NCBI RefSeq assembly: GCF_027947575.1
Contig: NZ_CP116256.1
Location: 4,402,001 to 4,466,000 of the forward strand
From: Streptomyces rubrogriseus
GTDB taxonomy: Bacteria > Actinomycetota > Actinomycetes > Streptomycetales > Streptomycetaceae
Length of the DNA stretch: 64,000 nucleotides
Direction: 5' to 3'
A model generated the notes under the pieces. The model did not search any database, was not told the origin of the DNA, and was given only the letters and a program-made list of their open reading frames with translations. Positions within the stretch are counted from its first letter, which is position 1; each line of letters opens with the position of its first letter. Shown here piece by piece: positions 1 to 64,000 of this stretch. The translations under genes and the position numbers were made by a program.

Positions 1-700
1 GCAAGATCGTCGATTGGTATAGGCAGCTCGTGCAGTGCCAGCGGGTTGCCCCCACCTGCTTTCACCGCGCGGGTGATCTCGGGGCCGTCGAGGCCGGGGT
101 GAGCGGCGGCGACCAGTTGGGCGGCGTGGTCGTCAGCGAGAGGACTCACCGCGAGCGGATCGACCCCCTCCCACGATCCGTCGGCGGGCACGTCGTGGCC
201 GGCGACGAGGACCACCACCGGATCGGTCCCCACCCGCCGGGCGACGAATCCGAGCACGAACTCGGTCTCCGCGTCGAGCCGGTGTGCGTCGTCCACGACG
301 ATCAGGAGCGGGCGGTCGACTGCCAGCGTCGACAACAGGGACAGGACCGCCACGGCGGTGAGTGACCGGCCCGCTCCGGTGACCTCGCCCGCGAGCACGC
401 CTCGCAACGCTGCCGCCTGGGACACCGGAAGAGTCGCGATCAGGTGCTCGACCGGCCGGAGTAGCGTGTCCAGGCCGGCGAAGGGGGTCCCGGACTCGCA
501 CCGTGCGGGCTGTACCGCCAGCGGGGCGAAATCGGGAGACGCCGCGGTGACGTGGTCGAGAAGTGCGGTCTTGCCGATGCCCGGCTCACCCCAGAGCACC
601 AGGGCGCCACCGGAGCCACGGCGGGCTCGGTCGAGCACCTCGGTCACGGCAGCGATCTCTGCCTGTCGTCCGACGAGCGGAGCCGGAGCACCGGTTGCCC

Positions 701-704
<4 letters not shown>
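1..704 (-). CDS. LAL-family ATPase regulator, N-terminal part (runs off the window)
   Basis: This reading frame opens at an ATG (704-702) and stays open to the left edge, so only about 234 residues are visible. It begins with LVGRQAEIAAV, followed by a Walker A motif (GEPGIGKTALL) and a Walker B-like LLIVVDDAHRLD. This is the AAA/STAND ATPase layout of large LuxR-type (LAL) regulators, and it is clearly related to the complete regulator at 3115-5865. The DNA-binding C-terminus lies outside the window. Its start overlaps the stop of the preceding ORF by 4 bp (ATGA), so it is probably translationally coupled in the hydrolase operon. The LAL assignment rests on the N-terminal ATPase only. Confidence 0.8.
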
Positions 705-2088
<1,384 letters not shown>

Positions 2089-2585
2089 CTATTGACCGAC
2101 GAGCCGCCGTACCGCGATCGTTGTCGCCTCGCCGATGGTGGCGTTGCCGGCCGTAGACTCCGGGTCGGCCGGGTCGGCCGGGTCGGCGTAGACGGCGAGA
2201 CCAGCGGCGCGCGGTCCGGGGGCAGCACGATCCCGACGTCGTTGCGCTCGCCCTGTGCTTCGGTCCCGGTCCTGTCCCCGATCAGCCACCCGGCTGGCAT
2301 GCCGGCCCGGATGGTGGCGTCGCCGGTGGTGTTCGCGACGAGCGAGGTGGTGCGCCGCTCGCGGCCGGCCGGCTGCAGGCCGCCAGCGAGGGGCACCGCC
2401 CGCATGCTCTCGACGATGGCGGCCGGTGTGGTGGTGTCGCGCTCGTCGTCCGGGCCGGTGGAGACGTTGAGCTGTGGCTCGTTGCGGTCGAAACGGGTAG
2501 TCGCGTCATCCAGGCCGGAGGCGAACGCGGTCACGGCGGTAGGTCCGCCGAGGAGGTCGAGGGGCAGGTTCGTCGCCGTGTTGTG
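2089..2585 (-). pseudogene. Class A beta-lactamase, truncated and frameshifted
   Basis: Only the C-terminal half of a serine beta-lactamase remains. Recognisable blocks are LDLLGGPTAVTAFA, the omega-loop RFDRNEPQLN (Glu166 region), DTTTPAAIVESM, LVANTTGDATIRAGMPAGW and a KTG position changed to RTG in IGDRTGTE. The SDN motif is lost (HNTA remains) and the active-site serine half is absent. Near 2200 the frame shifts: the end of the family (LAVYADPADP to AVRRL) continues in another frame to a stop at 2089. The 5' end is joined directly to a MerR-like start at about 2585. It cannot make a working enzyme. Family assignment is secure from the order of motifs. Confidence 0.8.
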
Positions 2586-2713
2586 GCGTTGGCGCGCCGC
2601 GGCGGCTCCTCCAGCAGGCCGACGTCGGGGTAGTGCCGCACCGCACCCACATTGGTGCCGGCGAGATCGGCGAGATCGGCGAGATCGGCAAGTTGGCGGG
2701 GTCTCCAGGCCAC
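2586..2713 (-). pseudogene. MerR-family regulator, N-terminal fragment fused to the beta-lactamase relic
   Basis: A GTG start at 2713, with a GAAGGGAAC ribosome-binding site upstream, opens a frame reading LADLADLADLAGTNVGAVRHYPDVGLLEEPPRRAN. This is the helix-turn-helix start of a MerR-type activator, whose usual form is ELAxLAGTxVRAVRHYHRLGLLPEPPR. Similarity ends at about residue 42, where the beta-lactamase remnant begins in a different frame. A 9-bp unit (GATCTCGCC) is repeated in tandem, giving the repeated ADL. A short open segment upstream (about 2725-2890, with RVAVHALAYREL, ending in a TGA) looks like the 3' end of another lost gene. Confidence 0.65.
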
Positions 2714-3114
2714 GGCTGTTCCCTTCAGGTGTCGTCGACCGACGTGTCGTCGGCCCCAATGTTTTCGGCGTGGTCAGGGGCGCGTGAGCCGGCGTCGGCG
2801 ATTGGCCTCCGCCAGCCCGCCCCACCGCCGTGCAGCTCCCGGTAGGCCAGGGCGTGGACGGCGACCCGCTCGCGCTGCTGCCGTAACGGGAGGACTCCTC
2901 GTCGGCGGGGAAGAACACCTCGGTGCTGATCACGGTGGCCGCTCCCTTCCCGGTCGCTCTGCTGTCGGCTCTCAGAGTCGCGGGGAAGGCGCCTGGTCCG
3001 CGTCGGTGGAAATCCCTTATCCCGTCACCGACCCTGGCGCGGGGGAGGCCGGCATCTTGACGACCCGATGCTGCCCGCGCGCTTCGCGTCGGTGAGAATT
3101 ACCGGATAGACACC

Positions 3115-5865
3115 GTGTCGGCGCCAGGGGAGGACCAGGCGATGCTCGTGGGACGGCGCGCCGAGCAGGCGGCGCTTGAGCAGCTGCTGGCTCGGGCGCA
3201 GGGCGGCGACAGCGGGGTGTTGGTGGTGCGCGGGGAGGCCGGCATCGGCAAGTCCGCCCTCTTGCAGCACATGCGGGAGACCGCCGTGGCGGTGGGATTC
3301 GGGGTTCAGGACGCGGCGGGGGTGGAGGCCGAGGCAGAGTTCGCGTTCGCGGGCCTGCACCAGTTGTGCGCTCCGTTCCTGGCGCGGGCGGTCGAGCTGC
3401 CCGAGCCGCAGCAGGCTGCGCTCGGGGTGGCGTTCGGGCTGCACGAGGGTGCTGCGCCGGACCGGTTCCTGGTGGGGTTGGCAGTGTTGAGCCTGTTGGC
3501 CGAGGCCGGGCCGTTGCTGTGTGTGGTCGATGATGCGCAGTGGCTCGATCAGGCGTCTGCGCAGGTTCTGGCTTTCGTGGCCCGGCGGGTGGGGGCCGAG
3601 CGGGTGGTGATGGTGTTTGCGCTGCGCGATCCCGGTGTGACCGACGGCGAGGCGTTCAGCGGGTTGCCGGAGCTGCGCCTGGCGGGGCTGGGGGCCTCCG
3701 ATGCCCAGACGCTGCTGGCCACCGCGGTCCGCGCACCGCTGGACGATGTGGTGCGCGACCGGATCGTAGCCGAGGCGCGCGGCAATCCGCTGGCGTTGTT
3801 GGAGCTACCCCGGGGTGCTCCGGCGGTGCAGTTCGCGGGCGGGTTCGAGCTGCCGGACGTAGTGAGCGTTCCGCGCCGGATCGAGAACGGCTTTCAGCGC
3901 CGCGCGAACAGCCTGCCTGCCGACGCGCGGATGCTGCTGGTGGTTGCCGCGGCCGAGCCGACCGGGGATGCGGCGTTGCTGTGGCGCGCGGCCGCGGAGC
4001 TGGGGATCGCCCGCGAGGCGGCTGCGCCCGCGGAGGCCGCCGGGCTGCTGGAGTTCGACTTCCGTGTGCGGTTCCGGCACCCGCTGGTGCGCTCGGCGGT
4101 ATACCGGGCGGCCACACCGACCGACCGGCGCCGGGCGCACGGCGCGCTGGCCGCCGTCACCGACCAGCAGGTCGATCCGGACCGGCGTGCCTGGCACCGC
4201 GCGCAGGCGGTGGTGGGCACTGATGAGGACGCCGCCGCGGAGCTGGAGCGTTCGGCCGGACGGGCCCGCGCCCGCGGCGGGTTGGCCGCCGCGGCGGCGT
4301 TCCTGAAGCGTGCGGCCGAGCTGACCCCTAGGCCGGCCGTCCGGGCGGAACGAGCCCTGGAAGCTGCGCACGCCAAGCACGAGGCCGGTGCGCCCGAGGC
4401 CCTGGAGCTGCTGACAGTCGCCGCGGCCGGGCCGTTGGACGCCGTGGCGCAGGCCCGCATACAGCTGCTGCATGCTCGGATCGCGTTCCACGGGGCAAGG
4501 GGCGGCGAGGGGCCACGGATGCTGCTGGACGCCGCCAAGGCCCTCGCCCCGCTGGACCCGGCGCTGTCCCGGGAGACCTACCTGGACGCGCTCGATGCGG
4601 CGATCGTTACCGGCGACCGCGGACCCGGCGGCGTGCGTGCGGTGGCCGACGCAGCCCGGGCCGCGCCCGCACCACCGGAGTCGCCGAGGCCGGTGGATCT
4701 GTTGCTCGACGGGCTGGTGACGACGTTCACGCAGGGCTACGCGGCAGGAGTGCCCGGGCTGCGGCGGGCGTTGGACGCCTTCAATCGTCACGAGCGGGAC
4801 GATCATGCCGTGAACGACGGCGACGACCGCCGCTGGCTGTGGCTGGCCGGCCGGACCGCGATGTCGGTCTTCGACGACCAGATGGTGCACGCGCTGGCCG
4901 CTCGTCATGTCCGGCTGGCCAGGGAAGCCGGCGCGCTGGCCACGCTCCCGGCAGCACTGCTCGTCCAGTCCGTCATGCTGGTGCTCTCTGGTGACTTCTC
5001 CCGGGCCGCCGAGCAGACCGCGATCGCGGCCGCGACCAGAACTGTGCCCGTGCTCCACGGCCAGCTCATCCTGGCTGCCTGGCGCGGCCGCTCGGACGAG
5101 ACCACCGAGGTCCACGCGACCATGGTCCGGGAAGCGGTTGGGCGTGGGGGCCGAACCGAGGACTTCCTGGCGCAGTACGCCATGGCGGTGCTGCACAACG
5201 GTCTGGGCGACTACCCGGCGGCTCTGGTCGCTGCGACGCGGGCTTTCGAGTCCGACGAGCTGACCCACAGCAACCTGGCCCACTCCGAGCTCATTGAAGC
5301 GGCATGTCGTAGCGGCCGGCCGGAGCATGCGACCGCTGCGCTGGACCAGCTCAGCTCACGGGCGCTGGCCAGCGGCACCCCGTGGGGGCTCGGGCTGGCA
5401 GCGCGCTCACGGGCATTGGTCAGCACCGGCCCGGCCGCCGAGGAGTACTACCGCGAGGCGATCGAGCAGCTACGAAACTGCCGAGTGGCCACCCAGCTGG
5501 CCCGGACTCATCTCGTCTATGGCGAGTGGCTACGCCGCGAGGGCCGCCGTCAAGGCGCCCGCCAGCAGCTCCGCACCGCCCACCAGATGCTGTCGGACAT
5601 GGGTGCGGAAGCGTTCGCAGCGCGCGCCGCCCGCGAGCTGCGCGCCACCGGCGAGCACCCACGCAGCCGGTCCGCCCAGCCTTCGGACGCGCTCACCGCA
5701 CAGGAGCTGACGATCGCCCGGCTGGTAGCTACCGGGGCGACCTCCCGGGAGGTCGGCGCACAGCTGTTCTTGAGCCCGCGCACCATTGAGGCCCACCTCC
5801 GCAGCATCTTCCGCAAGCTGAGCATCACCTCCCGGCGACAGCTGCGGGACCTGCGGCTTCCCTGA
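3115..5865 (+). CDS. LuxR-family transcriptional regulator, LAL type
   Basis: A 916-residue LAL regulator. The N-terminal STAND-type ATPase begins LVGRRAEQAALEQLL, with Walker A GEAGIGKSALL near residue 40 and Walker B LLCVVDDAQWLD near 135. A long helical TPR-like middle region follows. The C-terminus is a LuxR helix-turn-helix (LTAQELTIARLVATGATSREVGAQLFLSPRTIEAHL, given here as motif positions about 855-905). Length is normal for the family. Proteins of this kind bind ATP and an inducer and activate pathway genes; no target is obvious here. The GTG start at 3115 has no strong ribosome-binding site; the ATG at 3142, nine codons in, directly precedes the conserved LVGR and is an alternative. 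Confidence 0.9.
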   Translation: MSAPGEDQAMLVGRRAEQAALEQLLARAQGGDSGVLVVRGEAGIGKSALLQHMRETAVAVGFGVQDAAGVEAEAEFAFAGLHQLCAPFLARAVELPEPQQAALGVAFGLHEGAAPDRFLVGLAVLSLLAEAGPLLCVVDDAQWLDQASAQVLAFVARRVGAERVVMVFALRDPGVTDGEAFSGLPELRLAGLGASDAQTLLATAVRAPLDDVVRDRIVAEARGNPLALLELPRGAPAVQFAGGFELPDVVSVPRRIENGFQRRANSLPADARMLLVVAAAEPTGDAALLWRAAAELGIAREAAAPAEAAGLLEFDFRVRFRHPLVRSAVYRAATPTDRRRAHGALAAVTDQQVDPDRRAWHRAQAVVGTDEDAAAELERSAGRARARGGLAAAAAFLKRAAELTPRPAVRAERALEAAHAKHEAGAPEALELLTVAAAGPLDAVAQARIQLLHARIAFHGARGGEGPRMLLDAAKALAPLDPALSRETYLDALDAAIVTGDRGPGGVRAVADAARAAPAPPESPRPVDLLLDGLVTTFTQGYAAGVPGLRRALDAFNRHERDDHAVNDGDDRRWLWLAGRTAMSVFDDQMVHALAARHVRLAREAGALATLPAALLVQSVMLVLSGDFSRAAEQTAIAAATRTVPVLHGQLILAAWRGRSDETTEVHATMVREAVGRGGRTEDFLAQYAMAVLHNGLGDYPAALVAATRAFESDELTHSNLAHSELIEAACRSGRPEHATAALDQLSSRALASGTPWGLGLAARSRALVSTGPAAEEYYREAIEQLRNCRVATQLARTHLVYGEWLRREGRRQGARQQLRTAHQMLSDMGAEAFAARAARELRATGEHPRSRSAQPSDALTAQELTIARLVATGATSREVGAQLFLSPRTIEAHLRSIFRKLSITSRRQLRDLRLP

Positions 5866-6091
5866 CGGGCTGGCAGCGTGCGTGCTCTGTCGCGGTACAG
5901 CGAATGCCGCCCGGAAGGCCAGCGAGCTGCGCTCTTTGGAGCTCGTAAAAGGATCAAGAGCGCGCCGTCTTGAGGCGACGCCTGCGAATGAGCGTGCAGA
6001 CAAGGGAGACGACGGCGGGCGGATTAGGCACCTCAGGCAGGTAACTCGTCAAGCCCGGGTGGTCGTTGTTCCTGTGTGCGTCGGTAGTGTT

Positions 6092-6556
6092 ATGGACATG
6101 CCCGATGTGTGGATCGGCTTCAACTCTCGTGATCGGCAGAGGTACTGGTGGCGGACCGGCATCCTGATGCTGACGCTCGCTGGTGTGATGGTGGCGATGA
6201 GCTTGACCACGCATGAGCCGGGAAAATGGTGGTGGGTCGGTGGAGTAGGGGTCTTCTCCGCGGTTGTGGTCTTCAGCACGATCAACGCGATCTATGGCCG
6301 GGTCCTCCTGACCGCGAGGGGGTTGGAGTTCCGCACCTTCGTCAGCAGGCAAGTGGTTCCCTGGAGCGAGGTCGCCCGCATCGAGAAGCGGCAGAGGGTG
6401 TCACGGAGCGGAATCTGGTGGGACCTTCGGGTCGTCAGGGCCCACGGCCGCTCGCTCACGATTCCGGGGACCTTCACCAACCGGATGACGGATGCCGAGC
6501 TTGAACGGAAGCAGGCAGTCATCCAGAAGGGCTGGTCCCGCGCAGTCGGTGGCTGA
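6092..6556 (+). CDS. Small membrane protein with PH-like domain
   Basis: A 154-residue protein with two hydrophobic segments near the N-terminus (about 15-36 and 45-67), followed by a soluble beta-rich tail (GLEFRTFVSRQVVPWSEVARIEKRQ ... WWDLRVVRAHGRSLTIPGTF, about 80-130). This matches the layout of actinobacterial membrane proteins with a PH-like (bPH) domain, where a W-x-x-V/I motif starts the domain. Function is unknown. The frame is open further upstream, but the ATG at 6092 is preferred because the membrane segments begin shortly after it. No clear ribosome-binding site is visible, so it may be leaderless. Confidence 0.7.
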   Translation: MDMPDVWIGFNSRDRQRYWWRTGILMLTLAGVMVAMSLTTHEPGKWWWVGGVGVFSAVVVFSTINAIYGRVLLTARGLEFRTFVSRQVVPWSEVARIEKRQRVSRSGIWWDLRVVRAHGRSLTIPGTFTNRMTDAELERKQAVIQKGWSRAVGG

Positions 6557-6562
6557 TGGAAC

Positions 6563-6769
6563 TCATGCCGCGAGAGCCTTCGCCGCCGTGGGGAAGGCGA
6601 CGGCCTCGTCGAAGAGCTGTCCGTGCTGGACGCAGTGGTAGAGCTGTCCAAGCATGCGGTTGAAGAGGTTCCTCTGGGCTGCGGCATGCCAGTCTCCGTG
6701 TTCGTCGCGACGCCTTCGGTAGTGGGCTTTAGCGCCGGGTGAGGTGGTGATGGCGGAGAAGGCCCATAA
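6563..6769 (-). pseudogene. IS110-family transposase, C-terminal piece
   Basis: This frame encodes LWAFSAITTSPGAKAHYRRRR ... NRMLGQLYHCVQHGQLFDEAVAFPT, the C-terminal end typical of IS110/IS116/IS902 transposases. It stops abruptly at the left end of the IS5-family element. When that element and one copy of its 3-bp target duplication (TAA) are removed, the frame joins without a gap to the IS110 piece at 8277-8376, giving ...RLNHAGY-LWAFSAI.... This shows that the IS5-type element inserted into an older IS110 copy. Confidence 0.85.
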
Positions 6770-6848
6770 CAACGGCTAACACAATGAGGTGGATGAGTCC
6801 TGGTTGCCGTGTCCGGCACGGGAGTTGAGCGTTTGGTTCGGTGTGGGG

Positions 6849-7654
6849 ATGTCGCCGTGGATCGTGTCGGATGAACTGTGGGACCTTGTGGAGCCGCTGC
6901 TGCCGCAGCGTGAGCGCAGGTTCCGGCATCCAGGTCGCAAGCCGTTGCCGGACCGGGAGGTGCTGTGCGGGATCTTGTACGTGCTGCACACCGGGATCCA
7001 GTGGGAGTACCTGCCCAAGGACTTCGGCTTCGGGTCGGGCATGACGTGCTGGCGCCGGCTGCGGGACTGGAACGAGGCCGGCGTCTGGCAACGGCTGCAC
7101 GAGATCTTGCTGGCCGAACTGAACGCTGCCGCACGTCTGGACTGGTCCCGCTGGGTGGTCGACTCCTCGCACGTCAGGGCGCTAAAAGGGGGCAGCACAC
7201 GGGCCCATCGCCCGTTGACCGGGGACGAGCCGGCTCCAAGCATCACTTGATCACTGACGGACACGGCACTCCGCTCGCGGTGCTGCTGACCGGCGGCAAC
7301 CGCAACGACGTCACCCAGCTCCTGCCCCTGCTCGACGCGATCCCGCCGGTCCGCGGCCGGGTCGGTCATCCTCGCCGGAAGCCGGACTCCCTGTTCGCCG
7401 ACCGGGGCTACGACCATGACATCTACCGGGACCAGGTCCGCGCCCGCGGCGTCGTGCCCGCGATCGCCCGCCGCGGCACCCTGCACGGCACCGGACTGGG
7501 CACCTACCGCTGGGTTGTGGAGAGGAGCTTTGCCTGGTTGCACGGCTTCCGTCGCCTGCGAATCCGCTGGGAGCGGCGAGCCGACATTCACGAAGCATTC
7601 CTGAGACTCGCCTGCTGCCTCATCACCCATCGGCAGCTCAGGGCATTGCGCTGA
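6849..7654 (+). CDS. IS5/IS427-group transposase made from two overlapping frames
   Basis: The first frame (ATG 6849, stop 7250) encodes the N-terminal half: IVSDELWDLVEPLLP, LYVLHTGIQWEYLPKDFGFGSG and the first catalytic region WVVDSSHVRALKG. At 7182-7190 the sequence CTAAAAGGG allows a -1 slip. The protein then continues in the other frame (HTGPSPVDRGRAGSKHHLI ... LFADRGYDHD ... GTYRWVVERSFAWLHGFRRL) to 7654. The DDE residues are therefore split over both frames. Programmed -1 frameshifting is known for this IS group, and the same shift at AAAAGGGG occurs in two other IS5-type copies in this window, which supports it over decay. The frame is open from 6789, but 6849 fits the family start best. 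Confidence 0.82.
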
Positions 7655-7711
7655 CACTGGAACCGCTGGGCACTCCATGGATGTCCGTGGCTCATGCCAT
7701 GATCCGGCCTC

Positions 7712-8242
7712 ATGAGTGACCGATCGCTTTCGCCTGCCTGGCTGGCCTCGTGGACAGAGAGGGTCAGCGGGACTCTCACGACCATGACGGGCGAGTTCGA
7801 GCATCGGCACGGCTTTCCTCCTGGGATCAACCAGGTCCGGCCGGCCGACCACGATGATCAAGCCGCGGCTCGCACGCTCGCCCAAGTCACCCCTACACCG
7901 GCTGACCTGATCACCTTCTACGAAAGCATCGGTGATGTCACCTGGGAGGACGTCGGCAACGGCTACTTCCTCGATACGGCCGGTGACCTCCTGCTGCGGC
8001 TCCAGGAGTACGGCGTTGTCGACGTCGGCACGGACAAAAGGAGCCGTGGCCTGGTCATCGGCTCGAACGGCGGCGGCCTGATCTATGTCGCGGGGCCTGA
8101 TGGGGCCGTTTACCGGACGCGGACGGCTTCGCTGGACGAAGCGGAGCTCGACAAGGTAGCCGATGACCTACGACAGTTTCTGGAGCTGCTGGAGCGTTCC
8201 CTGACAAGGTTCAACGCCGACGGCGAGCCGGGATACCTGTAA
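7712..8242 (+). CDS. SMI1/KNR4 (SUKH) domain protein, IS passenger
   Basis: A 176-residue protein lying inside the IS5-type element, after the transposase and before the right inverted repeat. Features of the SUKH superfamily are visible: TPADLITFYESIGDVTWEDVGNGYFLDTAGDLL (about 68-100), a central GLVIGSNGGGLIYVAGPDGAVYR (about 112-134) and a C-terminal helix with LRQFLELLERS. SUKH proteins often serve as immunity proteins against polymorphic toxins. No partner toxin is visible nearby. Being carried by an IS suggests a selfish or protective cargo role, but that is inference. Confidence 0.72.
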   Translation: MSDRSLSPAWLASWTERVSGTLTTMTGEFEHRHGFPPGINQVRPADHDDQAAARTLAQVTPTPADLITFYESIGDVTWEDVGNGYFLDTAGDLLLRLQEYGVVDVGTDKRSRGLVIGSNGGGLIYVAGPDGAVYRTRTASLDEAELDKVADDLRQFLELLERSLTRFNADGEPGYL

Positions 8243-8276
8243 GCAGGCCCGACGACCATTTTGTTAGCCGTTGTAA

Positions 8277-8376
8277 GTAGCCGGCGTGGTTGAGGCGGTC
8301 GTTCTTGACCCACCGGCGGGTGATGCTCGACTTCTTGCCGGAGGCCCTGGTGATGGGTGAGGCGCCGGCGCACGCC
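8277..8376 (-). pseudogene. IS110-family transposase, internal piece
   Basis: Read leftward, this stretch encodes CAGASPITRASGKKSSITRRWVKNDRLNHAGY in short blocks. This is the conserved segment just before the C-terminal WAFS region of IS110 transposases. It is the upstream partner of the piece at 6563-6769. Similarity stops at about 8376, where sequence of a methyltransferase begins on the other strand, so the 5' part of the IS110 copy is already gone. Confidence 0.75.
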
Positions 8377-8383
8377 TTCCATC

Positions 8384-8742
8384 CGGCGCTGCTTTTCCAG
8401 GAGGCGCGGATGGAATCCCTGCCGATCGAGGATGGCGCGCTCGGCGGCGTACTGGCCCATTACTCGATGATCCACACCCCTCCGGGAGAACTGCCGGAGC
8501 TGCTTGCCGAGCAGGTACGCGTTCTCGCGCCAGGTGGTCTGCTCCTGGTCTCCTTCTTCGGGACCGACGGGCAGGAACCGGTCCGGTTCGACCACAAGGT
8601 GGCGCCTGCCTACAGTTGGCCGGCAGATCGCCTCGCTGGACTGCTGGCCGATGCCGGGCTCGTTCCCTTCGCCCGGTTGCTCCACGATCCGGCCTCCGAG
8701 CGGGGCTTCCTCGACGCTCATTTGTTGGCCCGCCGCTCGTAG
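8384..8742 (+). pseudogene. SAM-dependent methyltransferase, C-terminal fragment
   Basis: The segment reads QEARMESLPIEDGALGGVLAHYSMIHTPP, RVLAPGGLLLVSFF and ADRLAGLLADAGLVPFARL, then a C-terminal tail. These are motifs II to post-III of a class I (Methyltransf_11-like) enzyme; the SAM-binding motif I is missing. The frame is open further left, but that part is the antisense of the IS110 remnant, so the gene has been cut by an old IS110 event. No functional start is visible. The enzyme's original substrate cannot be inferred. Confidence 0.7.
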
Positions 8743-9067
8743 GTCCTGCCCGGAAATATCTGCCGGACTGCCGGCGCACCCCGGGCTGCCAGCTCGGCAG
8801 AGGTTCGCTGATCTAACGCGAATTGTCAGACAGGCTCTAGTGGTGCTACCCCCACCCCGAGGAACGGGGCCAACGAATCCAAGGTGCCGTTCGACTGACG
8901 CGGGACGAGCGCTTATCTGGTGCCGTCACTCGAATGGGCGTCGATATTGAACAGTGGGTCTCATGCTGACTGCACAAGTGCAGTCGCAGTGCAATTGGCC
9001 CTGAGACTATGCAGCGGAATTTGAGATCCCACACTGGCGTTGCTCGGGGCTGCCTTGGAGGTTCGTC
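8743..9067. other. Gap with no supported gene
   Basis: About 325 bp between the methyltransferase relic and the Ku fragment. I see no open frame with protein-like composition, no clear terminator and no IS end. It probably holds the broken promoter side of the Ku gene. Confidence 0.4.
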
Positions 9068-9286
9068 ATGCCCCGCACCATCTGGTCCGGCGCCATCAGC
9101 TTTGGCCTGGTCACCGTGCCGATCCACGTGGTCAGCGCCACCGAGGACCACAGCATCCACTTCCACCGGGTGCACCTGGAGGACTTGGCCCGGGTACGGA
9201 CCCGTAAAGTGTGTGAGCTGGAGGACCGTGAGGTCAGCTCGGACGAGATTCGGCGAGTCAACATCGGACGTACTGACTGGGGGTGA
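9068..9286 (+). pseudogene. Ku DNA end-binding protein, N-terminal fragment
   Basis: The start is a textbook bacterial Ku N-terminus: MPRTIWSGAISFGLVTVP, then VVSATEDHSIHFHRVH and RVRTRKVCELEDREVSSDEI. Bacterial Ku is normally 250-350 residues and works with LigD in end joining. Here similarity stops after about 63 residues, followed by an unrelated tail and a stop at 9286. A degraded IS5-type transposase lies immediately downstream and probably marks the truncating event. The upstream GGAGGTTCGTC is a good ribosome-binding site, so the fragment may still be translated. Confidence 0.85.
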
Positions 9287-9353
9287 CATGACCGCTGAAC
9301 TGCTGGAATGTTCCCTCGACTACCACGGTCGGCCCTAGGCCGTTTCCTTCGGA

Positions 9354-10040
9354 TCACCTTGCGGACCAGATGAAGATGGCGGCGAGGTGGAGTCCGGCAA
9401 GGTAGATGGTGGCGGTCTTGTCGTAGCGAGTGGCCAGGCCACGCCACTGCTTCAGCTTGTTGATGCACCGCTCGACGGTGTTTCGCTGCTTGTAGGCCTC
9501 GCGGTCGAAGGCTGGCGGACGGCCGCCGCGACTGCCGTGCCGCTTGCGGTTTGCGGCCTGGTCGGCGGGCTGCGGGATCACCGCCCGGATTCCGCGGCGC
9601 CGCAGATGACGACGGATCGCCCGTCAAGAGTAGGCCTTGTCGGCCAGGACCGCATCCGGCGTGACTCTCGGCCGGCCGGTCCGGCGGGGCACCCGTAATC
9701 GGGCCATGACCTGCTCGAATGCGGGTGCGTCTCCAGCCTGCCCGGGCGTGACGACGAATGCCAGCGGCCTGCAGCGGCCATCGGTGGCGAGGTGGATCTT
9801 CGTGGTCAGACCACCACGGGACCGTCCGAGGGCATGGTCGGACGGCTCGCCTGCCGGAACCCCTTTTGACGGGCCCCGGCCGCGTGCTGATGAGCCCGCA
9901 CGATCGTGGAGTCGACCGCGACGACCCAGTCCAAGTCGCCCTCGGCGTCGGCCTGGGCGAGCAGAGCCGTGAACATCTTCTCCCACGTCCCGTCCGCGGC
10001 CCACATCCGCAACCGGTTGTGGGCTGCGGCCTGCAGGGGA
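9354..10040 (-). pseudogene. IS5-family transposase, N-truncated with an internal stop
   Basis: Read leftward: NRLRMWAADGTWEKMFTALLAQADAEG, VVAVDSTIVRAHQHAAGA, then after a -1 shift at AAAAGGGG, LGRSRGGLTTKIHLA, RCRPLAFVVTPGQAGDAP, ADKAYS, an in-frame TGA, then IRRHLRRRGI and RNTVERCINKLKQWRGLATRYDK. The catalytic residues of an IS5-type DDE enzyme (VDST, ADKAY, NTVERC) are present. The first third is missing and the TGA after ADKAYS is a single-base nonsense change. The -1 shift may be the normal frameshift signal of the family. No terminal repeats could be paired. Confidence 0.8.
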
Positions 10041-10167
10041 CCAGACGGCCAGAGGCCGATATTGCGACAATCTACGCGGAAAAGATCGCGCGTGACTTCG
10101 CTGGTCAGATGGGAACGTTGCCTGACAACCGCGTCGAGTTCGGCCCGCAAGTCGGTTCTGATGGAGC

Positions 10168-11118
10168 ATGGAACGCCTTCTAGCCTCCGTCGACATCTTC
10201 GACAGCCTGCCGGTGCGCCTGTGCCCTGCCTGCGAGCAGAAGATCGACATCCATCGCGAACACCCAGAGGGCACTTGCTACGTCTGCACCCAGCCAGTGA
10301 CCGAGGACCAGCGCAGACGACGCGGAGAACTGGAGAAGCGGTCCCTGGCCGCAGAGGCCGACGACCTCCAGGAAGTCATCGCCCGAACCAGCCGCGACCT
10401 CGACCAAGCAAAAGCCGACCACCGGCACGCCCAGAGCACCCATCAAGACATTGCCAGGCAGCTAAACGTCGACCGGGCCGCCCGCCTCGCACCGTTCATG
10501 GCCAGACTCGAAGAGATGGCCGCCCAGACCGCCGCCCTGGAGCAAAAACTCATGGCGCTGCCCGCCATCGAGCAGATGCTCACCCGCAAGATTGCCGCTA
10601 CGCAGACGTGCCAGGCGGCCCAAGACAGACTGAACCAACTGAAGCGGCAACTCGATGAAACCCCCACCACAGGGAGAACGCCCATCGACCGCTGCGCCCT
10701 GTTTGCTGATCGGATGAACGAATTCCTCAACCGCCACCGCGATGATGTCTGGGTGGCAGGGAATGCGGCGATCAGCGCGGACGACCTGACCTTCTACGTC
10801 GGCACCCGCCCCTGGAACCAAGTTCTAGGAGCCGAAGCGCGAGTGTTGTTCTTCCTCGCCTATAGCAGGGCCCTACTATTCCTGGCCAGGGACCTGGGGG
10901 ACGACTGCCCGTATCCGGGACTCCTCATGCTCGACAACCCCTTCCAGCAGGGAATCGCAAGCGACGTCGTCCACGAAGTTCTCCGCGACATTGCCGATGC
11001 CGCCCAAGCCACCGGCGCACAGGTGATTTCTACGCAGGCCGTAGCAGTACCACTTCTCGCCCCTGGCGTCGAACAGATCATTATGCCGAGCACCTACATC
11101 GGCGAACCCGAGAGCTGA
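10168..11118 (+). pseudogene. SMC/Rad50-like ATPase, C-terminal part with zinc hook
   Basis: The visible 316 residues contain a Zn-hook (CPACEQKIDIHREH ... CYVCTQPV, near residues 19-41), a helical coiled-coil arm (about 45-170) and a C-terminal ATPase half with VLFFLAYSRALLFLA and a Walker B/D-loop region YPGLLMLDNPFQQG. The N-terminal Walker A lobe that such a protein needs is absent, and a stop lies just upstream of the ATG, beside an IS relic. It is therefore most likely a truncated gene, although a two-gene split ATPase cannot be excluded. Its hook sequence differs from that of the full-length ATPase at 25062-26894. Confidence 0.65.
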
Positions 11119-11185
11119 CGGCCACATCTGGACAAGGAGGGGAAGGTTGCCTGGCGCTCCACGACCGGCTTCCTCCTGTCCTGTC

Positions 11186-12780
11186 TTACGCCCATTTGAC
11201 GCCCAGCCCCCGCAGTGCGGCCAGCTGGTCCTGGGTGAGCTTGTCCCGCCTCGATTTGGTGTTCGAGACCCACACTCCCAGTTTCACAGTCACCGGCTCC
11301 GCCTCGCCGTCGACCGCGATCTCTTCGCTGTGGCCCCTCGGCACCGGCCGGTGACCTTCCCGCTCCACCCACTGGGCGAGGGCTGCCATGCCCCGCTGGA
11401 ACGCCTGCTGTGCCTTGCTCGGCCCCTTCGTCGCATCCTTGGCGGCCGGGGCGGGAGACGGCATCTCAGCGGGCGTGATGCCCAGGTGGGACAGCCGCTC
11501 CTGCTGTTCGGGCAGGAGCTGTGCCCAGGTGGCTGGCTGCTTCTGCTGGAGCCACTTGCCGATGTCGTCGCTGTCCATCAGCACGCCGGGTGCGATGTCG
11601 GGCAGTTGGCCGTTGGCGTCGACCAGGTCGGCGAGCACCCGGTAGTGGCGTTGCCAGTCCAGCGGCCATGGGCAGTCCCAGTCCGGGTCGATCTCCGTCA
11701 GCTGCGCGGCGCGTACGGCGGCCCGCTCCGGGTCCTTGCCCAGGCCGTCTTTCGCGCCCTTGCGCCGGAGGTTGGCCATGTGCTGCCCGATGGGCACCAT
11801 CGCCTCGCCCTCGCCCCACACCGCGTCCTGACGCGGCGCGAGGTGCCCTGTGGCCCGCCGGTACGACCGGAGCGCGGCGAGCTTGGCCTCCCACGCTTCC
11901 TCGCCGGGCTCCCAGACCATCCCCCGGCCTCCGGCGCGTCCAGGAGGACCTTGCGCCGGTCCTCCAGCTCCCCGGCCCGCAGCGTCTTCCTCTGCTGGTG
12001 CACCCACCGCCCAAGCGGAAACGCCTTCGTCGCCCCGACCTCGACCTCCATGTCGTAGGGCACGGCGTAGACGCCGGTGATCTCGTTCTCCGCCCGCCAG
12101 CGGATCAGGGCCTGGTAGCCCTCCAGCCACACCAGCGATTCCGGCCGGTAGACCCGGGTGCGCAGGAACGCGGCGATCGTCGCCGCGTCGCGCGGGCTGG
12201 AGAAGTGAAGCAGAGCGGACTCGGCAGCGGCGTCGGTGTCGTCCTGCTCCTGGTCCGCGCCGTCGCCCTCTCCGCCAGCCCCGACGATCTGCCCGTCCTC
12301 ATCGCGCTGGAGGTGGACTGTGCGCTTGCCGTGGGTGAGGGCGCGGGAGGCGAGCTGCTCGACCAGGCGTTCATCGTGGCTGCGCAGGCCCTGGAGCACC
12401 GCCGCGAGCGGCTTGAAGCTTGCGGAGGCGACCATGTCGGTCGGGTCCTCACCGGCTTCAGGAACACCGGCACGATGATCCTGGCGCCCTTCGTGCTGCC
12501 GTCTTTGTTGAGCCGGAGCGCGCGGCCGATGTTCTGCACGATCTCTACCTGGGAGCCGCGGGTGTCGGCGAAGCAGACGGCCTCGACTCCCCGCTCGCCG
12601 GTGATGTCCACGCCCTCCCCGAGCACGCGAACGCTGGCGAGGAAGGCGCGGTGGACCTGGCGCCCGGCTGCGTCGATGCCGTTGGCGAACTGGCGCAGCA
12701 CCTCGCGCCGCTCCGTCACGAGGTGGTCGCCGCAGAGCCACGCCGACCACACGCGGTCCGGCGGGACGTGGCGGCCGGCC
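11186..12780 (-). pseudogene. DEAD/DEAH-type helicase with helicase-associated repeats, frameshifted
   Basis: Read leftward, three frames form one protein. About 12770-12440 encodes the helicase C lobe (FLASVRVLGEGVDI ... FADTRGSQVEIVQNIGRALRL). About 12440-11935 continues (GEDPTDMVASASFKPLAAVLQGL ... VWLEGYQALIRWRAE). About 11930-11186 ends with helicase-associated repeats (WEAKLAALRSYRRATGHLAP, GQHMANLRRKGAKDGLGKDPERA, LAQWVEREGHRPVPRGH). Such proteins are common in Streptomyces. The N-terminal lobe with Walker A and DEAH is missing beyond about 12785, exactly where a cluster of short repeats begins. Two frameshifts plus truncation make it non-functional unless sequencing errors are involved. 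Confidence 0.75.
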
Positions 12781-12785
12781 TCGAG

Positions 12786-12955
12786 TGCTGACTCTCACGT
12801 CCGTGCCGCACGCGATTCTCATTTATATGTCAGCTGAGAGATGTCCATGGCCCGCTAGTTGTAGGGATGTCATGGGTTTGCTTCAGACACAGCATGAAAA
12901 CTGCTGATGCATGCACCTGAGAATCACGAGTTCAGTCCACTGAGAATCACAATAC
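12786..12955. repeat. Cluster of TGAGAATCAC-like repeats at a truncation point
   Basis: CTGAGAATCAC occurs directly at 12917-12927 and 12940-12950, 23 bp apart. Inverted relatives lie at 12814-12822 (GATTCTCAT) and 12789-12797 (GACTCTCAC), and GCTGAGAG at about 12832. The stretch is much more AT-rich than its surroundings (for example ATTTATATG at 12821-12829). It starts where the helicase gene is cut. Multiple short repeats in both orientations beside a truncation resemble transposase-binding sites at a transposon end. A regulator operator cluster is the other possibility. Confidence 0.4.
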
Positions 12956-13061
12956 GGCGCGGGCTGTGACCTGCTGTTTCGCGCTGAGCGGTGGCGAGAT
13001 GGTCTCAACACGCTTCGCAGTCGACTGCGCTCGCGTTTGCCGCACCTGGATCAGCCGACGA

Positions 13062-13151
13062 TGCGTCATTCGCGCTCGCACGGACTATGCAACGCCGCGG
13101 TCTCCGCCCTGGCAGGAAGTCCGGGTCACCCCCGCCCGCGCGGGCGTTATA
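13062..13151 (-). CRISPR. CRISPR remnant: two degenerate repeats and one spacer
   Basis: Degenerate copies of the window's 28-bp repeat lie at about 13062-13089 (CATTCGCGCTCGCACGG core) and 13124-13151 (CACCCCCGCCCGCGCGGGCG core). The spacer between them, beginning AACGCCGCGGTCTCCGCC, is a diverged copy of spacers at about 16605 and 33462. It is an isolated relic. The repeat reads as a typical I-E repeat on the minus strand. Confidence 0.65.
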
Positions 13152-13303
13152 GCACCTGGCCGGAGCAGCAAGCTGAACAGGGCCGCGGAGTCATTCCCGG
13201 GTAGACAAGTGCTGTGCTGTCGGTACCCCTCCGTACCCTTGGCATCAACTGCTGGGGCTTACGGCCCCGCCGGGCCTTGGAGCATGGAAAGCGGGACCAC
13301 ACA

Positions 13304-14572
13304 GTGACATCGATCTACCTCTCGTCCGACAATCCCCGGTGGACACCAAAGACCGAGGCCGACCTCCAGGCCGCTATCACTGGAGGCCTGTTCGAGGAAA
13401 GTCACTACCTCGACCTCAAGAAGGCCCCGAACAGCAAGGGCGACAACAAGGAACTGGCACGTGACCTGTCTTCGTTCGCCGTGGACGGCGGCACCCTGAT
13501 CATCGGCGTGCAGGAGAACAAGGAAAGCCGCACCTTCGAACTCGCCCCCCAGCCGCTGAACGGACTGCCGGAGAAGATCGAGCAGGTGGCACGAACGATC
13601 CCGGACCCGCCACTGACCATCCTCACTGAGGAAATCAGCACGGCGGCCGACGACGGGACCGGGTACCTCGTCGTGCACATTCCGGCCAGCCCCGTCGCAC
13701 CGCACATGGTCGACAACCGCTACTTCGGCCGCGGCGACAAGACCAAGTACCAGATGGGCGACGCCGAAGTCGTCGCCCTGCACGCCCGCCGGCGCAACGC
13801 CGAGGCCGACGCCCTCACCCTGCTGCGCAAGGAGATGGAGGAAGACCCGCTGCGCGGCGTGGGAGCCCAGTCCCACCTCTTCCTGGTCGCCCAGCCCACA
13901 GCCGGACGACGGGACATGTGCCTCCCGATCACCGGCGCCCAGGATTGGACCATGCGCCTGCACAGCCTGATCCGTCGCGTTCAGGAGAACCAGCGCCTGC
14001 GGGCAGCGCTCGAAGGTAAGGGCTTCAGTCCCGACCTGAGCCACGCTCACCAAGGGCACAGGCGCGCCAGGGGCATAGCTCTCAGCTCCTCTAGCCTCCG
14101 GTCCGACCGCACCCATGTCGCAGACGGCGGCTGGCGCGACGAAGACGTGATCGAAGTCCAGCTCTTCGAAGACGGCGGACTGCGCCTGTTCATGACCCGT
14201 CTCTCCGACGGCCTCAAGAGTCATGCCTCGGAGGTCGAAGAGGAACAGGTCCTCTTCGACGCCGGCGTCGTCATCCTCACCCGGCACATGCTGGAACTGA
14301 CGCGCCTGATCTCCGACGACGTGGGCTACCACGGAAACTGGGCCGTTGCGATCGGGGCCAGCAGGCTCCGCGGCCGCCGCAGGTACTCCGGACAGTCACA
14401 CTGGCCCAGCAATTACAGGTATAGCGCCGACACCTACGAGGAAAGCACCGGCACCACGCTGGCGGAACTGCGTGACGCACCGGGCACAGTGACCCGCAGG
14501 CTTCTCGGCCCCCTGCTCCGTTCGCTGGACTCCGAAGAGCTGTTCACCAAGGCCCTGACCGACGAAGAGTGA
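13304..14572 (+). CDS. AlbA_2/Schlafen-type putative DNA-binding protein (first copy)
   Basis: About 422 residues from a GTG at 13304, which has GGAAAGCGGG upstream. The N-terminal third carries the AlbA_2 (Schlafen AAA-4) pattern: ESHYLDLKKAP (about 33-43), NKELARDLSSFAVDGGTLIIGVQE (about 49-72) and later RYFGRGDKTKYQM. The rest is a large helical/beta region with no recognised domain. AlbA_2 proteins bind nucleic acid, and several are linked with phage defence or regulation. It is followed at 14771 by a second protein of the same type, so the two are probably functional partners. Role not established. Confidence 0.65.
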   Translation: MTSIYLSSDNPRWTPKTEADLQAAITGGLFEESHYLDLKKAPNSKGDNKELARDLSSFAVDGGTLIIGVQENKESRTFELAPQPLNGLPEKIEQVARTIPDPPLTILTEEISTAADDGTGYLVVHIPASPVAPHMVDNRYFGRGDKTKYQMGDAEVVALHARRRNAEADALTLLRKEMEEDPLRGVGAQSHLFLVAQPTAGRRDMCLPITGAQDWTMRLHSLIRRVQENQRLRAALEGKGFSPDLSHAHQGHRRARGIALSSSSLRSDRTHVADGGWRDEDVIEVQLFEDGGLRLFMTRLSDGLKSHASEVEEEQVLFDAGVVILTRHMLELTRLISDDVGYHGNWAVAIGASRLRGRRRYSGQSHWPSNYRYSADTYEESTGTTLAELRDAPGTVTRRLLGPLLRSLDSEELFTKALTDEE

Positions 14573-14770
14573 GCCACGTCAGCGACGGGTTCTGACGTGC
14601 CGCACAGGCGGCCACTGCCATCCCTTGGCCTGCACGCGAGGCAGGAGCATGGCGACGGCCCTGCCGGCCCGGCCCTCATCTCGGAATTGCGTGGTGACGA
14701 GCCGGTGGCCTCATCTAGCGTGACCTAGTTGACGATCGTCATTATCATGCCCGAACACTCCGGAGTACCG

Positions 14771-16093
14771 ATGGCTCTGCCGACCAGGCTCACCGCCGCC
14801 GTGGGACGACACCCCGATCACCTCACCGAGAACGATCTGCAGCGCGCGGTTGACAGCCAGATACCCGAGAGCGTCGACCTCGACTGGAAGAAGGACTTCT
14901 ACCAGGGCACCGACGCGGGCAAGAAGGAGCTCGCCAAGGACGTATCCGCCATGGCCAACACCGTCGGTGGCATGGTCATCATCGGCGTCGACGACGGCAA
15001 AAGAGACCACGCACATGCCCTGGCCCCCTCCGAGCCGGTCCCGGGCCGCGGCGAGGAGTGGATCCGCTCGGTACTCGCCAACTGGATCCAGCCCGTCGTC
15101 CCCAACGTGGGCGTGCGACCGGTGAAGTCCACTGCTTACGATGGCAAGATCTACTGGGTCCTCACCGTGCTCCCAAGCACCCAAGCCCCGCACGCCGTCG
15201 CGTCTCCGGGCAACGACTACAACTTCCGCGTGCACGTCCGGCACGGAACCACGACCCGTACCCTGGCTGAATCAGAGATCGCCCAGCGATACCGTGACCG
15301 CTTCCAGGCAGCCTCCGACGACATCGACCGCCTGCGACAGGTAACCGACGCAGGCCGTCGTTACCTGTCGGACTATCTGACCAGGACCGTGGACGGCGAT
15401 AGTGCTCCGGTGACCTACTACCCGGGCTGGGTCAGCCTTGCTGCAGTTCCGGCCGTACGCGGCACCTATCCCTTGGCCACCCGGACCGATCGCGACGCTG
15501 CCTTCAACCGCTTCCACGACCTCGCCTGCCACGGAGTGACGATCAACGCGCGGCCCCAGCACCCCCCGTTGGTAGGCCGCCGGCAAGTCCGCTTCGAGGG
15601 CTTCCCCACCGGCCAACTCCATCAAGACGGCAGCTTCTACGCCGCACGGACCATTAGCCTCCACAACGATCAGCGCGACGCCGACGGACCCCAACAGATG
15701 TCCCAGCGGACATTCGAACTCGATCTCGTCACCCTGGTGCAAGCAGCCGCGGCCTGGGCAGCAGAGACCGGAGCGGCCGGCGACCTGATGCTGTCAGCCG
15801 CACTGCACCGCTACGACGGCAGCGACACACTCGTCCGACTGGTCGTGACCGAAAGCGCCTTCCAACGCGGCCCGGCTCTACCGTTCCCTACCGTTCCCGC
15901 GCAGACTGTGGGTGATCTCGCCGCCATCGTCACCGACAAGCGGGAAGCCGTTGTCGTGGCCTGTGCACTCGCCTCAGACCTGCTGGCCGACATGGGAGCC
16001 CACCAGCCGCACATCCTGACCCCTGAGGGAGACATCCTGACGGACCGGCTCAACGATGCACTCCGCCACCAGCTCACAGGCTGGGAGTCATAG
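14771..16093 (+). CDS. AlbA_2/Schlafen-type putative DNA-binding protein (second copy)
   Basis: About 440 residues from the ATG at 14771 (CGGAG spaced 6 bp upstream); the frame is open earlier but lacks support. The N-terminal domain shows ESVDLDWKKDFYQG (about 34-47), GKKELAKDVSAMANTVGGMVIIGVDD (about 51-76) and YNFRVHVRHGTTTRTLAESEI (about 145-165), the same AlbA_2 layout as the upstream neighbour. The C-terminal part is an unknown domain of about 250 residues. The pair lies directly left of a CRISPR array and ends at a strong terminator. A defence-associated role is plausible by context only. Confidence 0.65.
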   Translation: MALPTRLTAAVGRHPDHLTENDLQRAVDSQIPESVDLDWKKDFYQGTDAGKKELAKDVSAMANTVGGMVIIGVDDGKRDHAHALAPSEPVPGRGEEWIRSVLANWIQPVVPNVGVRPVKSTAYDGKIYWVLTVLPSTQAPHAVASPGNDYNFRVHVRHGTTTRTLAESEIAQRYRDRFQAASDDIDRLRQVTDAGRRYLSDYLTRTVDGDSAPVTYYPGWVSLAAVPAVRGTYPLATRTDRDAAFNRFHDLACHGVTINARPQHPPLVGRRQVRFEGFPTGQLHQDGSFYAARTISLHNDQRDADGPQQMSQRTFELDLVTLVQAAAAWAAETGAAGDLMLSAALHRYDGSDTLVRLVVTESAFQRGPALPFPTVPAQTVGDLAAIVTDKREAVVVACALASDLLADMGAHQPHILTPEGDILTDRLNDALRHQLTGWES

Positions 16094-16107
16094 CACGGCT
16101 GGACCGA

Positions 16108-16152
16108 AGCCCTTCAGGACAGTGAAGGGCCCCGAGGACTCCGGGGGCCCTC
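16108..16152 (+). terminator. Two overlapping stem-loops after the AlbA_2 gene
   Basis: CCCTTCA ... TGAAGGG forms a 7-bp stem. It overlaps a second stem in which AGGGCCCCG pairs with CGGGGGCCCT around a short loop. The stems share the AAGGG stretch, so they are mutually exclusive. Position 15 bp after the stop codon fits a terminator; there is no U-tract, as is usual in Streptomyces. Confidence 0.6.
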
Positions 16153-16334
16153 CTCCGTGTCCTGCACCCTCGACGGCGGGCAGCTGCGCGGCAGTCATGC
16201 TCAGCGGAGCAAGATCTCCAGGAGTTGATCGAAGAAGCCGTCGACCACAGACAGTGCGGCCGCAGTATCGGGGAGTTCAGCCCCTCCGAACCGGTACACC
16301 TCGTAACCAAGCAGATGCGTGCACGGCTCGCCGA

Positions 16335-16961
16335 CGGTCACTCCCGCTCGCGCGGGCACTACGCTCAAGTACTTCGCAGCAGCTGGTGGTTCGACGAGTC
16401 ATTCCCGCTCGCGCGGGACCGGGGATGCCCCTAGTTTTGTGGTGATCACTGTAGGAGTCACTCCCGCTCGCGCAGGCTCTGACTGTCGTGCGCGGTGCTG
16501 CACGACCTCGGCCACGAGTCATCCCCACTCGCGCTGGCGCTGCTGGTGCAGCCATGAGGGCGAGAAGGAGCCGTGATGGCCACTCCCGCTGGCGCGGACA
16601 GTGCAACGCTGCGGTCACCGCCCTGGACAGGAAGTCGGGATCACTTCCGCTCACGCGGGCTCGCTGGCCGTTGACCACCTGGCAAGGCTCACAGCACGAG
16701 CCACCACCGCTCCTGCGGGCTCTTTCTCATCGGCATCGTGATGGCCGGCGAGTCATCCCCGCTAGCGGAGGGGCGAGGCCGAGATCGGCTCTCTCCGGCC
16801 TTCCTCGTACGGGTCACCCCCGCTCGCGCGGGCGCTACCTGATCATCGACGTCACCGACCCGAATCCTGATGAGTCACTCCCGCTCGTGCGGGGCCCGAG
16901 ACCTGTGTCTCCTGACGGGGTGGGTCTCCTGTGGAGTCACTCCCGCTCGCGCGGGACGTGT
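16335..16961 (-). CRISPR. CRISPR array with 11 degenerate type I-E repeats
   Basis: Eleven 28-bp repeats lie at about 61-bp steps (16335, 16396, 16455, 16516, 16577, 16637, 16698, 16750, 16811, 16872, 16934). The best copies have the core CTCCCGCTCGCGCGGG; others carry several substitutions. Read on the minus strand this is the usual I-E pattern of a GC-rich hairpin followed by GTGACTC. One 51-bp step shows a deletion. Two spacers are shared with other arrays: the one at about 16605 recurs at 13091 and 33462, and the one at about 16842 (CTGATCATCGACGTCACC) recurs at 34242. No cas genes are adjacent. Confidence 0.9.
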
Positions 16962-17008
16962 GCACCTGCAGCCTAGCAACTGGGCAAGTCAGTCTTCAGC
17001 GCACCTAG

Positions 17009-17550
17009 ATGAGTGCGGAGCCGCGAAACCAGGTCGAGACACTTGCCCGAGTCGGTGTCAATCTGGCCGCCGGCCGGGTTCCCCTCGCGCGCCAGCGCCT
17101 GCGCGGTCTCGTCTAGTCTTTCCCGCACGACCTGATGCTCCGCCGTCGTCTGGCCGAGGTGTACCGGTTCTACGGCGACGCCGCCGATGCTGGCCGTTGG
17201 ATGTACCTCGAGGAGGATCGGAACGCCGACGAGACCGCTGCCTTCGAGGCACGGTACGGGTCTCCCGGGTGGCGGATGAAAGCCCTCGCCTGGCAGGGCC
17301 CCGAGGCGAAGGCCGCCACCGTTTTCGCGGAGAAGCAACTGATCGCGGTGCGGACCGCCTGCGTCGAGGAATTGGGCATCCCGTCGACTGGGACGATCCC
17401 GCCTTCTACTGGGACGGCGGCCTGGAAGGGGAGTACGAGACGCCTACCAGGCCATGGACGGTCGGCGGCAACCAAGTCCGACAACTCCTCAAAGCCGTTC
17501 CGCCTCCCCAACCTCATACCGGAGAGGACACCCACCACCAGTAGATCACT
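17009..17550 (+). pseudogene. DUF6584-like protein, broken
   Basis: From the ATG at 17009 the frame reads TLARVGVNLAAGRVPLARQRLRGLV, hits a TAG in place of a serine codon, and continues SFPHDLMLRRRLAEVYRFYGDAADAGRWMYLEED and ETAAFEARYGSPGW. Near 17378 the protein-like frame shifts to PVDWDDPAFYWDGGLEGEYE, ending about 17544. The pattern LRGLVxSFPxDLxLRRRLAEVYRxYGD is that of the Streptomyces DUF6584 family, whose function is unknown. One nonsense change and one frameshift make it a pseudogene. A short segment after it (about 17554-17663, VTEYYETDHVLAAP) looks coding but has no start. Confidence 0.65.
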
Positions 17551-17775
17551 CACGTAACGGAGTACTACGAGACCGACCATGTGCTCGCGGCACCAGTTGC
17601 TGGCATCGGTCCCGAGGAGAGTCGTCCATGCCTGGTTGATGCCGAGCACCGGTACGAGCAGTGAAAAGAGAGCGGAGGGCTGCACGGTCGGTGCCCGACA
17701 GGGTGGCGGGAACCGACGCTGTCAGTGCCTGCTGCCACACTGGCCACAGAACAGGAAGGTAAGGGGGGACGTGCC

Positions 17776-18702
17776 GTGGCCCGGAGCAGCGGATTCCACC
17801 AGAGGGACCTCTCGGCAGGAATGCCGATGACCGCACTCACGCCACCTGGGCTGCGCGACCCGTCGCAGACAGTGGGAGCATGCACCCTCACCGCGCAGGA
17901 CATCGAGGAGGACCACGCACGCAGGTCCCTTTACCTTCGGCACCTGACGAGCATGCTGTCCCAGCCCATCACAACAGCCCCGGCCTCCACGATCCCCTAC
18001 GTGATCGTCCAGTTCTGGGACGACACCTCGGACATCCCTGCCGACGTGCTGGAGTGCATGACGAGCTGGGCGGCGCTGGAAGACCAGGGGTTTCGGCGGG
18101 AGGTCTACGACGACGGTTCGGCACGCGCGCTGATCAAATCCCAGTTCACAGACGCGCACACGGCAGCCTTCGACGCCTGTGCTCACCCGGCGATGCGCAG
18201 CGACTACTTCCGGCTGTGCTACCTCGCCCGAAACGGCGGTTTCTACGTCGACGCGGACGACGTCTACCAGGGCACCGACTGGACCCCGCTGTTCCGCGAC
18301 TCGCGGCTGCGCCTGCAGGCACTGTGCTACGACACAATCTCCGGCACCATGGCAGACCCACGGCAGGCCTTGACGGCCGACTGCCATGGCGACAGGTTCA
18401 TCCACTACGTCAACAACAACCCGATCATCGCTCCCGCCGAGAATCCGGTCGTCGTCGCAGCACTGGAGGCAGCCACGGCTGCGCTCCTGGCCCACCCCGG
18501 CGGCCCCCTGGACATCCAGTCCACGACGGGGCCGGGCAACCTCACCGTCGCACTCGCCAGCCATGCCCTCCACTGCCAGCAAGCTGAACAACCAGTCGAC
18601 GCCGAGATTCTCCTGGACTGGGACACCGTGGCTGTGAGCCGCTGGCCGCTCAGTTACCGCGATGACGAGCGCAATTGGCGCCTATGGAGCCAGCAGCAGT
18701 GA
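17776..18702 (+). CDS. Glycosyltransferase, GT32-like (DXD sugar-binding type)
   Basis: A 308-residue enzyme from a GTG at 17776, with AAGGGGGG 8 bp upstream. The family pattern is clear: IPYVIVQFWDD (about 61-71), HPAMRSDYFRLCYLARNGGFYVDADDVY (about 135-162) with the DXD motif that holds the nucleotide sugar and metal, and a C-terminal TGPGNLTVAL. This is the Gly_transf_sug (DXD)/GT32 group that moves sugars onto glycans. There is no signal peptide, so it acts in the cytoplasm. The next gene overlaps its 3' end and is also a glycosyltransferase, so both probably build the same glycan. Confidence 0.78.
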   Translation: MARSSGFHQRDLSAGMPMTALTPPGLRDPSQTVGACTLTAQDIEEDHARRSLYLRHLTSMLSQPITTAPASTIPYVIVQFWDDTSDIPADVLECMTSWAALEDQGFRREVYDDGSARALIKSQFTDAHTAAFDACAHPAMRSDYFRLCYLARNGGFYVDADDVYQGTDWTPLFRDSRLRLQALCYDTISGTMADPRQALTADCHGDRFIHYVNNNPIIAPAENPVVVAALEAATAALLAHPGGPLDIQSTTGPGNLTVALASHALHCQQAEQPVDAEILLDWDTVAVSRWPLSYRDDERNWRLWSQQQ

Positions 18703-20924
18703 CCCCCTGGGGGCAGACGCCCGCTCAGCCGCACCTTTCGGAACCAGCAAGGCAGTGTCTTCCACTCATGAACATCAACTCTCTGCACGGCCTGTCCGTC
18801 CCGTTGCGGGACCGCGTCCGCTACCGCATCAGACGTCTGTCCGCCCGACGATGGAGTCGCGCGTTCTCGTCCCACCACGAGACCACCGCCATCGAGCGTA
18901 TATACGTGATCAACCTCGATCGCGCCCAGGAGCGGTGGACCGTGGTCAACCGGGAACTCGGCCGGTTCAGAGAAGCGACAGGGCACCCGCTGCACACCCT
19001 CGCCAGGCGCTTCCCGGCCATCGACGCCCGATACCTCCAGGGCCCGCCCCCGCGGGACCTCCTCGAACCCACCTACACCCTGGCCGAGCAGCTTCTGGTC
19101 GACCCACACCCTCACCTCACCATCGACGACGTCGCACGCGCCACACGTATCGACATGACACCGCAAGAGATCGCGGTAGCCCTCTCACACATCCACGTGT
19201 GGCAACTCATCGCCGCCAGTAACACGCCCTACACCCTGATACTCGAAGACGACGCATACATCACCCGGACCTGCATGTCCGTGCTCCACAATGCCTGGAA
19301 GGACATACAGGAAGCATCCAATGCCGGCCATTCCGTCGACCTTCTCTATCTCTCCTACCAGGAGACCGGTGAGAAGACAGAATCACGACGCCGCACTAGG
19401 CCGCTGCTACGGCCTCCCAACGGGGGAGTGTGGCAGCTCTCCGGCTACGTCCTCTCCCAAGCCGGAGCACGCAAACTCCTCGACCAACTTCCGGCCCACG
19501 GCCCCATCGACCTGTGGATCAACCAGCAGTTCCCCCGCCTTCACGTGCAGATGACCGACGGCCCGGTCATCCAGCAGCGCCCCGGCATCGCCTCAAGCAA
19601 CTCCTACTCGGTCATGCCGGTCCTGGCGAAGGTGGGCGCCCTCCGACGCGAATCACCTCAAATTCTCCCGCACCGCCCGGCCCGAGAACCGATCCTGGTC
19701 GTCGGCGAACCCGGGACCGGCCTGACCACCGTCGCCAAGGCCCTCTCCGTTCTGGGACTGCGCTGCGCCAGCGACCTGACGGCGCTGCCCGCCCACGAAA
19801 CCCAGGCGCTCGTCCGCGGGAGCCGTCGCCGCATATTCGACGCCTACGTCAACATCGGCTCCCTCACTCCACGGGAGGTCACAGGCATCGTCTCCTCGAC
19901 CCGGGTACGTCTCATCATGACGACCGCGACGGCGACGGCACAGCCGTCGCCCCCGTTTCAGCAGGCGTGGAAGCTGCAACGGCCCCAACGCCGACTCCTT
20001 CTCCCGGCCGACGACCCCGATCCTTGGCAGACACTCGCCCGGTTCCTCGCCTGCGACTATCCCGCTCACCCCTGGCCCAGCCAGCCAGAGCAGGGCCAGC
20101 GACACGTCACAGCCCGCTCACACAGCGATGCGATACCTTCCGGACGCGCTCTGGCCTGGGACACCAGCCCCTGGATCGTCCAACGCGCAGGATGGCCAGG
20201 CATCACGCTCAAAACGCCAGCCCGCCAAGACTCTGCTCTCCAGCCCAGCCAGAACGCGATCACTTGGCACGAAGGTACCCGGCTCGAGGACAGTCACTGG
20301 TACCTCCGAGAGGACACCTTCCCCAGCAACAAAGCCCTCTTCCGGCCCGGCAACGCAACCCTGCCACTGCACGGGCCTGCCTCCCTCACGCTCCGAGAAG
20401 AGGCGACCAGAGTCCGTGACCTCACCGGCGCCGCAATAGCCAGCCGTCCATCCTTCACCTATGGCTCCTTCAACGCACGCCTGCGCGTCCCCTCCGGACC
20501 AGGCCTGGTGACGGGACTGTTCCTCCACCGCAACGGCCCCCGCCAAGAGATCGATATCGAGATCCTCGGCCGGGACACCACCTGCATGCTCATCAACGTC
20601 TTCTACAACCCCGGCAACCCCGGCACGAGACTGGAGCACGGCTACCGCGGCACGCCCACCGTCATCGACCTGGGCTTCGACGCGTCGGAAGCATTCCACG
20701 ACTACGAAATCGACTGGCAGCCCGACTACATCCGGTGGAGGGTGGACGGGACCACGGTGCACGAGCGGGTGACATGGGACCCGACACCGATCCCCGACCA
20801 GCCGCTGGAGTTCAACGTGAACCTGTGGAGCAGTGAGTCCACCGAATTCGCCGGCCCGCTCGACAAGCAGATCCTCCCGGCCGTCCTGGAGATTGCCTCA
20901 CTCAAGGCTCACCGCCCGACATAG
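18675..20924 (+). CDS. Three-domain glycan enzyme: GT25 + P-loop-like + GH16
   Basis: A 749-residue fusion. (1) Residues about 70-320 are a GT25-type glycosyltransferase: ERIYVINLDRAQERW, MTPQEIAVALSHIHVWQLI, LILEDDAYI and WQLSGYVLSQAGARKLL. (2) About 330-450 has a P-loop-like stretch, ILVVGEPGTGLTTVAKALSVLG, with Lys replaced by Leu, reminiscent of sulfotransferases but degenerate. (3) About 590-745 is a GH16-type beta-jelly-roll hydrolase/transglycosylase: FTYGSFNARLRVP, the catalytic EIDIE in RQEIDIEILG and DYEIDWQPDYIRWRVDG. There is no signal peptide. The start is uncertain: 18675 overlaps the upstream gene by 28 bp, and an ATG at 18768 is possible. Coupling to the GT32-like gene is likely. 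Confidence 0.75.
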   Translation: MAPMEPAAVTPWGQTPAQPHLSEPARQCLPLMNINSLHGLSVPLRDRVRYRIRRLSARRWSRAFSSHHETTAIERIYVINLDRAQERWTVVNRELGRFREATGHPLHTLARRFPAIDARYLQGPPPRDLLEPTYTLAEQLLVDPHPHLTIDDVARATRIDMTPQEIAVALSHIHVWQLIAASNTPYTLILEDDAYITRTCMSVLHNAWKDIQEASNAGHSVDLLYLSYQETGEKTESRRRTRPLLRPPNGGVWQLSGYVLSQAGARKLLDQLPAHGPIDLWINQQFPRLHVQMTDGPVIQQRPGIASSNSYSVMPVLAKVGALRRESPQILPHRPAREPILVVGEPGTGLTTVAKALSVLGLRCASDLTALPAHETQALVRGSRRRIFDAYVNIGSLTPREVTGIVSSTRVRLIMTTATATAQPSPPFQQAWKLQRPQRRLLLPADDPDPWQTLARFLACDYPAHPWPSQPEQGQRHVTARSHSDAIPSGRALAWDTSPWIVQRAGWPGITLKTPARQDSALQPSQNAITWHEGTRLEDSHWYLREDTFPSNKALFRPGNATLPLHGPASLTLREEATRVRDLTGAAIASRPSFTYGSFNARLRVPSGPGLVTGLFLHRNGPRQEIDIEILGRDTTCMLINVFYNPGNPGTRLEHGYRGTPTVIDLGFDASEAFHDYEIDWQPDYIRWRVDGTTVHERVTWDPTPIPDQPLEFNVNLWSSESTEFAGPLDKQILPAVLEIASLKAHRPT

Positions 20925-21148
20925 GCATGACACGCCAGCATCAAGCCGTAGACAGGGGGCTTTTGCCTAGAGCGACTCGCCATCCCGCCCAAGTGGCCGT
21001 GGCGGGCGCGGTACCTACCCGCCGGCATCAGCCGGCGCCGGCCCTGGCCTACCCGGTCTTCCTAGTGCTCTGACCGCATAGGTTCGCCGGGTTGGCGGTC
21101 GTAGCGGTTGGATGTGCGGTGACATCCGATCCGACCGCTGGAGGCGCG

Positions 21149-22267
21149 GTGGCCGAGCCCGTCCGTGTGCGCAGACTGACCGACCAGGAGGGTCAGAAGC
21201 TGCAGCAGATCGCGCGCCGGGGCAGCGCCAGTTCGGTTCGCTACCGGCGGGCGATGATGCTGCTGGCCTCGGCCGGCGGGAACCGAGTGCCGGTGATCGC
21301 CCAGCTGGTGCAGGCCGACGAGGACACCGTCAGGGATGTGATCCACGCATTCAATGAGAAGGGCCTGGCCTGTCTGGACCCTCAGTGGGCGGGAGGCCGT
21401 CCCCGCCGACTCAGCGATGACGACGAGGACTTCGTCATCGCGACGGCCACTACCCGCCCGGTCAAGTTCGGCCAGCCGTTCACCCGCTGGTCGCTGCGCA
21501 AGCTGGTCGCCTACCTGCGCAAAGTGCACGGCCGGGTGATCCGCATCGGCCGTGAGGCGTTACGGTGCCTGCTCGCCCGCCGCGGCGTCACCTTCCAGCG
21601 CACCAAGACCTGGAAGGAGTCCCCGGACCCCGAGCGGGAGGTGAAGCTGGAGCGTGTCGAGCACGTCCTGGACCACTTCCCGGACCGGGTGTTCGCCTTC
21701 GACGAGTTCGGCCCACTCGGGATCCGGCCCACCGCGGGCTCGGGCTGGGCCGAACAACGGCATCCCGACCGGCTGCCGGCCACCTACCACCGCACCCACG
21801 GAGTCCGGTACTTCCACGGCTGCTACTCGGTCGGCGACGACCGGCTGTGGGGCGTGAACCGGCGAAAGAAGGGAGCCGTGAACACGCTGGCCGCGCTGAG
21901 ATCGGTCCGTGCCGCCCGGCCCGACGGCGCACCGATCTACGTGATCCTGGACAACCTGTCCGCCCACAAGGGCGCCGACATCCGTCGCTGGGCGAAGAAG
22001 CACAAGGTCGAGCTGTGTTTCACCCCGACCTACGCCTCGTGGGCGAACCCGATCGAAGCGCACTTCGGACCGCTGCGGCAGTTCACCATCGCCAACTCGA
22101 ACCACCCCAACCACACCGTGCAGACCCGGGCCCTGCACGGCTACCTCCGCTGGCGCAATGCCAATGCCCGCCACCATGACGTCCTGGTCGCCGAACGCAA
22201 GGAACGCGCCCGTATCCGCAGCGAGAAAGGCATCCGCTGGGGCGGCCGACCCGCTCTCGCCGCATGA
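21149..22267 (+). CDS. IS630-family transposase
   Basis: 372 residues from a GTG at 21149 with GGAGGCG just upstream; the frame is open to 21092 but that includes the inverted repeat. The N-terminal helix-turn-helix (SSVRYRRAMMLLASAGGNRVPVIAQLVQADEDTV, about 25-60) is followed by the DDE domain: VFAFDEFGPLGI (first Asp), YVILDNLSAHKG (second Asp) and YASWANPIEAHFGPL (Glu). All three catalytic residues are present and the frame is intact, so the enzyme is probably active. It is convergent with the passenger gene. Confidence 0.92.
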   Translation: MAEPVRVRRLTDQEGQKLQQIARRGSASSVRYRRAMMLLASAGGNRVPVIAQLVQADEDTVRDVIHAFNEKGLACLDPQWAGGRPRRLSDDDEDFVIATATTRPVKFGQPFTRWSLRKLVAYLRKVHGRVIRIGREALRCLLARRGVTFQRTKTWKESPDPEREVKLERVEHVLDHFPDRVFAFDEFGPLGIRPTAGSGWAEQRHPDRLPATYHRTHGVRYFHGCYSVGDDRLWGVNRRKKGAVNTLAALRSVRAARPDGAPIYVILDNLSAHKGADIRRWAKKHKVELCFTPTYASWANPIEAHFGPLRQFTIANSNHPNHTVQTRALHGYLRWRNANARHHDVLVAERKERARIRSEKGIRWGGRPALAA

Positions 22268-22273
22268 TCAGGC

Positions 22274-22295
22274 GACCTGGCGAACGTTCCAGGTC
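22274..22295. terminator. Stem-loop between IS630 transposase and passenger gene
   Basis: GACCTGG and CCAGGTC form a perfect 7-bp stem around an 8-nt loop, starting 6 bp after the transposase stop and 33 bp before the stop of the convergent passenger. The position fits a shared, bidirectional terminator. Confidence 0.55.
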
Positions 22296-22327
22296 ACAGC
22301 ACCACCTCCGCCGCGAATCTGTCTGGG

Positions 22328-22960
22328 CTACTTGACCAGCCGGAAGGCGGGGTGCCCAACCCAGGCCCGCAGGAACTCCGCCGATCCCAGCACCATCCAG
22401 TCGTCGCCCGCGATCCCCAACACCCCCGGAAGGCCAGCGACGACCGACGCCTGTCCATCCAGCAGCTCGACATTGGCCACGCCCCCGATGACGTCCATGA
22501 CAGCGGCGGTCAGCAGGGCCGTGGTCACATGGTCGATCTCGCGATTGCAGCCGGCGCTGACATTGATGGCATGGGTCGGTCTGAAGCCGAGGATGGCCTC
22601 CACCTCGGGCTCGTCCGCGTGCTCAGCCTCGAAGGTACTCTCGTCGCCGACGCCCGGCCCCATCAAGTAGACCAGGAAGGGCCGACGCCAGTCCTCGCGC
22701 TGCGGATTGAATCCCACCAGGCCTGTGAGCTCCTCGTCCGCGGAGGTGTTGCCGAGGAGTGGCAGCGGGAACGGCTTTCGCCAGTCCTTCTCTCGCCTGT
22801 CCTCGACGCCCAGTCGCTCTGCGGGCACGTTGACGTCGAAGAACCCGGGCCGCTTCTCGTCGAAGTGGGAGGAGAGCCCCACCATCAACGCGCGAAACTC
22901 CCGCAGCGCAGCCGGGGAGAGCGGCTCCGCCAACTCGATCACCAACGTCGGACCAGACAT
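22328..22960 (-). CDS. DUF6368-like protein, IS630 passenger
   Basis: A 210-residue soluble protein starting MSGPTLVIELAEPLSP, with GLSSHFDEKRPGFFDVNV, WRKPFPLPLLGNTSADEELTGLVGFNP and a C-terminal LPGVLGIAGDDWMVLGSAEFLRAWVGHPAFRLVK. I associate this pattern with the Streptomyces DUF6368 family, whose function is unknown. The C-terminal block resembles immunity-type proteins found beside polymorphic toxins. It sits wholly inside the IS630 inverted repeats, convergent to the transposase, so it moves with the element. No toxin partner is visible. Confidence 0.68.
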   Translation of the reverse strand: MSGPTLVIELAEPLSPAALREFRALMVGLSSHFDEKRPGFFDVNVPAERLGVEDRREKDWRKPFPLPLLGNTSADEELTGLVGFNPQREDWRRPFLVYLMGPGVGDESTFEAEHADEPEVEAILGFRPTHAINVSAGCNREIDHVTTALLTAAVMDVIGGVANVELLDGQASVVAGLPGVLGIAGDDWMVLGSAEFLRAWVGHPAFRLVK

Positions 22961-23184
22961 GCTGGGAGCCTAGTTTGATCGGCTCTGCGACCGCTCGCAT
23001 TGTTCCCACACCGAGTCCAGCCGGTCCGAGCACCGACGCCGCCAACCCGGCGAACCTATGCGGTCAGAGCACTAGCCGGCAGACTGATCACATCGGAGGC
23101 GGCCGTCCAGTCGTCGCGGTACGAGACGGGCAGCAGCCGAAGCTGCTGTGCGTGCGTGCTGCCGTAAGCGGCCGCAGAAGGGCT

Positions 23185-23487
23185 GGGGCACTCCCGCTCG
23201 CGTGGACGCCAGCCTGCACTCGGAGACGGTACTTGAGCTATCCCCGACCGGCGTGGTCCCGCCTGTCGCGCCTCCGCGTGCACGGCCCCTACCTCCTGAT
23301 CGCCGCAAACACCCCGGCGCGCTCCGCAACCCCCGCTCGCGCGGGCGCTACGCAAGGGCGCCTTCCATGGCGCGCGGGTACCTCGCGTCACTCCCGCTCC
23401 TGCGGGCGATAAGCCTCGGCGATCCACGTGACATCATGCGCCGGGTGTCACCCCTCCCGGGGGCACTCCCGCTCACGCGGACTGACC
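23185..23487 (-). CRISPR. Strongly degenerate CRISPR remnant
   Basis: Repeat-like units occur at about 23185 (CACTCCCGCTCGCGTGG), 23240 (CTATCCCCGACCGGCG), 23327 (ACCCCCGCTCGCGCGGGC), 23387 (CACTCCCGCTCCTGCGGGC) and 23460 (CACTCCCGCTCACGCGG). Spacing is irregular. It lies between the IS630 element and an IS5-type relic and is probably a broken piece of a longer array. Confidence 0.65.
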
Positions 23488-23534
23488 GGCCAAGTGTAAG
23501 GCGAACACCTTGCTGTCCGCGTTGCTCTTGCGTG

Positions 23535-24039
23535 CGGGCGTTAAGGCTTGAGAGCAAGGCTGTCGCGGGTCTTCGCGGCAGAGACCGCGGTGACCAGCGG
23601 TAGACCCTGGGCGTCAGTCAAGATGTGGATCTGCCGGGTTTGCCCCGGTGGACCGGATTCGGCCCTACGAGCTGGCCCCCCTTTTCGCCCGGACCGAGGC
23701 AGAGTCGACCAGAGCAGCCGACCAGTCGATCACCCCTGCGGCACCCAGCCTGTCAAGGACTTCGTTGTGGAGGCGCCGCCACAACGAAGTCCTTGTCCAT
23801 GCAGTAAACCGGCGGTGCGCAGTGGCCGGGCTCACGCCGAAGCAGGGCGGTAGGCGACGCCAAGCACACGACGTGGTCAGCGCGTACACGATCGCGCAGA
23901 ACACTTTCCGGTCCGTCACCGGAGCCGTTCCACCGCCCTGCCGACGTGGTTTGAACGGCGGTATCAGTGGCACCGCAATCTCCCACAGCCCGTCAGGAAT
24001 GAGATCGCGCTCAAGATCCACAGCCACACTGGCGATCAT
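23535..24039 (-). pseudogene. IS5-family transposase, 3'-truncated and frameshifted
   Basis: The N-terminal half is complete from 24039: IPDGLWEIAVPLIPPF, APVTDRKVFCAIVYALTTSCAWRRLPPCFGVSPATAHRRF and VDSASVRAKRG. A -1 shift at AAAAGGGG leads to GPNPVHRGKPGR and, after another base change, IHILTDAQGLPLVTAVSAAKTRDS. Similarity ends at about 23535, beside a CRISPR repeat. The first shift matches the frameshift site in the two other IS5-type copies of this window; the second is a true defect. An inverted repeat of about 14 bp (ACTTCGTTGTGG ... CCACAACGAAGT) lies at 23759-23791. Confidence 0.78.
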
Positions 24040-24117
24040 GCCTCAAAGCGGCTCCGTCCGATGCCGACCCAGCCGGGAGCGCGACGGCTGCCCAGCCCGG
24101 TCTTCTAGCCTGACCGC

Positions 24118-24555
24118 GTGATCGACTACGACGACTCCGGCCGCCCTATGGTCCACGTGGGGAACTCCGGGCCCGCACGCCTACTGCTCTCGGAGCCGAC
24201 CCGGCGGTACGAGGACGAACCAACAATCGACTTCCTCATCAGGGCCCGCGGACCCTGGGGAAGTATCGAAACCTCGGTGGAGACCTGGGACGGCGACGGT
24301 CTCGACACTTTCCTCGCGTCACTTGCCGAAGACTTCCGGGGCTGGAAAGGAGTGCGCACCTGGCACTCCCTCTGCTACGACCTGATCCTCTCAGCGGAAC
24401 ACCACCCTGGTGGCCACGTCCGATTGACGTGGGGAATCCGCGACCGGGCACCCTCCGAGGAATGGCAGTTCGAGACCATCACGATGCACGCGGCAGGGGA
24501 GGACATGCGCAACCTCAGTGCCGAGATCCACACGCTCATCGCGAGCGTCGCGTAG
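24118..24555 (+). CDS. DUF6228-like protein
   Basis: A 145-residue soluble protein from a GTG at 24118. The pattern ETSVETWDGDGLDTFLASLAEDFRGWKGVRTW (about 53-84) followed by GGHVRLTWGIRD (about 99-110) and a C-terminal AGEDMRNLSAEI is what I associate with the Streptomyces DUF6228 family. Function is unknown. Small beta-rich proteins of this sort are often immunity-like. It is alone, between an IS relic and CRISPR remnants, and appears intact. Confidence 0.62.
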   Translation: MIDYDDSGRPMVHVGNSGPARLLLSEPTRRYEDEPTIDFLIRARGPWGSIETSVETWDGDGLDTFLASLAEDFRGWKGVRTWHSLCYDLILSAEHHPGGHVRLTWGIRDRAPSEEWQFETITMHAAGEDMRNLSAEIHTLIASVA

Positions 24556-24614
24556 TAACTGAACGAACCCCGAAGCCGGTCCCCACCACGTGAGATGACG
24601 CCTTATACCAGGGG

Positions 24615-24766
24615 GCGGGGGACTCCCCCTCGCGCTTGCACTATTGGTTGTTGGCGGGGCTTGGCTTCAGCGGCAGCGAATCATTCCCGCTCGCGCGGGA
24701 CTACGTCCTGCGTAAGCAGGAGGATGAGATGCGGCGCGAGTCACCCCCGCTCGCGCGGGCACTGCG
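24615..24766 (-). CRISPR. CRISPR remnant: three repeats with spacers shared with the array at 32 kb
   Basis: Repeats lie at about 24617 (degenerate), 24678 (CATTCCCGCTCGCGCGGG) and 24738 (CACCCCCGCTCGCGCGGG). The two spacers, around GGCTTGGCTTCAGCGGCA and TGCGTAAGCAGGAGGATG, are near-identical to the first two spacers of the array starting at 32018, and the flanking GGGGGCG stretch is shared too. This is a duplicated fragment of the leader-distal end of that array. Confidence 0.8.
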
Positions 24767-25061
24767 TCGATCTGATCAACGGCAGACTGGCAACGCAGTC
24801 CTGTCGATCGTCACCTCATCCCTGAGCGCACTGGTAGGCATCTCCGCCGGACAGTGAGGAGGCGTTGTCCATCAACGCCTTCCAGAACTCACTCAGCGGA
24901 GGGCATTCCTGCGTCATGGCAGGCAGGTCCTGGTCTCCGGCACGCAGTTCCGAGACCGGCTATCAAGGAAACCGCCGGTCGGCAGCACAAGCCGGGAGAC
25001 TGCGGGAGCCGCGACCGCCCTGCCTGCCCGGCCGGCACCAGGGCGGCAGGACGAGTGCATT
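24767..25061. other. Gap with no supported gene
   Basis: About 295 bp between a CRISPR remnant and the end of the SMC-like gene. I see no protein-like frame and no clear terminator. GC content is similar to its neighbours. Confidence 0.35.
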
Positions 25062-26894
25062 TCAGGCGCTGCGTGGTGCGTGGTCGAAGAACCGGCTGTC
25101 GGTGTCGACGGGGATCTCGCGGACGCCTGGATAGGGGTGGGGGAGCGGATCGTTGATGGCGGCGATGACCTGACAGGCGTACCCGTCGGACGAGGGGTCG
25201 CCGGCGACGTCGATGAGGGTGTCGACCAGCCGCAGTCCGGTGGCCTGGTCCACGGCTCCGAGGTCGGCGAGCGGCGAGTCAATGATCATCAGAGGGGGGA
25301 CGCGGACGGCGGCGTCGGTCCGGCCGAGATCGCGCAGCGCCAGCAGCAGCGCGACGTTGATGACGACTCTGGGGCTGCCAGCGACCGAGCTTTCGGTGAA
25401 CGTCTTGTCGGGGTGGCCGCGTTCCTTGACCCGGGTGGTGAAGTCGGTGGGGTCGATGTAGGCAGTCTCAACGTCCGGATTGATCTGCTGAAGCCGGGCC
25501 AAGAAGAGCTCGGTCCAGCGAGCGACGATCTCCTTGCGGCGTACCTCGTGGGCGGTGAGCGCGGCATCACGGGCGTCTTTCGCCGTCTCCATGTCGGCCT
25601 TGGCGGCGTCGATGACCTGCTGCTGCGTTGTGATGAAGTCGGATGACTCCAGCCACTGCTTGAGCCGCGCGACATCGCGGCTCAGCCCGTGGGCGGACTT
25701 TTCGGCCTGCTGAGCGACAGCGCGAGCCGGCTGAAGGCGGTGCTGGTCGTAGGCGTCGCGTTCTGTGAGCGCGGCGGCTGCCGCGTCCTCCGACGACTCT
25801 GCTGCCGAGAGGGCCGCGGCCAAGGCCTCCTCCAGACGCCGGAGTTTCAACCGGAGACGCTCGACTTTCGCCCGGGCGGCGGCGATATTCCGCTCGCGCT
25901 GATCGACGGTGTCCTGGCAGGCCTGCCCGCACTGCCGGCACAGGCCCGGCTCTCGCTCGGGCAGGGGCCGGCCGCAGCGGGTGCAGTCCTCGGAAGGCGG
26001 GGTGAGCAGCTCACCGAGGGCGCCTTCTGCGCGAGCGTGCTCGGCGGTCGCGCCCTGCAGCCTCTCGTGCGCGGCGGAGGCCCGCTTGGCGGCCTTCTTG
26101 CGGTCGGTGTCGGCGGCTTTGTGCAGCGCGATGAGCCTGCCGTGCTCTCCGATCGCGCCGTTCAAGGCCGCGGCGGCCTTCTGCCAGGTGCTCGCCGCCG
26201 CGGCGTGTTCGCGCTGCTTCTGTTCGTAGTCGGAGCGGACTCGGTCCGGGTCGGAGAGGCCGCCCTTGTCCCGCAGCTTTTTGAACGCCGTCAGGTCTGC
26301 CTTGGCCTTGTTGAACCGGGAAGTGGTCTCGGCTGCGTTCTTCTCCAGACCGGCGAGGTCCGTGTCCCACAGCCCGAGGATCGCCTCCAGGACGAGGACG
26401 CGTTCCTCGTCCTTACCTCCGCCCAGGAAGGCGGAGGCGATCGTGTGCTGCCGCAGGGCCAGGACGGTGTTGTAGTAGTCATCCAAGTCCAGGCGGGTGG
26501 CCCCCCGGGCTGCTCGCGGCAGGCCCAAAAGGTCCTGGATGAACGCGCCGGCTGTCACCTCGCCGGCCTTCGCGCTCCTGACGGGCAGCGAGTGCTCGAC
26601 GTCCTCGTCCAGATTCCTCACCGACACCCGGGCACGCGGGTTGGAGCCGCTGCGGGTGGCTTGCCAGCGGGTGCCCCCGACGCGGAACGTCAGCCGGATC
26701 TGTCGGCACGTACCGACCTCCGGCATGATCGTCGCCGTGGTCAGGCCCAAAGGGTAGAGCAGTGCTTCCAGAGCAGTGGACTTGCCCGCCCCGGAGTGAC
26801 CCACAAGGAAGGTCACCAGGCCCCTGATGAAGCGGGCCAGCCAGACGTCGCCACGCTGAAACTCCAACTTCTCGATCACAAACGACGGGCCCAC
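25062..26894 (-). CDS. SMC/Rad50-like ATPase with zinc hook
   Basis: A complete 610-residue coiled-coil ATPase. The N-terminal lobe has Walker A VGHSGAGKSTALEALLYPLG (about 32-51). Coiled-coil arms (about 190-300 and 340-470) flank a Zn-hook, CTRCGRPLPEREPGLCRQCG (about 307-326). The C-terminal lobe has a signature-like SSVAGSPRVVINVALLLAL and Walker B PLMIIDSPLADLG. Proteins of this plan act on DNA, often with a nuclease partner, and many belong to phage-defence systems. It is divergent from the rightward cluster starting at 27085 (SAVMC3_10250-like, AIPR, kinase), suggesting a shared regulatory region and possibly one system. Confidence 0.82.
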   Translation of the reverse strand: MGPSFVIEKLEFQRGDVWLARFIRGLVTFLVGHSGAGKSTALEALLYPLGLTTATIMPEVGTCRQIRLTFRVGGTRWQATRSGSNPRARVSVRNLDEDVEHSLPVRSAKAGEVTAGAFIQDLLGLPRAARGATRLDLDDYYNTVLALRQHTIASAFLGGGKDEERVLVLEAILGLWDTDLAGLEKNAAETTSRFNKAKADLTAFKKLRDKGGLSDPDRVRSDYEQKQREHAAAASTWQKAAAALNGAIGEHGRLIALHKAADTDRKKAAKRASAAHERLQGATAEHARAEGALGELLTPPSEDCTRCGRPLPEREPGLCRQCGQACQDTVDQRERNIAAARAKVERLRLKLRRLEEALAAALSAAESSEDAAAAALTERDAYDQHRLQPARAVAQQAEKSAHGLSRDVARLKQWLESSDFITTQQQVIDAAKADMETAKDARDAALTAHEVRRKEIVARWTELFLARLQQINPDVETAYIDPTDFTTRVKERGHPDKTFTESSVAGSPRVVINVALLLALRDLGRTDAAVRVPPLMIIDSPLADLGAVDQATGLRLVDTLIDVAGDPSSDGYACQVIAAINDPLPHPYPGVREIPVDTDSRFFDHAPRSA

Positions 26895-27084
26895 CAGGTC
26901 TCCTTCACATCAGGCGCTGATCCACACCTGAAACGACCGTCGGCCGAAGGAGTGACGCAGCCGCAGGTCCCTCCCGGCTCTGCCTCGGGTGAAACGGCTC
27001 GCGGTGCGGATGCACGTACGCGCTGCTTACTGGTCGGAGCGCGATGGCAGGATAGGCGGGTACAGCCGGACACCAGGGGGCGCA

Positions 27085-27813
27085 ATGCGTGAGTTTGTGT
27101 ACGTATCAGACGGAAAGCTGCAACAATTCCTACCCAAGCCGTCCCGGCTGATGCGGCCCAGCGCCATACGCCTGACCACGCCCCTGGGCGGCCTGGACGT
27201 CGAGCCGGGCACCCCTGGCGCCGAACGTGGACGGCTCCAGCACTTGGAACGGGTCGACAAGCACCTCAACAGCCAGGCCGACTGGTTCGCAGACCCTGAA
27301 CTGCGCCCCGGCCGCTGGGTCTGGTTCGAGGCGCCGCTGCGCTTCATCACCCTCCGGGGCGCATACCAGCACCTGGTTCTCTTCGCTGATCCCGCTCCCG
27401 GGGAAGACCCTGCACACGAGCAGGAAACAGGCTGCCGTCTGCTGATGCACGGCTCCGCCCGACACCTCCTCGGATACGCACCCGTCACGATCGACGGGCC
27501 CCCGCTTGAGGGGATCGAAGGTGGCTCCAGCATCGGAACAACGTTCCTGACGACCGCTGGTCACGTGGTACAGGCCTTGTCGCTGGAACACAACCCCGCG
27601 GCAGACAGCACGCCACCGCCGAGTCTGGACCTCAGCGGCGCCGGCGTCCGGCACCTGGTGGACGCACTCGACGCCCGGCACGAGCAGGCGGGAAGCGCCG
27701 CACTCATGCACGGGTACGCCCGGGTGACGTCCGTACTGCCGGCCACGGACAGCGCTCAGCGGCTGGTCGTGGCAAGCCCTCTGACCGTGGAGTACGCGTA
27801 CAACCAGTCATGA
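27085..27813 (+). CDS. SAVMC3_10250-like protein, unknown function
   Basis: A 242-residue soluble protein starting MREFVYVSDGKLQQFLP, from the ATG at 27085 preceded by CAGGGGGC. The frame is open upstream, but this start fits the ribosome-binding site and conserved beginning. Visible blocks include RLQHLERVDKHLNSQADWFADPELRPGRWVWFEAPL and RLLMHGSARHLLGY. I associate the N-terminal signature with the actinobacterial SAVMC3_10250 group, which has no known activity. It is followed 38 bp later by the AIPR gene, so the two are probably in one operon. Confidence 0.6.
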   Translation: MREFVYVSDGKLQQFLPKPSRLMRPSAIRLTTPLGGLDVEPGTPGAERGRLQHLERVDKHLNSQADWFADPELRPGRWVWFEAPLRFITLRGAYQHLVLFADPAPGEDPAHEQETGCRLLMHGSARHLLGYAPVTIDGPPLEGIEGGSSIGTTFLTTAGHVVQALSLEHNPAADSTPPPSLDLSGAGVRHLVDALDARHEQAGSAALMHGYARVTSVLPATDSAQRLVVASPLTVEYAYNQS

Positions 27814-27851
27814 CACGCCAAACGACCCACGACCGCGCAGAACGATGAAGG

Positions 27852-29975
27852 ATGCCCCACATGAACGGCACCGGCGATGACCTGCCAGATGTGATCCGCT
27901 TCCTGCGCGGCTACCTCACGGAGACCTTCGCAGACCTGATCGACATGGGGGACCTCAACCGCTATCCCTCGGCCGGAAGGGACTTGGGCTTCCTCTCGCG
28001 AGCCCTGGCAGCTCAGGCTGTGCGCATCCTCACCCAATGCAGCGCCCAGGAGGCCGCAGCCGCAGTGACAGACGGCGTGGACGACAACGGAATCGACGCC
28101 GTCGCCTTTTCGCCGAACGGCTCGGACATCTGGTTCATCCAGGCAAAGTGGAGCGACAGAGGCAGGGCGGTACTAGGAGAGGAGGGCGCCCTCAAGCTTG
28201 TGGCAGGACTGCGCCGCTTGGCCAGCGGCCACTACGAGGGCGTCAACGCGAAAATCAATCGCCTGCTCACAGGGATCGACGAGGCACTGAGTTCACCGCG
28301 GTGCACCGTGCACTTGGTCGCCGCCCTCGCCGGAGACGGCCAGCTCACCCACCAAGCGGAACAACGGCTGGCCCGGGTGGGGGAGGAGTTTGGCTTCGAC
28401 GGCCGTACCCCGGTCAAAGTACATACGCTCGGTCTGGCGGACTTCCACTCCTCAGCCCGCCTCCACACTGCCCACGCACCGGTGCGCATCACGGCGACTC
28501 TCACACAGGGCTGGCACGCGGTTCACACGCCATACCCGGCGTACATCGGAAGCGTCCCCGCCGGCGAAGCAGCCGCATGGTTCGAGGCACACGGCTCCCA
28601 CCTGCTGGCTCCGGCCCTGCGCAACGCCCGCAACGACCGGATCGATCAGACCCTCGTCGAGCAACTCATCAGCGAGCCCGAGCACTTCTGGTACCTCTCC
28701 AGCGGCGTCACAATCCTGTGCGACTCCGTCAGCGCGCAGTTCTTCGCCCGCCGAATCCCGGGAGAACCAGCCCGGCTCGAACTCGAAAACGCACGAGTCA
28801 TCAACGGGGCGAGCACTCTCGCCTCGGTGGCTCACGCGGTGGCACGCCACCCCGCCACTACCGAACACGCACTCGTCCCACTGCGTGTGATCTGCGTCGA
28901 CAACGCACCAGGACACTTCCTCTCCCAGCTCACAACAGCCTCCCAAAGCGACAGCAGCGCGGACCTCCTCGACAGGATCGAAGCCGACCCGCAGCAACTG
29001 CAGATCCGTGAGGAGTTCGCCGCGGAGCTGGGAAAGCACTACGTCTTCAAACGGGGCACCCCGCCCCCCGCACCCAGCGCCGGATGCACCATGCAGGAAG
29101 CAGCCGTCGCCCTCGCCTGCGCCCACCCGGACGTCTCCCTGACCGCTCACACGAGCTCCGACCTCGAGTACGTCCTCCTCCCGTCCCCGGCCGGCGCCTA
29201 CACCCGCCTGTTCGGCCAGGCCCCGCCCGGCCGCCAGATCTGGGCAGTGGTACAGGCACACCGCCTGGTCCAAAGCACCCTGGCCGACATCACGCGCGCC
29301 GCATCCCCGTGGACGCGCGACGTGATGGAGCACGGCAACCTTCTGATCAGTCACCTTGTCCTCCAGAGCATCGGCCTTGAGGAAACCGAGTACTGGGTTC
29401 AGAGCGCACAGGAAAGTCAGGACTGGGCGTTGGAATGGACCAAGGACATCGTCCGCGCGCTCGCATCCGCCGCAAAGAACCTCTACGGGCAAAACGTCTT
29501 CCTGGCCAGCGTGTTCACCGACGCCCACAAGTGCCGCAGACTCGCTGAGGCTGTCAACGGAGAGCTTGCCACCCTCAACCAAGCACGAAACGGCAGCCCT
29601 GCCCCTCACGTAAGGCGCCGCCCCAGCAGCGTCTCGGTCCTGGTCGACCACGCCCGCATCCCGGACGGCACACGCCTGATCTACCGCCCCAGCAGTCCTG
29701 TCGAAGATCAAGCCATCGGCGACTGGCTGCGTGAAGACCCCCGACGCTACCTCGCCACATGGGTCAACGACCGTCAGCGCCCGTTGATCTGGGAAGCCGA
29801 CCAGCAGGCCTACTCACCCAGCGGACTCGTCATGCACATCTGGAGGGAAGCTCGCTGGAACGAGGCCCCCGTCGCGGTCCGAGGCCCCGCCAGCTGGTAC
29901 ATGCCCGGCGAAAGCACACTCGCCGACCTCGCCGGACAGCTCACCCCCCGCGCAGCGCTGGATGGCGGCGCCTGA
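27852..29975 (+). CDS. AIPR-type abortive-infection phage resistance protein
   Basis: A 707-residue protein. The N-terminal part carries a restriction-endonuclease-like signature, VDDNGIDAVAFSPNGSDIWFIQAKWSD (about 76-102), in which the acidic residue and the Q-x-K pair match a PD-(D/E)XK-type core. The central region, with HFWYLSSGVTILCDSV and LENARVINGASTLASV (about 280-325), is the AIPR domain pattern. AIPR proteins are linked to abortive infection and act as nucleases or sensors. Its start codon at 27852 or 27861 is close to the upstream stop. Its end overlaps the kinase gene by 14 bp, so the two are likely coupled. Confidence 0.75.
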   Translation: MPHMNGTGDDLPDVIRFLRGYLTETFADLIDMGDLNRYPSAGRDLGFLSRALAAQAVRILTQCSAQEAAAAVTDGVDDNGIDAVAFSPNGSDIWFIQAKWSDRGRAVLGEEGALKLVAGLRRLASGHYEGVNAKINRLLTGIDEALSSPRCTVHLVAALAGDGQLTHQAEQRLARVGEEFGFDGRTPVKVHTLGLADFHSSARLHTAHAPVRITATLTQGWHAVHTPYPAYIGSVPAGEAAAWFEAHGSHLLAPALRNARNDRIDQTLVEQLISEPEHFWYLSSGVTILCDSVSAQFFARRIPGEPARLELENARVINGASTLASVAHAVARHPATTEHALVPLRVICVDNAPGHFLSQLTTASQSDSSADLLDRIEADPQQLQIREEFAAELGKHYVFKRGTPPPAPSAGCTMQEAAVALACAHPDVSLTAHTSSDLEYVLLPSPAGAYTRLFGQAPPGRQIWAVVQAHRLVQSTLADITRAASPWTRDVMEHGNLLISHLVLQSIGLEETEYWVQSAQESQDWALEWTKDIVRALASAAKNLYGQNVFLASVFTDAHKCRRLAEAVNGELATLNQARNGSPAPHVRRRPSSVSVLVDHARIPDGTRLIYRPSSPVEDQAIGDWLREDPRRYLATWVNDRQRPLIWEADQQAYSPSGLVMHIWREARWNEAPVAVRGPASWYMPGESTLADLAGQLTPRAALDGGA

Positions 29976-31317
29976 CGTGAGAACCATCAACGACCGCTAC
30001 GAACTGCGCACCCTACTGGGACAGGGCAGCATGGGACAGGTCTGGCAAGCCTGGGACAACCGACTCAAACGCGCCATCGCGATCAAAATCATCAGCCCCG
30101 AACGACTCGCCACCCCCACCAACGGCCTCACAGCTGAAGACATGATCGCCCGCTTCCGCCGCGAAGCCGAACTCGGCGCCCGGTTCTCCCACCCCAACAT
30201 GCCCGTACTCCACGACGCAGAACTACACGGAGGCGGGAAAGACCTCTACATGGTCTGGGAACTGGTGCTGGGCAAAAACCTCGGCGAAATCCTCGACGAG
30301 AACAGACGCCTCCCCGCGGACCAAGCCCTCTTCATCGCCCAGCAGACAGCACAAGTGCTGGACAGCCTGCACTCCTACCCGGTGATCCACCGGGACGTGA
30401 AACCAGCCAATATCATGGTCACCGACGCAGGCGCCGTAAAACTCCTCGATCTCGGCATAGCTGCGGTGTTCGGCACCGCGAACCCCCGCCTGACGCAAGC
30501 AGGTCAACTACTCGGCACCCTCGCCTACATGGCGCCAGAACAATTCAGCAGCGGTCTCATAGCTCCTCAGACCGACCTGTACGCCTTGGGCTGCGTCATG
30601 TACGAAATGCTCGCGGGCGAACCCCCATACACCGGCGAAGCCATCGTCATCATGGACGGACACCGCAACGGCACACCAGTACCGCTGCAGACCCTGTGCC
30701 CGGACCTACACCCACAGATCGTCGAACTCGTCATGAGCCTCCTGGCCAAAGACACCACCGAGCGCCCCGCCTCCGCTCGCCGCGTCCTCGACCAGCTCAA
30801 CGCCCTCTACGTCACTGCCCGACCAGCGACACCCCCAACACCCCCGAAGAGCGCACCGCCAGGCAAACCCACCAATCCGGAACTTCCAGCCGCAACCCGC
30901 AAGGGCCAAGCCCTCGCGCTCTTCCACGCCGGCCACTTCGGGAAGGCCCTACCGCTCTACTCCGCCCTCAGCACCGAACTGGCCGACGCTGGCCCCGACC
31001 ACGCAGCCGAGGCCGCAGAGTGCCAAGCCAAAGCCGCCCACTGCCACCTACGCCTAGGCAACGTCGAGTACGCCCTCAGCGCCTACATCTCCCTGGCCGA
31101 AACACTCCCCCAGGACGACCCACTTGAGCCCTTGCTGCTCGACGTGCGATGCGAGATCGCACTGCTACAGGAAATGACAGACCGACCAGAGGCTCTGGAA
31201 TCCCTGGCGAACCTGTACCCCCTACTAGACAAACACTTTGGCCGCGACGTACCCCGGACGACGCAAGTACGCGAAGCCCTCAACCGTGCCGCGGCGCGCT
31301 CCGTGCCGGGCTCGTGA
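29962..31317 (+). CDS. Serine/threonine protein kinase with TPR-like C-terminus
   Basis: A 451-residue Hanks-type kinase. Visible are the Gly-rich loop LLGQGSMGQVW (about 18-28), the ATP-binding Lys in AIAIKII, the catalytic loop VIHRDVKPANI (about 142-152), LLDLGIA in place of DFG, and the APE motif in YMAPEQF. A Pro-rich linker (about 280-310) leads to a helical, TPR-like region (about 312-440). There is no membrane segment, unlike housekeeping PknB proteins. The start overlaps the AIPR gene by 14 bp, so coupled translation is likely. A kinase beside a defence nuclease suggests a regulatory or effector role in defence. Confidence 0.85.
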   Translation: MAAPDVRTINDRYELRTLLGQGSMGQVWQAWDNRLKRAIAIKIISPERLATPTNGLTAEDMIARFRREAELGARFSHPNMPVLHDAELHGGGKDLYMVWELVLGKNLGEILDENRRLPADQALFIAQQTAQVLDSLHSYPVIHRDVKPANIMVTDAGAVKLLDLGIAAVFGTANPRLTQAGQLLGTLAYMAPEQFSSGLIAPQTDLYALGCVMYEMLAGEPPYTGEAIVIMDGHRNGTPVPLQTLCPDLHPQIVELVMSLLAKDTTERPASARRVLDQLNALYVTARPATPPTPPKSAPPGKPTNPELPAATRKGQALALFHAGHFGKALPLYSALSTELADAGPDHAAEAAECQAKAAHCHLRLGNVEYALSAYISLAETLPQDDPLEPLLLDVRCEIALLQEMTDRPEALESLANLYPLLDKHFGRDVPRTTQVREALNRAAARSVPGS

Positions 31318-31344
31318 CCGTGCCGAGCGAGGGGCGGAGGACGC

Positions 31345-31876
31345 ATGACCGAGCCGATCACCGGATGGATCTGGGAGCACAGTTTGCGGGCCCTTCTTGA
31401 GTTGCTGTCCCGCTACAGCGGATACGCCTTCGACGAAACCGGCTGGGAAACCATTGCAGCCGGCGTGCAGGACACCGACGATAAAGCGAAGTCGGTTCTG
31501 TCTGGAGGGCTGCTGGCAGGGAGTCGGTGCGGACGCGGGTCCCTCAAGCCTGTCGGCCTGAGGGACCCGCGTGCCGTTTCAGCGGCTGGCAGCGGTATTG
31601 CACGTGTCGCTCGGACCAGATCGCGTGATCTCGTACGGATGTGTCGAGGTGGAGTGGGATCATAACGACTACGAAGGCACCAGCGCTGACGTGGAGTTCC
31701 TGGACTGGTACTCGCTCCTTGTGTGCCAACCTCGTCGTGCCGCCTCAACAACTGCTGTCGCGTCGGACACGGCAACGGTCCTGGAAGCGGTCCGGGAGGC
31801 CGGTTACCGGGCCGTCCCCGTTTGCGACTACGAAGATCTTCTGCAGAAACCGGGCACTGAACATCGGCCGACCTGA
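31345..31876 (+). pseudogene. Unknown gene, apparently split by a hairpin insertion
   Basis: The ATG at 31345 has an excellent GGGGCGGAGG site and opens TGWIWEHSLRALLELLSRYSGYAFDETGWETIAAGVQDTDD. Protein-like sequence then stops and resumes after about 31575 in another frame: PFQRLAAVLHVSLGPDRVISYGCVEVEWDH ... FLDWYSLLVCQPRR, ending at 31876. The stretch between (about 31482-31575) contains a 14-bp perfect stem. The simplest reading is one gene interrupted by a short insertion. Two separate small genes are the alternative. The family is not recognised. Confidence 0.4.
31533..31572. repeat. Perfect 14-bp stem-loop
   Basis: ACGCGGGTCCCTCA (31533-31546) pairs exactly with TGAGGGACCCGCGT (31559-31572) around a 12-nt loop. 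It could be a transcription terminator for the kinase operon that has landed inside, or next to, the small downstream gene. Confidence 0.6.
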
Positions 31877-32017
31877 CGGGTGGTTGGTTCGATGCCGCCG
31901 GCAGAGCATGAAGAGAGTTCCTGGTAGATGGGTTCACAACCAAGATGCCAGCCCGCCAGGAGCTCTCAGCTTACTCGGGCCCTGCTCTGTGCGCTCGTCG
32001 TGTACCAGGGGGCGAGG

Positions 32018-33315
32018 TGGCTCCCCCCCCTCGCGCTGGCACTACTGGATGTAAGCGGAGCCTGGCTTCAGCGGCACCGAGTCACCCCCGCTCGCGCGGG
32101 CACTACGTTCTGCGTAAGCAGGAGGATGAGCTGCGGCGCGAGTCATTCCCGCTTGTGCGGACACCAAGTATTCCACCACATGGTGAAGGAGACCGAGGCC
32201 GTATCACCCCCGCTCGCGCGGGCGTTACGTCTCACCGGGCCGAGTGGTGATAGGCATGGCTCCCGGTCGAAGGGCCTCCGGAGAAACGCGTGGCCGTTCG
32301 ACCAGGGCGGTCGGGTCACTCCCACTCGTGCGTAACGCGGCGCCGTGAAACCTGCGCACCGTCATGACCGCGTCACTCCCGCTTGCGCGGGCGTAATGGG
32401 TGCAGCAATGAGAGCGAGACGAGATCGCTGGAGCCACACCCGCTCACGCGTGCTCTACTGAACGATCCATGCCCGCCCGGACATCGTCGAATCACTCCCG
32501 CTCACGCGGATTTGCGGGCAGGTACCCACCGTTGAGCCGCAGTGGAGAGAGTCACCCCCGCTCCGTGGCCGGTCAGGGTTTATGCGCCGGGTTACTCCCG
32601 CTTGCGCGGGCTTCCGATGGTACATCTGCAGAACACAGAGATCGAGTCACTCCTGCTTGTCCGGGCTCCGCCGATGGAAGTGCAAGGCGATGGTCGTCAG
32701 CGTCGGGTCACTCCCGCTCGCGCGGGCTCCATGCATTCCATGACAACACTCGCATCCCCGCCGACGGGTCACTCCCGCTTCCATCCCGCTCGCGTGGGCT
32801 CCACCCGATCACTGCTGCCGCGTGCGCGCTGTAGTGGGTGGGAGTCACTCCCGCTCGCGCAGGCTGTGCAGAAACGTGCGGGATCGTTCGGTCAGTGCGG
32901 TCGGAGCATTCCTGCTCGCGCAGGCTTCACGGCGCCGGTGTTGCCAGCGGACTCGACCTCTGAGATCACTACAGCCCGGCGTGTGCCGGAATCCCTGCGT
33001 TGAACACAGCGGGCCAGAGAACCGAGTTGCTCCCGCTCGTGCGAGCGCTACGTCCACGAGCGGCGGGACGCCCGGACCGGGCCCTGCCAGCCAAAAGCTC
33101 CAGGGGAGTCACCCCCGCTCACGCAGGCACAACCTGGTGTTCAGCCCGTTCAGTAGGTACGCGTACGAGTCACTTCCGCTCGCGCGGGCTCCACACCGCA
33201 GCGATCGGCACCACTGACGACGGACGCGGGTCATCCCTGCTCGTGCGGGCGTTCCACTACGTGATCATCCATAGCAGCCTGGACGGCGAGTCATCCCCGC
33301 TCGCGCAGGCGTTAC
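32018..33315 (-). CRISPR. CRISPR array A, about 21 degenerate type I-E repeats
   Basis: Repeats of 28 bp occur mostly at 61-bp steps from 32018 (32079, 32140, 32201, 32313, 32370, 32431, 32489 and on to 33106, 33167, 33228, 33288). The core CTCCCGCTCGCGCGGG is best preserved at the right end and decays leftward. Several steps deviate (40, 55, 76 and 82 bp), showing deletions and insertions. On the minus strand the repeat follows the I-E layout. The leader-like sequence lies to the right (33316-33428), so transcription should run leftward. The first two left-end spacers recur at 24.6 kb. Confidence 0.92.
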
Positions 33316-33428
33316 CCTCTCTGGCCTGGACACTCTAGCGTATTTTGCTTGCATTTTGCATGGGTTGAGTAGGGGAAGGATGATACGACCGACCGAAGAC
33401 CTCGTACTGCCTCCGGGGCGTGCTTCGG
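33316..33428 (-). promoter_or_regulatory. CRISPR leader-like sequence A
   Basis: The stretch begins CCTCTCTGGCCTGGAC and contains AT-rich TATTTTGCTTGCATTTTG, unusual for this genome. It aligns over about 110 bp with the sequence after array B (33790-33905), including GATGATACGACCGACC and AAGTCGCC. A conserved, AT-rich block at the same end of two arrays is what a leader looks like. Read on the minus strand it lies directly upstream of array A. Confidence 0.65.
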
Positions 33429-33789
33429 AAGTCGCCTGCCCCCGCTCAACGGGCTCGGCAACGCTGCGGTCACCGTCCTGGACAGGAAGTCTGGATCACC
33501 CCCGCTACCGCAGGCTTACCTCATCGTCCAAACGCGCGGGTTCTTCAGGCCGTTGGCCACCCGGATCGACACCAGCGTTGGGTCACTCCCGCTCCCGCAG
33601 GCGGCACGAGACGGCGGACAACATGCTCACCTCCCGGGCCGAGTCACTCCTACTCGCGCAGGCGCTACTTCGGGGCCGTCCGATCCGGTTCGCCACCCTC
33701 GAATCACTCCCGCTCGCGCGGGCGTTACGGCGTATCGAAACGGGTGTTGAGCGAGAGCCGGGAGTCATCCCCGCTCGCGCGGGCGTCAC
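33429..33789 (-). CRISPR. CRISPR array B, six repeats
   Basis: Repeats lie at about 33429 (degenerate), 33491, 33579, 33640, 33701 and 33762. The last two have the near-consensus core CTCCCGCTCGCGCGGG or TCCCCGCTCGCGCGGG. Spacing is 61 bp except for one longer step. The first spacer, with AACGCTGCGGTCACCG, is shared with the array at 16.3 kb and the remnant at 13.1 kb. A leader-like block follows on the right. Confidence 0.9.
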
Positions 33790-34008
33790 CCTCTCTGACC
33801 TGGGCAACCTAGCGCATTTACCCGTCTTTGCTTGAGTCTGGGTAGAGGAATGATGATGCGACCGACGATCTCGTACTGCTTCCAGGCATACTGCAGAAGT
33901 CGCCAGCCAGCCGATGACCTTGTTGCTGGCCCCGGAGGCGACAGCCCGCTGCCTCGTGGCCGGATAGATCACGAAGTTTCCCACGGCCAACGCGGCAAAG
34001 ACGCTGGA
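33790..34008 (-). promoter_or_regulatory. CRISPR leader-like sequence B with an adjoining coding-like remnant
   Basis: The first 115 bp match leader A (CCTCTCTGACCTGGGC, GATGATGCGACCGACG, CAGAAGTCGCC). Further right, 33900-34000 reads leftward as FAALAVGNFVIYPATRQRAV ... KVIGWLATSAVCLEAV, which looks like the end of a protein I cannot identify. Thus the duplicated unit may once have included a gene end upstream of the leader. Confidence 0.5.
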
Positions 34009-34846
34009 CGCGGTGCCCCCGCTCGCGCGGGCGTTCCGCTCTTCCGTGGCGCATGCGAGCGATCTCCAGGCCACGGTAGGGGCTGCCGCATGTATGTGTC
34101 CGGCCGCGGTGTCCACCGTCCGTTCCGGGAGAGTGGCAACCCGATGGCGCCCCGGGGTGCCGCCGCTCGTGCGGACGCTGCGTCTTCTGCTTGTACGTCT
34201 TCTTACTGATGGTCGTGTCACTCCCGCTCGCGCGGGCGCTACCTGATCATCGACGTCACCGACCCGAATCCTGCCGAGTCACTTCCGCTCGCGCAGACGC
34301 TACTCCACCAAGGTTGCGCGGATCATCGTGCCCGTCGAGTCATCCCCGCTCGCGCGGGCGCTACCGGTGGCGAATCGTGGGCCGGGACGCGGTCGTCGAG
34401 TCATTCACGTTTCCGCGGACTGCACTGGCCTGGTTCATGAGTCGCTGGCTGAGCAACTCTGATACGCACGGACTGTACTACTTACGTTTAAAGTCTGCAG
34501 CCACGGAAGGCCAATTCAACTCCGCTCACGCAGGCTCCACCCCATTGTGGAAACGCACTGGAGTACGTCGCCGAGTCCCCACGCTCGCGCGGGCGCTACG
34601 CAACCGGCAGCCGTTCCCGGACAGCCCGAACGGGTCACTCACTCCCGCTCGCGCGGGCGCTGCGGCGCCGGCTACGTAGAGCTGCTGCCGGTGCGCGGGT
34701 CACTCCCGCTCGCGCGGGTGCTGCGACTGCGAAGGCGGCCGCCGTGTCTACCTCGCCGGGCCACTCCCGCTCGCGCGGGCGCTGCTGGTCGGCGCTGTGG
34801 GCCATTGCGAGCAGCGGCGGGTCACTCCCGCTCGCGCGGGCGCTGC
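34009..34846 (-). CRISPR. CRISPR array C next to cas3, about 12 repeats
   Basis: Repeats lie at 34009, 34158, 34216, 34277, 34338, 34399, about 34512, 34573, 34637, 34698, 34758 and 34819, mostly 61 bp apart. The four at the right end share the core CACTCCCGCTCGCGCGGG almost exactly; those further left are degenerate or missing. This gradient is expected when the leader is on the right, beside cas3. The spacer at about 34242 is identical over at least 30 bp to one at 16842. Confidence 0.92.
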
Positions 34847-34968
34847 CCTCTCCGGCCCGGCGGTTCTGGCATGGTGTGCCTGTCATTTGCTTCTGACTGG
34901 CTGGGAGATGATGGCACACGGGACTGGATGCACGGCAGGAATCTCTGCTTTCTGGCGTTCGTGGTCTC
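34847..34968. promoter_or_regulatory. Leader C and probable divergent promoter region of cas3
   Basis: This 122-bp block begins CCTCTCCGGCCC, like leaders A and B, and contains a less GC-rich stretch (CTGTCATTTGCTTCTGACTG). It separates the best-preserved repeat end from the cas3 start, so it should hold the leftward array promoter and a rightward cas3 promoter. No sigma-factor boxes could be assigned with confidence. Confidence 0.5.
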
Positions 34969-37866
34969 GTGAGCAGCACGGGGTGGCAGCGTTGGGGGAT
35001 GGGAGTTGTTGAGGATGCCCGGTATGACGGTGTTGACCGTCGTCCGTGGGGGAAGTTCGACCGCACGACGCTGAGGGTGTACTCGCTGCTGTTCCACCTG
35101 ATCGATGTGGGGGCGGTGGCCGGGGTGCTGTGGGACCGGTTCCTGACCCCGAGCCAGCACCGGGTCATCAGCGCAGGGCTCAACATGCCGCAGGAGCAGG
35201 CGCGTTCGGTGGTGTGTTTCCTGGCTGCCATGCACGACAACGGGAAGCTGATCCCGTATTTCCAGGCTCTCGAGCCTGCGGCGTATGTGCGGCTGGGGGA
35301 GGACCTGTTGGCGGACACGGGCCCGGTGGTGCATGTGCCGCACGCGCGTGCGTCGATGCATGTGGGGCTGCAACTGCTGAGCGAACTGGGATTCGCCGTT
35401 GGCGGTAACGACAGTCCCGCTGTTCGTGCTGCGCAGTGTCTGGGCGGGCATCATGGCCGGTTCCTGCAACTCGACGTGGACGGGGCGGCGTCCGCCCAGC
35501 GGGTGGAGGCCACGTTGGGCGGGCCCGCGTGGCAGGATCTGCGTCGCCGCTACGCCCGGCTGCTGTGGCACCTGTTCGGCGTCGATGAGGCTTCGGAGCG
35601 GCTGTCGGTGGAGGCGGCCGTGCTGATCACGGGGCTGACGATGGTCGCGGACCGGGTTGCGAGTCAGCGCCGGTACTGGGTGCCCAACGCGGACACGCCG
35701 TCCTTCGGCGCCGCCGAGCACCACAGCCGCGCCCGTCGGCAGGCAGAGGAGGAAGTCGAGCGGCTCGGCCTTACCCGCTTCGCATTGGACCGGATCCCGT
35801 TCACCACCGCGCACCCGGGACTGGAGGAACCGAACGCTCTGCAGCGTTCCGTGATGGAGGAATTGCCGCGCCTGGTCGCCGAGCGGGGGAGCGGCATCGC
35901 GGTCGTCACGGACGCGATGGGCACGGGCAAGAGCGTGGCCGCGCTGGAGATGGCGCGGATCTTCAACGAGCACTGCGGTACCCAGGGGCTGATGTGGCTG
36001 CTGCCGGCGACGGCCGCCGCCGATCAGGCCTACGAGGTCCTGGACCGCTATGTGCGCGCCCACCAGCCCGGGTACGCGCCGGTGACGCTGGTGCACCACC
36101 ACAGCGACCTCAACGAGGCATACACCGGCCGGATCCTGTCCCCGGCCGACGCCACCGTCGTGGACGGGCCGCCCGACGACCCGTTCACCGACGACCAGGA
36201 CGACTCCTTTGCCGACGACGAAACCGAGTACGGTCCGGGCGCCGCGGGGCCCGACCGGTGGCTGCGTGGCAGGGACAACGCACTGTTGGCCCAGTACACC
36301 GTCTCCACCACTGACCAGGCACAGATGGCAGTCCTGCCCGTCCGCCACAGTGCGCTGCGCATGCTGGCTCTGTCGGGCAAGACCGTTGTGGTCGACGAAG
36401 CCCACGCGCTGGACCCGTTCAGCCAGCTCCAGCTGCTGCGCCTGCTGCAGTGGCTGGGAGCCCTGAACTGCCCGGTCGTCCTGCTGTCGGCGACGATGCC
36501 CGCATCGACCGCCACCGACCTGGTGCGGGCCTACCTGTGGGGCGCTGGCCGTACTGGTCTGCACGGTGCCTCGTTCGCCCCCGGCTATCCCAGGTGGCTG
36601 TTCGCGGATGCGGCGACCGCCGTCGTCCACCGCATGCCCGAGCAGGCCCAGGACGAGCAACGGGCCGTCCAACGCAGGAGCGCACGCATCCACGTCCGCC
36701 CGGTCACCTACCGGCCCCTGGGGCCGGCCGGCCGTACGGTCGAAGCGGGGGAGCGCCTTGCGGTGGTCGCCGACGTGCTCCAGCGGGTCATCCGCCACAG
36801 CGGGTGCGCGGCCGTGGTGTGCGCGACGGTCGGCGACGCGCAGGACACCTACCAGTACCTGCGCCGCATCTGGAGCGGCGCGCCTGACGACCTGGTCCTC
36901 GTCCATGCCCGGGTGAGGGGGCGGCGACGGCAGAGCACACTGGGAGACCTCCGCCACCGGCTGGGTCCGACGGGCCCGCGCCCGGCCCGGCGCGTCTTCG
37001 TCACCACCAGTCTCCTCGACGTGAGTCTGGACATCGACGTCGACCTGATGGTCAGCGACCTCGCCTCTGTGGCACGCCTGCTGCAGCGCATGGGCCGTCT
37101 GGGCCGCTTCACACGCCTGTGGACCGGACAGGGGCGTCGGCCCGTCTGGTGGGACGGGGAGAACAGTCCGACGCTGACGGTGCTGCACCCGGTCAACTCC
37201 CGTGGCGCGACCGCCCTGCCGCCCGGCTGGGACACGGTCGAGCCCGCTGTCGCCCTCCATGAAACCGCCCGGCTCCTGCCGGCCCTGGAGAAACAACCGC
37301 TCGTCGTCCCCGACGACGTCCAGGCTCTCGTCGAACAGGTCCACGGTGTCACCTCCGGGTTCGCAGCCCAGACGACGCGCCTGCAGCAGATGGCCGCCGC
37401 CCACCAGGCCCGCACCAGCCGCCAGGAGCAGCTCAGCGCAGTCCACCTGGTACCCCCGCCCAAACGGGTCTCTTCCCTGGCCGACCTGCACCGCCAGCAC
37501 CTCACCACCGCCCAGGCCGCAACCAGGCCCGGTGTCCTGCCCCGCCGGCTGCTGCCCTGTTACCGAAGTGCCGACGGCACGCTGACGCTCGACGCAGCAG
37601 GCCTGCTGCCGCTCCCGGACCAGGAACACCTCGGCCCGCGCCACCTGCGCAGCGTCCTCGAACACTCACTGCCCGTCCCGGCCGCCTGGGTCGCCCGCGC
37701 TTCCGCCCCGCACCAGCCGCCCGCCAGCTGGAAGCAGCACCCCCTGCTCGCCGACATCGTGCTGCTGCCCACCGACTCCGTAACCCGTGAGAGTGAACAT
37801 CATTTCGGCCAGCACTGGCTCCGCATGGACGAAGAACTCGGCCTCCAACACCGCAAACAGCAGTAA
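34969..37866 (+). CDS. cas3: Cas3 helicase-nuclease, type I-E
   Basis: A 965-residue Cas3 in HD-then-helicase order. The HD nuclease shows SLLFHLIDVGAVAG (His43), AAMHDNGKLIPYFQ (His89, Asp90), CLGGHHGRF (His161-162) and MVADRVAS (Asp228). The SF2 helicase shows Walker A DAMGTGKSVAALEMA (about 315-329), VVVDEAHALDPFS (DEAH), VVLLSATMPAS (SAT) and LLQRMGRLGRF (motif VI). All key residues seem present, so it should be able to unwind and cut target DNA recruited by Cascade. The GTG start at 34969 or an ATG at 34999 are both possible. cas8e follows after a 334-bp gap with its own possible promoter. Known CRISPR-associated transposons normally lack Cas3. Confidence 0.93.
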   Translation: MSSTGWQRWGMGVVEDARYDGVDRRPWGKFDRTTLRVYSLLFHLIDVGAVAGVLWDRFLTPSQHRVISAGLNMPQEQARSVVCFLAAMHDNGKLIPYFQALEPAAYVRLGEDLLADTGPVVHVPHARASMHVGLQLLSELGFAVGGNDSPAVRAAQCLGGHHGRFLQLDVDGAASAQRVEATLGGPAWQDLRRRYARLLWHLFGVDEASERLSVEAAVLITGLTMVADRVASQRRYWVPNADTPSFGAAEHHSRARRQAEEEVERLGLTRFALDRIPFTTAHPGLEEPNALQRSVMEELPRLVAERGSGIAVVTDAMGTGKSVAALEMARIFNEHCGTQGLMWLLPATAAADQAYEVLDRYVRAHQPGYAPVTLVHHHSDLNEAYTGRILSPADATVVDGPPDDPFTDDQDDSFADDETEYGPGAAGPDRWLRGRDNALLAQYTVSTTDQAQMAVLPVRHSALRMLALSGKTVVVDEAHALDPFSQLQLLRLLQWLGALNCPVVLLSATMPASTATDLVRAYLWGAGRTGLHGASFAPGYPRWLFADAATAVVHRMPEQAQDEQRAVQRRSARIHVRPVTYRPLGPAGRTVEAGERLAVVADVLQRVIRHSGCAAVVCATVGDAQDTYQYLRRIWSGAPDDLVLVHARVRGRRRQSTLGDLRHRLGPTGPRPARRVFVTTSLLDVSLDIDVDLMVSDLASVARLLQRMGRLGRFTRLWTGQGRRPVWWDGENSPTLTVLHPVNSRGATALPPGWDTVEPAVALHETARLLPALEKQPLVVPDDVQALVEQVHGVTSGFAAQTTRLQQMAAAHQARTSRQEQLSAVHLVPPPKRVSSLADLHRQHLTTAQAATRPGVLPRRLLPCYRSADGTLTLDAAGLLPLPDQEHLGPRHLRSVLEHSLPVPAAWVARASAPHQPPASWKQHPLLADIVLLPTDSVTRESEHHFGQHWLRMDEELGLQHRKQQ

Positions 37867-38200
37867 TCACGATGCGTGAAGCCCAGAGCCAAAAGCATTA
37901 CGCCATTACTTGATCGTCGGACTTTCTCACTGGTCGTGAGAGACGGCAGCGGCATGGTTCGCTGTACCCGCGACCCCGTCGAACCCTCGACCGCACCTCG
38001 CACATCCTTCCCCTCGCCCCACAAGGGCGCGGTGACGACCCCTTGCCCAGCCGTGCCTACGCGCGGCACGTGCAGCTGCCGCATGCCCGAGCCAGACCCA
38101 GCCACCGGCCCAAGGGAACACCACCCTGGCCCCGGGCGCACCCCATCGCCCAAGCCCTCACCGCACCTTCCGCTTCTGCCCCCATTCGAAAGACACGCTC
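37867..38200. other. Gap between cas3 and cas8e
   Basis: A 334-bp region without a supported gene. A small stem (TCTCAC ... GTGAGA, 37925-37941) lies near the cas3 end and the first 70 bp are relatively AT-rich. It could hold a terminator for cas3 and a separate promoter for the Cascade-transposase operon. Confidence 0.45.
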
Positions 38201-39757
38201 TTGTCTGCGTTACCCCCGCCCACCACCTCGTTCAGCGCGGCCGACCACCCCTGGATCGACGTCCGCACCGGCGGCCAGTACGACCAAGTGGGCCTGCGAT
38301 CCCTGTTCCTGGACGCCCACCGCATCGACGACCTCGCCCTGCCCCAACCACCGGCCGCGTCAGCACTCCTGCGGATCGCGGCCGCCATCACGGCCCGCAT
38401 CACCGGCCTCGACGACCCCGAACTCACCGCCTCCCAGTGGAATGCGCTGCGCCGCAGCCGCCTGACCGAGGGCCGCTTCGACCCGGACGCCGTCCACACC
38501 TACTTCGACCAGCACGGCTGGGACGTCTTCGATCCCGTGAGGCCCTGGCTGCAGACCCCCTCACTGCGCACCGAGTGTGACCACAGCACCGGCATCAACG
38601 CCTTCGTGCCAGGGCGGCCCGCCGGCCGCAACTTTGCCTGGTTCAGCCCGCACGGCCACCACACCGCCGAGCCCGTTCCCACCGCCGAAGCCCTGCAGAT
38701 CCTGCTCATCCACCACTACTACGGGCGTTCCGGCACCGGCACAACCCGCACCCCCCTGGACGGTGTCACCAGCCGGCAGCAGACCAGCGGCCCCTTGCGG
38801 TCCAGCGTGTCCTTCCACCCGCTGGGCCGCACCCTGCATGAGACGCTCCTGGCCGGTGTGCCCGCCTTCACCGGCGACGACCAGCCGCCAGGCGCGGACA
38901 CCTGCCCCTGGGAAGAATCCACGCCACCCGGCCCGCAGACCACGTTGCACGGTCCGGTGACCTGGCCCGGCCGGCAACTGACGGGACTGAGCCGGCACGC
39001 GATCCTCCTCGTGCCCGGCGACGACGGCACCACCGTCACCGACGCCTACCTCACCTGGGCCACCCAGGAAGACAAGCCGATCACCACCGACCCCTACCTC
39101 GCCTACCGCATCACCCCCGAAACCAAGAAGGTCGACCAGCGCCGCATCATCCACCGCGCCGCCGCGTCCCGCGCATGGTGGCGTGACCTGGAAACCCTGC
39201 TCCTGGCCCCGGACGAACACGGCACACAGCTCCGGCCGGCCATCTTCGACACTCTCAACGACCTCCCCGAACCCCTGCGACGCAGCCTGCGGATCCGCGT
39301 CCACGGATTCGACCAGGACGGCCAGGCCGTAGACCTCCAGTGGTACACCGCCATCACGCCGCCCCTGCTGAACTGGACACAGGAACACGACCCGGCCAAG
39401 GCCCAGCGCATCGCCGAGTGCTGCCGGGAAGCCGAACAGGCCGCACGGCGACTGCAGACCGTCGCCAAAAAGGCATGGGACACCGCCATGCGCAGCCGCA
39501 GCCGCCGCCGCACCGCACCGCCCCCCTGGGTGAACAAGTCACTGACCCGCTACTGGCCGAAGGCCGAGACGGTGTTCTGGCGACTGCTGGAAGAACCCGA
39601 CACACCAGCCCCCACGGCGTTCGCGGCCGCGGCCACCGCCGCCCTGCGCGAGACCACCGAAGCCGCCCGGACCCGCCAGACCTCCGCGGCCCGCGCCGTC
39701 GCCCACGCCGTCCAAGAGCTCTACCGCCGGTCCGCCACACCCCGGAAAGCCGCCTGA
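38201..39757 (+). CDS. cas8e: Cas8e (Cse1/CasA), large subunit of type I-E Cascade
   Basis: A 518-residue protein with the I-E large-subunit order: an N-terminal HPWIDVRTGGQYDQVGLRSLFLDAHRI (about 16-42), DCFDPVRPWLQTPSL-like VFDPVRPWLQTP (about 109-120), HGHHTAEPVPTAEALQILLIHHYYGRSGTGTTRT (about 150-185), RTLHETLLAGVP, and a C-terminal four-helix region (about 380-510). Cas8e recognises the PAM and recruits Cas3. It starts at a TTG (38201), which may reduce translation. Its stop overlaps the next start (TGATG). It opens the compact cas8e-cas11-cas7-cas5-cas6e-tnsB-tnsC-like operon. Confidence 0.9.
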   Translation: MSALPPPTTSFSAADHPWIDVRTGGQYDQVGLRSLFLDAHRIDDLALPQPPAASALLRIAAAITARITGLDDPELTASQWNALRRSRLTEGRFDPDAVHTYFDQHGWDVFDPVRPWLQTPSLRTECDHSTGINAFVPGRPAGRNFAWFSPHGHHTAEPVPTAEALQILLIHHYYGRSGTGTTRTPLDGVTSRQQTSGPLRSSVSFHPLGRTLHETLLAGVPAFTGDDQPPGADTCPWEESTPPGPQTTLHGPVTWPGRQLTGLSRHAILLVPGDDGTTVTDAYLTWATQEDKPITTDPYLAYRITPETKKVDQRRIIHRAAASRAWWRDLETLLLAPDEHGTQLRPAIFDTLNDLPEPLRRSLRIRVHGFDQDGQAVDLQWYTAITPPLLNWTQEHDPAKAQRIAECCREAEQAARRLQTVAKKAWDTAMRSRSRRRTAPPPWVNKSLTRYWPKAETVFWRLLEEPDTPAPTAFAAAATAALRETTEAARTRQTSAARAVAHAVQELYRRSATPRKAA

Positions 39758-40392
39758 TGTCCACCGCAGCCGAACACCGCGCCTCCTGCGACGCGTTCGT
39801 CGCCCACATCCACCTCCTGTGCGCCGAACCCGGCGTCCGGGTCCGCCTCAGCCGGGGGAGAGGCCGACCCGTAGAGGAATGCGCCCCCATGGACCGCTAC
39901 CTGGCCCGGCGCACCGCGCACCGCCAAGGACGCCGCGCCTACTACACCGTCGCGAGCCTCATCGCGATGGCCGGACCCCAGTCCCACACCCCGGGCGTCC
40001 GCCCCGACCACGACGCCGGCCTCCTCAACCCCGAGGACGGCCCGGACGGGCTGCTCGTCGCCCCCGTCGAACCCGCCCCACCACCAAAGCCGGACCCGGC
40101 CGCCTGGTACGCCCGGCCGAACCTCGGTGCCACCCTCGCCACCGCCGTACGCCGAGCGGGCCACCAGGCTGAGCGCACCGAGAGCCTTCTCCACGTCCTG
40201 ACCCGCCTCAGCGACGACCAACTCCACCGCCGGCTGCCCGCACCCGTCACACGGCTGCTGCAGGACGGCATCACCCCCGACTGGGCAGTCCTCCTGAACG
40301 ACCTGGTGCAGCGCCCCTACCGCCGTGACAAGGTCGGACTGCGCTGGCGCGACGCCTTCTACCTCGCCACTCCCGAACCCCGGCGCATCTGA
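39757..40392 (+). CDS. cse2: Cas11e (Cse2/CasB), small subunit of Cascade
   Basis: 211 residues from an ATG overlapping the cas8e stop. Helical, with LARRTAHRQGRRAYYTVASLIAMAG (about 49-73) and, after a Pro-rich insert, NLGATLATAVRRAGHQAERTESLLHVLTRLSDDQLHRRLPAPVTRLLQDG (about 123-172). The C-terminal end DWAVLLNDLVQRPYRRDKVGLRWRDAFYLA is the typical Cse2 signature. It forms the belly of Cascade and holds the non-target strand. Confidence 0.9.
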   Translation: MSTAAEHRASCDAFVAHIHLLCAEPGVRVRLSRGRGRPVEECAPMDRYLARRTAHRQGRRAYYTVASLIAMAGPQSHTPGVRPDHDAGLLNPEDGPDGLLVAPVEPAPPPKPDPAAWYARPNLGATLATAVRRAGHQAERTESLLHVLTRLSDDQLHRRLPAPVTRLLQDGITPDWAVLLNDLVQRPYRRDKVGLRWRDAFYLATPEPRRI

Positions 40393-40601
40393 AGCACGCA
40401 GAGGCGGCAGCCGGCTCCGGCCAGCCCCTGCAGGACCTGCCGACGTCCCCGGCGCCCGCCAAACCCCGCACCATGCCACGGCGCACGACTGGCCGGCCAC
40501 CAGTACAGTGCCGGCCCCCCTCGTCCCTCTTGTTCCGGCAGCCCCGTCCCGTGGGCTGCATCAGCGGCATGCCCGCCGCCTCACCGCGAAAGAGCCCCTT
40601 C

Positions 40602-41765
40602 ATGCACACCCCCGCACGCTTCCTCGACCTGCACATCCTGCAGCCCGTGACCGCGGCGAACCTGAACCGCGACTCCGACGGCGACCCCAAGACCATCCTC
40701 TTCGGGAACACGACCCGGGCCTTCGTCTCCCCTCAGGCGTGGAAGCGGCCCATCCGCCTCAACGTCGAGCAGGACCTGGGCGAGCACGCCGCCCGCACCC
40801 GCATGGTGCCGCCCCTCGTCGCCCGGAAACTGCAGGAAGCCCAGTGGCCCGAGGACCTCGCCGCGTTCGCGGCGGCCCAGATCGTCCACTCGGCCAAGGA
40901 CAAGGGCCTGCAGCACAACGACCAGGAGGGCTACCGCACCCAGGCCATGCTCTACCTCCCCAAGGACGTCATCGACGACCTCGTCGCCCTGTGCGAAAAG
41001 CACCGCACCGACCTGGAAGAAGCACTCGCCGCCCACAGGCCCAAGAAGCAGATCGCACCGGTCCTGCCCGCCAAAGACCTCGCCGCGCACCTGACCCGCC
41101 GCACCGCGAGCATCAACCTGTTCGGACGGATGCTCGCCGAAATCCCCGCCGGCCACGTCGAAGCAGCCGTGCAGATGGCCCCCGCCTTCTCCGTGCACCA
41201 AAGCGACCCGCAGCCCGACTTCTTCACCGCAGTGGAAGACCTCCCCCAGGACGGGGACTCCGGCAGCGCCCACCTCCAGACCGCGTTCCTGACCACCAGC
41301 CTTTTCTACCGTTTCGCCACCATCAACATCACCGACCTCCACCGCAATCTCGGCCCCAGCGCCACCGCCGGCACGGTCAAGGATCTCGTCGAACTCTTCG
41401 TCCAGCACTTCATCCTCAGCATGCCCAGCGGCAAGAAGACCGCCACCGCACCGCACACCGTGCCCGACCTCGTCCACTACGCTGTCCGCGACCGCCGCTC
41501 CGTCTCCTACGGCGCCGCCTTCGAACAGCCCGTCACCGCCCCCGCCCACGGCGGCTACACCGCCCCCGCCCGCCAGGCGCTCGCCGACTACGCCGCCACC
41601 ATGAGCCGCCTGCTCGGCACCCGCCACCTCGTCGCCCACGGACACACCGGCACCCAGGCCAAGCCCGTCAAGGACCTTGGCTCCCGCCACACGTCCTTCG
41701 ACGCCCTCGCCGCCGCCTGCGCCGCCGCCGCGACCGCCGATCTCACCCCCACGGGCCGGCCGTGA
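40602..41765 (+). CDS. cas7e: Cas7e (Cse4/CasC), backbone subunit of Cascade
   Basis: 387 residues from the ATG at 40602. The start is FLDLHILQPVTAANLNRDSDGDPKTILFGNTTRAFVSPQAWKRPIR in the family order, followed by ASINLFGRMLAE (about 155-166), AVQMAPAFSVHQSDPQPDFFTAVED and SLFYRFATINITDLHRNLG. These are the conserved crRNA-binding elements of I-E Cas7. Six copies would form the backbone along the crRNA. The frame is open further upstream to 40473, but the conserved MHTPARFLDLH start is clear. The 209-bp stretch before it holds no other gene. Its stop overlaps cas5e (GTGA). Confidence 0.93.
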   Translation: MHTPARFLDLHILQPVTAANLNRDSDGDPKTILFGNTTRAFVSPQAWKRPIRLNVEQDLGEHAARTRMVPPLVARKLQEAQWPEDLAAFAAAQIVHSAKDKGLQHNDQEGYRTQAMLYLPKDVIDDLVALCEKHRTDLEEALAAHRPKKQIAPVLPAKDLAAHLTRRTASINLFGRMLAEIPAGHVEAAVQMAPAFSVHQSDPQPDFFTAVEDLPQDGDSGSAHLQTAFLTTSLFYRFATINITDLHRNLGPSATAGTVKDLVELFVQHFILSMPSGKKTATAPHTVPDLVHYAVRDRRSVSYGAAFEQPVTAPAHGGYTAPARQALADYAATMSRLLGTRHLVAHGHTGTQAKPVKDLGSRHTSFDALAAACAAAATADLTPTGRP

Positions 41766-42571
41766 CCGGCCTCGTCCTGCGCCTGGCAGGCCTGCTGCAG
41801 TCCTCCGGCGAACGCGGGGTCTTCCACTACCGCGACACCTGCGCCTTCCCCACCCGCTCCTCACTCATCGGCATGTTCGCCGCCGCGCAGGGCCGCCCCC
41901 GCGAACACGCCCTCGACCCCTACCCCCACCTGAAGACACCCGGTGACACCACCGCCCCGAGCCACCGCGACCTGACCCTCAGCCTCCGCATCGACCAGCC
42001 CGGCACCCGCTACCGCGACTTTCACACCGTCGGCGGCGGCCGCCCCCGCGAGCAGGGCCTTCACACCGGCGAAGGCGCCCGGCGAAAGGTGGCCGCCGCC
42101 ACCCTCGTCTCCCACCGCGACTACCTCACCGACGCCGTCTTCACCGTCGCCGTCACCGGGCCCGCCCTCCTCATCGGCCACATCGCCGAAACCCTGGAGC
42201 GGCCCCGCTTCGGACTGTTCCTCGGCCGCCGAGCCTGCCTGCCCGACGAACCCCTCGTCCTCAACCCAGACAGCCCCGACCCCGTCGAGGAACTGCTCAC
42301 CCGCGTCCCGCTGACCCGCAGCCGCCCGCCCGGCCCCGCCGACACCCACCTGCCCACCACCTTCGTCTGGGAACACCCGCCCCCCGGCACCGACCCCGCC
42401 ACACCGCCCGACCGGGAAAGCACCAGCGAACCCGTCAACCTCACCCGCCATGCCCGGCGCCACCTGCCGCGCCCCTTGTGGATGACCACCGAAGCTCTGC
42501 CCGCTCACCTCTACACAGGCCCCAGGCCCCTCGACGCCCTCACCACGTATATGCACGGAGCACCCGCGTGA
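41762..42571 (+). CDS. cas5e: Cas5e (CasD), crRNA 5'-handle binding subunit
   Basis: 269 residues from a GTG overlapping the cas7e stop. The N-terminal LVLRLAGLLQSSGERGVFHYRDTCAFPTRSSLIGMFAAAQGR and the central GTRYRDFHTVGGGR, VSHRDYLTDAVFTVAV and LERPRFGLFLGRRACLPDEP are diagnostic of I-E Cas5. It caps the crRNA 5' end and contacts Cas7 and Cas8e. The stop overlaps the cas6e start by 4 bp (GTGA). No defects are seen. Confidence 0.93.
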   Translation: MTGLVLRLAGLLQSSGERGVFHYRDTCAFPTRSSLIGMFAAAQGRPREHALDPYPHLKTPGDTTAPSHRDLTLSLRIDQPGTRYRDFHTVGGGRPREQGLHTGEGARRKVAAATLVSHRDYLTDAVFTVAVTGPALLIGHIAETLERPRFGLFLGRRACLPDEPLVLNPDSPDPVEELLTRVPLTRSRPPGPADTHLPTTFVWEHPPPGTDPATPPDRESTSEPVNLTRHARRHLPRPLWMTTEALPAHLYTGPRPLDALTTYMHGAPA

Positions 42572-43211
42572 CCAGCCTCTCCCGCCTCATCCTCGACCCC
42601 GGCCATCCAGCGGTCAGAGCAGACCTTGCCGACGTCGACAGCCTCCACAAGACCCTGATGCGTCTGGTCTCCGACCACGCCGGTCCCACCCCCCGGGCCA
42701 GGGCCGGCCTCCTGTTCCGCACCGAACCCGGACCCGATCCCGTCCTCCTCGTCCAGACTGCCAACCCGCCCGACCTCACCGCCCTGCCCGCCCACTACGG
42801 CACCGGCCGCACCCTCGACCTCACCCCTCTGCTGAACTCCCTCACCCCCGGCCGCACGGTGCGCTACCGCATCACCGCCGCCCCCACCGTCGCCCGCTCC
42901 GCAGGCAACCCCACCCCCACCCCGTCACCGGAAAGCGCCGCGGCAAGATCACCCACCTCACCGGCGACGACGCCCTCGCCTGGTGGCAGCGCCGCGCCAC
43001 CGCCGCAGGACTCGAACCCGTCACCATCACCTCCCTCCCACGCCCCTTTCCCCGCACCCGCGTGACGCGCTCGGCCCCCTACTTCACGCTCACCCAGTTC
43101 GACGGCCTCGCCCGCATCACCGACACCACCCCCCTCACCGACGCACTGAAGAACGGCATCGGCCGGGCCAAAAGCTACGGAGCCGGCCTCCTCTCCCTCG
43201 CCCCCGCCTGA
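42568..43211 (+). pseudogene. cas6e: Cas6e (CasE) crRNA-processing nuclease with a -1 frameshift
   Basis: The start (GTG 42568, overlapping cas5e) reads LSRLILDPGHPAVRADLADVDSLHKTLMRLV, with the likely catalytic His in SLHKT, and TPRARAGLLFRTEP. Near 42909-42923, in a C-rich run (CCCCACCCCCACCCC), the family sequence moves to the -1 frame and continues VTGKRRGKITHLTGDDALAWWQRRATAAGLEP ... FDGLARITDTTPLTDALKNGIGRAKSYGAGLLSLAPA to 43211. The glycine-rich RNA-binding loop is intact there. The frame as written ends at 43065 without it. A one-base loss, a sequencing error in the C-run or slippage are all possible. If real, crRNA maturation would fail. Confidence 0.85.
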
Positions 43212-43239
43212 CCTGCCCCGACCAGAAGGCACACCCCGG

Positions 43240-44799
43240 ATGCCACACCCGCCCGACCATCAAGCCCTGCGCGCCGCCGCCATCCACCGCCTCTACACCC
43301 TCGAGCAGTCGGAGCGGCTCACCCGCGCCCGGATCGCCGGCGTCGCCGACGCATTCGGCGTCGATCCCCGTACTGTTGACCGCTGGCTCGCCAACGCCCG
43401 AGCCAACAACGGCACCTACCAGCCCCCCAGCCGCACCAGCTTCGTCCTCACCCCGCACATGCTCGACGCGGTGACCCGCTGGCGCGGCAACGCCACCGCC
43501 GCCTGGAAAGAACTACAAGCTGAAGGCCACCCCGTGCCCTCGCTGGCCACCTTCCACCGCGCCACGAACAAAGCCCTCACCCCCGGCATGCGGGCCGGCC
43601 TCCGCGCCGGCGAGAGAGCTCGCCGGCGTTTCGACGTGGCCGGTGAACGTGAACGGCACCACCGCAACTACGCCTGGGAAACCGACCACGTCGAAGCCAG
43701 CGTCAAAGTCCGCGTCGAAGGCCACATCCGCAAACCCTGGATCACCTTCTTCGTCGACTGCGCCACCTCGGCCATCTGCGGCCTCGCCATCAGCCCACAA
43801 CGCCCCAGCCGCGAGGGCGTCCTCGTCGCCATCCGCGACGCCATCCTCATCGACGAACACCAGGGCCCGTTCGGCGGCATCCCCACCTACCTGCGCGTCG
43901 ACGGCGGCAAAGAGTTCCTGTGCGCCACGGTCACCGAAGCCCTCGGCGTCCTGGGAACCGAGATCATCGCCCTGCCGCCCTTCACCCCCGAAGGCAAAGG
44001 CAACGTCGAAGCCGTCAACGGAGCCATCAAGAAGACCCTGTTCGCCGGCATGCCCGGCTACACCCACGCCCCCACCCTCCGCGGCGGCAAACCCGTCGAC
44101 CCCGACCAGCCACTGCTCCACTTCGAAGTGTTCGTCGACCATGTCCTCACCTGGGTCCACCGCTGGAACCACGAGAACACCCTCAAAAGCCTGGACGGCC
44201 GGACTCCCCGCCAGGCCTGGGACGCCGACCCCGCACTCATCGACACCGTCAGGGCCGAAGACCTCCACACCTACACCCTCGAACGCCACGGCAAACCCCT
44301 GACCATCAACAACAGCGGCGTCCGGTGGCGCAAGCGCAACTACATCGCAGACTGGATGCACGGCCGCGTCGGCGAGAAAGTCGACCTGCGCTACCTCCCG
44401 CACCACGATCACCGCGTCGAGCTCTACGACCCCCACACCGGCCGCCACCTCGGCCCCGCCACCATGACCGCACAGGCCACCCCGGAACAGGCCCTCAGCC
44501 TCAAACAAGCCCGGCGCCGCGAAGCCGACCGCCTGCGCGCCCAACTGAAGAAGGCCGAGAAGAACCGCAACGAACGCTACGCAGCCGCAACCCGCCCCTC
44601 ACCACCCGTCCCGCTGGACACGATGCCCGAAGAAGAAGCCCTCGAGTACCTGCGCACCCTCGACGGCTTCACCCCGGCCGCAGAAGCCCTGCCCGACCTC
44701 ATCAAACTGCCCGAACCCGACGCCGCACTGACCCGGCCACTCGACCCCCGCACCACACCGCCATCCACCCCGCCCGCACCACCCGAGGACCAGCCGTGA
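43240..44799 (+). CDS. MuA/TnsB/TniA-like DDE transposase in the cas operon
   Basis: A 519-residue retroviral-integrase-fold transposase. The N-terminus holds a helix-turn-helix (RARIAGVADAFGVDPRTVDRWL, about 29-50) and a second DNA-binding region. The catalytic core has WETDH (Asp149), YLRVDGGKEF (Asp221) and GKGNVEAVNG (Glu257), an exact D,D-35-E spacing. About 345-400 is the Mu-type C-terminal beta-barrel (VRWRKRNYIADWMHGRVGEKVDLRYLP). An acidic, Pro-rich tail of about 90 residues follows, where TnsB-type proteins contact their ATPase. It begins 28 bp after cas6e and overlaps the ATPase gene (GTGA), so it is co-transcribed with Cascade. IS481/IS21-type enzymes are shorter and lack the barrel. 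Confidence 0.88.
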   Translation: MPHPPDHQALRAAAIHRLYTLEQSERLTRARIAGVADAFGVDPRTVDRWLANARANNGTYQPPSRTSFVLTPHMLDAVTRWRGNATAAWKELQAEGHPVPSLATFHRATNKALTPGMRAGLRAGERARRRFDVAGERERHHRNYAWETDHVEASVKVRVEGHIRKPWITFFVDCATSAICGLAISPQRPSREGVLVAIRDAILIDEHQGPFGGIPTYLRVDGGKEFLCATVTEALGVLGTEIIALPPFTPEGKGNVEAVNGAIKKTLFAGMPGYTHAPTLRGGKPVDPDQPLLHFEVFVDHVLTWVHRWNHENTLKSLDGRTPRQAWDADPALIDTVRAEDLHTYTLERHGKPLTINNSGVRWRKRNYIADWMHGRVGEKVDLRYLPHHDHRVELYDPHTGRHLGPATMTAQATPEQALSLKQARRREADRLRAQLKKAEKNRNERYAAATRPSPPVPLDTMPEEEALEYLRTLDGFTPAAEALPDLIKLPEPDAALTRPLDPRTTPPSTPPAPPEDQP

Positions 44800-45602
44800 G
44801 CGCCCCCGCCACCTCGCCCCGCCCCAGCCAGCTCCCACCACCCAGCCAGGACCACTACCTGGGCCTCACCGGAGCCAACGCCATGGCCACCAAAGCCGTA
44901 GCCGAAACCGAAACCCGCATCCTCAAAGCCATCAAGCACAACGCCCTGGTCTGCATCCACGGACACGTCGGACTCGGCAAAACCTTCGCCGTCCACACCG
45001 TCCTACGACGCCACGCCCCCGAAACGACCGTACGGCTGCGCTACAACACCGGCGCCAACATGAACGAAATCCGCACCCAGCTCTGGCGCCGCCTCGACCT
45101 GCCCGGACCACCCCCGCAGTCCGTCGGCCCCTGCGACCAGCAGATCCACGACGCACTCGAAGCCGAGCCACGCGTCCTGCTCATCGACGAAGTACAAGGA
45201 CTTGGAACCAAAGCACTGGAGTACTTCCGCACCCTGTGGGGCGACGACGCACGCCGCGCCCCCATCATCCTCGTCGGCAGCGGCAACGCTCGGCAGAAGA
45301 TCCTCAACAATCCCGCCCTGCACTCCCGCATCCTCGACTGGTACCAGTTCAGCCCCCTCACCCCCACCGAAGTCCAGGCCGTCATCCCCGCCTACCAGCG
45401 CATCTGGGCCGACGCGCAGCCCGAACTGATCCTGTACACCGACGACATGGCAGGCCACGGATCCTTCAGGAACTGGGCACGAATCACCCTCCTTCTCCAC
45501 GACGCCCTCGAAGAAAACCCCGGCCTCACCCTCAGCAAAGACCTCATCCGCTGGGTACTCAGCCGCCTCGACCCCACCACCCGCCACACCCCGCAACGCT
45601 GA
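44796..45602 (+). CDS. TnsC/TniB/MuB-like AAA+ ATPase in the cas operon
   Basis: 268 residues from a GTG overlapping the transposase stop. Walker A is IHGHVGLGKTFAV (about 55-66), Walker B RVLLIDEVQGLG (Asp131, Glu132), a sensor-like IILVGSGN follows, and the C-terminal part is helical (FSPLTPTEVQAVIPAYQRIW, GHGSFRNWARITLLLHDAL). This is the target-choosing ATPase of Tn7/Tn5053/Mu-type systems, which links a targeting module to the transposase. No TniQ/TnsD-type gene and no TnsA is seen before or after it. It is the last gene of the operon; nothing like a transposon end was found in the 500 bp downstream. Confidence 0.85.
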   Translation: MSAPATSPRPSQLPPPSQDHYLGLTGANAMATKAVAETETRILKAIKHNALVCIHGHVGLGKTFAVHTVLRRHAPETTVRLRYNTGANMNEIRTQLWRRLDLPGPPPQSVGPCDQQIHDALEAEPRVLLIDEVQGLGTKALEYFRTLWGDDARRAPIILVGSGNARQKILNNPALHSRILDWYQFSPLTPTEVQAVIPAYQRIWADAQPELILYTDDMAGHGSFRNWARITLLLHDALEENPGLTLSKDLIRWVLSRLDPTTRHTPQR

Positions 45603-45750
45603 CGACCGCGCTGGCGGCTCCCGGCTGGGGCGGGAGCGTCTACGTAGCTCCGGCCACGCGGCGGGCGCCTGACCGCCGGTGCAACGTCCGTCTGCAGCAC
45701 GGGCCGCGCAGAAGCCTGGGGCCGTCCCGCCGGAGCTCGGCCTGCTGCGG

Positions 45751-45954
45751 CTACGGCCACGCGGAGATGAGGAGCGCGGTCAGGGCCAGGCCAACGGAGA
45801 GCGTGCCGGCGAAGGTGACGCCTGCACGCGTGATGGCTGCGGGGACGGACGCGTTGTCCCAGCGCGCCAGCGCGGCGGCAGCGGCGCCCGAGGCCAGGGA
45901 GACCGTGAGGACGGTGGCGAGAAGGACCAGTACGACTGTTGATCGGGGAGACAT
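45751..45954 (-). CDS. Small membrane protein
   Basis: 67 residues from the ATG at 45954 (AGGCGGTG upstream), with two hydrophobic segments (TVVLVLLATVLTVSLASGAAAAA and AGVTFAGTLSVGLALTALLI, the latter near the C-terminus). Small two-helix proteins of this composition are common in Streptomyces. Function is unknown. It is divergent from the phosphatase at 46101. Confidence 0.5.
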   Translation of the reverse strand: MSPRSTVVLVLLATVLTVSLASGAAAAALARWDNASVPAAITRAGVTFAGTLSVGLALTALLISAWP

Positions 45955-46100
45955 TCGTGACACCGCCTGTGGCTTGACGACCGGTTCGTGGAGTGCGCTT
46001 CCACGATTTCCCGGCGCTCCCCAGGGGGCGAGCGCTTGGATGTTGTTGCAGGGACAAGCCGTAGGTTGTGTCAGAACAATAGGCGGGAGGGAACGGCGCT

Positions 46101-48893
46101 TTGGGTGAGCGGACTCGTGCCGGGCGGCCGTGGACGGCGGCGCGCGGCCCCAGCGCGGAGATCAACGAACTCGTCGGGACGCTCCGCTCGTGGCTGGACG
46201 TGGCCCAGATGCCTGTGGCCCGCCTCCACCAATTCCTGACGGCCGAGCACTTCGTCAGCGGCCAGGTGCCGTCGCTGACCAGGCTCCGCAAGCAACTGGC
46301 AGGCGAAGGGCTGTCGTGGGACCTGGTGGAGGCTGTGGCCGACGTCTGCCACCCCGACGACGACAACGAGGCGGCCGGGCAGCGGCTGGCCCCACTGCGA
46401 AAACTGTGGCGTCTGGCCCAGACCGCGCCGACGGCCACGGACGGAAGCGGTCCCCAGGTGACAGCGCGCGAGGTCCTTGAGGTCCAGCGCCAAGCCATCA
46501 CCGCCTACGAGGAGCTCAACCGTGCCCGCCGGGCATTCGAGACCAGCGAGCAGGGGCGACAGCAGGCGCTGCAGATCGCCACCATCCTCTTCGGAATGCT
46601 CGGCCAGGCCCAGGCGAAGGTCCTGGAGCTCACCCGCCGCATCGACGCTCTCCGCTCCGCCCCGCAGAGCCCCGCGGGCATCGACCGCCTCGAACAGACG
46701 CGGCGGCGGGCCGAGAGTCAGGAGCGGGAACTGCGCACGCAGCTGGCCCGAGCGGACAGCGACCGCCAGCAGGCACAGGCGGTAGCAGACCATGCGGCCC
46801 GGCGGATCCAAGAGCTCGAGGCCGAGCTTGAGGTACTCAAAGCCAGAACAGAGAACGCGCCCCGGCCCACCGACGAGGCGCTGCCCGCCGTGTCCGTCCC
46901 GCCGGCGCCCGATGAGACGGGCCTCGACGCCGTCGACGACACGCTGGAGAAGGTGCGCGCCGCGCTCGACCTGGAGCAAGAAGCCGTTCAAGAGGCCGCG
47001 GAGGACCTCGGCATAGGCATCGCCCCGGCCGCTGGCTCGGACCACGGCAGCCGCACGATCCCCGGACAGGCCCTCACCGACGCCCTGCCACGGTCAGAGC
47101 TCGCCACAGAGTCTCAGACGCAAGCCAGCGGTCTTTTGTTGCCAACAACTGCGCACAACCCCCTGACCCCGCCGTTCGCGCCGGACGGGCCCGGCCGCAA
47201 CCCCGCACCATCGCCGGACCGCATGCGGCTCGCCTCCGCCGCGGAGACCATCGCCGCCGGCACCAGCATCGAGGAGGTCAGCGCCGGCCTCGGCCGCGCA
47301 GCCGTACCCGACTTCGCCGATCAAGTCGTCCTCTACCTCAGGGACCCGCTGGAGGACTACGACACGCTGATCTTCGGAGCCATACGCCTGGCCCGCCAGC
47401 AGGCGGGCGGGCAGACGGCCCACCCGCCTCCCGCGGTGCCCGAAGCGCTCGCCGTCCCCGGGGGCGGCCCGCTGGCCGAGGTCCTCGGCAGCGTCCGGCC
47501 CGTCGCCGTCGGCGACCCCCTCTCCCGCGCAGCGCTGGCGGACATCGACGCCGGCCTGGCCGGGTCCCGGGCCCACGCGATCATCGCCCCGCTGCACAGC
47601 AGGAGGCTGCTGGTCGGATGCGCCGTCCTCTTGCGGTACGGCCCGACGCCCTATGACGAGTCGGACCTGCTGGTCGCGGCGCAGATGGCCACGCACACTG
47701 TCCTCGGCATCGATCAGGTTCTGCTGGCCCAGCGTCAGGCCACGGCGATGATGGAACTCCAACGGACCATGCTGCCCGACAGCCTCGCCCAGCCCACCGG
47801 CATCCGACTGGCTTTCCGCTACCTACCGGCCACTGAGACCGCGCGGGTCGGTGGCGACTGGTACGACTCCATCTCCCTCCCCGGCAGCCGGGCCGCCTTG
47901 GTCATCGGCGATGTCATGGGCCACGCCAGAGTCTCCGCCGCCATCATGGGCCAACTGCGCACCTCCGTGCAGACCCTCTCCGGCCTCGACCTGCCGCCCC
48001 ACGAGGTCCTGCACCACCTCGACGAGCAAGCCCAGCGCCTCGGGCCAAGCCACCTAGCGACCTGCCTCTACGCCGTCTACGACCCGGTCTCCCAGCGCCT
48101 CGCCGTCGCCAACGCCGGCCACCCCCCGCCCATCCTGCTCCACCCGGACGGCCGGGCCGAGGTACTGCAGGTGCCGCCCGGTGCCCCCATCGGTGTGGGC
48201 GGGGTGGACTACGAGACCATAGAGGTCGACGCCCCTGTCGGAGCGATGCTCCTCATGTACACCGACGGCCTGGTGGAAACGAGAGAGCGTGACGTGTGGA
48301 GCGGCATCGAGCAGGCGCGCGAGCAGGCCGCCGCAGGCCAGCGGGCCAAGAGCGGCGACGTGTTCGACCTCGAGTCATTCTGCGATGACGTGATGACGCC
48401 CCTTCTTGGAACAGCCGAAAGATGGCGGGAGGACGACGTCGCCCTGCTCGCCGCCCGCTTCGACGGCATCGCCCCGGACGACGTCGCTCACTGGCCACTC
48501 GAGGCGACAGACAGGTCACCACGCGAAGCACGAACCCTCACACGGGATGCGCTCTCACGCTGGCGGCTGGAAGAGATGACGGAAGCCGCCGAACTGCTGG
48601 TCAGCGAACTCGTGACGAACGCAGCGCGCCACACGTCCCAGCGCCTGACGCTGCGGCTGCTGCGAACCGACGTACTACGGTGCGAAGTCCTGGACGACGA
48701 GCCGAGCCTGCCCAGAGCTCGCCGGCCGGAAAGCTTGGACGAGGCTGGCCGCGGGCTCTACCTGGTCAACAGAATCGCGAGGCGGTGGGGGGTCAGCCGA
48801 CTCTCCACAGGAAAAGTAGTCTGGTTCGAACTCGCCATCCCCGACCGTAAGCGCCCGCAGGATCTGCCTGCAGATCCTGGCCCACGGCCCTGA
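46101..48893 (+). CDS. SpoIIE-type PP2C phosphatase with GAF-like and HATPase domains
   Basis: A 930-residue signalling protein. The N-terminus (about 15-110) is helical, with a Cys-containing region like those of Streptomyces transcriptional regulators. A long coiled coil spans about 130-290, a linker follows, and a GAF-like sensor lies at about 375-555. The SpoIIE phosphatase core is at about 565-775 (FRYLPATETARVGGDWYDS, VIGDVMGHARVSAAIMGQLR, LLMYTDGLVETR, REDDVALLAARF), and an anti-sigma-type HATPase at about 790-915 (AAELLVSELVTNAARHTSQ ... GRGLYLVNRIARRWG). Such proteins control anti-sigma/anti-anti-sigma switches. The TTG start at 46101 has GGGAGGGAAC 8 bp upstream. Confidence 0.85.
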   Translation: MGERTRAGRPWTAARGPSAEINELVGTLRSWLDVAQMPVARLHQFLTAEHFVSGQVPSLTRLRKQLAGEGLSWDLVEAVADVCHPDDDNEAAGQRLAPLRKLWRLAQTAPTATDGSGPQVTAREVLEVQRQAITAYEELNRARRAFETSEQGRQQALQIATILFGMLGQAQAKVLELTRRIDALRSAPQSPAGIDRLEQTRRRAESQERELRTQLARADSDRQQAQAVADHAARRIQELEAELEVLKARTENAPRPTDEALPAVSVPPAPDETGLDAVDDTLEKVRAALDLEQEAVQEAAEDLGIGIAPAAGSDHGSRTIPGQALTDALPRSELATESQTQASGLLLPTTAHNPLTPPFAPDGPGRNPAPSPDRMRLASAAETIAAGTSIEEVSAGLGRAAVPDFADQVVLYLRDPLEDYDTLIFGAIRLARQQAGGQTAHPPPAVPEALAVPGGGPLAEVLGSVRPVAVGDPLSRAALADIDAGLAGSRAHAIIAPLHSRRLLVGCAVLLRYGPTPYDESDLLVAAQMATHTVLGIDQVLLAQRQATAMMELQRTMLPDSLAQPTGIRLAFRYLPATETARVGGDWYDSISLPGSRAALVIGDVMGHARVSAAIMGQLRTSVQTLSGLDLPPHEVLHHLDEQAQRLGPSHLATCLYAVYDPVSQRLAVANAGHPPPILLHPDGRAEVLQVPPGAPIGVGGVDYETIEVDAPVGAMLLMYTDGLVETRERDVWSGIEQAREQAAAGQRAKSGDVFDLESFCDDVMTPLLGTAERWREDDVALLAARFDGIAPDDVAHWPLEATDRSPREARTLTRDALSRWRLEEMTEAAELLVSELVTNAARHTSQRLTLRLLRTDVLRCEVLDDEPSLPRARRPESLDEAGRGLYLVNRIARRWGVSRLSTGKVVWFELAIPDRKRPQDLPADPGPRP

Positions 48894-49372
48894 GCTGTCC
48901 CCGAAGGCACGGTGGCGCCCGCGGCTTGTTCCCCGTGTCCTGCCGCTGGAGCTGTCGTGACGGGGACGTCCGGGTACGAGGCGGCCGTCCGCCACAACTA
49001 CGCCTTCCTCGCGCGCAGCTGCTGGTCGTGCCCGTCGGACGGGCTCTTGTCCGGGGATGAAACGACACGCGGCCGCGGCCCGCGTGGTTGGAGCGGACGT
49101 CCGGGCGCTGTCGCCGACGGCTCGTCGCTCGCCGAGTGAGGCCAGCGGATGTTCGCGATGACCCGCGCGCTCGAGCAGCCGAACCGTCACCTGTTCGACT
49201 CCAGAGTTCCTCCATGTACGAGCGCGGAGCCACGCCGAGGACATGCTTGGCCATGGATGTCGCTGCGCCCGGCCGTTGAGGTTCTGTGCAACACATGGTC
49301 CCAGCGAACGCCCAGTTCCGAGGCCGAAGGTGGCGGCCCTTGCAGCACGCTGTGGTGCCTTGCGGATCGTGA
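48894..49372. other. Gap with no supported gene
   Basis: 480 bp between the phosphatase and the end of the CHAT gene. Several short open frames exist but none has protein-like composition or a ribosome-binding site. No clear terminator pair was found. Confidence 0.4.
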
Positions 49373-50431
49373 CTACTGGGGAGGCGTGACGAGAAAGGTG
49401 GACCGAGGGTCGACGTCGGGCGAGTGGGCGAGGGTTGGGAGATCGTGGTCGGGAAGGCCAGCAAGTTCTACGGCAGCTTGCCCGGACGCGTGGGCGGAGC
49501 CGATGGACTGGCCGTTGGCGACGGCGGCGTAGAACTGGGCGGCGTAGAAGATCGCGTCGGCATCGCCGATCTCGTCGGACATGCCGATGGCGAAGTCGAC
49601 CGTGCCGATCAGTTGGTCGATCTGGCTGGCGGAGCGGCAGGAGTTGAGCAGGACGAGCAGGGGCGTCTCGTCGGTAGCGGCGACGGCACGGGCGAAGGCC
49701 CTCGCGGTGACGACAGCTCCCTCGTGCGGCTGGTCGACGTCTTCCTCGAAGACGATCAGGCCCTCATCGCTGTGGCCAGAGAAGTGCACCACGTGGGGCC
49801 GGAACCGGGTGATGCCGTCCAGGAGGTCCGCTGCCGTGGCGGCGGGCCGGACGTCGAGTTCCACCGAGTCGCGGTGCAGGGCCCGTTCAACGGCGGAACG
49901 GATACGCGACTGCTCCCGTCCGACCCGGAGATCTCCCTCGGAGGACGCACCCAGCATCAGCACACGGAGCTTCTCCGGCTTCGGTGCCCTCAGCTCTCGC
50001 AGCACCGTGCCCACTTGCTGCTCTGCCGTGCTCAGGCGCCGCTGGAGGTCCTTCTGCTCAGCGGCGGCACGGCGGTCGGCCGTCAGCTGCTCACGCTGGC
50101 GGGTCCGCTCTGTGGCCTCTCGCTCTGACTTCTCCGCCTTGGCCAGCTTGGCCCGCGTCTCACCCACCTCCTTTGCGAGGGCGGCGGCTTTCGTGTTCCA
50201 CTTGGCTGCCTCGCGGGATGCGGTGTTCGCCTGGGTGTCGTACCGGTCCGCCTCGCGTTGCTTGTTCTTGACGGTGCTGGCGTTCTTCGACCTCCCCGCT
50301 GCGGCACGTGCCTTCGCGGCGGCGGTCTGTTTGCCGGCTGCCTTGGTCTGGAAGTCTCCAGCCTTCTTCTCTGCGGCGGCATGCTCCTTGCTCTTGCGGT
50401 CCAGCAGGCCGCGGTAGTAGCTCGAGTTCAC
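49373..50431 (-). CDS. CHAT-domain (caspase-like) protein with coiled-coil N-terminus
   Basis: 352 residues from a GTG at 50431 with CGGAGG upstream. About 1-150 is an Ala/Lys/Glu-rich coiled coil (AAAEKKAGDFQTKAAGKQTAA ... TAEQQVGTVLREL). The rest is a CHAT-type protease fold: KLRVLMLGASSEGDLRVGREQSRIR, RPHVVHFSGHSDEG with the catalytic His, and PLLVLLNSCRSASQI with the catalytic Cys. The dyad is intact. CHAT proteins are the caspase-like effectors of several bacterial conflict and cell-death systems, often activated by a partner. The nearby operon at 51739-55521 is a candidate partner. The frame is open upstream to 50479, but GTG 50431 has the better site. Confidence 0.82.
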   Translation of the reverse strand: MNSSYYRGLLDRKSKEHAAAEKKAGDFQTKAAGKQTAAAKARAAAGRSKNASTVKNKQREADRYDTQANTASREAAKWNTKAAALAKEVGETRAKLAKAEKSEREATERTRQREQLTADRRAAAEQKDLQRRLSTAEQQVGTVLRELRAPKPEKLRVLMLGASSEGDLRVGREQSRIRSAVERALHRDSVELDVRPAATAADLLDGITRFRPHVVHFSGHSDEGLIVFEEDVDQPHEGAVVTARAFARAVAATDETPLLVLLNSCRSASQIDQLIGTVDFAIGMSDEIGDADAIFYAAQFYAAVANGQSIGSAHASGQAAVELAGLPDHDLPTLAHSPDVDPRSTFLVTPPQ

Positions 50432-51738
50432 GGTCGGCCTCCGATGGTGAGTTGGTGCCTGCCTGCACAGTACGAGCACCCTGTGGCATCGCCTGCCTCT
50501 CGGACCGCTCTGGTGCCGCCGGCCTGAGGCGGTCAGCCCGCCAGGTGGGCCCAGGCGTCCAGTGGCACCGGGGGCGGCGACGCGCGGTCCCGACGTCCTG
50601 GGTGCGGTGGGATTCTGCGACGGCGAGGAGTTCGATCTCGACGAGAGAGCGGATCAGGCTGTTGCGGTGAGGCAGCCGTTGTTGCTGAAGCCACCGGATC
50701 GAGGGCGTGGCATACAGTATTCCTGAAGCGGCCTCGCCGGTCCGGGCGACGCAGCACTGCCCCTGCCGTACGGGAGCGGCACGCAGCCGCCGTGTTGGCC
50801 GATGGCTGTGGCCAGGGGAGAAAGGGGACCGTGCGTCGGCAGGGGGCTGTCCTGGAGGGCGAGTGTGCCCAGGGCTGCTGCCGCTTGCCACTCTCCTCGG
50901 GCTGCGGGAGCAGTTGTGGCGCGACGAGTGCGGGCCTGGCCGGTCATGTGGGCACCTTATGACGGGGCGCGGCGAGGCCGTGTTCGACTGCTGGTTCGTG
51001 CAAGTGCCGCCAGGACGGGGCGGTGGCCCGCTCCGGAGCTTCTCCTGGCTGCTGACCGTGACGCGCCTCACGCCCCTCGCATCGATTAGGCCCAGGACAG
51101 ACCAGGCGGGCGGTAGAAGCAGCCCGGCTGTCAGGCCGCAGACCGACGATCCCACCAGACATCTGGCGGACCAAAGATGCCGGGCAGAACTCTCGCACGC
51201 GATTCACCTGTGCTGCGCCACGCCTTGCGGGGTGCAAGTTAACTATTGGGACTGACATTCCTAGTGGGTAATGGCTGGAATCTTCAGGGTGGTGGAGTCG
51301 GTGGGCCTGCCACACTCTGTCCGTGAATTCAACGGCCATGCGTCTGCTTCTTTCTCCGGTAACCTGTGCGAAAGCAGTACGTCTGATGCGGAAATCCGGG
51401 TGGTCCCTGTCCTTCGACGTGGCTTGGCGGACCGCGCGAATCGCCTCCCACCCCGACGAGTTGGTCTACCGCGAGGCCGGTCACCGTACACACCTGGCAT
51501 CGGACACGACGTCAGCCCATGTGTCACCGCCTCCTCACGAACCACAGTGACCACTCCATAACCACCGTTTGCGCGAGCTCGAAAAGTGTTCGAATAAAGT
51601 CGCGCGGCTGCAGTGAAGTGGCCTATTTGGCAGCTTCTTTCGCGCCATGAGTGCTGGAAACAGTGCGGGCGCCACCGCCTCGGAGGTAAGAAGAGCACGC
51701 GTATTCCAGTCCTTGGTCGCCACTTCCGGGGGGAAGCC
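50432..51738. other. Long gap with no confident gene
   Basis: 1.3 kb between the divergent CHAT gene and the operon at 51739. Two weak candidates exist: a leftward 97-codon frame at 50654-50947 and a rightward 75-codon frame at 51323-51550 (LMRKSGWSLSFDVAWRTARIASHPDELVYREAGHR). The second has more protein-like composition but no ribosome-binding site. The region probably holds divergent promoters and decayed sequence; the stretch at 51540-51610 is less GC-rich than its surroundings. Confidence 0.4.
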
Positions 51739-52284
51739 ATGAATGACGCCGCAGACCTCTCTCTTATCGCTGGCAGCGCACTGCCGGCGGCCTTCACCTT
51801 CCTGTTCCAGCGGCTGCAGACGGCCCTGGAGCGACGTCGCTCAGCGCGGACAGAGCAGCCGGAACACGACCCGGACATCCCGGTGGAACTGGTCGGCAGT
51901 CTCCAACTGCCGCTGCGGATCGACGAGGAGGAACTCGCTGACCACGCCCCGGTGCTGGAGGCCCTGGCATTCGGACTGCGACCCTACGACCGCGACCCCC
52001 ACCTGATCACCGCACACGACGCCGACCTGATGCAGGCACTCGGAAGGGTGCGTGAAGGACTGGAGCGCGTCTACGGCCAGCGGTTCACCTTCCAGGGGGA
52101 GACGCGACAGAGCAGCGGCCCCCTCAGCATCCAGCACTACGACACCGTGACCGGCGAAGTGGTCGGCATGGAAGCAGAGCAGGCCATCCTCGGCGCCGCC
52201 ACGAGCACGATCAGGGCCGGGATCGTCGAAGCCGGGGGCAGGGTCGTCGGGATGAAAGCCCCGATCATCGACGGCCGCAGCTGA
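51739..52284 (+). CDS. Unknown small protein with hydrophobic N-terminus, first gene of an operon
   Basis: 181 residues from the ATG at 51739 (GGGGGGAAG upstream); a longer frame is open but unsupported. The N-terminus LSLIAGSALPAAFTFLFQRLQTALE is hydrophobic then amphipathic and may contact a membrane or form a helix pair. The remainder is acidic and soluble, with VELVGSLQLPLRIDEEELADHAPVLEALAFGLRPYD. I do not recognise the family. It lies 53 bp ahead of the P-loop/HEAT protein and is probably its partner. Confidence 0.6.
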   Translation: MNDAADLSLIAGSALPAAFTFLFQRLQTALERRRSARTEQPEHDPDIPVELVGSLQLPLRIDEEELADHAPVLEALAFGLRPYDRDPHLITAHDADLMQALGRVREGLERVYGQRFTFQGETRQSSGPLSIQHYDTVTGEVVGMEAEQAILGAATSTIRAGIVEAGGRVVGMKAPIIDGRS

Positions 52285-52337
52285 CCGCTGCCCTTGCCAG
52301 CCTCCCCTCTGCTCTCTCCCGAGGAGGAACCCACCGC

Positions 52338-54740
52338 ATGACCCAGCCCGTCTCCGACAACCCAGCTGCAGGGTCCGACGAAGATCTCCCGCAGTCCGTC
52401 GATGAGAAGGACACGCGACAGCCCCTGACGCCGAGTTCCGGCAACCTCAGCACACGAGAGCCCTCACCGTCTCCCGCCCCGGCCGCCGCCCCTCACCTAG
52501 CGGCGTACCCGGCACACACCACGGCGGAATCGCCCAAAGCCGGTCCGGCGCGTACAGAGGACACCGACGACGCCCCCGGCGCCGGCGAGGGAAACGGCGA
52601 CGTGAGGGGGGAGGAGCCGACGAGGCACACACAGCCGGAGGCCCCCGGTGAGCCGACGGCTGTCACTCTTCCCGCCACCGCCGACGCCGCTGCGGACGGC
52701 TCCGGCGAGGCGCCCGCCTTCCCAAGCGGGGCCTACGCCGACGTTCACGCCGACACCAACCACGGCACCATGATCGGACAGTTCTTCGAGGCAGTGGAAC
52801 GCCTCAGCGGTGCCCCCCTGCCTCCGCAATGGGTGGACCGGGAACTCGCCGACTACGTGCCGGTGAAGAACGAGGCGGAACTCGCTCGCCGACTGCAGGA
52901 CGACCGCGTCGTCGTACTCTTCGCAGATCACTTCGGCAGCGGCCGGTGGACGACGGCTCTGCGTCTGCTGACGACGCTTCCCGGCCAGCCCCGCACCCTG
53001 AGGCGGATCCGCCGTGAGCCCGGCGACGCCTTCAGCACCGAAGGCATCAGAGGTCACAAACGCACCGGCTGGATCCTGGACCTTCGCGATCCGGACGACA
53101 GCATCCCGGCCACCTGCGACTTCGGCCTCGAACTCCGCCACACCGCGGACCTGGACGCGGACGACTCCCACCTCGTCGTGCTCATCAGCACCCGTCTGTG
53201 GCACCAGATCGGACACGGAGCCGGCCACCTTGCACACACCCCAGCCCCTCCGGCCCAGGCCACGCTCTTCGCCGCACTCCTGCAGTCCGCCGGCTTCGAG
53301 CACGCGAGAGACTTCGCCGCCGACCACCGCCTGACCGAACAACTGGCCAACCTGCGACCAGGACAGGTCAAAGAGCACGCCCAGACGCTCATCCGCGCCG
53401 AACGCCACTACCGCAGCGCCACCGGCAGAGGAACCGACCCACGGAGCCCGGGCTTCGAAGCGGTCGTCGCAGCCGCCGCCAATGCCACCTCCGGATGGAT
53501 GGACGTGCTTGCCATCTGGCACTCCCACCCGCAGAGAACCAGCTACGACCGCAACTACCTGCTCCTGACCGCCGTCTACGGCGGAGAACCCATCGACAGC
53601 GTCCACACCAAGATCGCTTCGCTCTCACAGGCCTTCGACGAGAAGGAGCCGGCCGGAGTACGGCCCAAGGGCCAGCAGGGACCGGGCCTGATCCAGTTGG
53701 CACGGCAGATCGAAGCCGATCCGCTCCCCGACGGCCGTCTGCGCTTTCCCGGGCCGGGATTTGCCGAGGCCGTCGTGCGCTACTTCTGGCGTGACCGGCC
53801 CGAACTCATCACCCCTTTCACCCGGTGGACAGCGAAACTCTGTCTTGACCTCGGAAAGAAGCAAGGTACGCAGCTCGCCGAACGCATGATCCCCTGGGCG
53901 CTGCACGACCTCCAAGCCTCCCGCTCCACCAAACTGCTGCGCCAGGTGGCCGACGACTGGGCACAGGAAGACGCCCTGGCCCCCCACGCACACGACCTCA
54001 TCGTCGCAGCCATACTCGACCCACAGACCGCGCAACTAGTCAAGAACGCCGCCGACCGCTGGACCGGACAGCCGGACACCAGCCCACCGCTCCTGCGGAC
54101 CCTCGCCCACGTCTTCCAAACCCTCACCCCCGCACAACCCGCACGCATGCTCCGCCGACTGGGCACCCTCGCCTCCTCCCAGAAACCAGGGGTCGCGGAC
54201 GCCGTCGGTGAAGCTCTCAACACCCTGTTCAGCAGCGAAAAGCTCCGCCCCCAGGTCCGCCAGACACTCGACTCATGGTTCACCAGCACCGACCAGGCCC
54301 TGCAACATGCCGCGGCCAGCGCCTTCGTACACCTCGCCGCACAACGCGACCCAGCCGGCCTCCCAGCCCTGCTGCACGCATCGAATGCCGAAGCAGCCCC
54401 CTGGGTCATCCGCGGCTGGAGAACCACGCTCGAGGCTGAAAAGCCCAGCCCCACCGCACACCACGCCTGCGCCGTCTGGCTCGACGCAGCCACGACACGA
54501 CCGGACACCACAGAACGCATCCTCACCACGCTGGTCCGGTCCGTGCACGACGTCGCCGGCCACGATCTGCGGGGCCAGCGCTACCTCAATCTCGTCCGCA
54601 TGGCCGAACGATGGCTCATCCGGCACGGCACCACCCACCATCACGACCGCGAGCACGTCCACACCATGCTCATGCACCGCACCATGCAGGCAGACCCTCA
54701 CCGCAGCCAGGACAGAGAGGACGCATCGACGGGTGACTAG
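52338..54740 (+). CDS. Large protein with degenerate P-loop domain and HEAT-like C-terminus
   Basis: 800 residues. The first 140 are disordered (Pro, Thr and acidic). About 143-160 is HADTNHGTMIGQFFEAVE, a motif seen ahead of STAND-like NTPases. A P-loop-like strand VVVLFADHFGSGRWTTALRLL (about 195-215) lacks the Walker Lys (Arg-Trp instead), so ATP hydrolysis is doubtful. The C-terminal half (about 470-780) is a run of helical repeats resembling HEAT or ARM units. This plan, a disabled NTPase plus scaffold, suggests a sensor or scaffold of a conflict system. The next gene overlaps its end by 8 bp. Function is inferred from layout only. Confidence 0.6.
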   Translation: MTQPVSDNPAAGSDEDLPQSVDEKDTRQPLTPSSGNLSTREPSPSPAPAAAPHLAAYPAHTTAESPKAGPARTEDTDDAPGAGEGNGDVRGEEPTRHTQPEAPGEPTAVTLPATADAAADGSGEAPAFPSGAYADVHADTNHGTMIGQFFEAVERLSGAPLPPQWVDRELADYVPVKNEAELARRLQDDRVVVLFADHFGSGRWTTALRLLTTLPGQPRTLRRIRREPGDAFSTEGIRGHKRTGWILDLRDPDDSIPATCDFGLELRHTADLDADDSHLVVLISTRLWHQIGHGAGHLAHTPAPPAQATLFAALLQSAGFEHARDFAADHRLTEQLANLRPGQVKEHAQTLIRAERHYRSATGRGTDPRSPGFEAVVAAAANATSGWMDVLAIWHSHPQRTSYDRNYLLLTAVYGGEPIDSVHTKIASLSQAFDEKEPAGVRPKGQQGPGLIQLARQIEADPLPDGRLRFPGPGFAEAVVRYFWRDRPELITPFTRWTAKLCLDLGKKQGTQLAERMIPWALHDLQASRSTKLLRQVADDWAQEDALAPHAHDLIVAAILDPQTAQLVKNAADRWTGQPDTSPPLLRTLAHVFQTLTPAQPARMLRRLGTLASSQKPGVADAVGEALNTLFSSEKLRPQVRQTLDSWFTSTDQALQHAAASAFVHLAAQRDPAGLPALLHASNAEAAPWVIRGWRTTLEAEKPSPTAHHACAVWLDAATTRPDTTERILTTLVRSVHDVAGHDLRGQRYLNLVRMAERWLIRHGTTHHHDREHVHTMLMHRTMQADPHRSQDREDASTGD

Positions 54741-55521
54741 GATCCGGCTCTGGCCGGGACGGCAGGGCACGCTGACAGCAACGTTCACGGCTGCCAGCAC
54801 AGAGGCCGACTTCCGCTTCGACGTGCACGCCGAAGGACACTGGCGGGCCACACGCCGAGGCCACCACGACCCCGCCGCATCCGCGACCTGCCATGTCATC
54901 GACGAAACGAAACGGCTGGCAGCTGAACACTCGGTCCTCGCCGCTGCAGAACTGCAGCACCGGGTCAACGCACTCCTCGGCGGACCAAGACAACTGCCAG
55001 AGACCACCGTGAGCCTCAACTGGGCACGTGTACTGGTACACGTCCACCCAGAGACTCAACACGTGGCCCACACCCGCCTTCGCCTGCGCGCCCGAGCACA
55101 AACGCAGTGGGAACTCAAGCAGATGACAATGGCCCAAGCCGAAACCTACCGAGACCAGCTGCGCGAAGACCCCAACCTGCTCCTCGCGCAGCTACTCCTC
55201 CACTCGCCCCAAGCGATCACCCAGCAAACCCTGGACATCCTCCCCCAAATCGCCAGGGCCGTAGCCGCCTACGCCCCCGGCGCCAGGTGGGTGCAGACAG
55301 CGCTCCTCCTCGACAAGTGGTTCGCGGACCTGCCGACCGACGCCAAGAGATTCATCATCGACCGCCTCAGTACCACCCTCACCGAATTCGGTGGCGAGGC
55401 CATCGCACAACAACTAAGAGACGCCCACGACACGTCGGTACCGACTGAACACCCCACCCAAGGGGAGGACACAGACCACAGTCCGGCCGGCCTCAACGGC
55501 TACGAGCACCACAGCGGATGA
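54733..55521 (+). CDS. Unknown protein, third gene of the 51739 operon
   Basis: 262 residues from a GTG at 54733, overlapping the upstream stop by 8 bp. The N-terminal part is beta-rich (RIRLWPGRQGTLTATFTAAS). A central region with TVSLNWARVLVHVHPETQHVAHTRLRLRARAQTQWELKQMTMAQAETYRDQLREDPNLLLAQLLL (about 95-160) resembles a membrane-band or SPFH-like stretch followed by helices. There is no signal peptide or membrane segment. The overlap implies coupled translation with the P-loop/HEAT protein. Confidence 0.6.
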   Translation: MTRIRLWPGRQGTLTATFTAASTEADFRFDVHAEGHWRATRRGHHDPAASATCHVIDETKRLAAEHSVLAAAELQHRVNALLGGPRQLPETTVSLNWARVLVHVHPETQHVAHTRLRLRARAQTQWELKQMTMAQAETYRDQLREDPNLLLAQLLLHSPQAITQQTLDILPQIARAVAAYAPGARWVQTALLLDKWFADLPTDAKRFIIDRLSTTLTEFGGEAIAQQLRDAHDTSVPTEHPTQGEDTDHSPAGLNGYEHHSG

Positions 55522-55581
55522 CGAACGAGACACGATGCTCCTGCCCTGCCTATCGGCCACCTATATGCCCCCCTCGGAACG

Positions 55582-57008
55582 TCAGCGGCGTGCGGGTGAG
55601 GCCAATGGCGCCTGCCGCATCCGGTCCAGCTCGTCGTAGATTCGGGCGCGTAGCTGGGCACGCGGCTCCGTGAGCTGCAGGCGTCCGTAGCGCGTCTCGT
55701 GCCGGGCCAGGTGGGCGCGGATGTGCCGGTAGAGGTCGGGGTGGCGGCGGACGAGCTCGTCGTAGGCCTGGTCCCCGGCCTGCTTAAGCAGCTTGTAGCT
55801 GGGGTCCCGGTGCTCGGCCAGGGTCATCCCGTCGTTGAGTGCGGTGATCAGCCGGATGGATTCGGAGCGGCGTTGCAGTAGTGCGGCGAACAGGCGTCGT
55901 CGGCCGTGGAGTTGTCCGAGCTGTGGGGCGTGGCGATGCCGGCCCGTGAGTGTGAGGTCGTGCAGGTGTTTGGGGTGGGGGTTGCGCGCGCTCGGGGCCA
56001 TCTCGATCAGGGCCTCGGTGAGCTGGTCGCGCCACCGGTTAAGTACCAGCGGATGGCACAGCGCGTCGTCGCGGGCGTCTTGCCGTGCGGCGTCCGCGAC
56101 GATGCGCCGCCGGAAGGCCGGCCCGTCAAGCTCGAGCAACTCGCGCACCACGTCGGTGACCGGCGCGGCGAGCCATCCGTTGTCGATGCAGCGCGTGATC
56201 TTTTCCGGGATGGAACGAATGTGCACGGTGGCCGAAGGAGCGACGCCTGCGTCTGCCGCCAGGCGGCGTACCAGCGTCTCCTTCTCCTCCGGGAGGTATC
56301 GGCCCAGCCACGCCCGTGCCAGGCGCCGGGAGTCGTTGGTTGCCGCGGGGAACGGGAGGACCCCCGCGGCGGTGAGTTCCGCGATGCGCTGCCCCTTGAG
56401 GCGCCGCTCCGCATCGCGCAGCTGGTTGCGTACGGCCCGCTCCTGTACGGCCAAGTCCTCCACCTCTTCGCGGCCGCTGCCGGACAGGACGCGGACCTCA
56501 CGACGGATCTGCCGGTCGTGCACCGCGTAAGTGAGGGCATCGATACTCTGCTCGATGCGATCCGGACCGAAGAGCAGCTCGTCCAGGCCGGTTCGCTGGA
56601 GCCCGCATGCGTGCGCGGTGACCACCTTGGCCAGGTCGAGGAAGCTCACGGTCACCAGATCCGCCAGCTCATGCATAGGGAGCCGCCACGGCTGCAGGTG
56701 CGGCGTACGGGTGGCCCTGAGGCCCACGCCGGAGAGCACGGGACCGGTCCGGTGCTGGACGGGACGTTCGTGGGGCTCGGCGAGGTCGAGGGCGAAGCGC
56801 ATCTTCACGTAGCGGATCGTGCGGCCGCGGTGCAGCGCGGCGGTGGGACGGTCCCACAGAGTTCGGCACGGGGCGTTTCTGGCAGCCCCGCAGGTCGGGC
56901 ATACGATCGTCATGACCTCGCACGACCGCACATTCCACAGGGCCTGCCGCCCCGGGGTGGTGCTGAGTGCATCGTCGGCCCGCGCGTAGTCATCAAAGCT
57001 GGAGCACA
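55582..57008 (-). CDS. Zinc-finger protein of unknown function
   Basis: About 475 residues if started at the ATG at 57008; an ATG at 56913 is an alternative that begins just before the finger. The finger VCPTCGAARNAPCRTLWDRPTAALHRGR matches the small CPxCGA...C...H.R type found in actinobacterial and phage proteins. The long remainder is helical and Arg-rich (for example LRDAERRLKGQRIAELTAAG and RRRLFAALLQRRSESIRLI) with no domain I recognise. It is convergent with the operon at 51739-55521. I examined it as a possible TniQ and found no match. Confidence 0.6.
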
Positions 57009-57218
57009 TGGGCCGGAGGCTGCCAGGCGCGTCTCGTTCCCTGACCGGGCCACACCGCGCCGGCGCTGTGAGTGACCCGGATGGAAAGACCTGTGTTCCA
57101 GTTGTGTACTCGTGTTCGCATTCCGTCGCTCTATCGGGTGAACTCCGTCGGTGAGGCTGTCGGAGGGGCGTCGGCGGCCTGGCACTTGTGCTGTGCGGGG
57201 AGTCGCGGGACGCCGACG

Positions 57219-59597
57219 TCATGGGCAGGGGAGGGTTCTGGCGTAGAGCCGGACCAGTAGAGGCATCTGATAGAGCCCGCCTCCGGCGGATGTCAGCAGT
57301 CCGCTGTCGAGGAGGGCCTCCGTAAGGCGCTCGGCATCAGTCATGCCGCAGTCGAGGGTACGTGCCGCCTGCTGCAGGGAAACCAGCGCGTCCGCTGTGC
57401 TCAGCATACGTAAAGCGGCGGCTTGTTCGGCACTGAGTTGACAGTAGCTGCTTTCGATAACCGGCTTTACGGACATGTTCCCTGCCTGCAGCTCGTCCAG
57501 CCTCCCGTCCTCGTCTGCGAGCCTGTCCGCGAGATCTGAGATCGTCCAGGTCCGGTGTGCCAGTAGACGGCAGGCAGCGGCACGGACAGCGAGCGGTAGG
57601 AAGCCGCATGCGGCCGTCACGTAGCGGGCCGGTCCCTGGTCGTCAGTGGGCGGGCGGCCGGCGATCCGGGTGAAGAGGTGGAGTGCCTCGGTGGGGGACA
57701 TCTCGTCGAGCTCGACCAGGTGGGCGCCGGGGAGGTCGATCATTCGCGTTCGGGAGGTGACCAGTACGGCGCACCCCTGTGCGGCGGGTAGCAGCCACTG
57801 GACTTGTCCTGCGTCCTTTGCGTGGTCCAGGACCACGAGGACGCGGCGGCTGTGAAGCGCCGAGCGGTACAGCGCGGAGCGCTCCTCGAGCCCTGCTGGA
57901 ATGATCGACTCTGCCACCCCGAGTGCGCGCAGTGCCGCCGCGAGCGCTGTTTCCGGCGTCGTCCGGTGCAGATCTACATAGAGGTGGCCGTCCGGGAAGA
58001 ACTGCGTAACTGCATGTCCGGCCTGCACGGCCAGGGCGGTCTTGCCCACACCTACCGGGCCGCAGACAGCTGCGACTTGCAGGCCGTCGCCGGTGGCGCT
58101 CAGCACGCTCGTCAGTTCGGCGAGCACGCTTGAGCGTCCTACGAAGTCGGGGAGGGCGGCTGGCAGCTGGGCGGGGCGCACGAACGCAGCAGCCTGCGTG
58201 CCGCCGGAGGATGCAGCCGCCCCGAGTGCGAGTTCTGGGTCGGCCTGGAGGATCCTTTGCTGAAGCCGGGCCAGCCCGTCCCGCGGACTGACCCCCAGCT
58301 CGTCGGCGAGCAGCCTACGGACGTCCGCGTACACGGCGAGGGCCTCAGCCTGCCTTCCTGCGCGATACAGGGCGAGCATCAGCAGCTCGCGCAGACGCTC
58401 CCGCAGTGGATACACGGACACCATTGAAGTCAGCTCGGGCACGACGTCCGCGTGCAGACCGCATGCGAGGTCCATGTCCACGCGGCTTTCGAGCAGTTGC
58501 AGCCGCCACTCCTCCAGACGAACGCGCTGGGTCTCGGCGAAAGGTCCTGGAACTCCGGCAAGCGGTTCGCCCTCCCACAGTCCCAGAGCGTGCCGCAGGA
58601 TTATCCGTGCACGCTGCAGATCTCCGCGTATGCGCAGCTGCTCGGCCTGCCGTGCCAGATGAGCTGCCATGGTCACGTCGCACGCCTGGTCAGGGAGGCG
58701 TGCCGCGTAGCCGCCGGACTCGCTCACGAGCGTTCCCGGATCCATCACCTTACGCAGCCGCGAGGCATATGTCCGTACAGCGGCCAGGGCCTGAGGCGGC
58801 GGGTCCTCACCCCACAACGCGTCAACGATCTCCGCCGCTGTCGCGGTCCGTCCTTCCCGCAGCACCAATACCGCCAGCAGGGCTCGCTGCTGGGGCGAGC
58901 CGGTGGGCAGCTGCTCGCCATCCCGCCACAGCCGCACCGGCCCCAGCGCCGCGGCGTACAGGCCAGATGCGGGAACCGACGGCCGCACAGGCACGGCCGG
59001 AGCCGCGGGCCTGTGCGGCGGCAGGGGAGAGAACACGCTGGCGTGCTGCCCGCCCCGGACGCGCTCCCACGCCGCGACCCACGCCGCATGCTCTGACGAG
59101 GCGACCAGGCAGGCCGTGAGGAAGCCGGTCAGCTGGTGCTCGTCACGCGGCACCGTCCGGCCGAGCACGATGCGATGGGCGGTGCTGTGAGGGAGCCGCC
59201 CCGCACCCGCACGCCTCTCCATCACACGCACCGAGGGACGCCCGGCCGACTCGTACAACTCCCGCAAAGCCGCACGGAGCATCTCCACGCCGTCGATGTC
59301 CTGCGGGCTCGCCGGCGCAGAGTCCGCACTGCGAAGCCTGCCCCGGCGAGCCTGCCGCCACAGATCCATCGCTGTGTCCACCGGTGCACCGCAGGCGATG
59401 GCGTATGCGCGAACGCTGCGCTCACTGGGCACGGACCGGCCCGATGCCGCCCGCTGCAGTGTGGTGGCGTGAAGGCCCACACGTGCGGCCAACTCGGCGT
59501 ATGAGCAGCCCGTGTTCGAACGCTGGTCGCGCAGCCACCTGGCCAGCCTCACCAGGGCCCGGTTCGACGAGGCGATCGGTCTCTCCTTGCGCCCCAC
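57219..59597 (-). CDS. SARP-type regulator with XRE, BTAD and NB-ARC domains
   Basis: About 792 residues from a GTG at 59597, 14 bp after the upstream membrane gene. In order: XRE helix-turn-helix (SYAELAARVGLHATTLQRAASGRSVP, about 28-53), a second helical segment, an OmpR-like winged helix plus BTAD of the SARP type (LGPVRLWRDGEQLPTGSPQQRALLAVLVL to LADELGVSPRDGLARLQQRIL, about 215-455) and NB-ARC (Walker A VCGPVGVGKTALAVQ; RVLVVLDHAKD; LVTSRTRM, about 490-680). This is an AfsR-like layout with an extra XRE domain; the C-terminal TPR region of full AfsR is missing. It probably activates a secondary-metabolism or other pathway. Confidence 0.85.
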   Translation of the reverse strand: MGRKERPIASSNRALVRLARWLRDQRSNTGCSYAELAARVGLHATTLQRAASGRSVPSERSVRAYAIACGAPVDTAMDLWRQARRGRLRSADSAPASPQDIDGVEMLRAALRELYESAGRPSVRVMERRAGAGRLPHSTAHRIVLGRTVPRDEHQLTGFLTACLVASSEHAAWVAAWERVRGGQHASVFSPLPPHRPAAPAVPVRPSVPASGLYAAALGPVRLWRDGEQLPTGSPQQRALLAVLVLREGRTATAAEIVDALWGEDPPPQALAAVRTYASRLRKVMDPGTLVSESGGYAARLPDQACDVTMAAHLARQAEQLRIRGDLQRARIILRHALGLWEGEPLAGVPGPFAETQRVRLEEWRLQLLESRVDMDLACGLHADVVPELTSMVSVYPLRERLRELLMLALYRAGRQAEALAVYADVRRLLADELGVSPRDGLARLQQRILQADPELALGAAASSGGTQAAAFVRPAQLPAALPDFVGRSSVLAELTSVLSATGDGLQVAAVCGPVGVGKTALAVQAGHAVTQFFPDGHLYVDLHRTTPETALAAALRALGVAESIIPAGLEERSALYRSALHSRRVLVVLDHAKDAGQVQWLLPAAQGCAVLVTSRTRMIDLPGAHLVELDEMSPTEALHLFTRIAGRPPTDDQGPARYVTAACGFLPLAVRAAACRLLAHRTWTISDLADRLADEDGRLDELQAGNMSVKPVIESSYCQLSAEQAAALRMLSTADALVSLQQAARTLDCGMTDAERLTEALLDSGLLTSAGGGLYQMPLLVRLYARTLPCP

Positions 59598-59610
59598 AGC
59601 CCTATGGTCG

Positions 59611-59877
59611 TCAGCCGGCGGCGAGAGCGGTCGCAGCCTGCACCACGGATCGGTGCAGACGCTTGCCCGCTCCACGAACGGCAGTCAGCGTGCCGGCCGC
59701 CACGAGACCGGCCCCGCCCAGCACAGCCAGAACCGAAGAGAGCTCCAGGCCGTAGACGGACAGGACGCAGGCAAGCACGGCGATCACCACGATCACCATG
59801 GCGTCGGCGAACGGGGACCGGTGCCCGGCCGATGAGCCGTGCAGCACGCACCGTACTGAAGCGAAGGTTCGAGGCAT
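59611..59877 (-). CDS. Small two-helix membrane protein ahead of the SARP gene
   Basis: 88 residues from the ATG at 59877 with a good AGGAGAAG site. Two hydrophobic segments (AMVIVVIAVLACVLSVYGL and SVLAVLGGAGLVAAGTLTAV) are joined by a short turn; a basic tail follows. It is placed 14 bp before the SARP start, so both are probably transcribed together. Function unknown. Confidence 0.55.
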   Translation of the reverse strand: MPRTFASVRCVLHGSSAGHRSPFADAMVIVVIAVLACVLSVYGLELSSVLAVLGGAGLVAAGTLTAVRGAGKRLHRSVVQAATALAAG

Positions 59878-60699
59878 GGTCTTCTCCTGGAATCAAGTGC
59901 ACCCCGCCCAGACGGGGGCGCGTTGCGGGCTCCAATGTCGAACAGCCGGAACGGCGTTTGCCGACGCCGTCCGGGGCCTGCATCCTGCCACCCGCCCCGC
60001 CGATCGGGGGATACCCCCAGAATTGATGATGCGTAGGCGTCCAAGACCTTTGTGCGGGGCCGTCCAAGCGCCGCTGCTGGCGAGCACCCGGCAGGCCAGC
60101 ACGTTTATCGCCGACGGCAACTCTTCTTGCCCCCGTCACGCCAAATAGATGCCGCGCCATCCCAATCGTGTTCAAAGCCCGTTCAGGGGCCCCGGGCACT
60201 ATTCGAGCGGCACGACGGCATGTGCCACTCCTGACAGTTGCGGGCTCCACCCAGCAGATCAGGAACCCTGCGCGATCACGTTGCCGCGTGAGACCGCTCC
60301 AGGCCGGCATCCCCTCAAGGTATGGGGGAGGCCGGCCTTGCCGTGCGCCCAGCGCTCCAGAAATACCCGAGAGGAGCGCGGGGCGGATCGGTCCGTCTCG
60401 TACCCAACTCCCCGCAGCACTACGCTCTGGTGGCCTGGCGAGCGCGCCAACACTGTGAAGCCTGCCGCTGAACCGGTCCGCCTCACAGGCAAACCCATCA
60501 GCTGTCTACGTCGGGCACAAAACCGACGGATCGGACCGTCGCGGACCGTTGGATCAGCCCGTTGGTGCGGGCCTTGATCCGTTTTTCGGTCGTCCTCCGC
60601 AGAGATCACGTCAGTGGAGACTGTCCGCCGGTTGTGAACTTCCTGTGATCGGTAGCCCTGGGGAGACTCACGCGATGTGGCGTGTACCTGTGAACTGGG
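59878..60699. other. Long gap with no confident gene
   Basis: 820 bp between the divergent SARP operon and the nuclease gene. Open frames here lack protein-like composition and ribosome-binding sites. The region should hold promoters for both directions, but I could not assign boxes. Confidence 0.4.
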
Positions 60700-62127
60700 G
60701 TGCCGATGACACTAAGACGTTCGCTCTCACGAGCCCGGATACGTGCAGCTGCCGTACTCGTCCCGGGACTGCTGGCCTCGCTCCTGGTGCCGTTGGGCAG
60801 TGCGCATGCAGGCGACTCCGACGCCTTACGCGTCGAGACCTACATGCGGCCGCTCAACGCCGCACCTCTCGACCTGGCAGACCTGCAGCAGTCGAGAAGA
60901 TCCACACTGAGCGGCCTGGCGGAGGAAGCGGCTGCGCAGGGGCTCCTGCCGCATGAAACGGTAGGACCCGCCAAGACCTTCGCGCCCCGCGCAGCGGAAG
61001 AGTCGGCCCGTGACCAGCCACCCAGACGCGAGCCGTCCGCCGCCATGGCGCCGTCAGCAGTCACCCTCCCCGAACCCCCGCACACCATGACGAAACAGGA
61101 ATGCGTTCTGGGACTCGCGACAGCATCCATCTACATCAAGTCCCGCTACGCAGTCTGCTCCGGCAAGCAATTCGACCAGGTCTGGCTGCGCAACGGTCGC
61201 CCGGTCGGCACCAGCCACTTCGACGTACTCGCCATCGGCACCATCCCGCTAAACAGCAGGACGCTCACGATCACCTACCACTTCACCGACTTCACCGCGG
61301 TCGGCGACAACGGCGCACCCTCCATGGGCATCACCACAAAGGGCGGAATCGCCCAGAGCTGGCCATCGACAGCAAAGTACACCCAGGGCGGGGTAGCCAT
61401 GCCCTTCACCCGGACGTGGACACAACTGCTGGGAACCGACACCTTCCAGCACACGGTGTACGCCGCCCCAGGCCAGGGATCCACCGGAACACGAGCCGAT
61501 CACCTCGCCGCGGTCTACATACCGAACATCAGCATCAAGGCACCGCCGGCCTGGACCACCGAACCCATCACCGGAGGCAATCTGTTCATGCTGCCGCCCC
61601 GCTGGGACAAGGCCGACTACCTGCCCAACGCAGCCGCAGGCGGCGCCGCCACCTGGGCCGTCATGACCCCGCTGCAGTACAGCACCGCGGCCGGCGCCCC
61701 AGAGAGAGAAGTAGCCCTGCACATCCAGAAGGCGTTCACCGAACCGGGCAAAACACAGCCTCCCCTGGCGACCAAGGACGTCCCGGGACAGACCGCCGAC
61801 GCTCCGCTGACCCGCCTCTACTGGGACACCAAGCGCCGGGAACAGAACCGCAACCGCTCCGTCTACAACTGCCAGAAGTACTTCGGCGAGGACTACGCGA
61901 CATCGGCAGGCTACGCCCGCGAGTGCGACGAATACCCGATGGCAGCCACCTATGAGGGTTCAGCCCAGCCGACCTACGACCCGCTCGCCGAACCCGGTAA
62001 CTTCAGCGTCATGGCCGTGAAGAAGGAAGACAACGGCGCCGCCGGAAACCTCCTCGGCCAGTACTACAACAAGAACCGGCTCCTCGACGGCCCCGACGAC
62101 GGCTTCCTCGTCGAGATCACTCCGTAG
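60700..62127 (+). CDS. Secreted NucA/NucB-type deoxyribonuclease
   Basis: 475 residues with an N-terminal signal peptide: basic RRSLSRARIR, a hydrophobic core (AAAVLVPGLLASLLVPLG) and a likely cut after AHA. A helical/Pro-rich prosegment and a beta-rich middle domain (about 130-300) follow. The C-terminal 120 residues match the NucA/NucB pattern: RSVYNCQKYFGEDYATSAGYARECDEYPMAATYEG (Asp-Glu-Tyr-Pro core) and NLLGQYYNKNRLLDGPDDGFLVEI. The size and layout suggest an exported nuclease toxin or nutrient-scavenging DNase. The GTG at 60700 and ATG at 60706 are both possible starts. It faces a convergent small gene across a strong stem-loop. Confidence 0.75.
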   Translation: MPMTLRRSLSRARIRAAAVLVPGLLASLLVPLGSAHAGDSDALRVETYMRPLNAAPLDLADLQQSRRSTLSGLAEEAAAQGLLPHETVGPAKTFAPRAAEESARDQPPRREPSAAMAPSAVTLPEPPHTMTKQECVLGLATASIYIKSRYAVCSGKQFDQVWLRNGRPVGTSHFDVLAIGTIPLNSRTLTITYHFTDFTAVGDNGAPSMGITTKGGIAQSWPSTAKYTQGGVAMPFTRTWTQLLGTDTFQHTVYAAPGQGSTGTRADHLAAVYIPNISIKAPPAWTTEPITGGNLFMLPPRWDKADYLPNAAAGGAATWAVMTPLQYSTAAGAPEREVALHIQKAFTEPGKTQPPLATKDVPGQTADAPLTRLYWDTKRREQNRNRSVYNCQKYFGEDYATSAGYARECDEYPMAATYEGSAQPTYDPLAEPGNFSVMAVKKEDNGAAGNLLGQYYNKNRLLDGPDDGFLVEITP

Positions 62128-62139
62128 CGATCGTTCCCT

Positions 62140-62181
62140 GCGGCTGGGGCGGACCACGCCACGGCGCTGAGCCCCAGCCGC
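62140..62181. terminator. Bidirectional terminator between nuclease and convergent gene
   Basis: GCGGCTGGGGC (62140-62150) pairs perfectly with GCCCCAGCCGC (62171-62181) around a 20-nt loop. It directly abuts the stop codon of the leftward gene and lies 12 bp after the nuclease stop. Confidence 0.75.
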
Positions 62182-62640
62182 CTACTCTTGTGGCCAGAAC
62201 TGCGCCACGTACCGCTCCACCCCGTGCACCACACCGTGCGAGGCCTGCGCTGCCACCTGAGCCCGCCCCGAGCACACCACCCGCACCATCCAGACACCCG
62301 GACCGTCCGACAAGTCGATCACCCACGGCATCGGACCTCCCGCAACCCCCGTCGCTCGCAGCCTGCCCGACGCACAGACGATGCTCGCCGTGGCAGTCTC
62401 CTCCCAGACTCCCTCCGGCGGCTCCGGCTCGACGTCCCAGACCTCCACCGACAACGAAGCGGTGTGCGTGTGGCCGGCGCTGTGAAAGTCCAGACGGCCC
62501 CGGTGAGCAGTGAGAAACGCTTCGGCCTCGAAACCCTCGGGGAACAGCACCGGGACCTGGGAATCGTCAAAATCCTGCAAGGCCCACCCACTGAAGTCCA
62601 CGTCTACGGGATAGTCCTGGCATGCGATGAGGCCAGCCAT
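62182..62640 (-). CDS. Unknown small acidic protein, possible immunity protein
   Basis: 152 residues from the ATG at 62640, which has a GAAGGAGAAG site; the frame is open 48 bp upstream but this start is better. The protein is acidic and beta-rich, with VDFSGWALQDFDDSQVPVLF, SLSVEVWDVEPEPPEGVW and a C-terminal VWMVRVVCSGRAQVAAQASHGVVHGVERYVAQFWP. This ending (ERYxxQFWP) recurs in small Streptomyces proteins of unknown role. Being convergent with an exported nuclease makes an immunity role possible, but cognate pairs are usually co-directional, so this is weak. Confidence 0.6.
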   Translation of the reverse strand: MAGLIACQDYPVDVDFSGWALQDFDDSQVPVLFPEGFEAEAFLTAHRGRLDFHSAGHTHTASLSVEVWDVEPEPPEGVWEETATASIVCASGRLRATGVAGGPMPWVIDLSDGPGVWMVRVVCSGRAQVAAQASHGVVHGVERYVAQFWPQE

Positions 62641-62893
62641 GTCTTCTCCTTCGTCGCGGGCACTCGTGCGGCTGCGTTCTAGCATCACGGATCTTCCCCG
62701 TCACCGTGCGATGTTCACGTTTCCGCACCATTTGTCTGCCTGTACTGACGATCAAGCCACCCTCGAACCCAGCAGTTCAGGAAAGAACCGACCAGCTTCT
62801 GTATGGCCCCGGTGCCTGCATTCACATCATCAGCACCTGCTTGGGCCCGCGGCAACCGCCCTGGACGAGCCCAGGGCCAGGGCGAACACAGAG

Positions 62894-63118
62894 TCAGAGA
62901 GGGCCGCAGGGCATCCCGGTTCGTGTACGCCGCCAGCTGCACGAGCCGCCGGGTAGGCCCGATCGCCCCTTCAGGGGGGCGGTGCCACATCTCCCCATCC
63001 GCGGCTTCCCCAGGCTTCTTCGGTGTTCCCTTGCACGACAGACGTTCGGGGCGGCGTGGGCGGGGGCGGGGAGGAGTAGGGCGGTCACGATGGCGGCGAG
63101 CGCGAGGGTACGACGCAC
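62894..63118 (-). CDS. Small secreted peptide or decayed exported protein
   Basis: From a GTG at 63118 with GAAGGGAC upstream, the frame begins with a clear signal peptide (RRTLALAAIVTALLLPAPAHAA) and then about 50 residues rich in Arg, Gly and Cys (CRAREHRRSLG, GRCGTAPLKGRSG, PGGSCSWRRT). The mature part does not look like a known family and may be out of frame after a mutation. A secreted Cys-containing peptide is the alternative. Confidence 0.4.
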   Translation of the reverse strand: MRRTLALAAIVTALLLPAPAHAAPNVCRAREHRRSLGKPRMGRCGTAPLKGRSGLPGGSCSWRRTRTGMPCGPL

Positions 63119-63480
63119 GGATGTCCCTTCGAAGAACTGGCGGCTCGCGCTCTTGCTACCAAGTGCCGGCGCCGACGCGTCCGGGGCCGGCGGCACGGCC
63201 ACCGGATCGGAGGAGAAACCGAGGGACCAGCAGTCCCTATTCCTCACCTGCTCCGGCACGGCCGAGGGGCCCCAGCCGGGGAGGGCTCCGGGCTGGCCTG
63301 TAGAGCTGGGGCTGCGGTGCCGCCCATCCCTCAGAGCTGGCTGCATCAGGGCCTGTGTGTCGTTGCCACTCTGGAGGTGGGGTCAGTGGCGACGATGCCT
63401 CAGCGGCTGCGATGCACGGCGGGAGCGATGAGCGACCTCCGGCGGTCCGAGTCTCAGAGTTCGGCGAAAGCCGATTGCTC
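63119..63480. other. Gap with no supported gene
   Basis: 362 bp between the small exported ORF and the TetR-like fragment. No convincing frame, stem-loop or repeat was found. Confidence 0.35.
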
Positions 63481-64000
63481 TCACTCGCCCGCGGCGGGAG
63501 CGTCGGGAGGGAGGGGGAGGGGCAGCAGGCGCTGGCGTGTCTCTATCTGAGGCGGCGTGATCTCGCACAGGCCTGGCAGCATTTTCATGATGGCCGCAGC
63601 GAGGATGTGCTCACCCGTGGAGGTTCGCGGTGCCGCCCCAAGGGATCGCGTGCGGATCAGAGCTCCCTCGATGATGGTGTTGAACAACCCGGCCATGTCC
63701 AAGTAGGTCACACCTGGGCGCAGCGGCACCTCGTAGGCAGTGAGCAGGGACTCGTACAGACTGGCCCAGACGAGGAGCATTTCGTTTTCGATCCGGGCAA
63801 CGGCTTCGCGGATGCTCGGCTTGTGCGGCAAGGCAGCTTCGAAGAAGGTCTGCAGGGCGACGACGGGGTCTTCCGCGCTCGACGCCATCTCCACCTCTAC
63901 GCCGGCACGGATGAGCTCGCCCAGCGACATCGACTGTGCATGGACGACGAGTTGTTGCTGAGCCTCGAGGATTCTTCGCAGCGTGGGGCCGCTGCGGAAG
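63481..64000 (-). CDS. TetR-type regulator, C-terminal part (runs off the window)
   Basis: The frame is open from the right edge to a stop at 63481; about 173 residues are visible. It starts RSGPTLRRILEAQQQLVVHAQSMSLGELIRAGVEV and continues helical: DPVVALQTFFEAALPHKPSIREAVARIENEMLLVWASLYESLL and LDMAGLFNTIIEGALIRTRSLGAAP, then a Pro-rich tail. All-helical ligand domains with this layout follow the DNA-binding domain in TetR-type repressors. The helix-turn-helix itself lies outside the window, so the family call is moderate. Confidence 0.55.
   Translation of the reverse strand, partial: FRSGPTLRRILEAQQQLVVHAQSMSLGELIRAGVEVEMASSAEDPVVALQTFFEAALPHKPSIREAVARIENEMLLVWASLYESLLTAYEVPLRPGVTYLDMAGLFNTIIEGALIRTRSLGAAPRTSTGEHILAAAIMKMLPGLCEITPPQIETRQRLLPLPLPPDAPAAGE

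What the first reader, a model, noticed from the sequence alone, without database searches (positions are those of the whole stretch)
38201..45602. Type I-E Cascade operon that continues into TnsB-like and TnsC-like transposition genes in place of cas1-cas2
The sequence shows cas8e-cse2-cas7e-cas5e-cas6e followed after 28 bp by a MuA/TnsB-like protein with D149, D221 and E257 (D,D-35-E) and a Mu-type C-terminal barrel. A TnsC/TniB-like AAA ATPase follows with a 4-bp overlap. Actinobacterial I-E loci usually end in cas1-cas2. CRISPR-associated transposons are established for other subtypes (for example I-F, I-B and V-K); I do not know of a characterised I-E one. The operon structure suggests that Cascade, TnsB-like and TnsC-like proteins are made together, which could be RNA-guided transposition with a new arrangement.
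Basis: partly seen in the sequence, partly recalled or inferred. Interest (0 to 1): 0.93.

Follow-up and report, generated by a model that had tools for sequence, protein, structure and literature searches.

The report
CRISPR operon armed against sister transposons
A Streptomyces CRISPR system without the usual spacer-capture genes carries two transposase genes instead, aims guides at rival linear plasmids and at sister copies of those same transposase genes, and in some relatives has lost the cutting site of its DNA-shredding enzyme while keeping the rest, so the job of the transposase pair can now be tested.

Summary
The operon is real: cas3-cas8e-cse2-cas7e-cas5e-cas6e-tnsB-tnsC, no cas1 found in the 8.4-Mb contig. 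Corrections: cas3 and arrays lie upstream of the finding; cas6e is frameshifted here (in frame in 22 other carriers). The locus type is already in print (Faure 2019, seen through PMC12231136 and PMC8730458), with an alternative-adaptation hypothesis. Carrier TnsBs form one clade; TnsB and TnsC keep active-site residues under purifying selection.

What I add. (1) Carrier guides match conserved genes of Streptomyces linear plasmids and chromosome ends, and tnsB/tnsC of CRISPR-less sister elements, mostly beside NTT (PAM AAN); own tnsBC differs by 9-15 bases. Guides from cas1-bearing control arrays do not show this. (2) Almost every repeat differs, yet shared spacers are conserved. (3) One carrier lineage (four genomes here) lost six or seven of seven Cas3 HD-nuclease residues but kept helicase and tnsBC; a Cas3 tree needs two such losses.

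Best reading: an RNA-guided weapon in conflicts between linear replicons. The TnsBC role stays open: array renewal, RNA-guided insertion or ordinary mobility. No transposon ends found; TniQ absent from 7 of 9 carrier genomes. New variant of a known kind.

The parts
32018..34846 (-). main CRISPR array (transcribed from the minus strand by repeat orientation, inferred), 28-nt repeats, mostly 61-nt period, almost every repeat different
13123..16961 (-). scattered remnant repeats and spacers of the same family (13123; 16335-16961)
23185..24765 (-). scattered remnant repeats; 24617-24765 is a diverged copy of 32018-32168
34847..34968 (.). leader-like stretch between last repeat and cas3; similar stretches follow the repeats at 33288 and 33762
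   Evidence: (family D10)
34969..37866 (+). cas3, HD nuclease and helicase residues present
38201..39757 (+). cas8e (cse1)
39757..40392 (+). cse2 (cas11e); start codon inferred
40602..41765 (+). cas7e; start codon inferred
41762..42571 (+). cas5e
42568..43212 (+). cas6e, frameshifted between its halves in this genome (about 42900-42935); in frame in 22 other carriers
43240..44799 (+). tnsB-like DDE transposase (D149, D221, E257)
44796..45602 (+). tnsC-like AAA ATPase (Walker A GHVGLGKT, Walker B LIDE)

Best explanation
A type I-E interference operon that joined, once, with a TnsB/TnsC pair from a family of telomere-proximal actinobacterial tnsB-tnsC operons, and that serves one linear replicon (or its host) against other linear replicons and against sister tnsBC elements. 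Arrays of long-lived, individually diverged repeat-spacer units are processed by Cas6e; crRNAs take Cascade to AAN-flanked sites in a few conserved target genes (terminal helicase, tpg, regulator, relaxase, and tnsB/tnsC of CRISPR-less relatives); Cas3 unwinds and, in most lineages including this one, degrades the target. Shown: operon, guide matches and PAM, sparing of own tnsBC, array anatomy, constraint on spacers and on TnsB/TnsC, Cas3 nuclease loss in one lineage. Inferred: that this is interference or competition, and the TnsB/TnsC step. My split for that step: array renewal (alternative adaptation) about 0.35, ordinary mobility of the locus about 0.25, RNA-guided insertion or breakage about 0.2, something else 0.2.
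For: Targets: 14 of 183 carrier spacers match tnsB or tnsC of 81 non-CRISPR regions at 6 mismatches or fewer, nearly always beside NTT, own tnsBC 9-15 mismatches away, 0 of 183 shuffled spacers; 32 of 180 carrier spacers have a non-array match at 5 or fewer mismatches in 105 fetched loci, NTT beside the best match in 25 of 32, shuffled 0 of 180 (five further rows, copies of one array in L119, dropped). Unbiased collections: 19 window-type spacers hit 110 plasmid records (109 Streptomyces) and 2 weak phage records; 19 spacers drawn at random from 10 other carrier loci hit 92 plasmid records and no phage; 19 random spacers from seven cas1-bearing control arrays hit 6 plasmid records (E 0.2) and 7 phage records (best E 1e-4). 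New loci repeat it: 8 of 32 and 5 of 29 spacers. Constraint: spacers shared by window and L082 differ at 7 of 394 sites against dS 0.13-0.24 in the operon. TnsB dN/dS 0.19-0.31, TnsC 0.03-0.26.
Against: No interference was measured. The locus pool is biased, as it was fetched through TnsB; only searches are not. Homologous spacers are counted more than once. In 26 carrier genomes 5 have an intact cas1, no rarer than the genus base rate (53 of 199), so classical adaptation in trans is possible. cas6e is broken in this very strain. The Cas3 nuclease-dead lineage shows that target degradation by Cas3 is dispensable in some carriers. Some matches lack NTT: 7 of 32; both helicase guides of L118.
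Confidence: 0.65

Rival explanations
1. TnsB/TnsC are an alternative adaptation module that inserts new spacers or shuffles repeat-spacer units in place of Cas1-Cas2 (Faure et al. 2019, as reported in PMC12231136 and PMC8730458). Compatible with the best explanation.
For: 20 of 26 carrier genomes have no cas1 of this type yet hold arrays whose guides have protospacer length and PAM. Spacer content turns over between carriers: L010 and L011 (dS 0.19-0.34) share one spacer at 6 mismatches; L003 and L006 (dS 0.06-0.12) share three at 3-4 mismatches; L003 and L116 differ at the leader end and share older units. Repeats are almost all different, unlike copies of one leader repeat.
Against: window, L002 and L082 share their leader-most spacers at dS 0.06-0.24: no visible gain there. 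Similarity of repeats to the leader repeat shows no consistent trend (mean rho 0.15, 11 of 16 arrays positive, two significant positive, one negative). A TnsB-type integrase would be expected to duplicate about 5 bp, not a 28-bp repeat (recalled). cas1 in carriers is as common as in the genus.
Confidence: 0.35
2. RNA-guided insertion or breakage: Cascade (with helicase-only Cas3 in some lineages) recruits TnsC and TnsB to the guide target, a I-E system that works like a CAST without TniQ.
For: One lineage (L010, L011, G398, G489) lost six or seven of seven Cas3 HD residues, with helicase residues, TnsB D,D,E and TnsC Walker A intact and the HD region still constrained (dN/dS 0.17 for L010-L011); 24 of 121 Cas3 relatives are of this kind with none between 3 and 6 residues, in two clades; 8 of 8 cas1-bearing control Cas3 are intact. 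These nuclease-dead carriers still hold PAM-matched guides against tnsB/tnsC. PMC11656645 (passage) says CAST I-D can act without TniQ.
Against: No ends: in pairs from different subgroups conservation stops within about 23 nt of the tnsC stop or before it; inverted 14-mers are not in excess around five carriers. No guide was found next to a carrier locus; the best self match in this genome has 6 mismatches and no NTT. Cas3 is intact in most carriers, this one included. TniQ absent from 7 of 9 carrier genomes. Guide-directed silencing without cutting, as described for type IV-A in PMC11656645, would also explain a dead nuclease.
Confidence: 0.2
3. An ordinary transposon or linear-plasmid cargo: TnsB/TnsC move the locus with cryptic ends, and the CRISPR part is cargo that fights sister elements.
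For: Carriers sit in varied contexts: mid-chromosome here, a linear and a circular plasmid, near chromosome ends. CRISPR-less sister tnsBC pairs occur near both chromosome ends in several genomes and are guide targets.
Against: No ends or inverted repeats around carriers; three of 32 sister loci exceed shuffles (L045, L049, L050), not followed up. The conserved unit ends at the tnsC stop. Spread could be by plasmids alone.
Confidence: 0.25

Closest known systems
I-E loci of Streptomycetaceae with tnsB-tnsC in place of cas1-cas2 (Faure et al. 2019 Nat Rev Microbiol; not held, seen through passages of PMC12231136 and PMC8730458)
   Same: Same gene order, no cas1-cas2 in the operon, array present, no transposon ends.
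   Different: Those passages call the loci competent for interference and propose adaptation. I saw nothing there on guide targets, on guides against sister tnsBC, or on Cas3 nuclease loss in a lineage.
CRISPR-associated transposons (I-F, I-B, I-D, V-K)
   Same: TnsB closest to V-K TnsB; TnsC like MuB and ShCAST TnsC; nuclease loss in one lineage.
   Different: Cas3 intact in most carriers, no TniQ in 7 of 9 genomes, no ends, no homing guide found, long arrays.
CasMu-I and CasMu-V (PMC10910872, passages)
   Same: Mu-type transposase next to an interference-defective CRISPR module.
   Different: Those are type I-A and type V with defined ends; this is I-E, with cas3, without found ends.
Type IV-A and V-M plasmid systems (PMC11656645, passages)
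   Same: Guides directed at plasmids; nuclease missing or dead with a helicase kept (nuclease-dead lineage only).
   Different: Type I-E Cascade and tnsBC; most carriers keep the nuclease.

Membership tests
Type I-E CRISPR-Cas | cas8e-cse2-cas7e-cas5e-cas6e effector genes with cas3 | tested here: met
   cas6e frameshifted in this strain only
Type I-E CRISPR-Cas | cas1-cas2 adaptation genes | tested here: not met
   no cas1 in this genome; intact cas1 elsewhere in 5 of 26 carrier genomes; cas2 not searched
Type I-E CRISPR-Cas | 61-nt repeat-spacer period and AAN-type PAM | tested here: met
   NTT beside 25 of 32 best matches; AAN for S. avermitilis from a passage of PMC12231136
I-E/tnsB/tnsC loci of Faure et al. 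2019 | cas3-cas8e-cse2-cas7-cas5-cas6 then tnsB-tnsC, no cas1-cas2 in the locus | tested here: met
CRISPR-associated transposon (CAST) | catalytic TnsB and TnsC | tested here: met
   D, D, E in 25 of 25 TnsB rows, Walker A GKT in 25 of 25 TnsC rows (sequence only)
CRISPR-associated transposon (CAST) | TniQ adaptor | tested here: not met
   PF06527 in 2 of 9 carrier genomes; not in G000, G398 or G489; in G267 one copy lies about 2 kb before the array
CRISPR-associated transposon (CAST) | interference nuclease lost | tested here: not met
   Cas3 HD residues intact in the window and 97 of 121 relatives; lost in 24 of 121
CRISPR-associated transposon (CAST) | transposon ends with TnsB sites around the locus | tested here: inconclusive
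   none found; left side only 8-23 kb and right side 0.3-1.5 kb examined in five carriers
CRISPR-associated transposon (CAST) | guide-dependent insertion | not testable with these tools
   needs an experiment

The most novel reading that the evidence does not exclude
In the Cas3-nuclease-dead lineage the transposase is the effector: Cascade plus a helicase-only Cas3 opens the guide target in a rival's tnsB/tnsC or telomere gene, and TnsC/TnsB insert into or break it, a TniQ-free RNA-guided transposase of type I-E used as a weapon against its own sister transposons. In nuclease-proficient relatives such as this window the same guides feed Cas3.
Probability: 0.2. Interest if true: 0.95.

Novelty: new variant of a known kind. 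Interest (0 to 1): 0.72.

Why it matters
What TnsB/TnsC do in I-E loci that lack cas1-cas2 has been an open question since 2019. The guides now name the opponent: conserved genes of linear replicons and the tnsB/tnsC genes of CRISPR-less sisters. A naturally nuclease-dead lineage with everything else conserved separates guide binding from degradation and makes the three readings (adaptation, guided insertion, ordinary mobility) testable in laboratory Streptomyces. If TnsBC is the guided effector, it would be a TniQ-free I-E tool native to high-GC actinomycetes; if it is an adaptation module, it would be a second independent origin of spacer acquisition.

Tried and rejected
Chance neighbours: rejected by conservation and one clade. 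L072, flagged as linked by my script, was dropped: its I-E genes lie 8.5 kb upstream and its TnsB falls in the CRISPR-less clade. L019 counts as CRISPR-less in the tree only because its contig starts at tnsB.

Compensatory changes in repeat stems: not above shuffles (3 in the window, shuffle mean 1.76). A weaker sign of crRNA folding: changes that leave a G-U wobble on the crRNA strand outnumber those that leave an A-C mismatch in six of seven loci (22 to 8 in the window; L116 3 to 3).

Leader gradient of repeats: inconsistent. Codon-position test of independent acquisition: looked at by eye, not conclusive, not used. Self-targeting in the own genome: best candidate has 6 mismatches and no NTT. 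Terminal repeats: none in excess at five carriers; 3 of 32 sister loci exceed 20 shuffles. Third gene of sister elements: no Pfam family at the gathering score. Control differences: repeats of control arrays were found by recurring 12-mers, those of carriers by an iterated weight matrix, and L137 gave no array; shared spacers were accepted only at 4 differences or fewer, which caps the spacer rate.
Full report
What is there. The window is part of an 8.41-Mb single-contig genome. On the plus strand lie cas3 34969-37866, cas8e 38201-39757, cse2, cas7e, cas5e 41762-42571, cas6e 42568-43212, tnsB 43240-44799 and tnsC 44796-45602. cas6e is frameshifted in this genome only: its halves are in frame in 22 other carriers. 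A CRISPR array precedes cas3 (32018-34846) and remnants lie at 13123-16961 and 23185-24765. The genome has no Cas1.

Who else has it. Of 80 TnsB relatives fetched from genome contigs (231 encoded a relative; the best 80 were kept), 18 have cas5e/cas6e directly upstream. In a tree of 105 TnsB rows plus three outgroup proteins the carriers form one clade of 26 rows (25 with cas genes, plus L019 whose contig starts at tnsB), SH-aLRT 100. CRISPR-less relatives are common: 58 of 392 Streptomyces genomes have a TnsB at E 1e-100 or better, carriers included, and many copies lie near both chromosome ends.

What the proteins look like. TnsB matches the V-K TnsB profile and ShCAST TnsB in sequence (3.7e-14) and in a predicted model of moderate quality (pLDDT 77, pTM 0.54) whose best structure matches are ShCAST TnsB, Tn7 TnsB and MuA. 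TnsC (pLDDT 83, pTM 0.81) matches MuB and ShCAST TnsC. D, D, E are kept in 25 of 25 TnsB rows and the Walker A lysine in 25 of 25 TnsC rows. dN/dS is 0.19-0.31 for tnsB and 0.03-0.26 for tnsC over eight pairs.

Arrays. In carriers almost every repeat differs: 52 of 52 in the window, 29 of 29 in L082, 23 of 23 in L124, with L008 lowest at 8 of 11; identity to consensus 0.73-0.92. In seven cas1-bearing control arrays of the genus 3-8 distinct repeats serve 5-69 copies, identity 0.94-0.995; an eighth control gave no array (the two sets were found by different methods). The 61-nt period is kept. Spacers shared by window and L082 differ at 7 of 394 sites, their flanking repeats at 42 of 672, while dS of the operon genes is 0.13-0.24 (units were paired only at 4 spacer differences or fewer). 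So the units are old, the spacers constrained, the repeats freer. Window, L002 and L082 share the leader-most spacers; L003 and L116 differ there; L010 and L011 share almost nothing.

Targets. Among 180 carrier spacers 37 had a non-array match at 5 or fewer mismatches in 105 fetched loci; five were copies of an array in L119 and are dropped, leaving 32; the next three bases are NTT in 25, CTA in 4, other in 3; shuffled spacers gave none. NTT is AAN on the crRNA strand, the PAM that a passage of PMC12231136 gives for S. avermitilis. Targets include a terminal helicase (Pfam HA/ResIII; the name ttrA is recalled), a small HTH protein that I take for the terminal protein gene tpg (recalled), and tnsB and tnsC of CRISPR-less sister elements: 14 of 183 spacers at 6 or fewer mismatches, at six or more different sites, own tnsBC 9-15 mismatches away, shuffled 0 of 183. 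Because that pool was fetched through TnsB it is biased, so I searched whole collections. Nineteen spacers of the window family hit 110 of 72,556 plasmid records, 109 of them Streptomyces (one record is the L082 array itself), and two of 50,697 phage records at E 0.7; of the 59 listed records other than L082, 38 have the hit within 10 kb of a record end (my count; topology not checked). Nineteen random spacers from 10 other carrier loci hit 92 plasmid records (73 Streptomyces; one is the array of L083) and no phage; annotated targets include ATP-binding/TniB-type NTPases, a transposase, HTH regulators and a MobF relaxase. Nineteen random spacers from cas1-bearing arrays hit 6 plasmid records, all at E 0.2, and 7 phage records, best E 1e-4. 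Loci fetched later agree.

A dead nuclease. Checking Cas3 motifs showed that L010, L011 and G398 lost the HD site: seven of seven metal-site residues in L010 and L011, six of seven in G398. G489, a complete genome of another genus, carries the whole operon with seven of seven lost. Among 121 Cas3 sequences (120 listed relatives of L010 Cas3 plus the window) 24 keep at most 3 of 7 residues, 97 keep at least 6, none lie between; helicase K, D, E, R are intact in all 24. The tree needs two changes (clades of 22 and 2 rows). Eight of eight Cas3 proteins next to cas1 in control loci are intact. For the rows known only as proteins, linkage to tnsB rests on the same organism and contig length. The HD region is still constrained (dN/dS 0.17 L010-L011, 0.49 L010-L118, helicase 0.37 and 0.41). 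These carriers still hold guides against sister tnsB/tnsC beside NTT (L151 21 of 21 matches, L118 26 of 26, L011 24 of 25), though two helicase guides of L118 lack it.

What it is not shown to be. Homology between carriers of different subgroups stops within about 23 nt of the tnsC stop or before it. Inverted 14-mers around five carriers are not in excess of shuffles; 3 of 32 sister loci exceed them with 13-mers and were not followed up. TniQ (PF06527) occurs in 2 of 9 carrier genomes and not in this one, G398 or G489; the 14 control genomes of that search have none, so G267 is its positive. Intact cas1 occurs in 5 of 26 carrier genomes (a fragment in one more), against 53 of 199 in the genus, so carriers are not special in this respect.

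Prior work. The locus type is in print (PMC12231136 and PMC8730458, passages; the 2019 original was not held). CasMu-I and CasMu-V are different (PMC10910872, passages). In searches of the held library I saw no paper on guides of these loci against tnsBC or telomere genes, nor on their Cas3 nuclease loss; listings only, apart from the passages named.

Judgement. The guide data make an RNA-guided conflict system the best reading. Which step TnsB/TnsC perform stays open; the nuclease-dead lineage keeps guided insertion alive despite the missing ends and TniQ.

Noticed in passing
window 11186-12785 (-): Remnant of a terminal-helicase gene in three out-of-frame pieces (residues 357-892 of the L063 protein), next to an array remnant shared with L082: a relic of a linear-replicon end inside a chromosome.
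   Followed up: partly
window 33024-33134 region; L003 768-1355; L006 916-1466; L116 7664-8020: A decayed two-spacer cassette with similar sequence recurs several times per array and across species; its function is unknown.
   Followed up: partly
window 33316-33360, 33790-33834, 34847-34890: Three leader-like copies behind repeats (family D10), as if three array-plus-leader units lie side by side.
   Followed up: no
window 45610-55570: About 10 kb, including a SpoIIE-type phosphatase, separates tnsC from a gene (55570-57150) that directly follows tnsC in plasmid L082 at 85.5% identity.
   Followed up: no
sister loci such as L018, L024, L030, L054, L067: CRISPR-less tnsB-tnsC pairs are followed by a third gene of about 370-580 aa without a Pfam family, missing in carriers.
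   Followed up: partly
L017: This carrier keeps only a cas5e end and cas6e upstream of tnsB within 10 kb.
   Followed up: no
P0107: A 909-aa metagenome protein with rve, Mu-transpos_C and AAA_22 domains in one chain: a natural TnsB-TnsC fusion (domain list).
   Followed up: no
L116 about 5018-5449: G267 has a TniQ about 2 kb before its array, near a protospacer of an L011 guide; probably another transposon.
   Followed up: no
L050, inverted repeat at -169 to -153 and about +2645: One CRISPR-less sister locus (Cryobacterium) has a 17-nt inverted repeat around tnsBC, a candidate transposon end.
   Followed up: no
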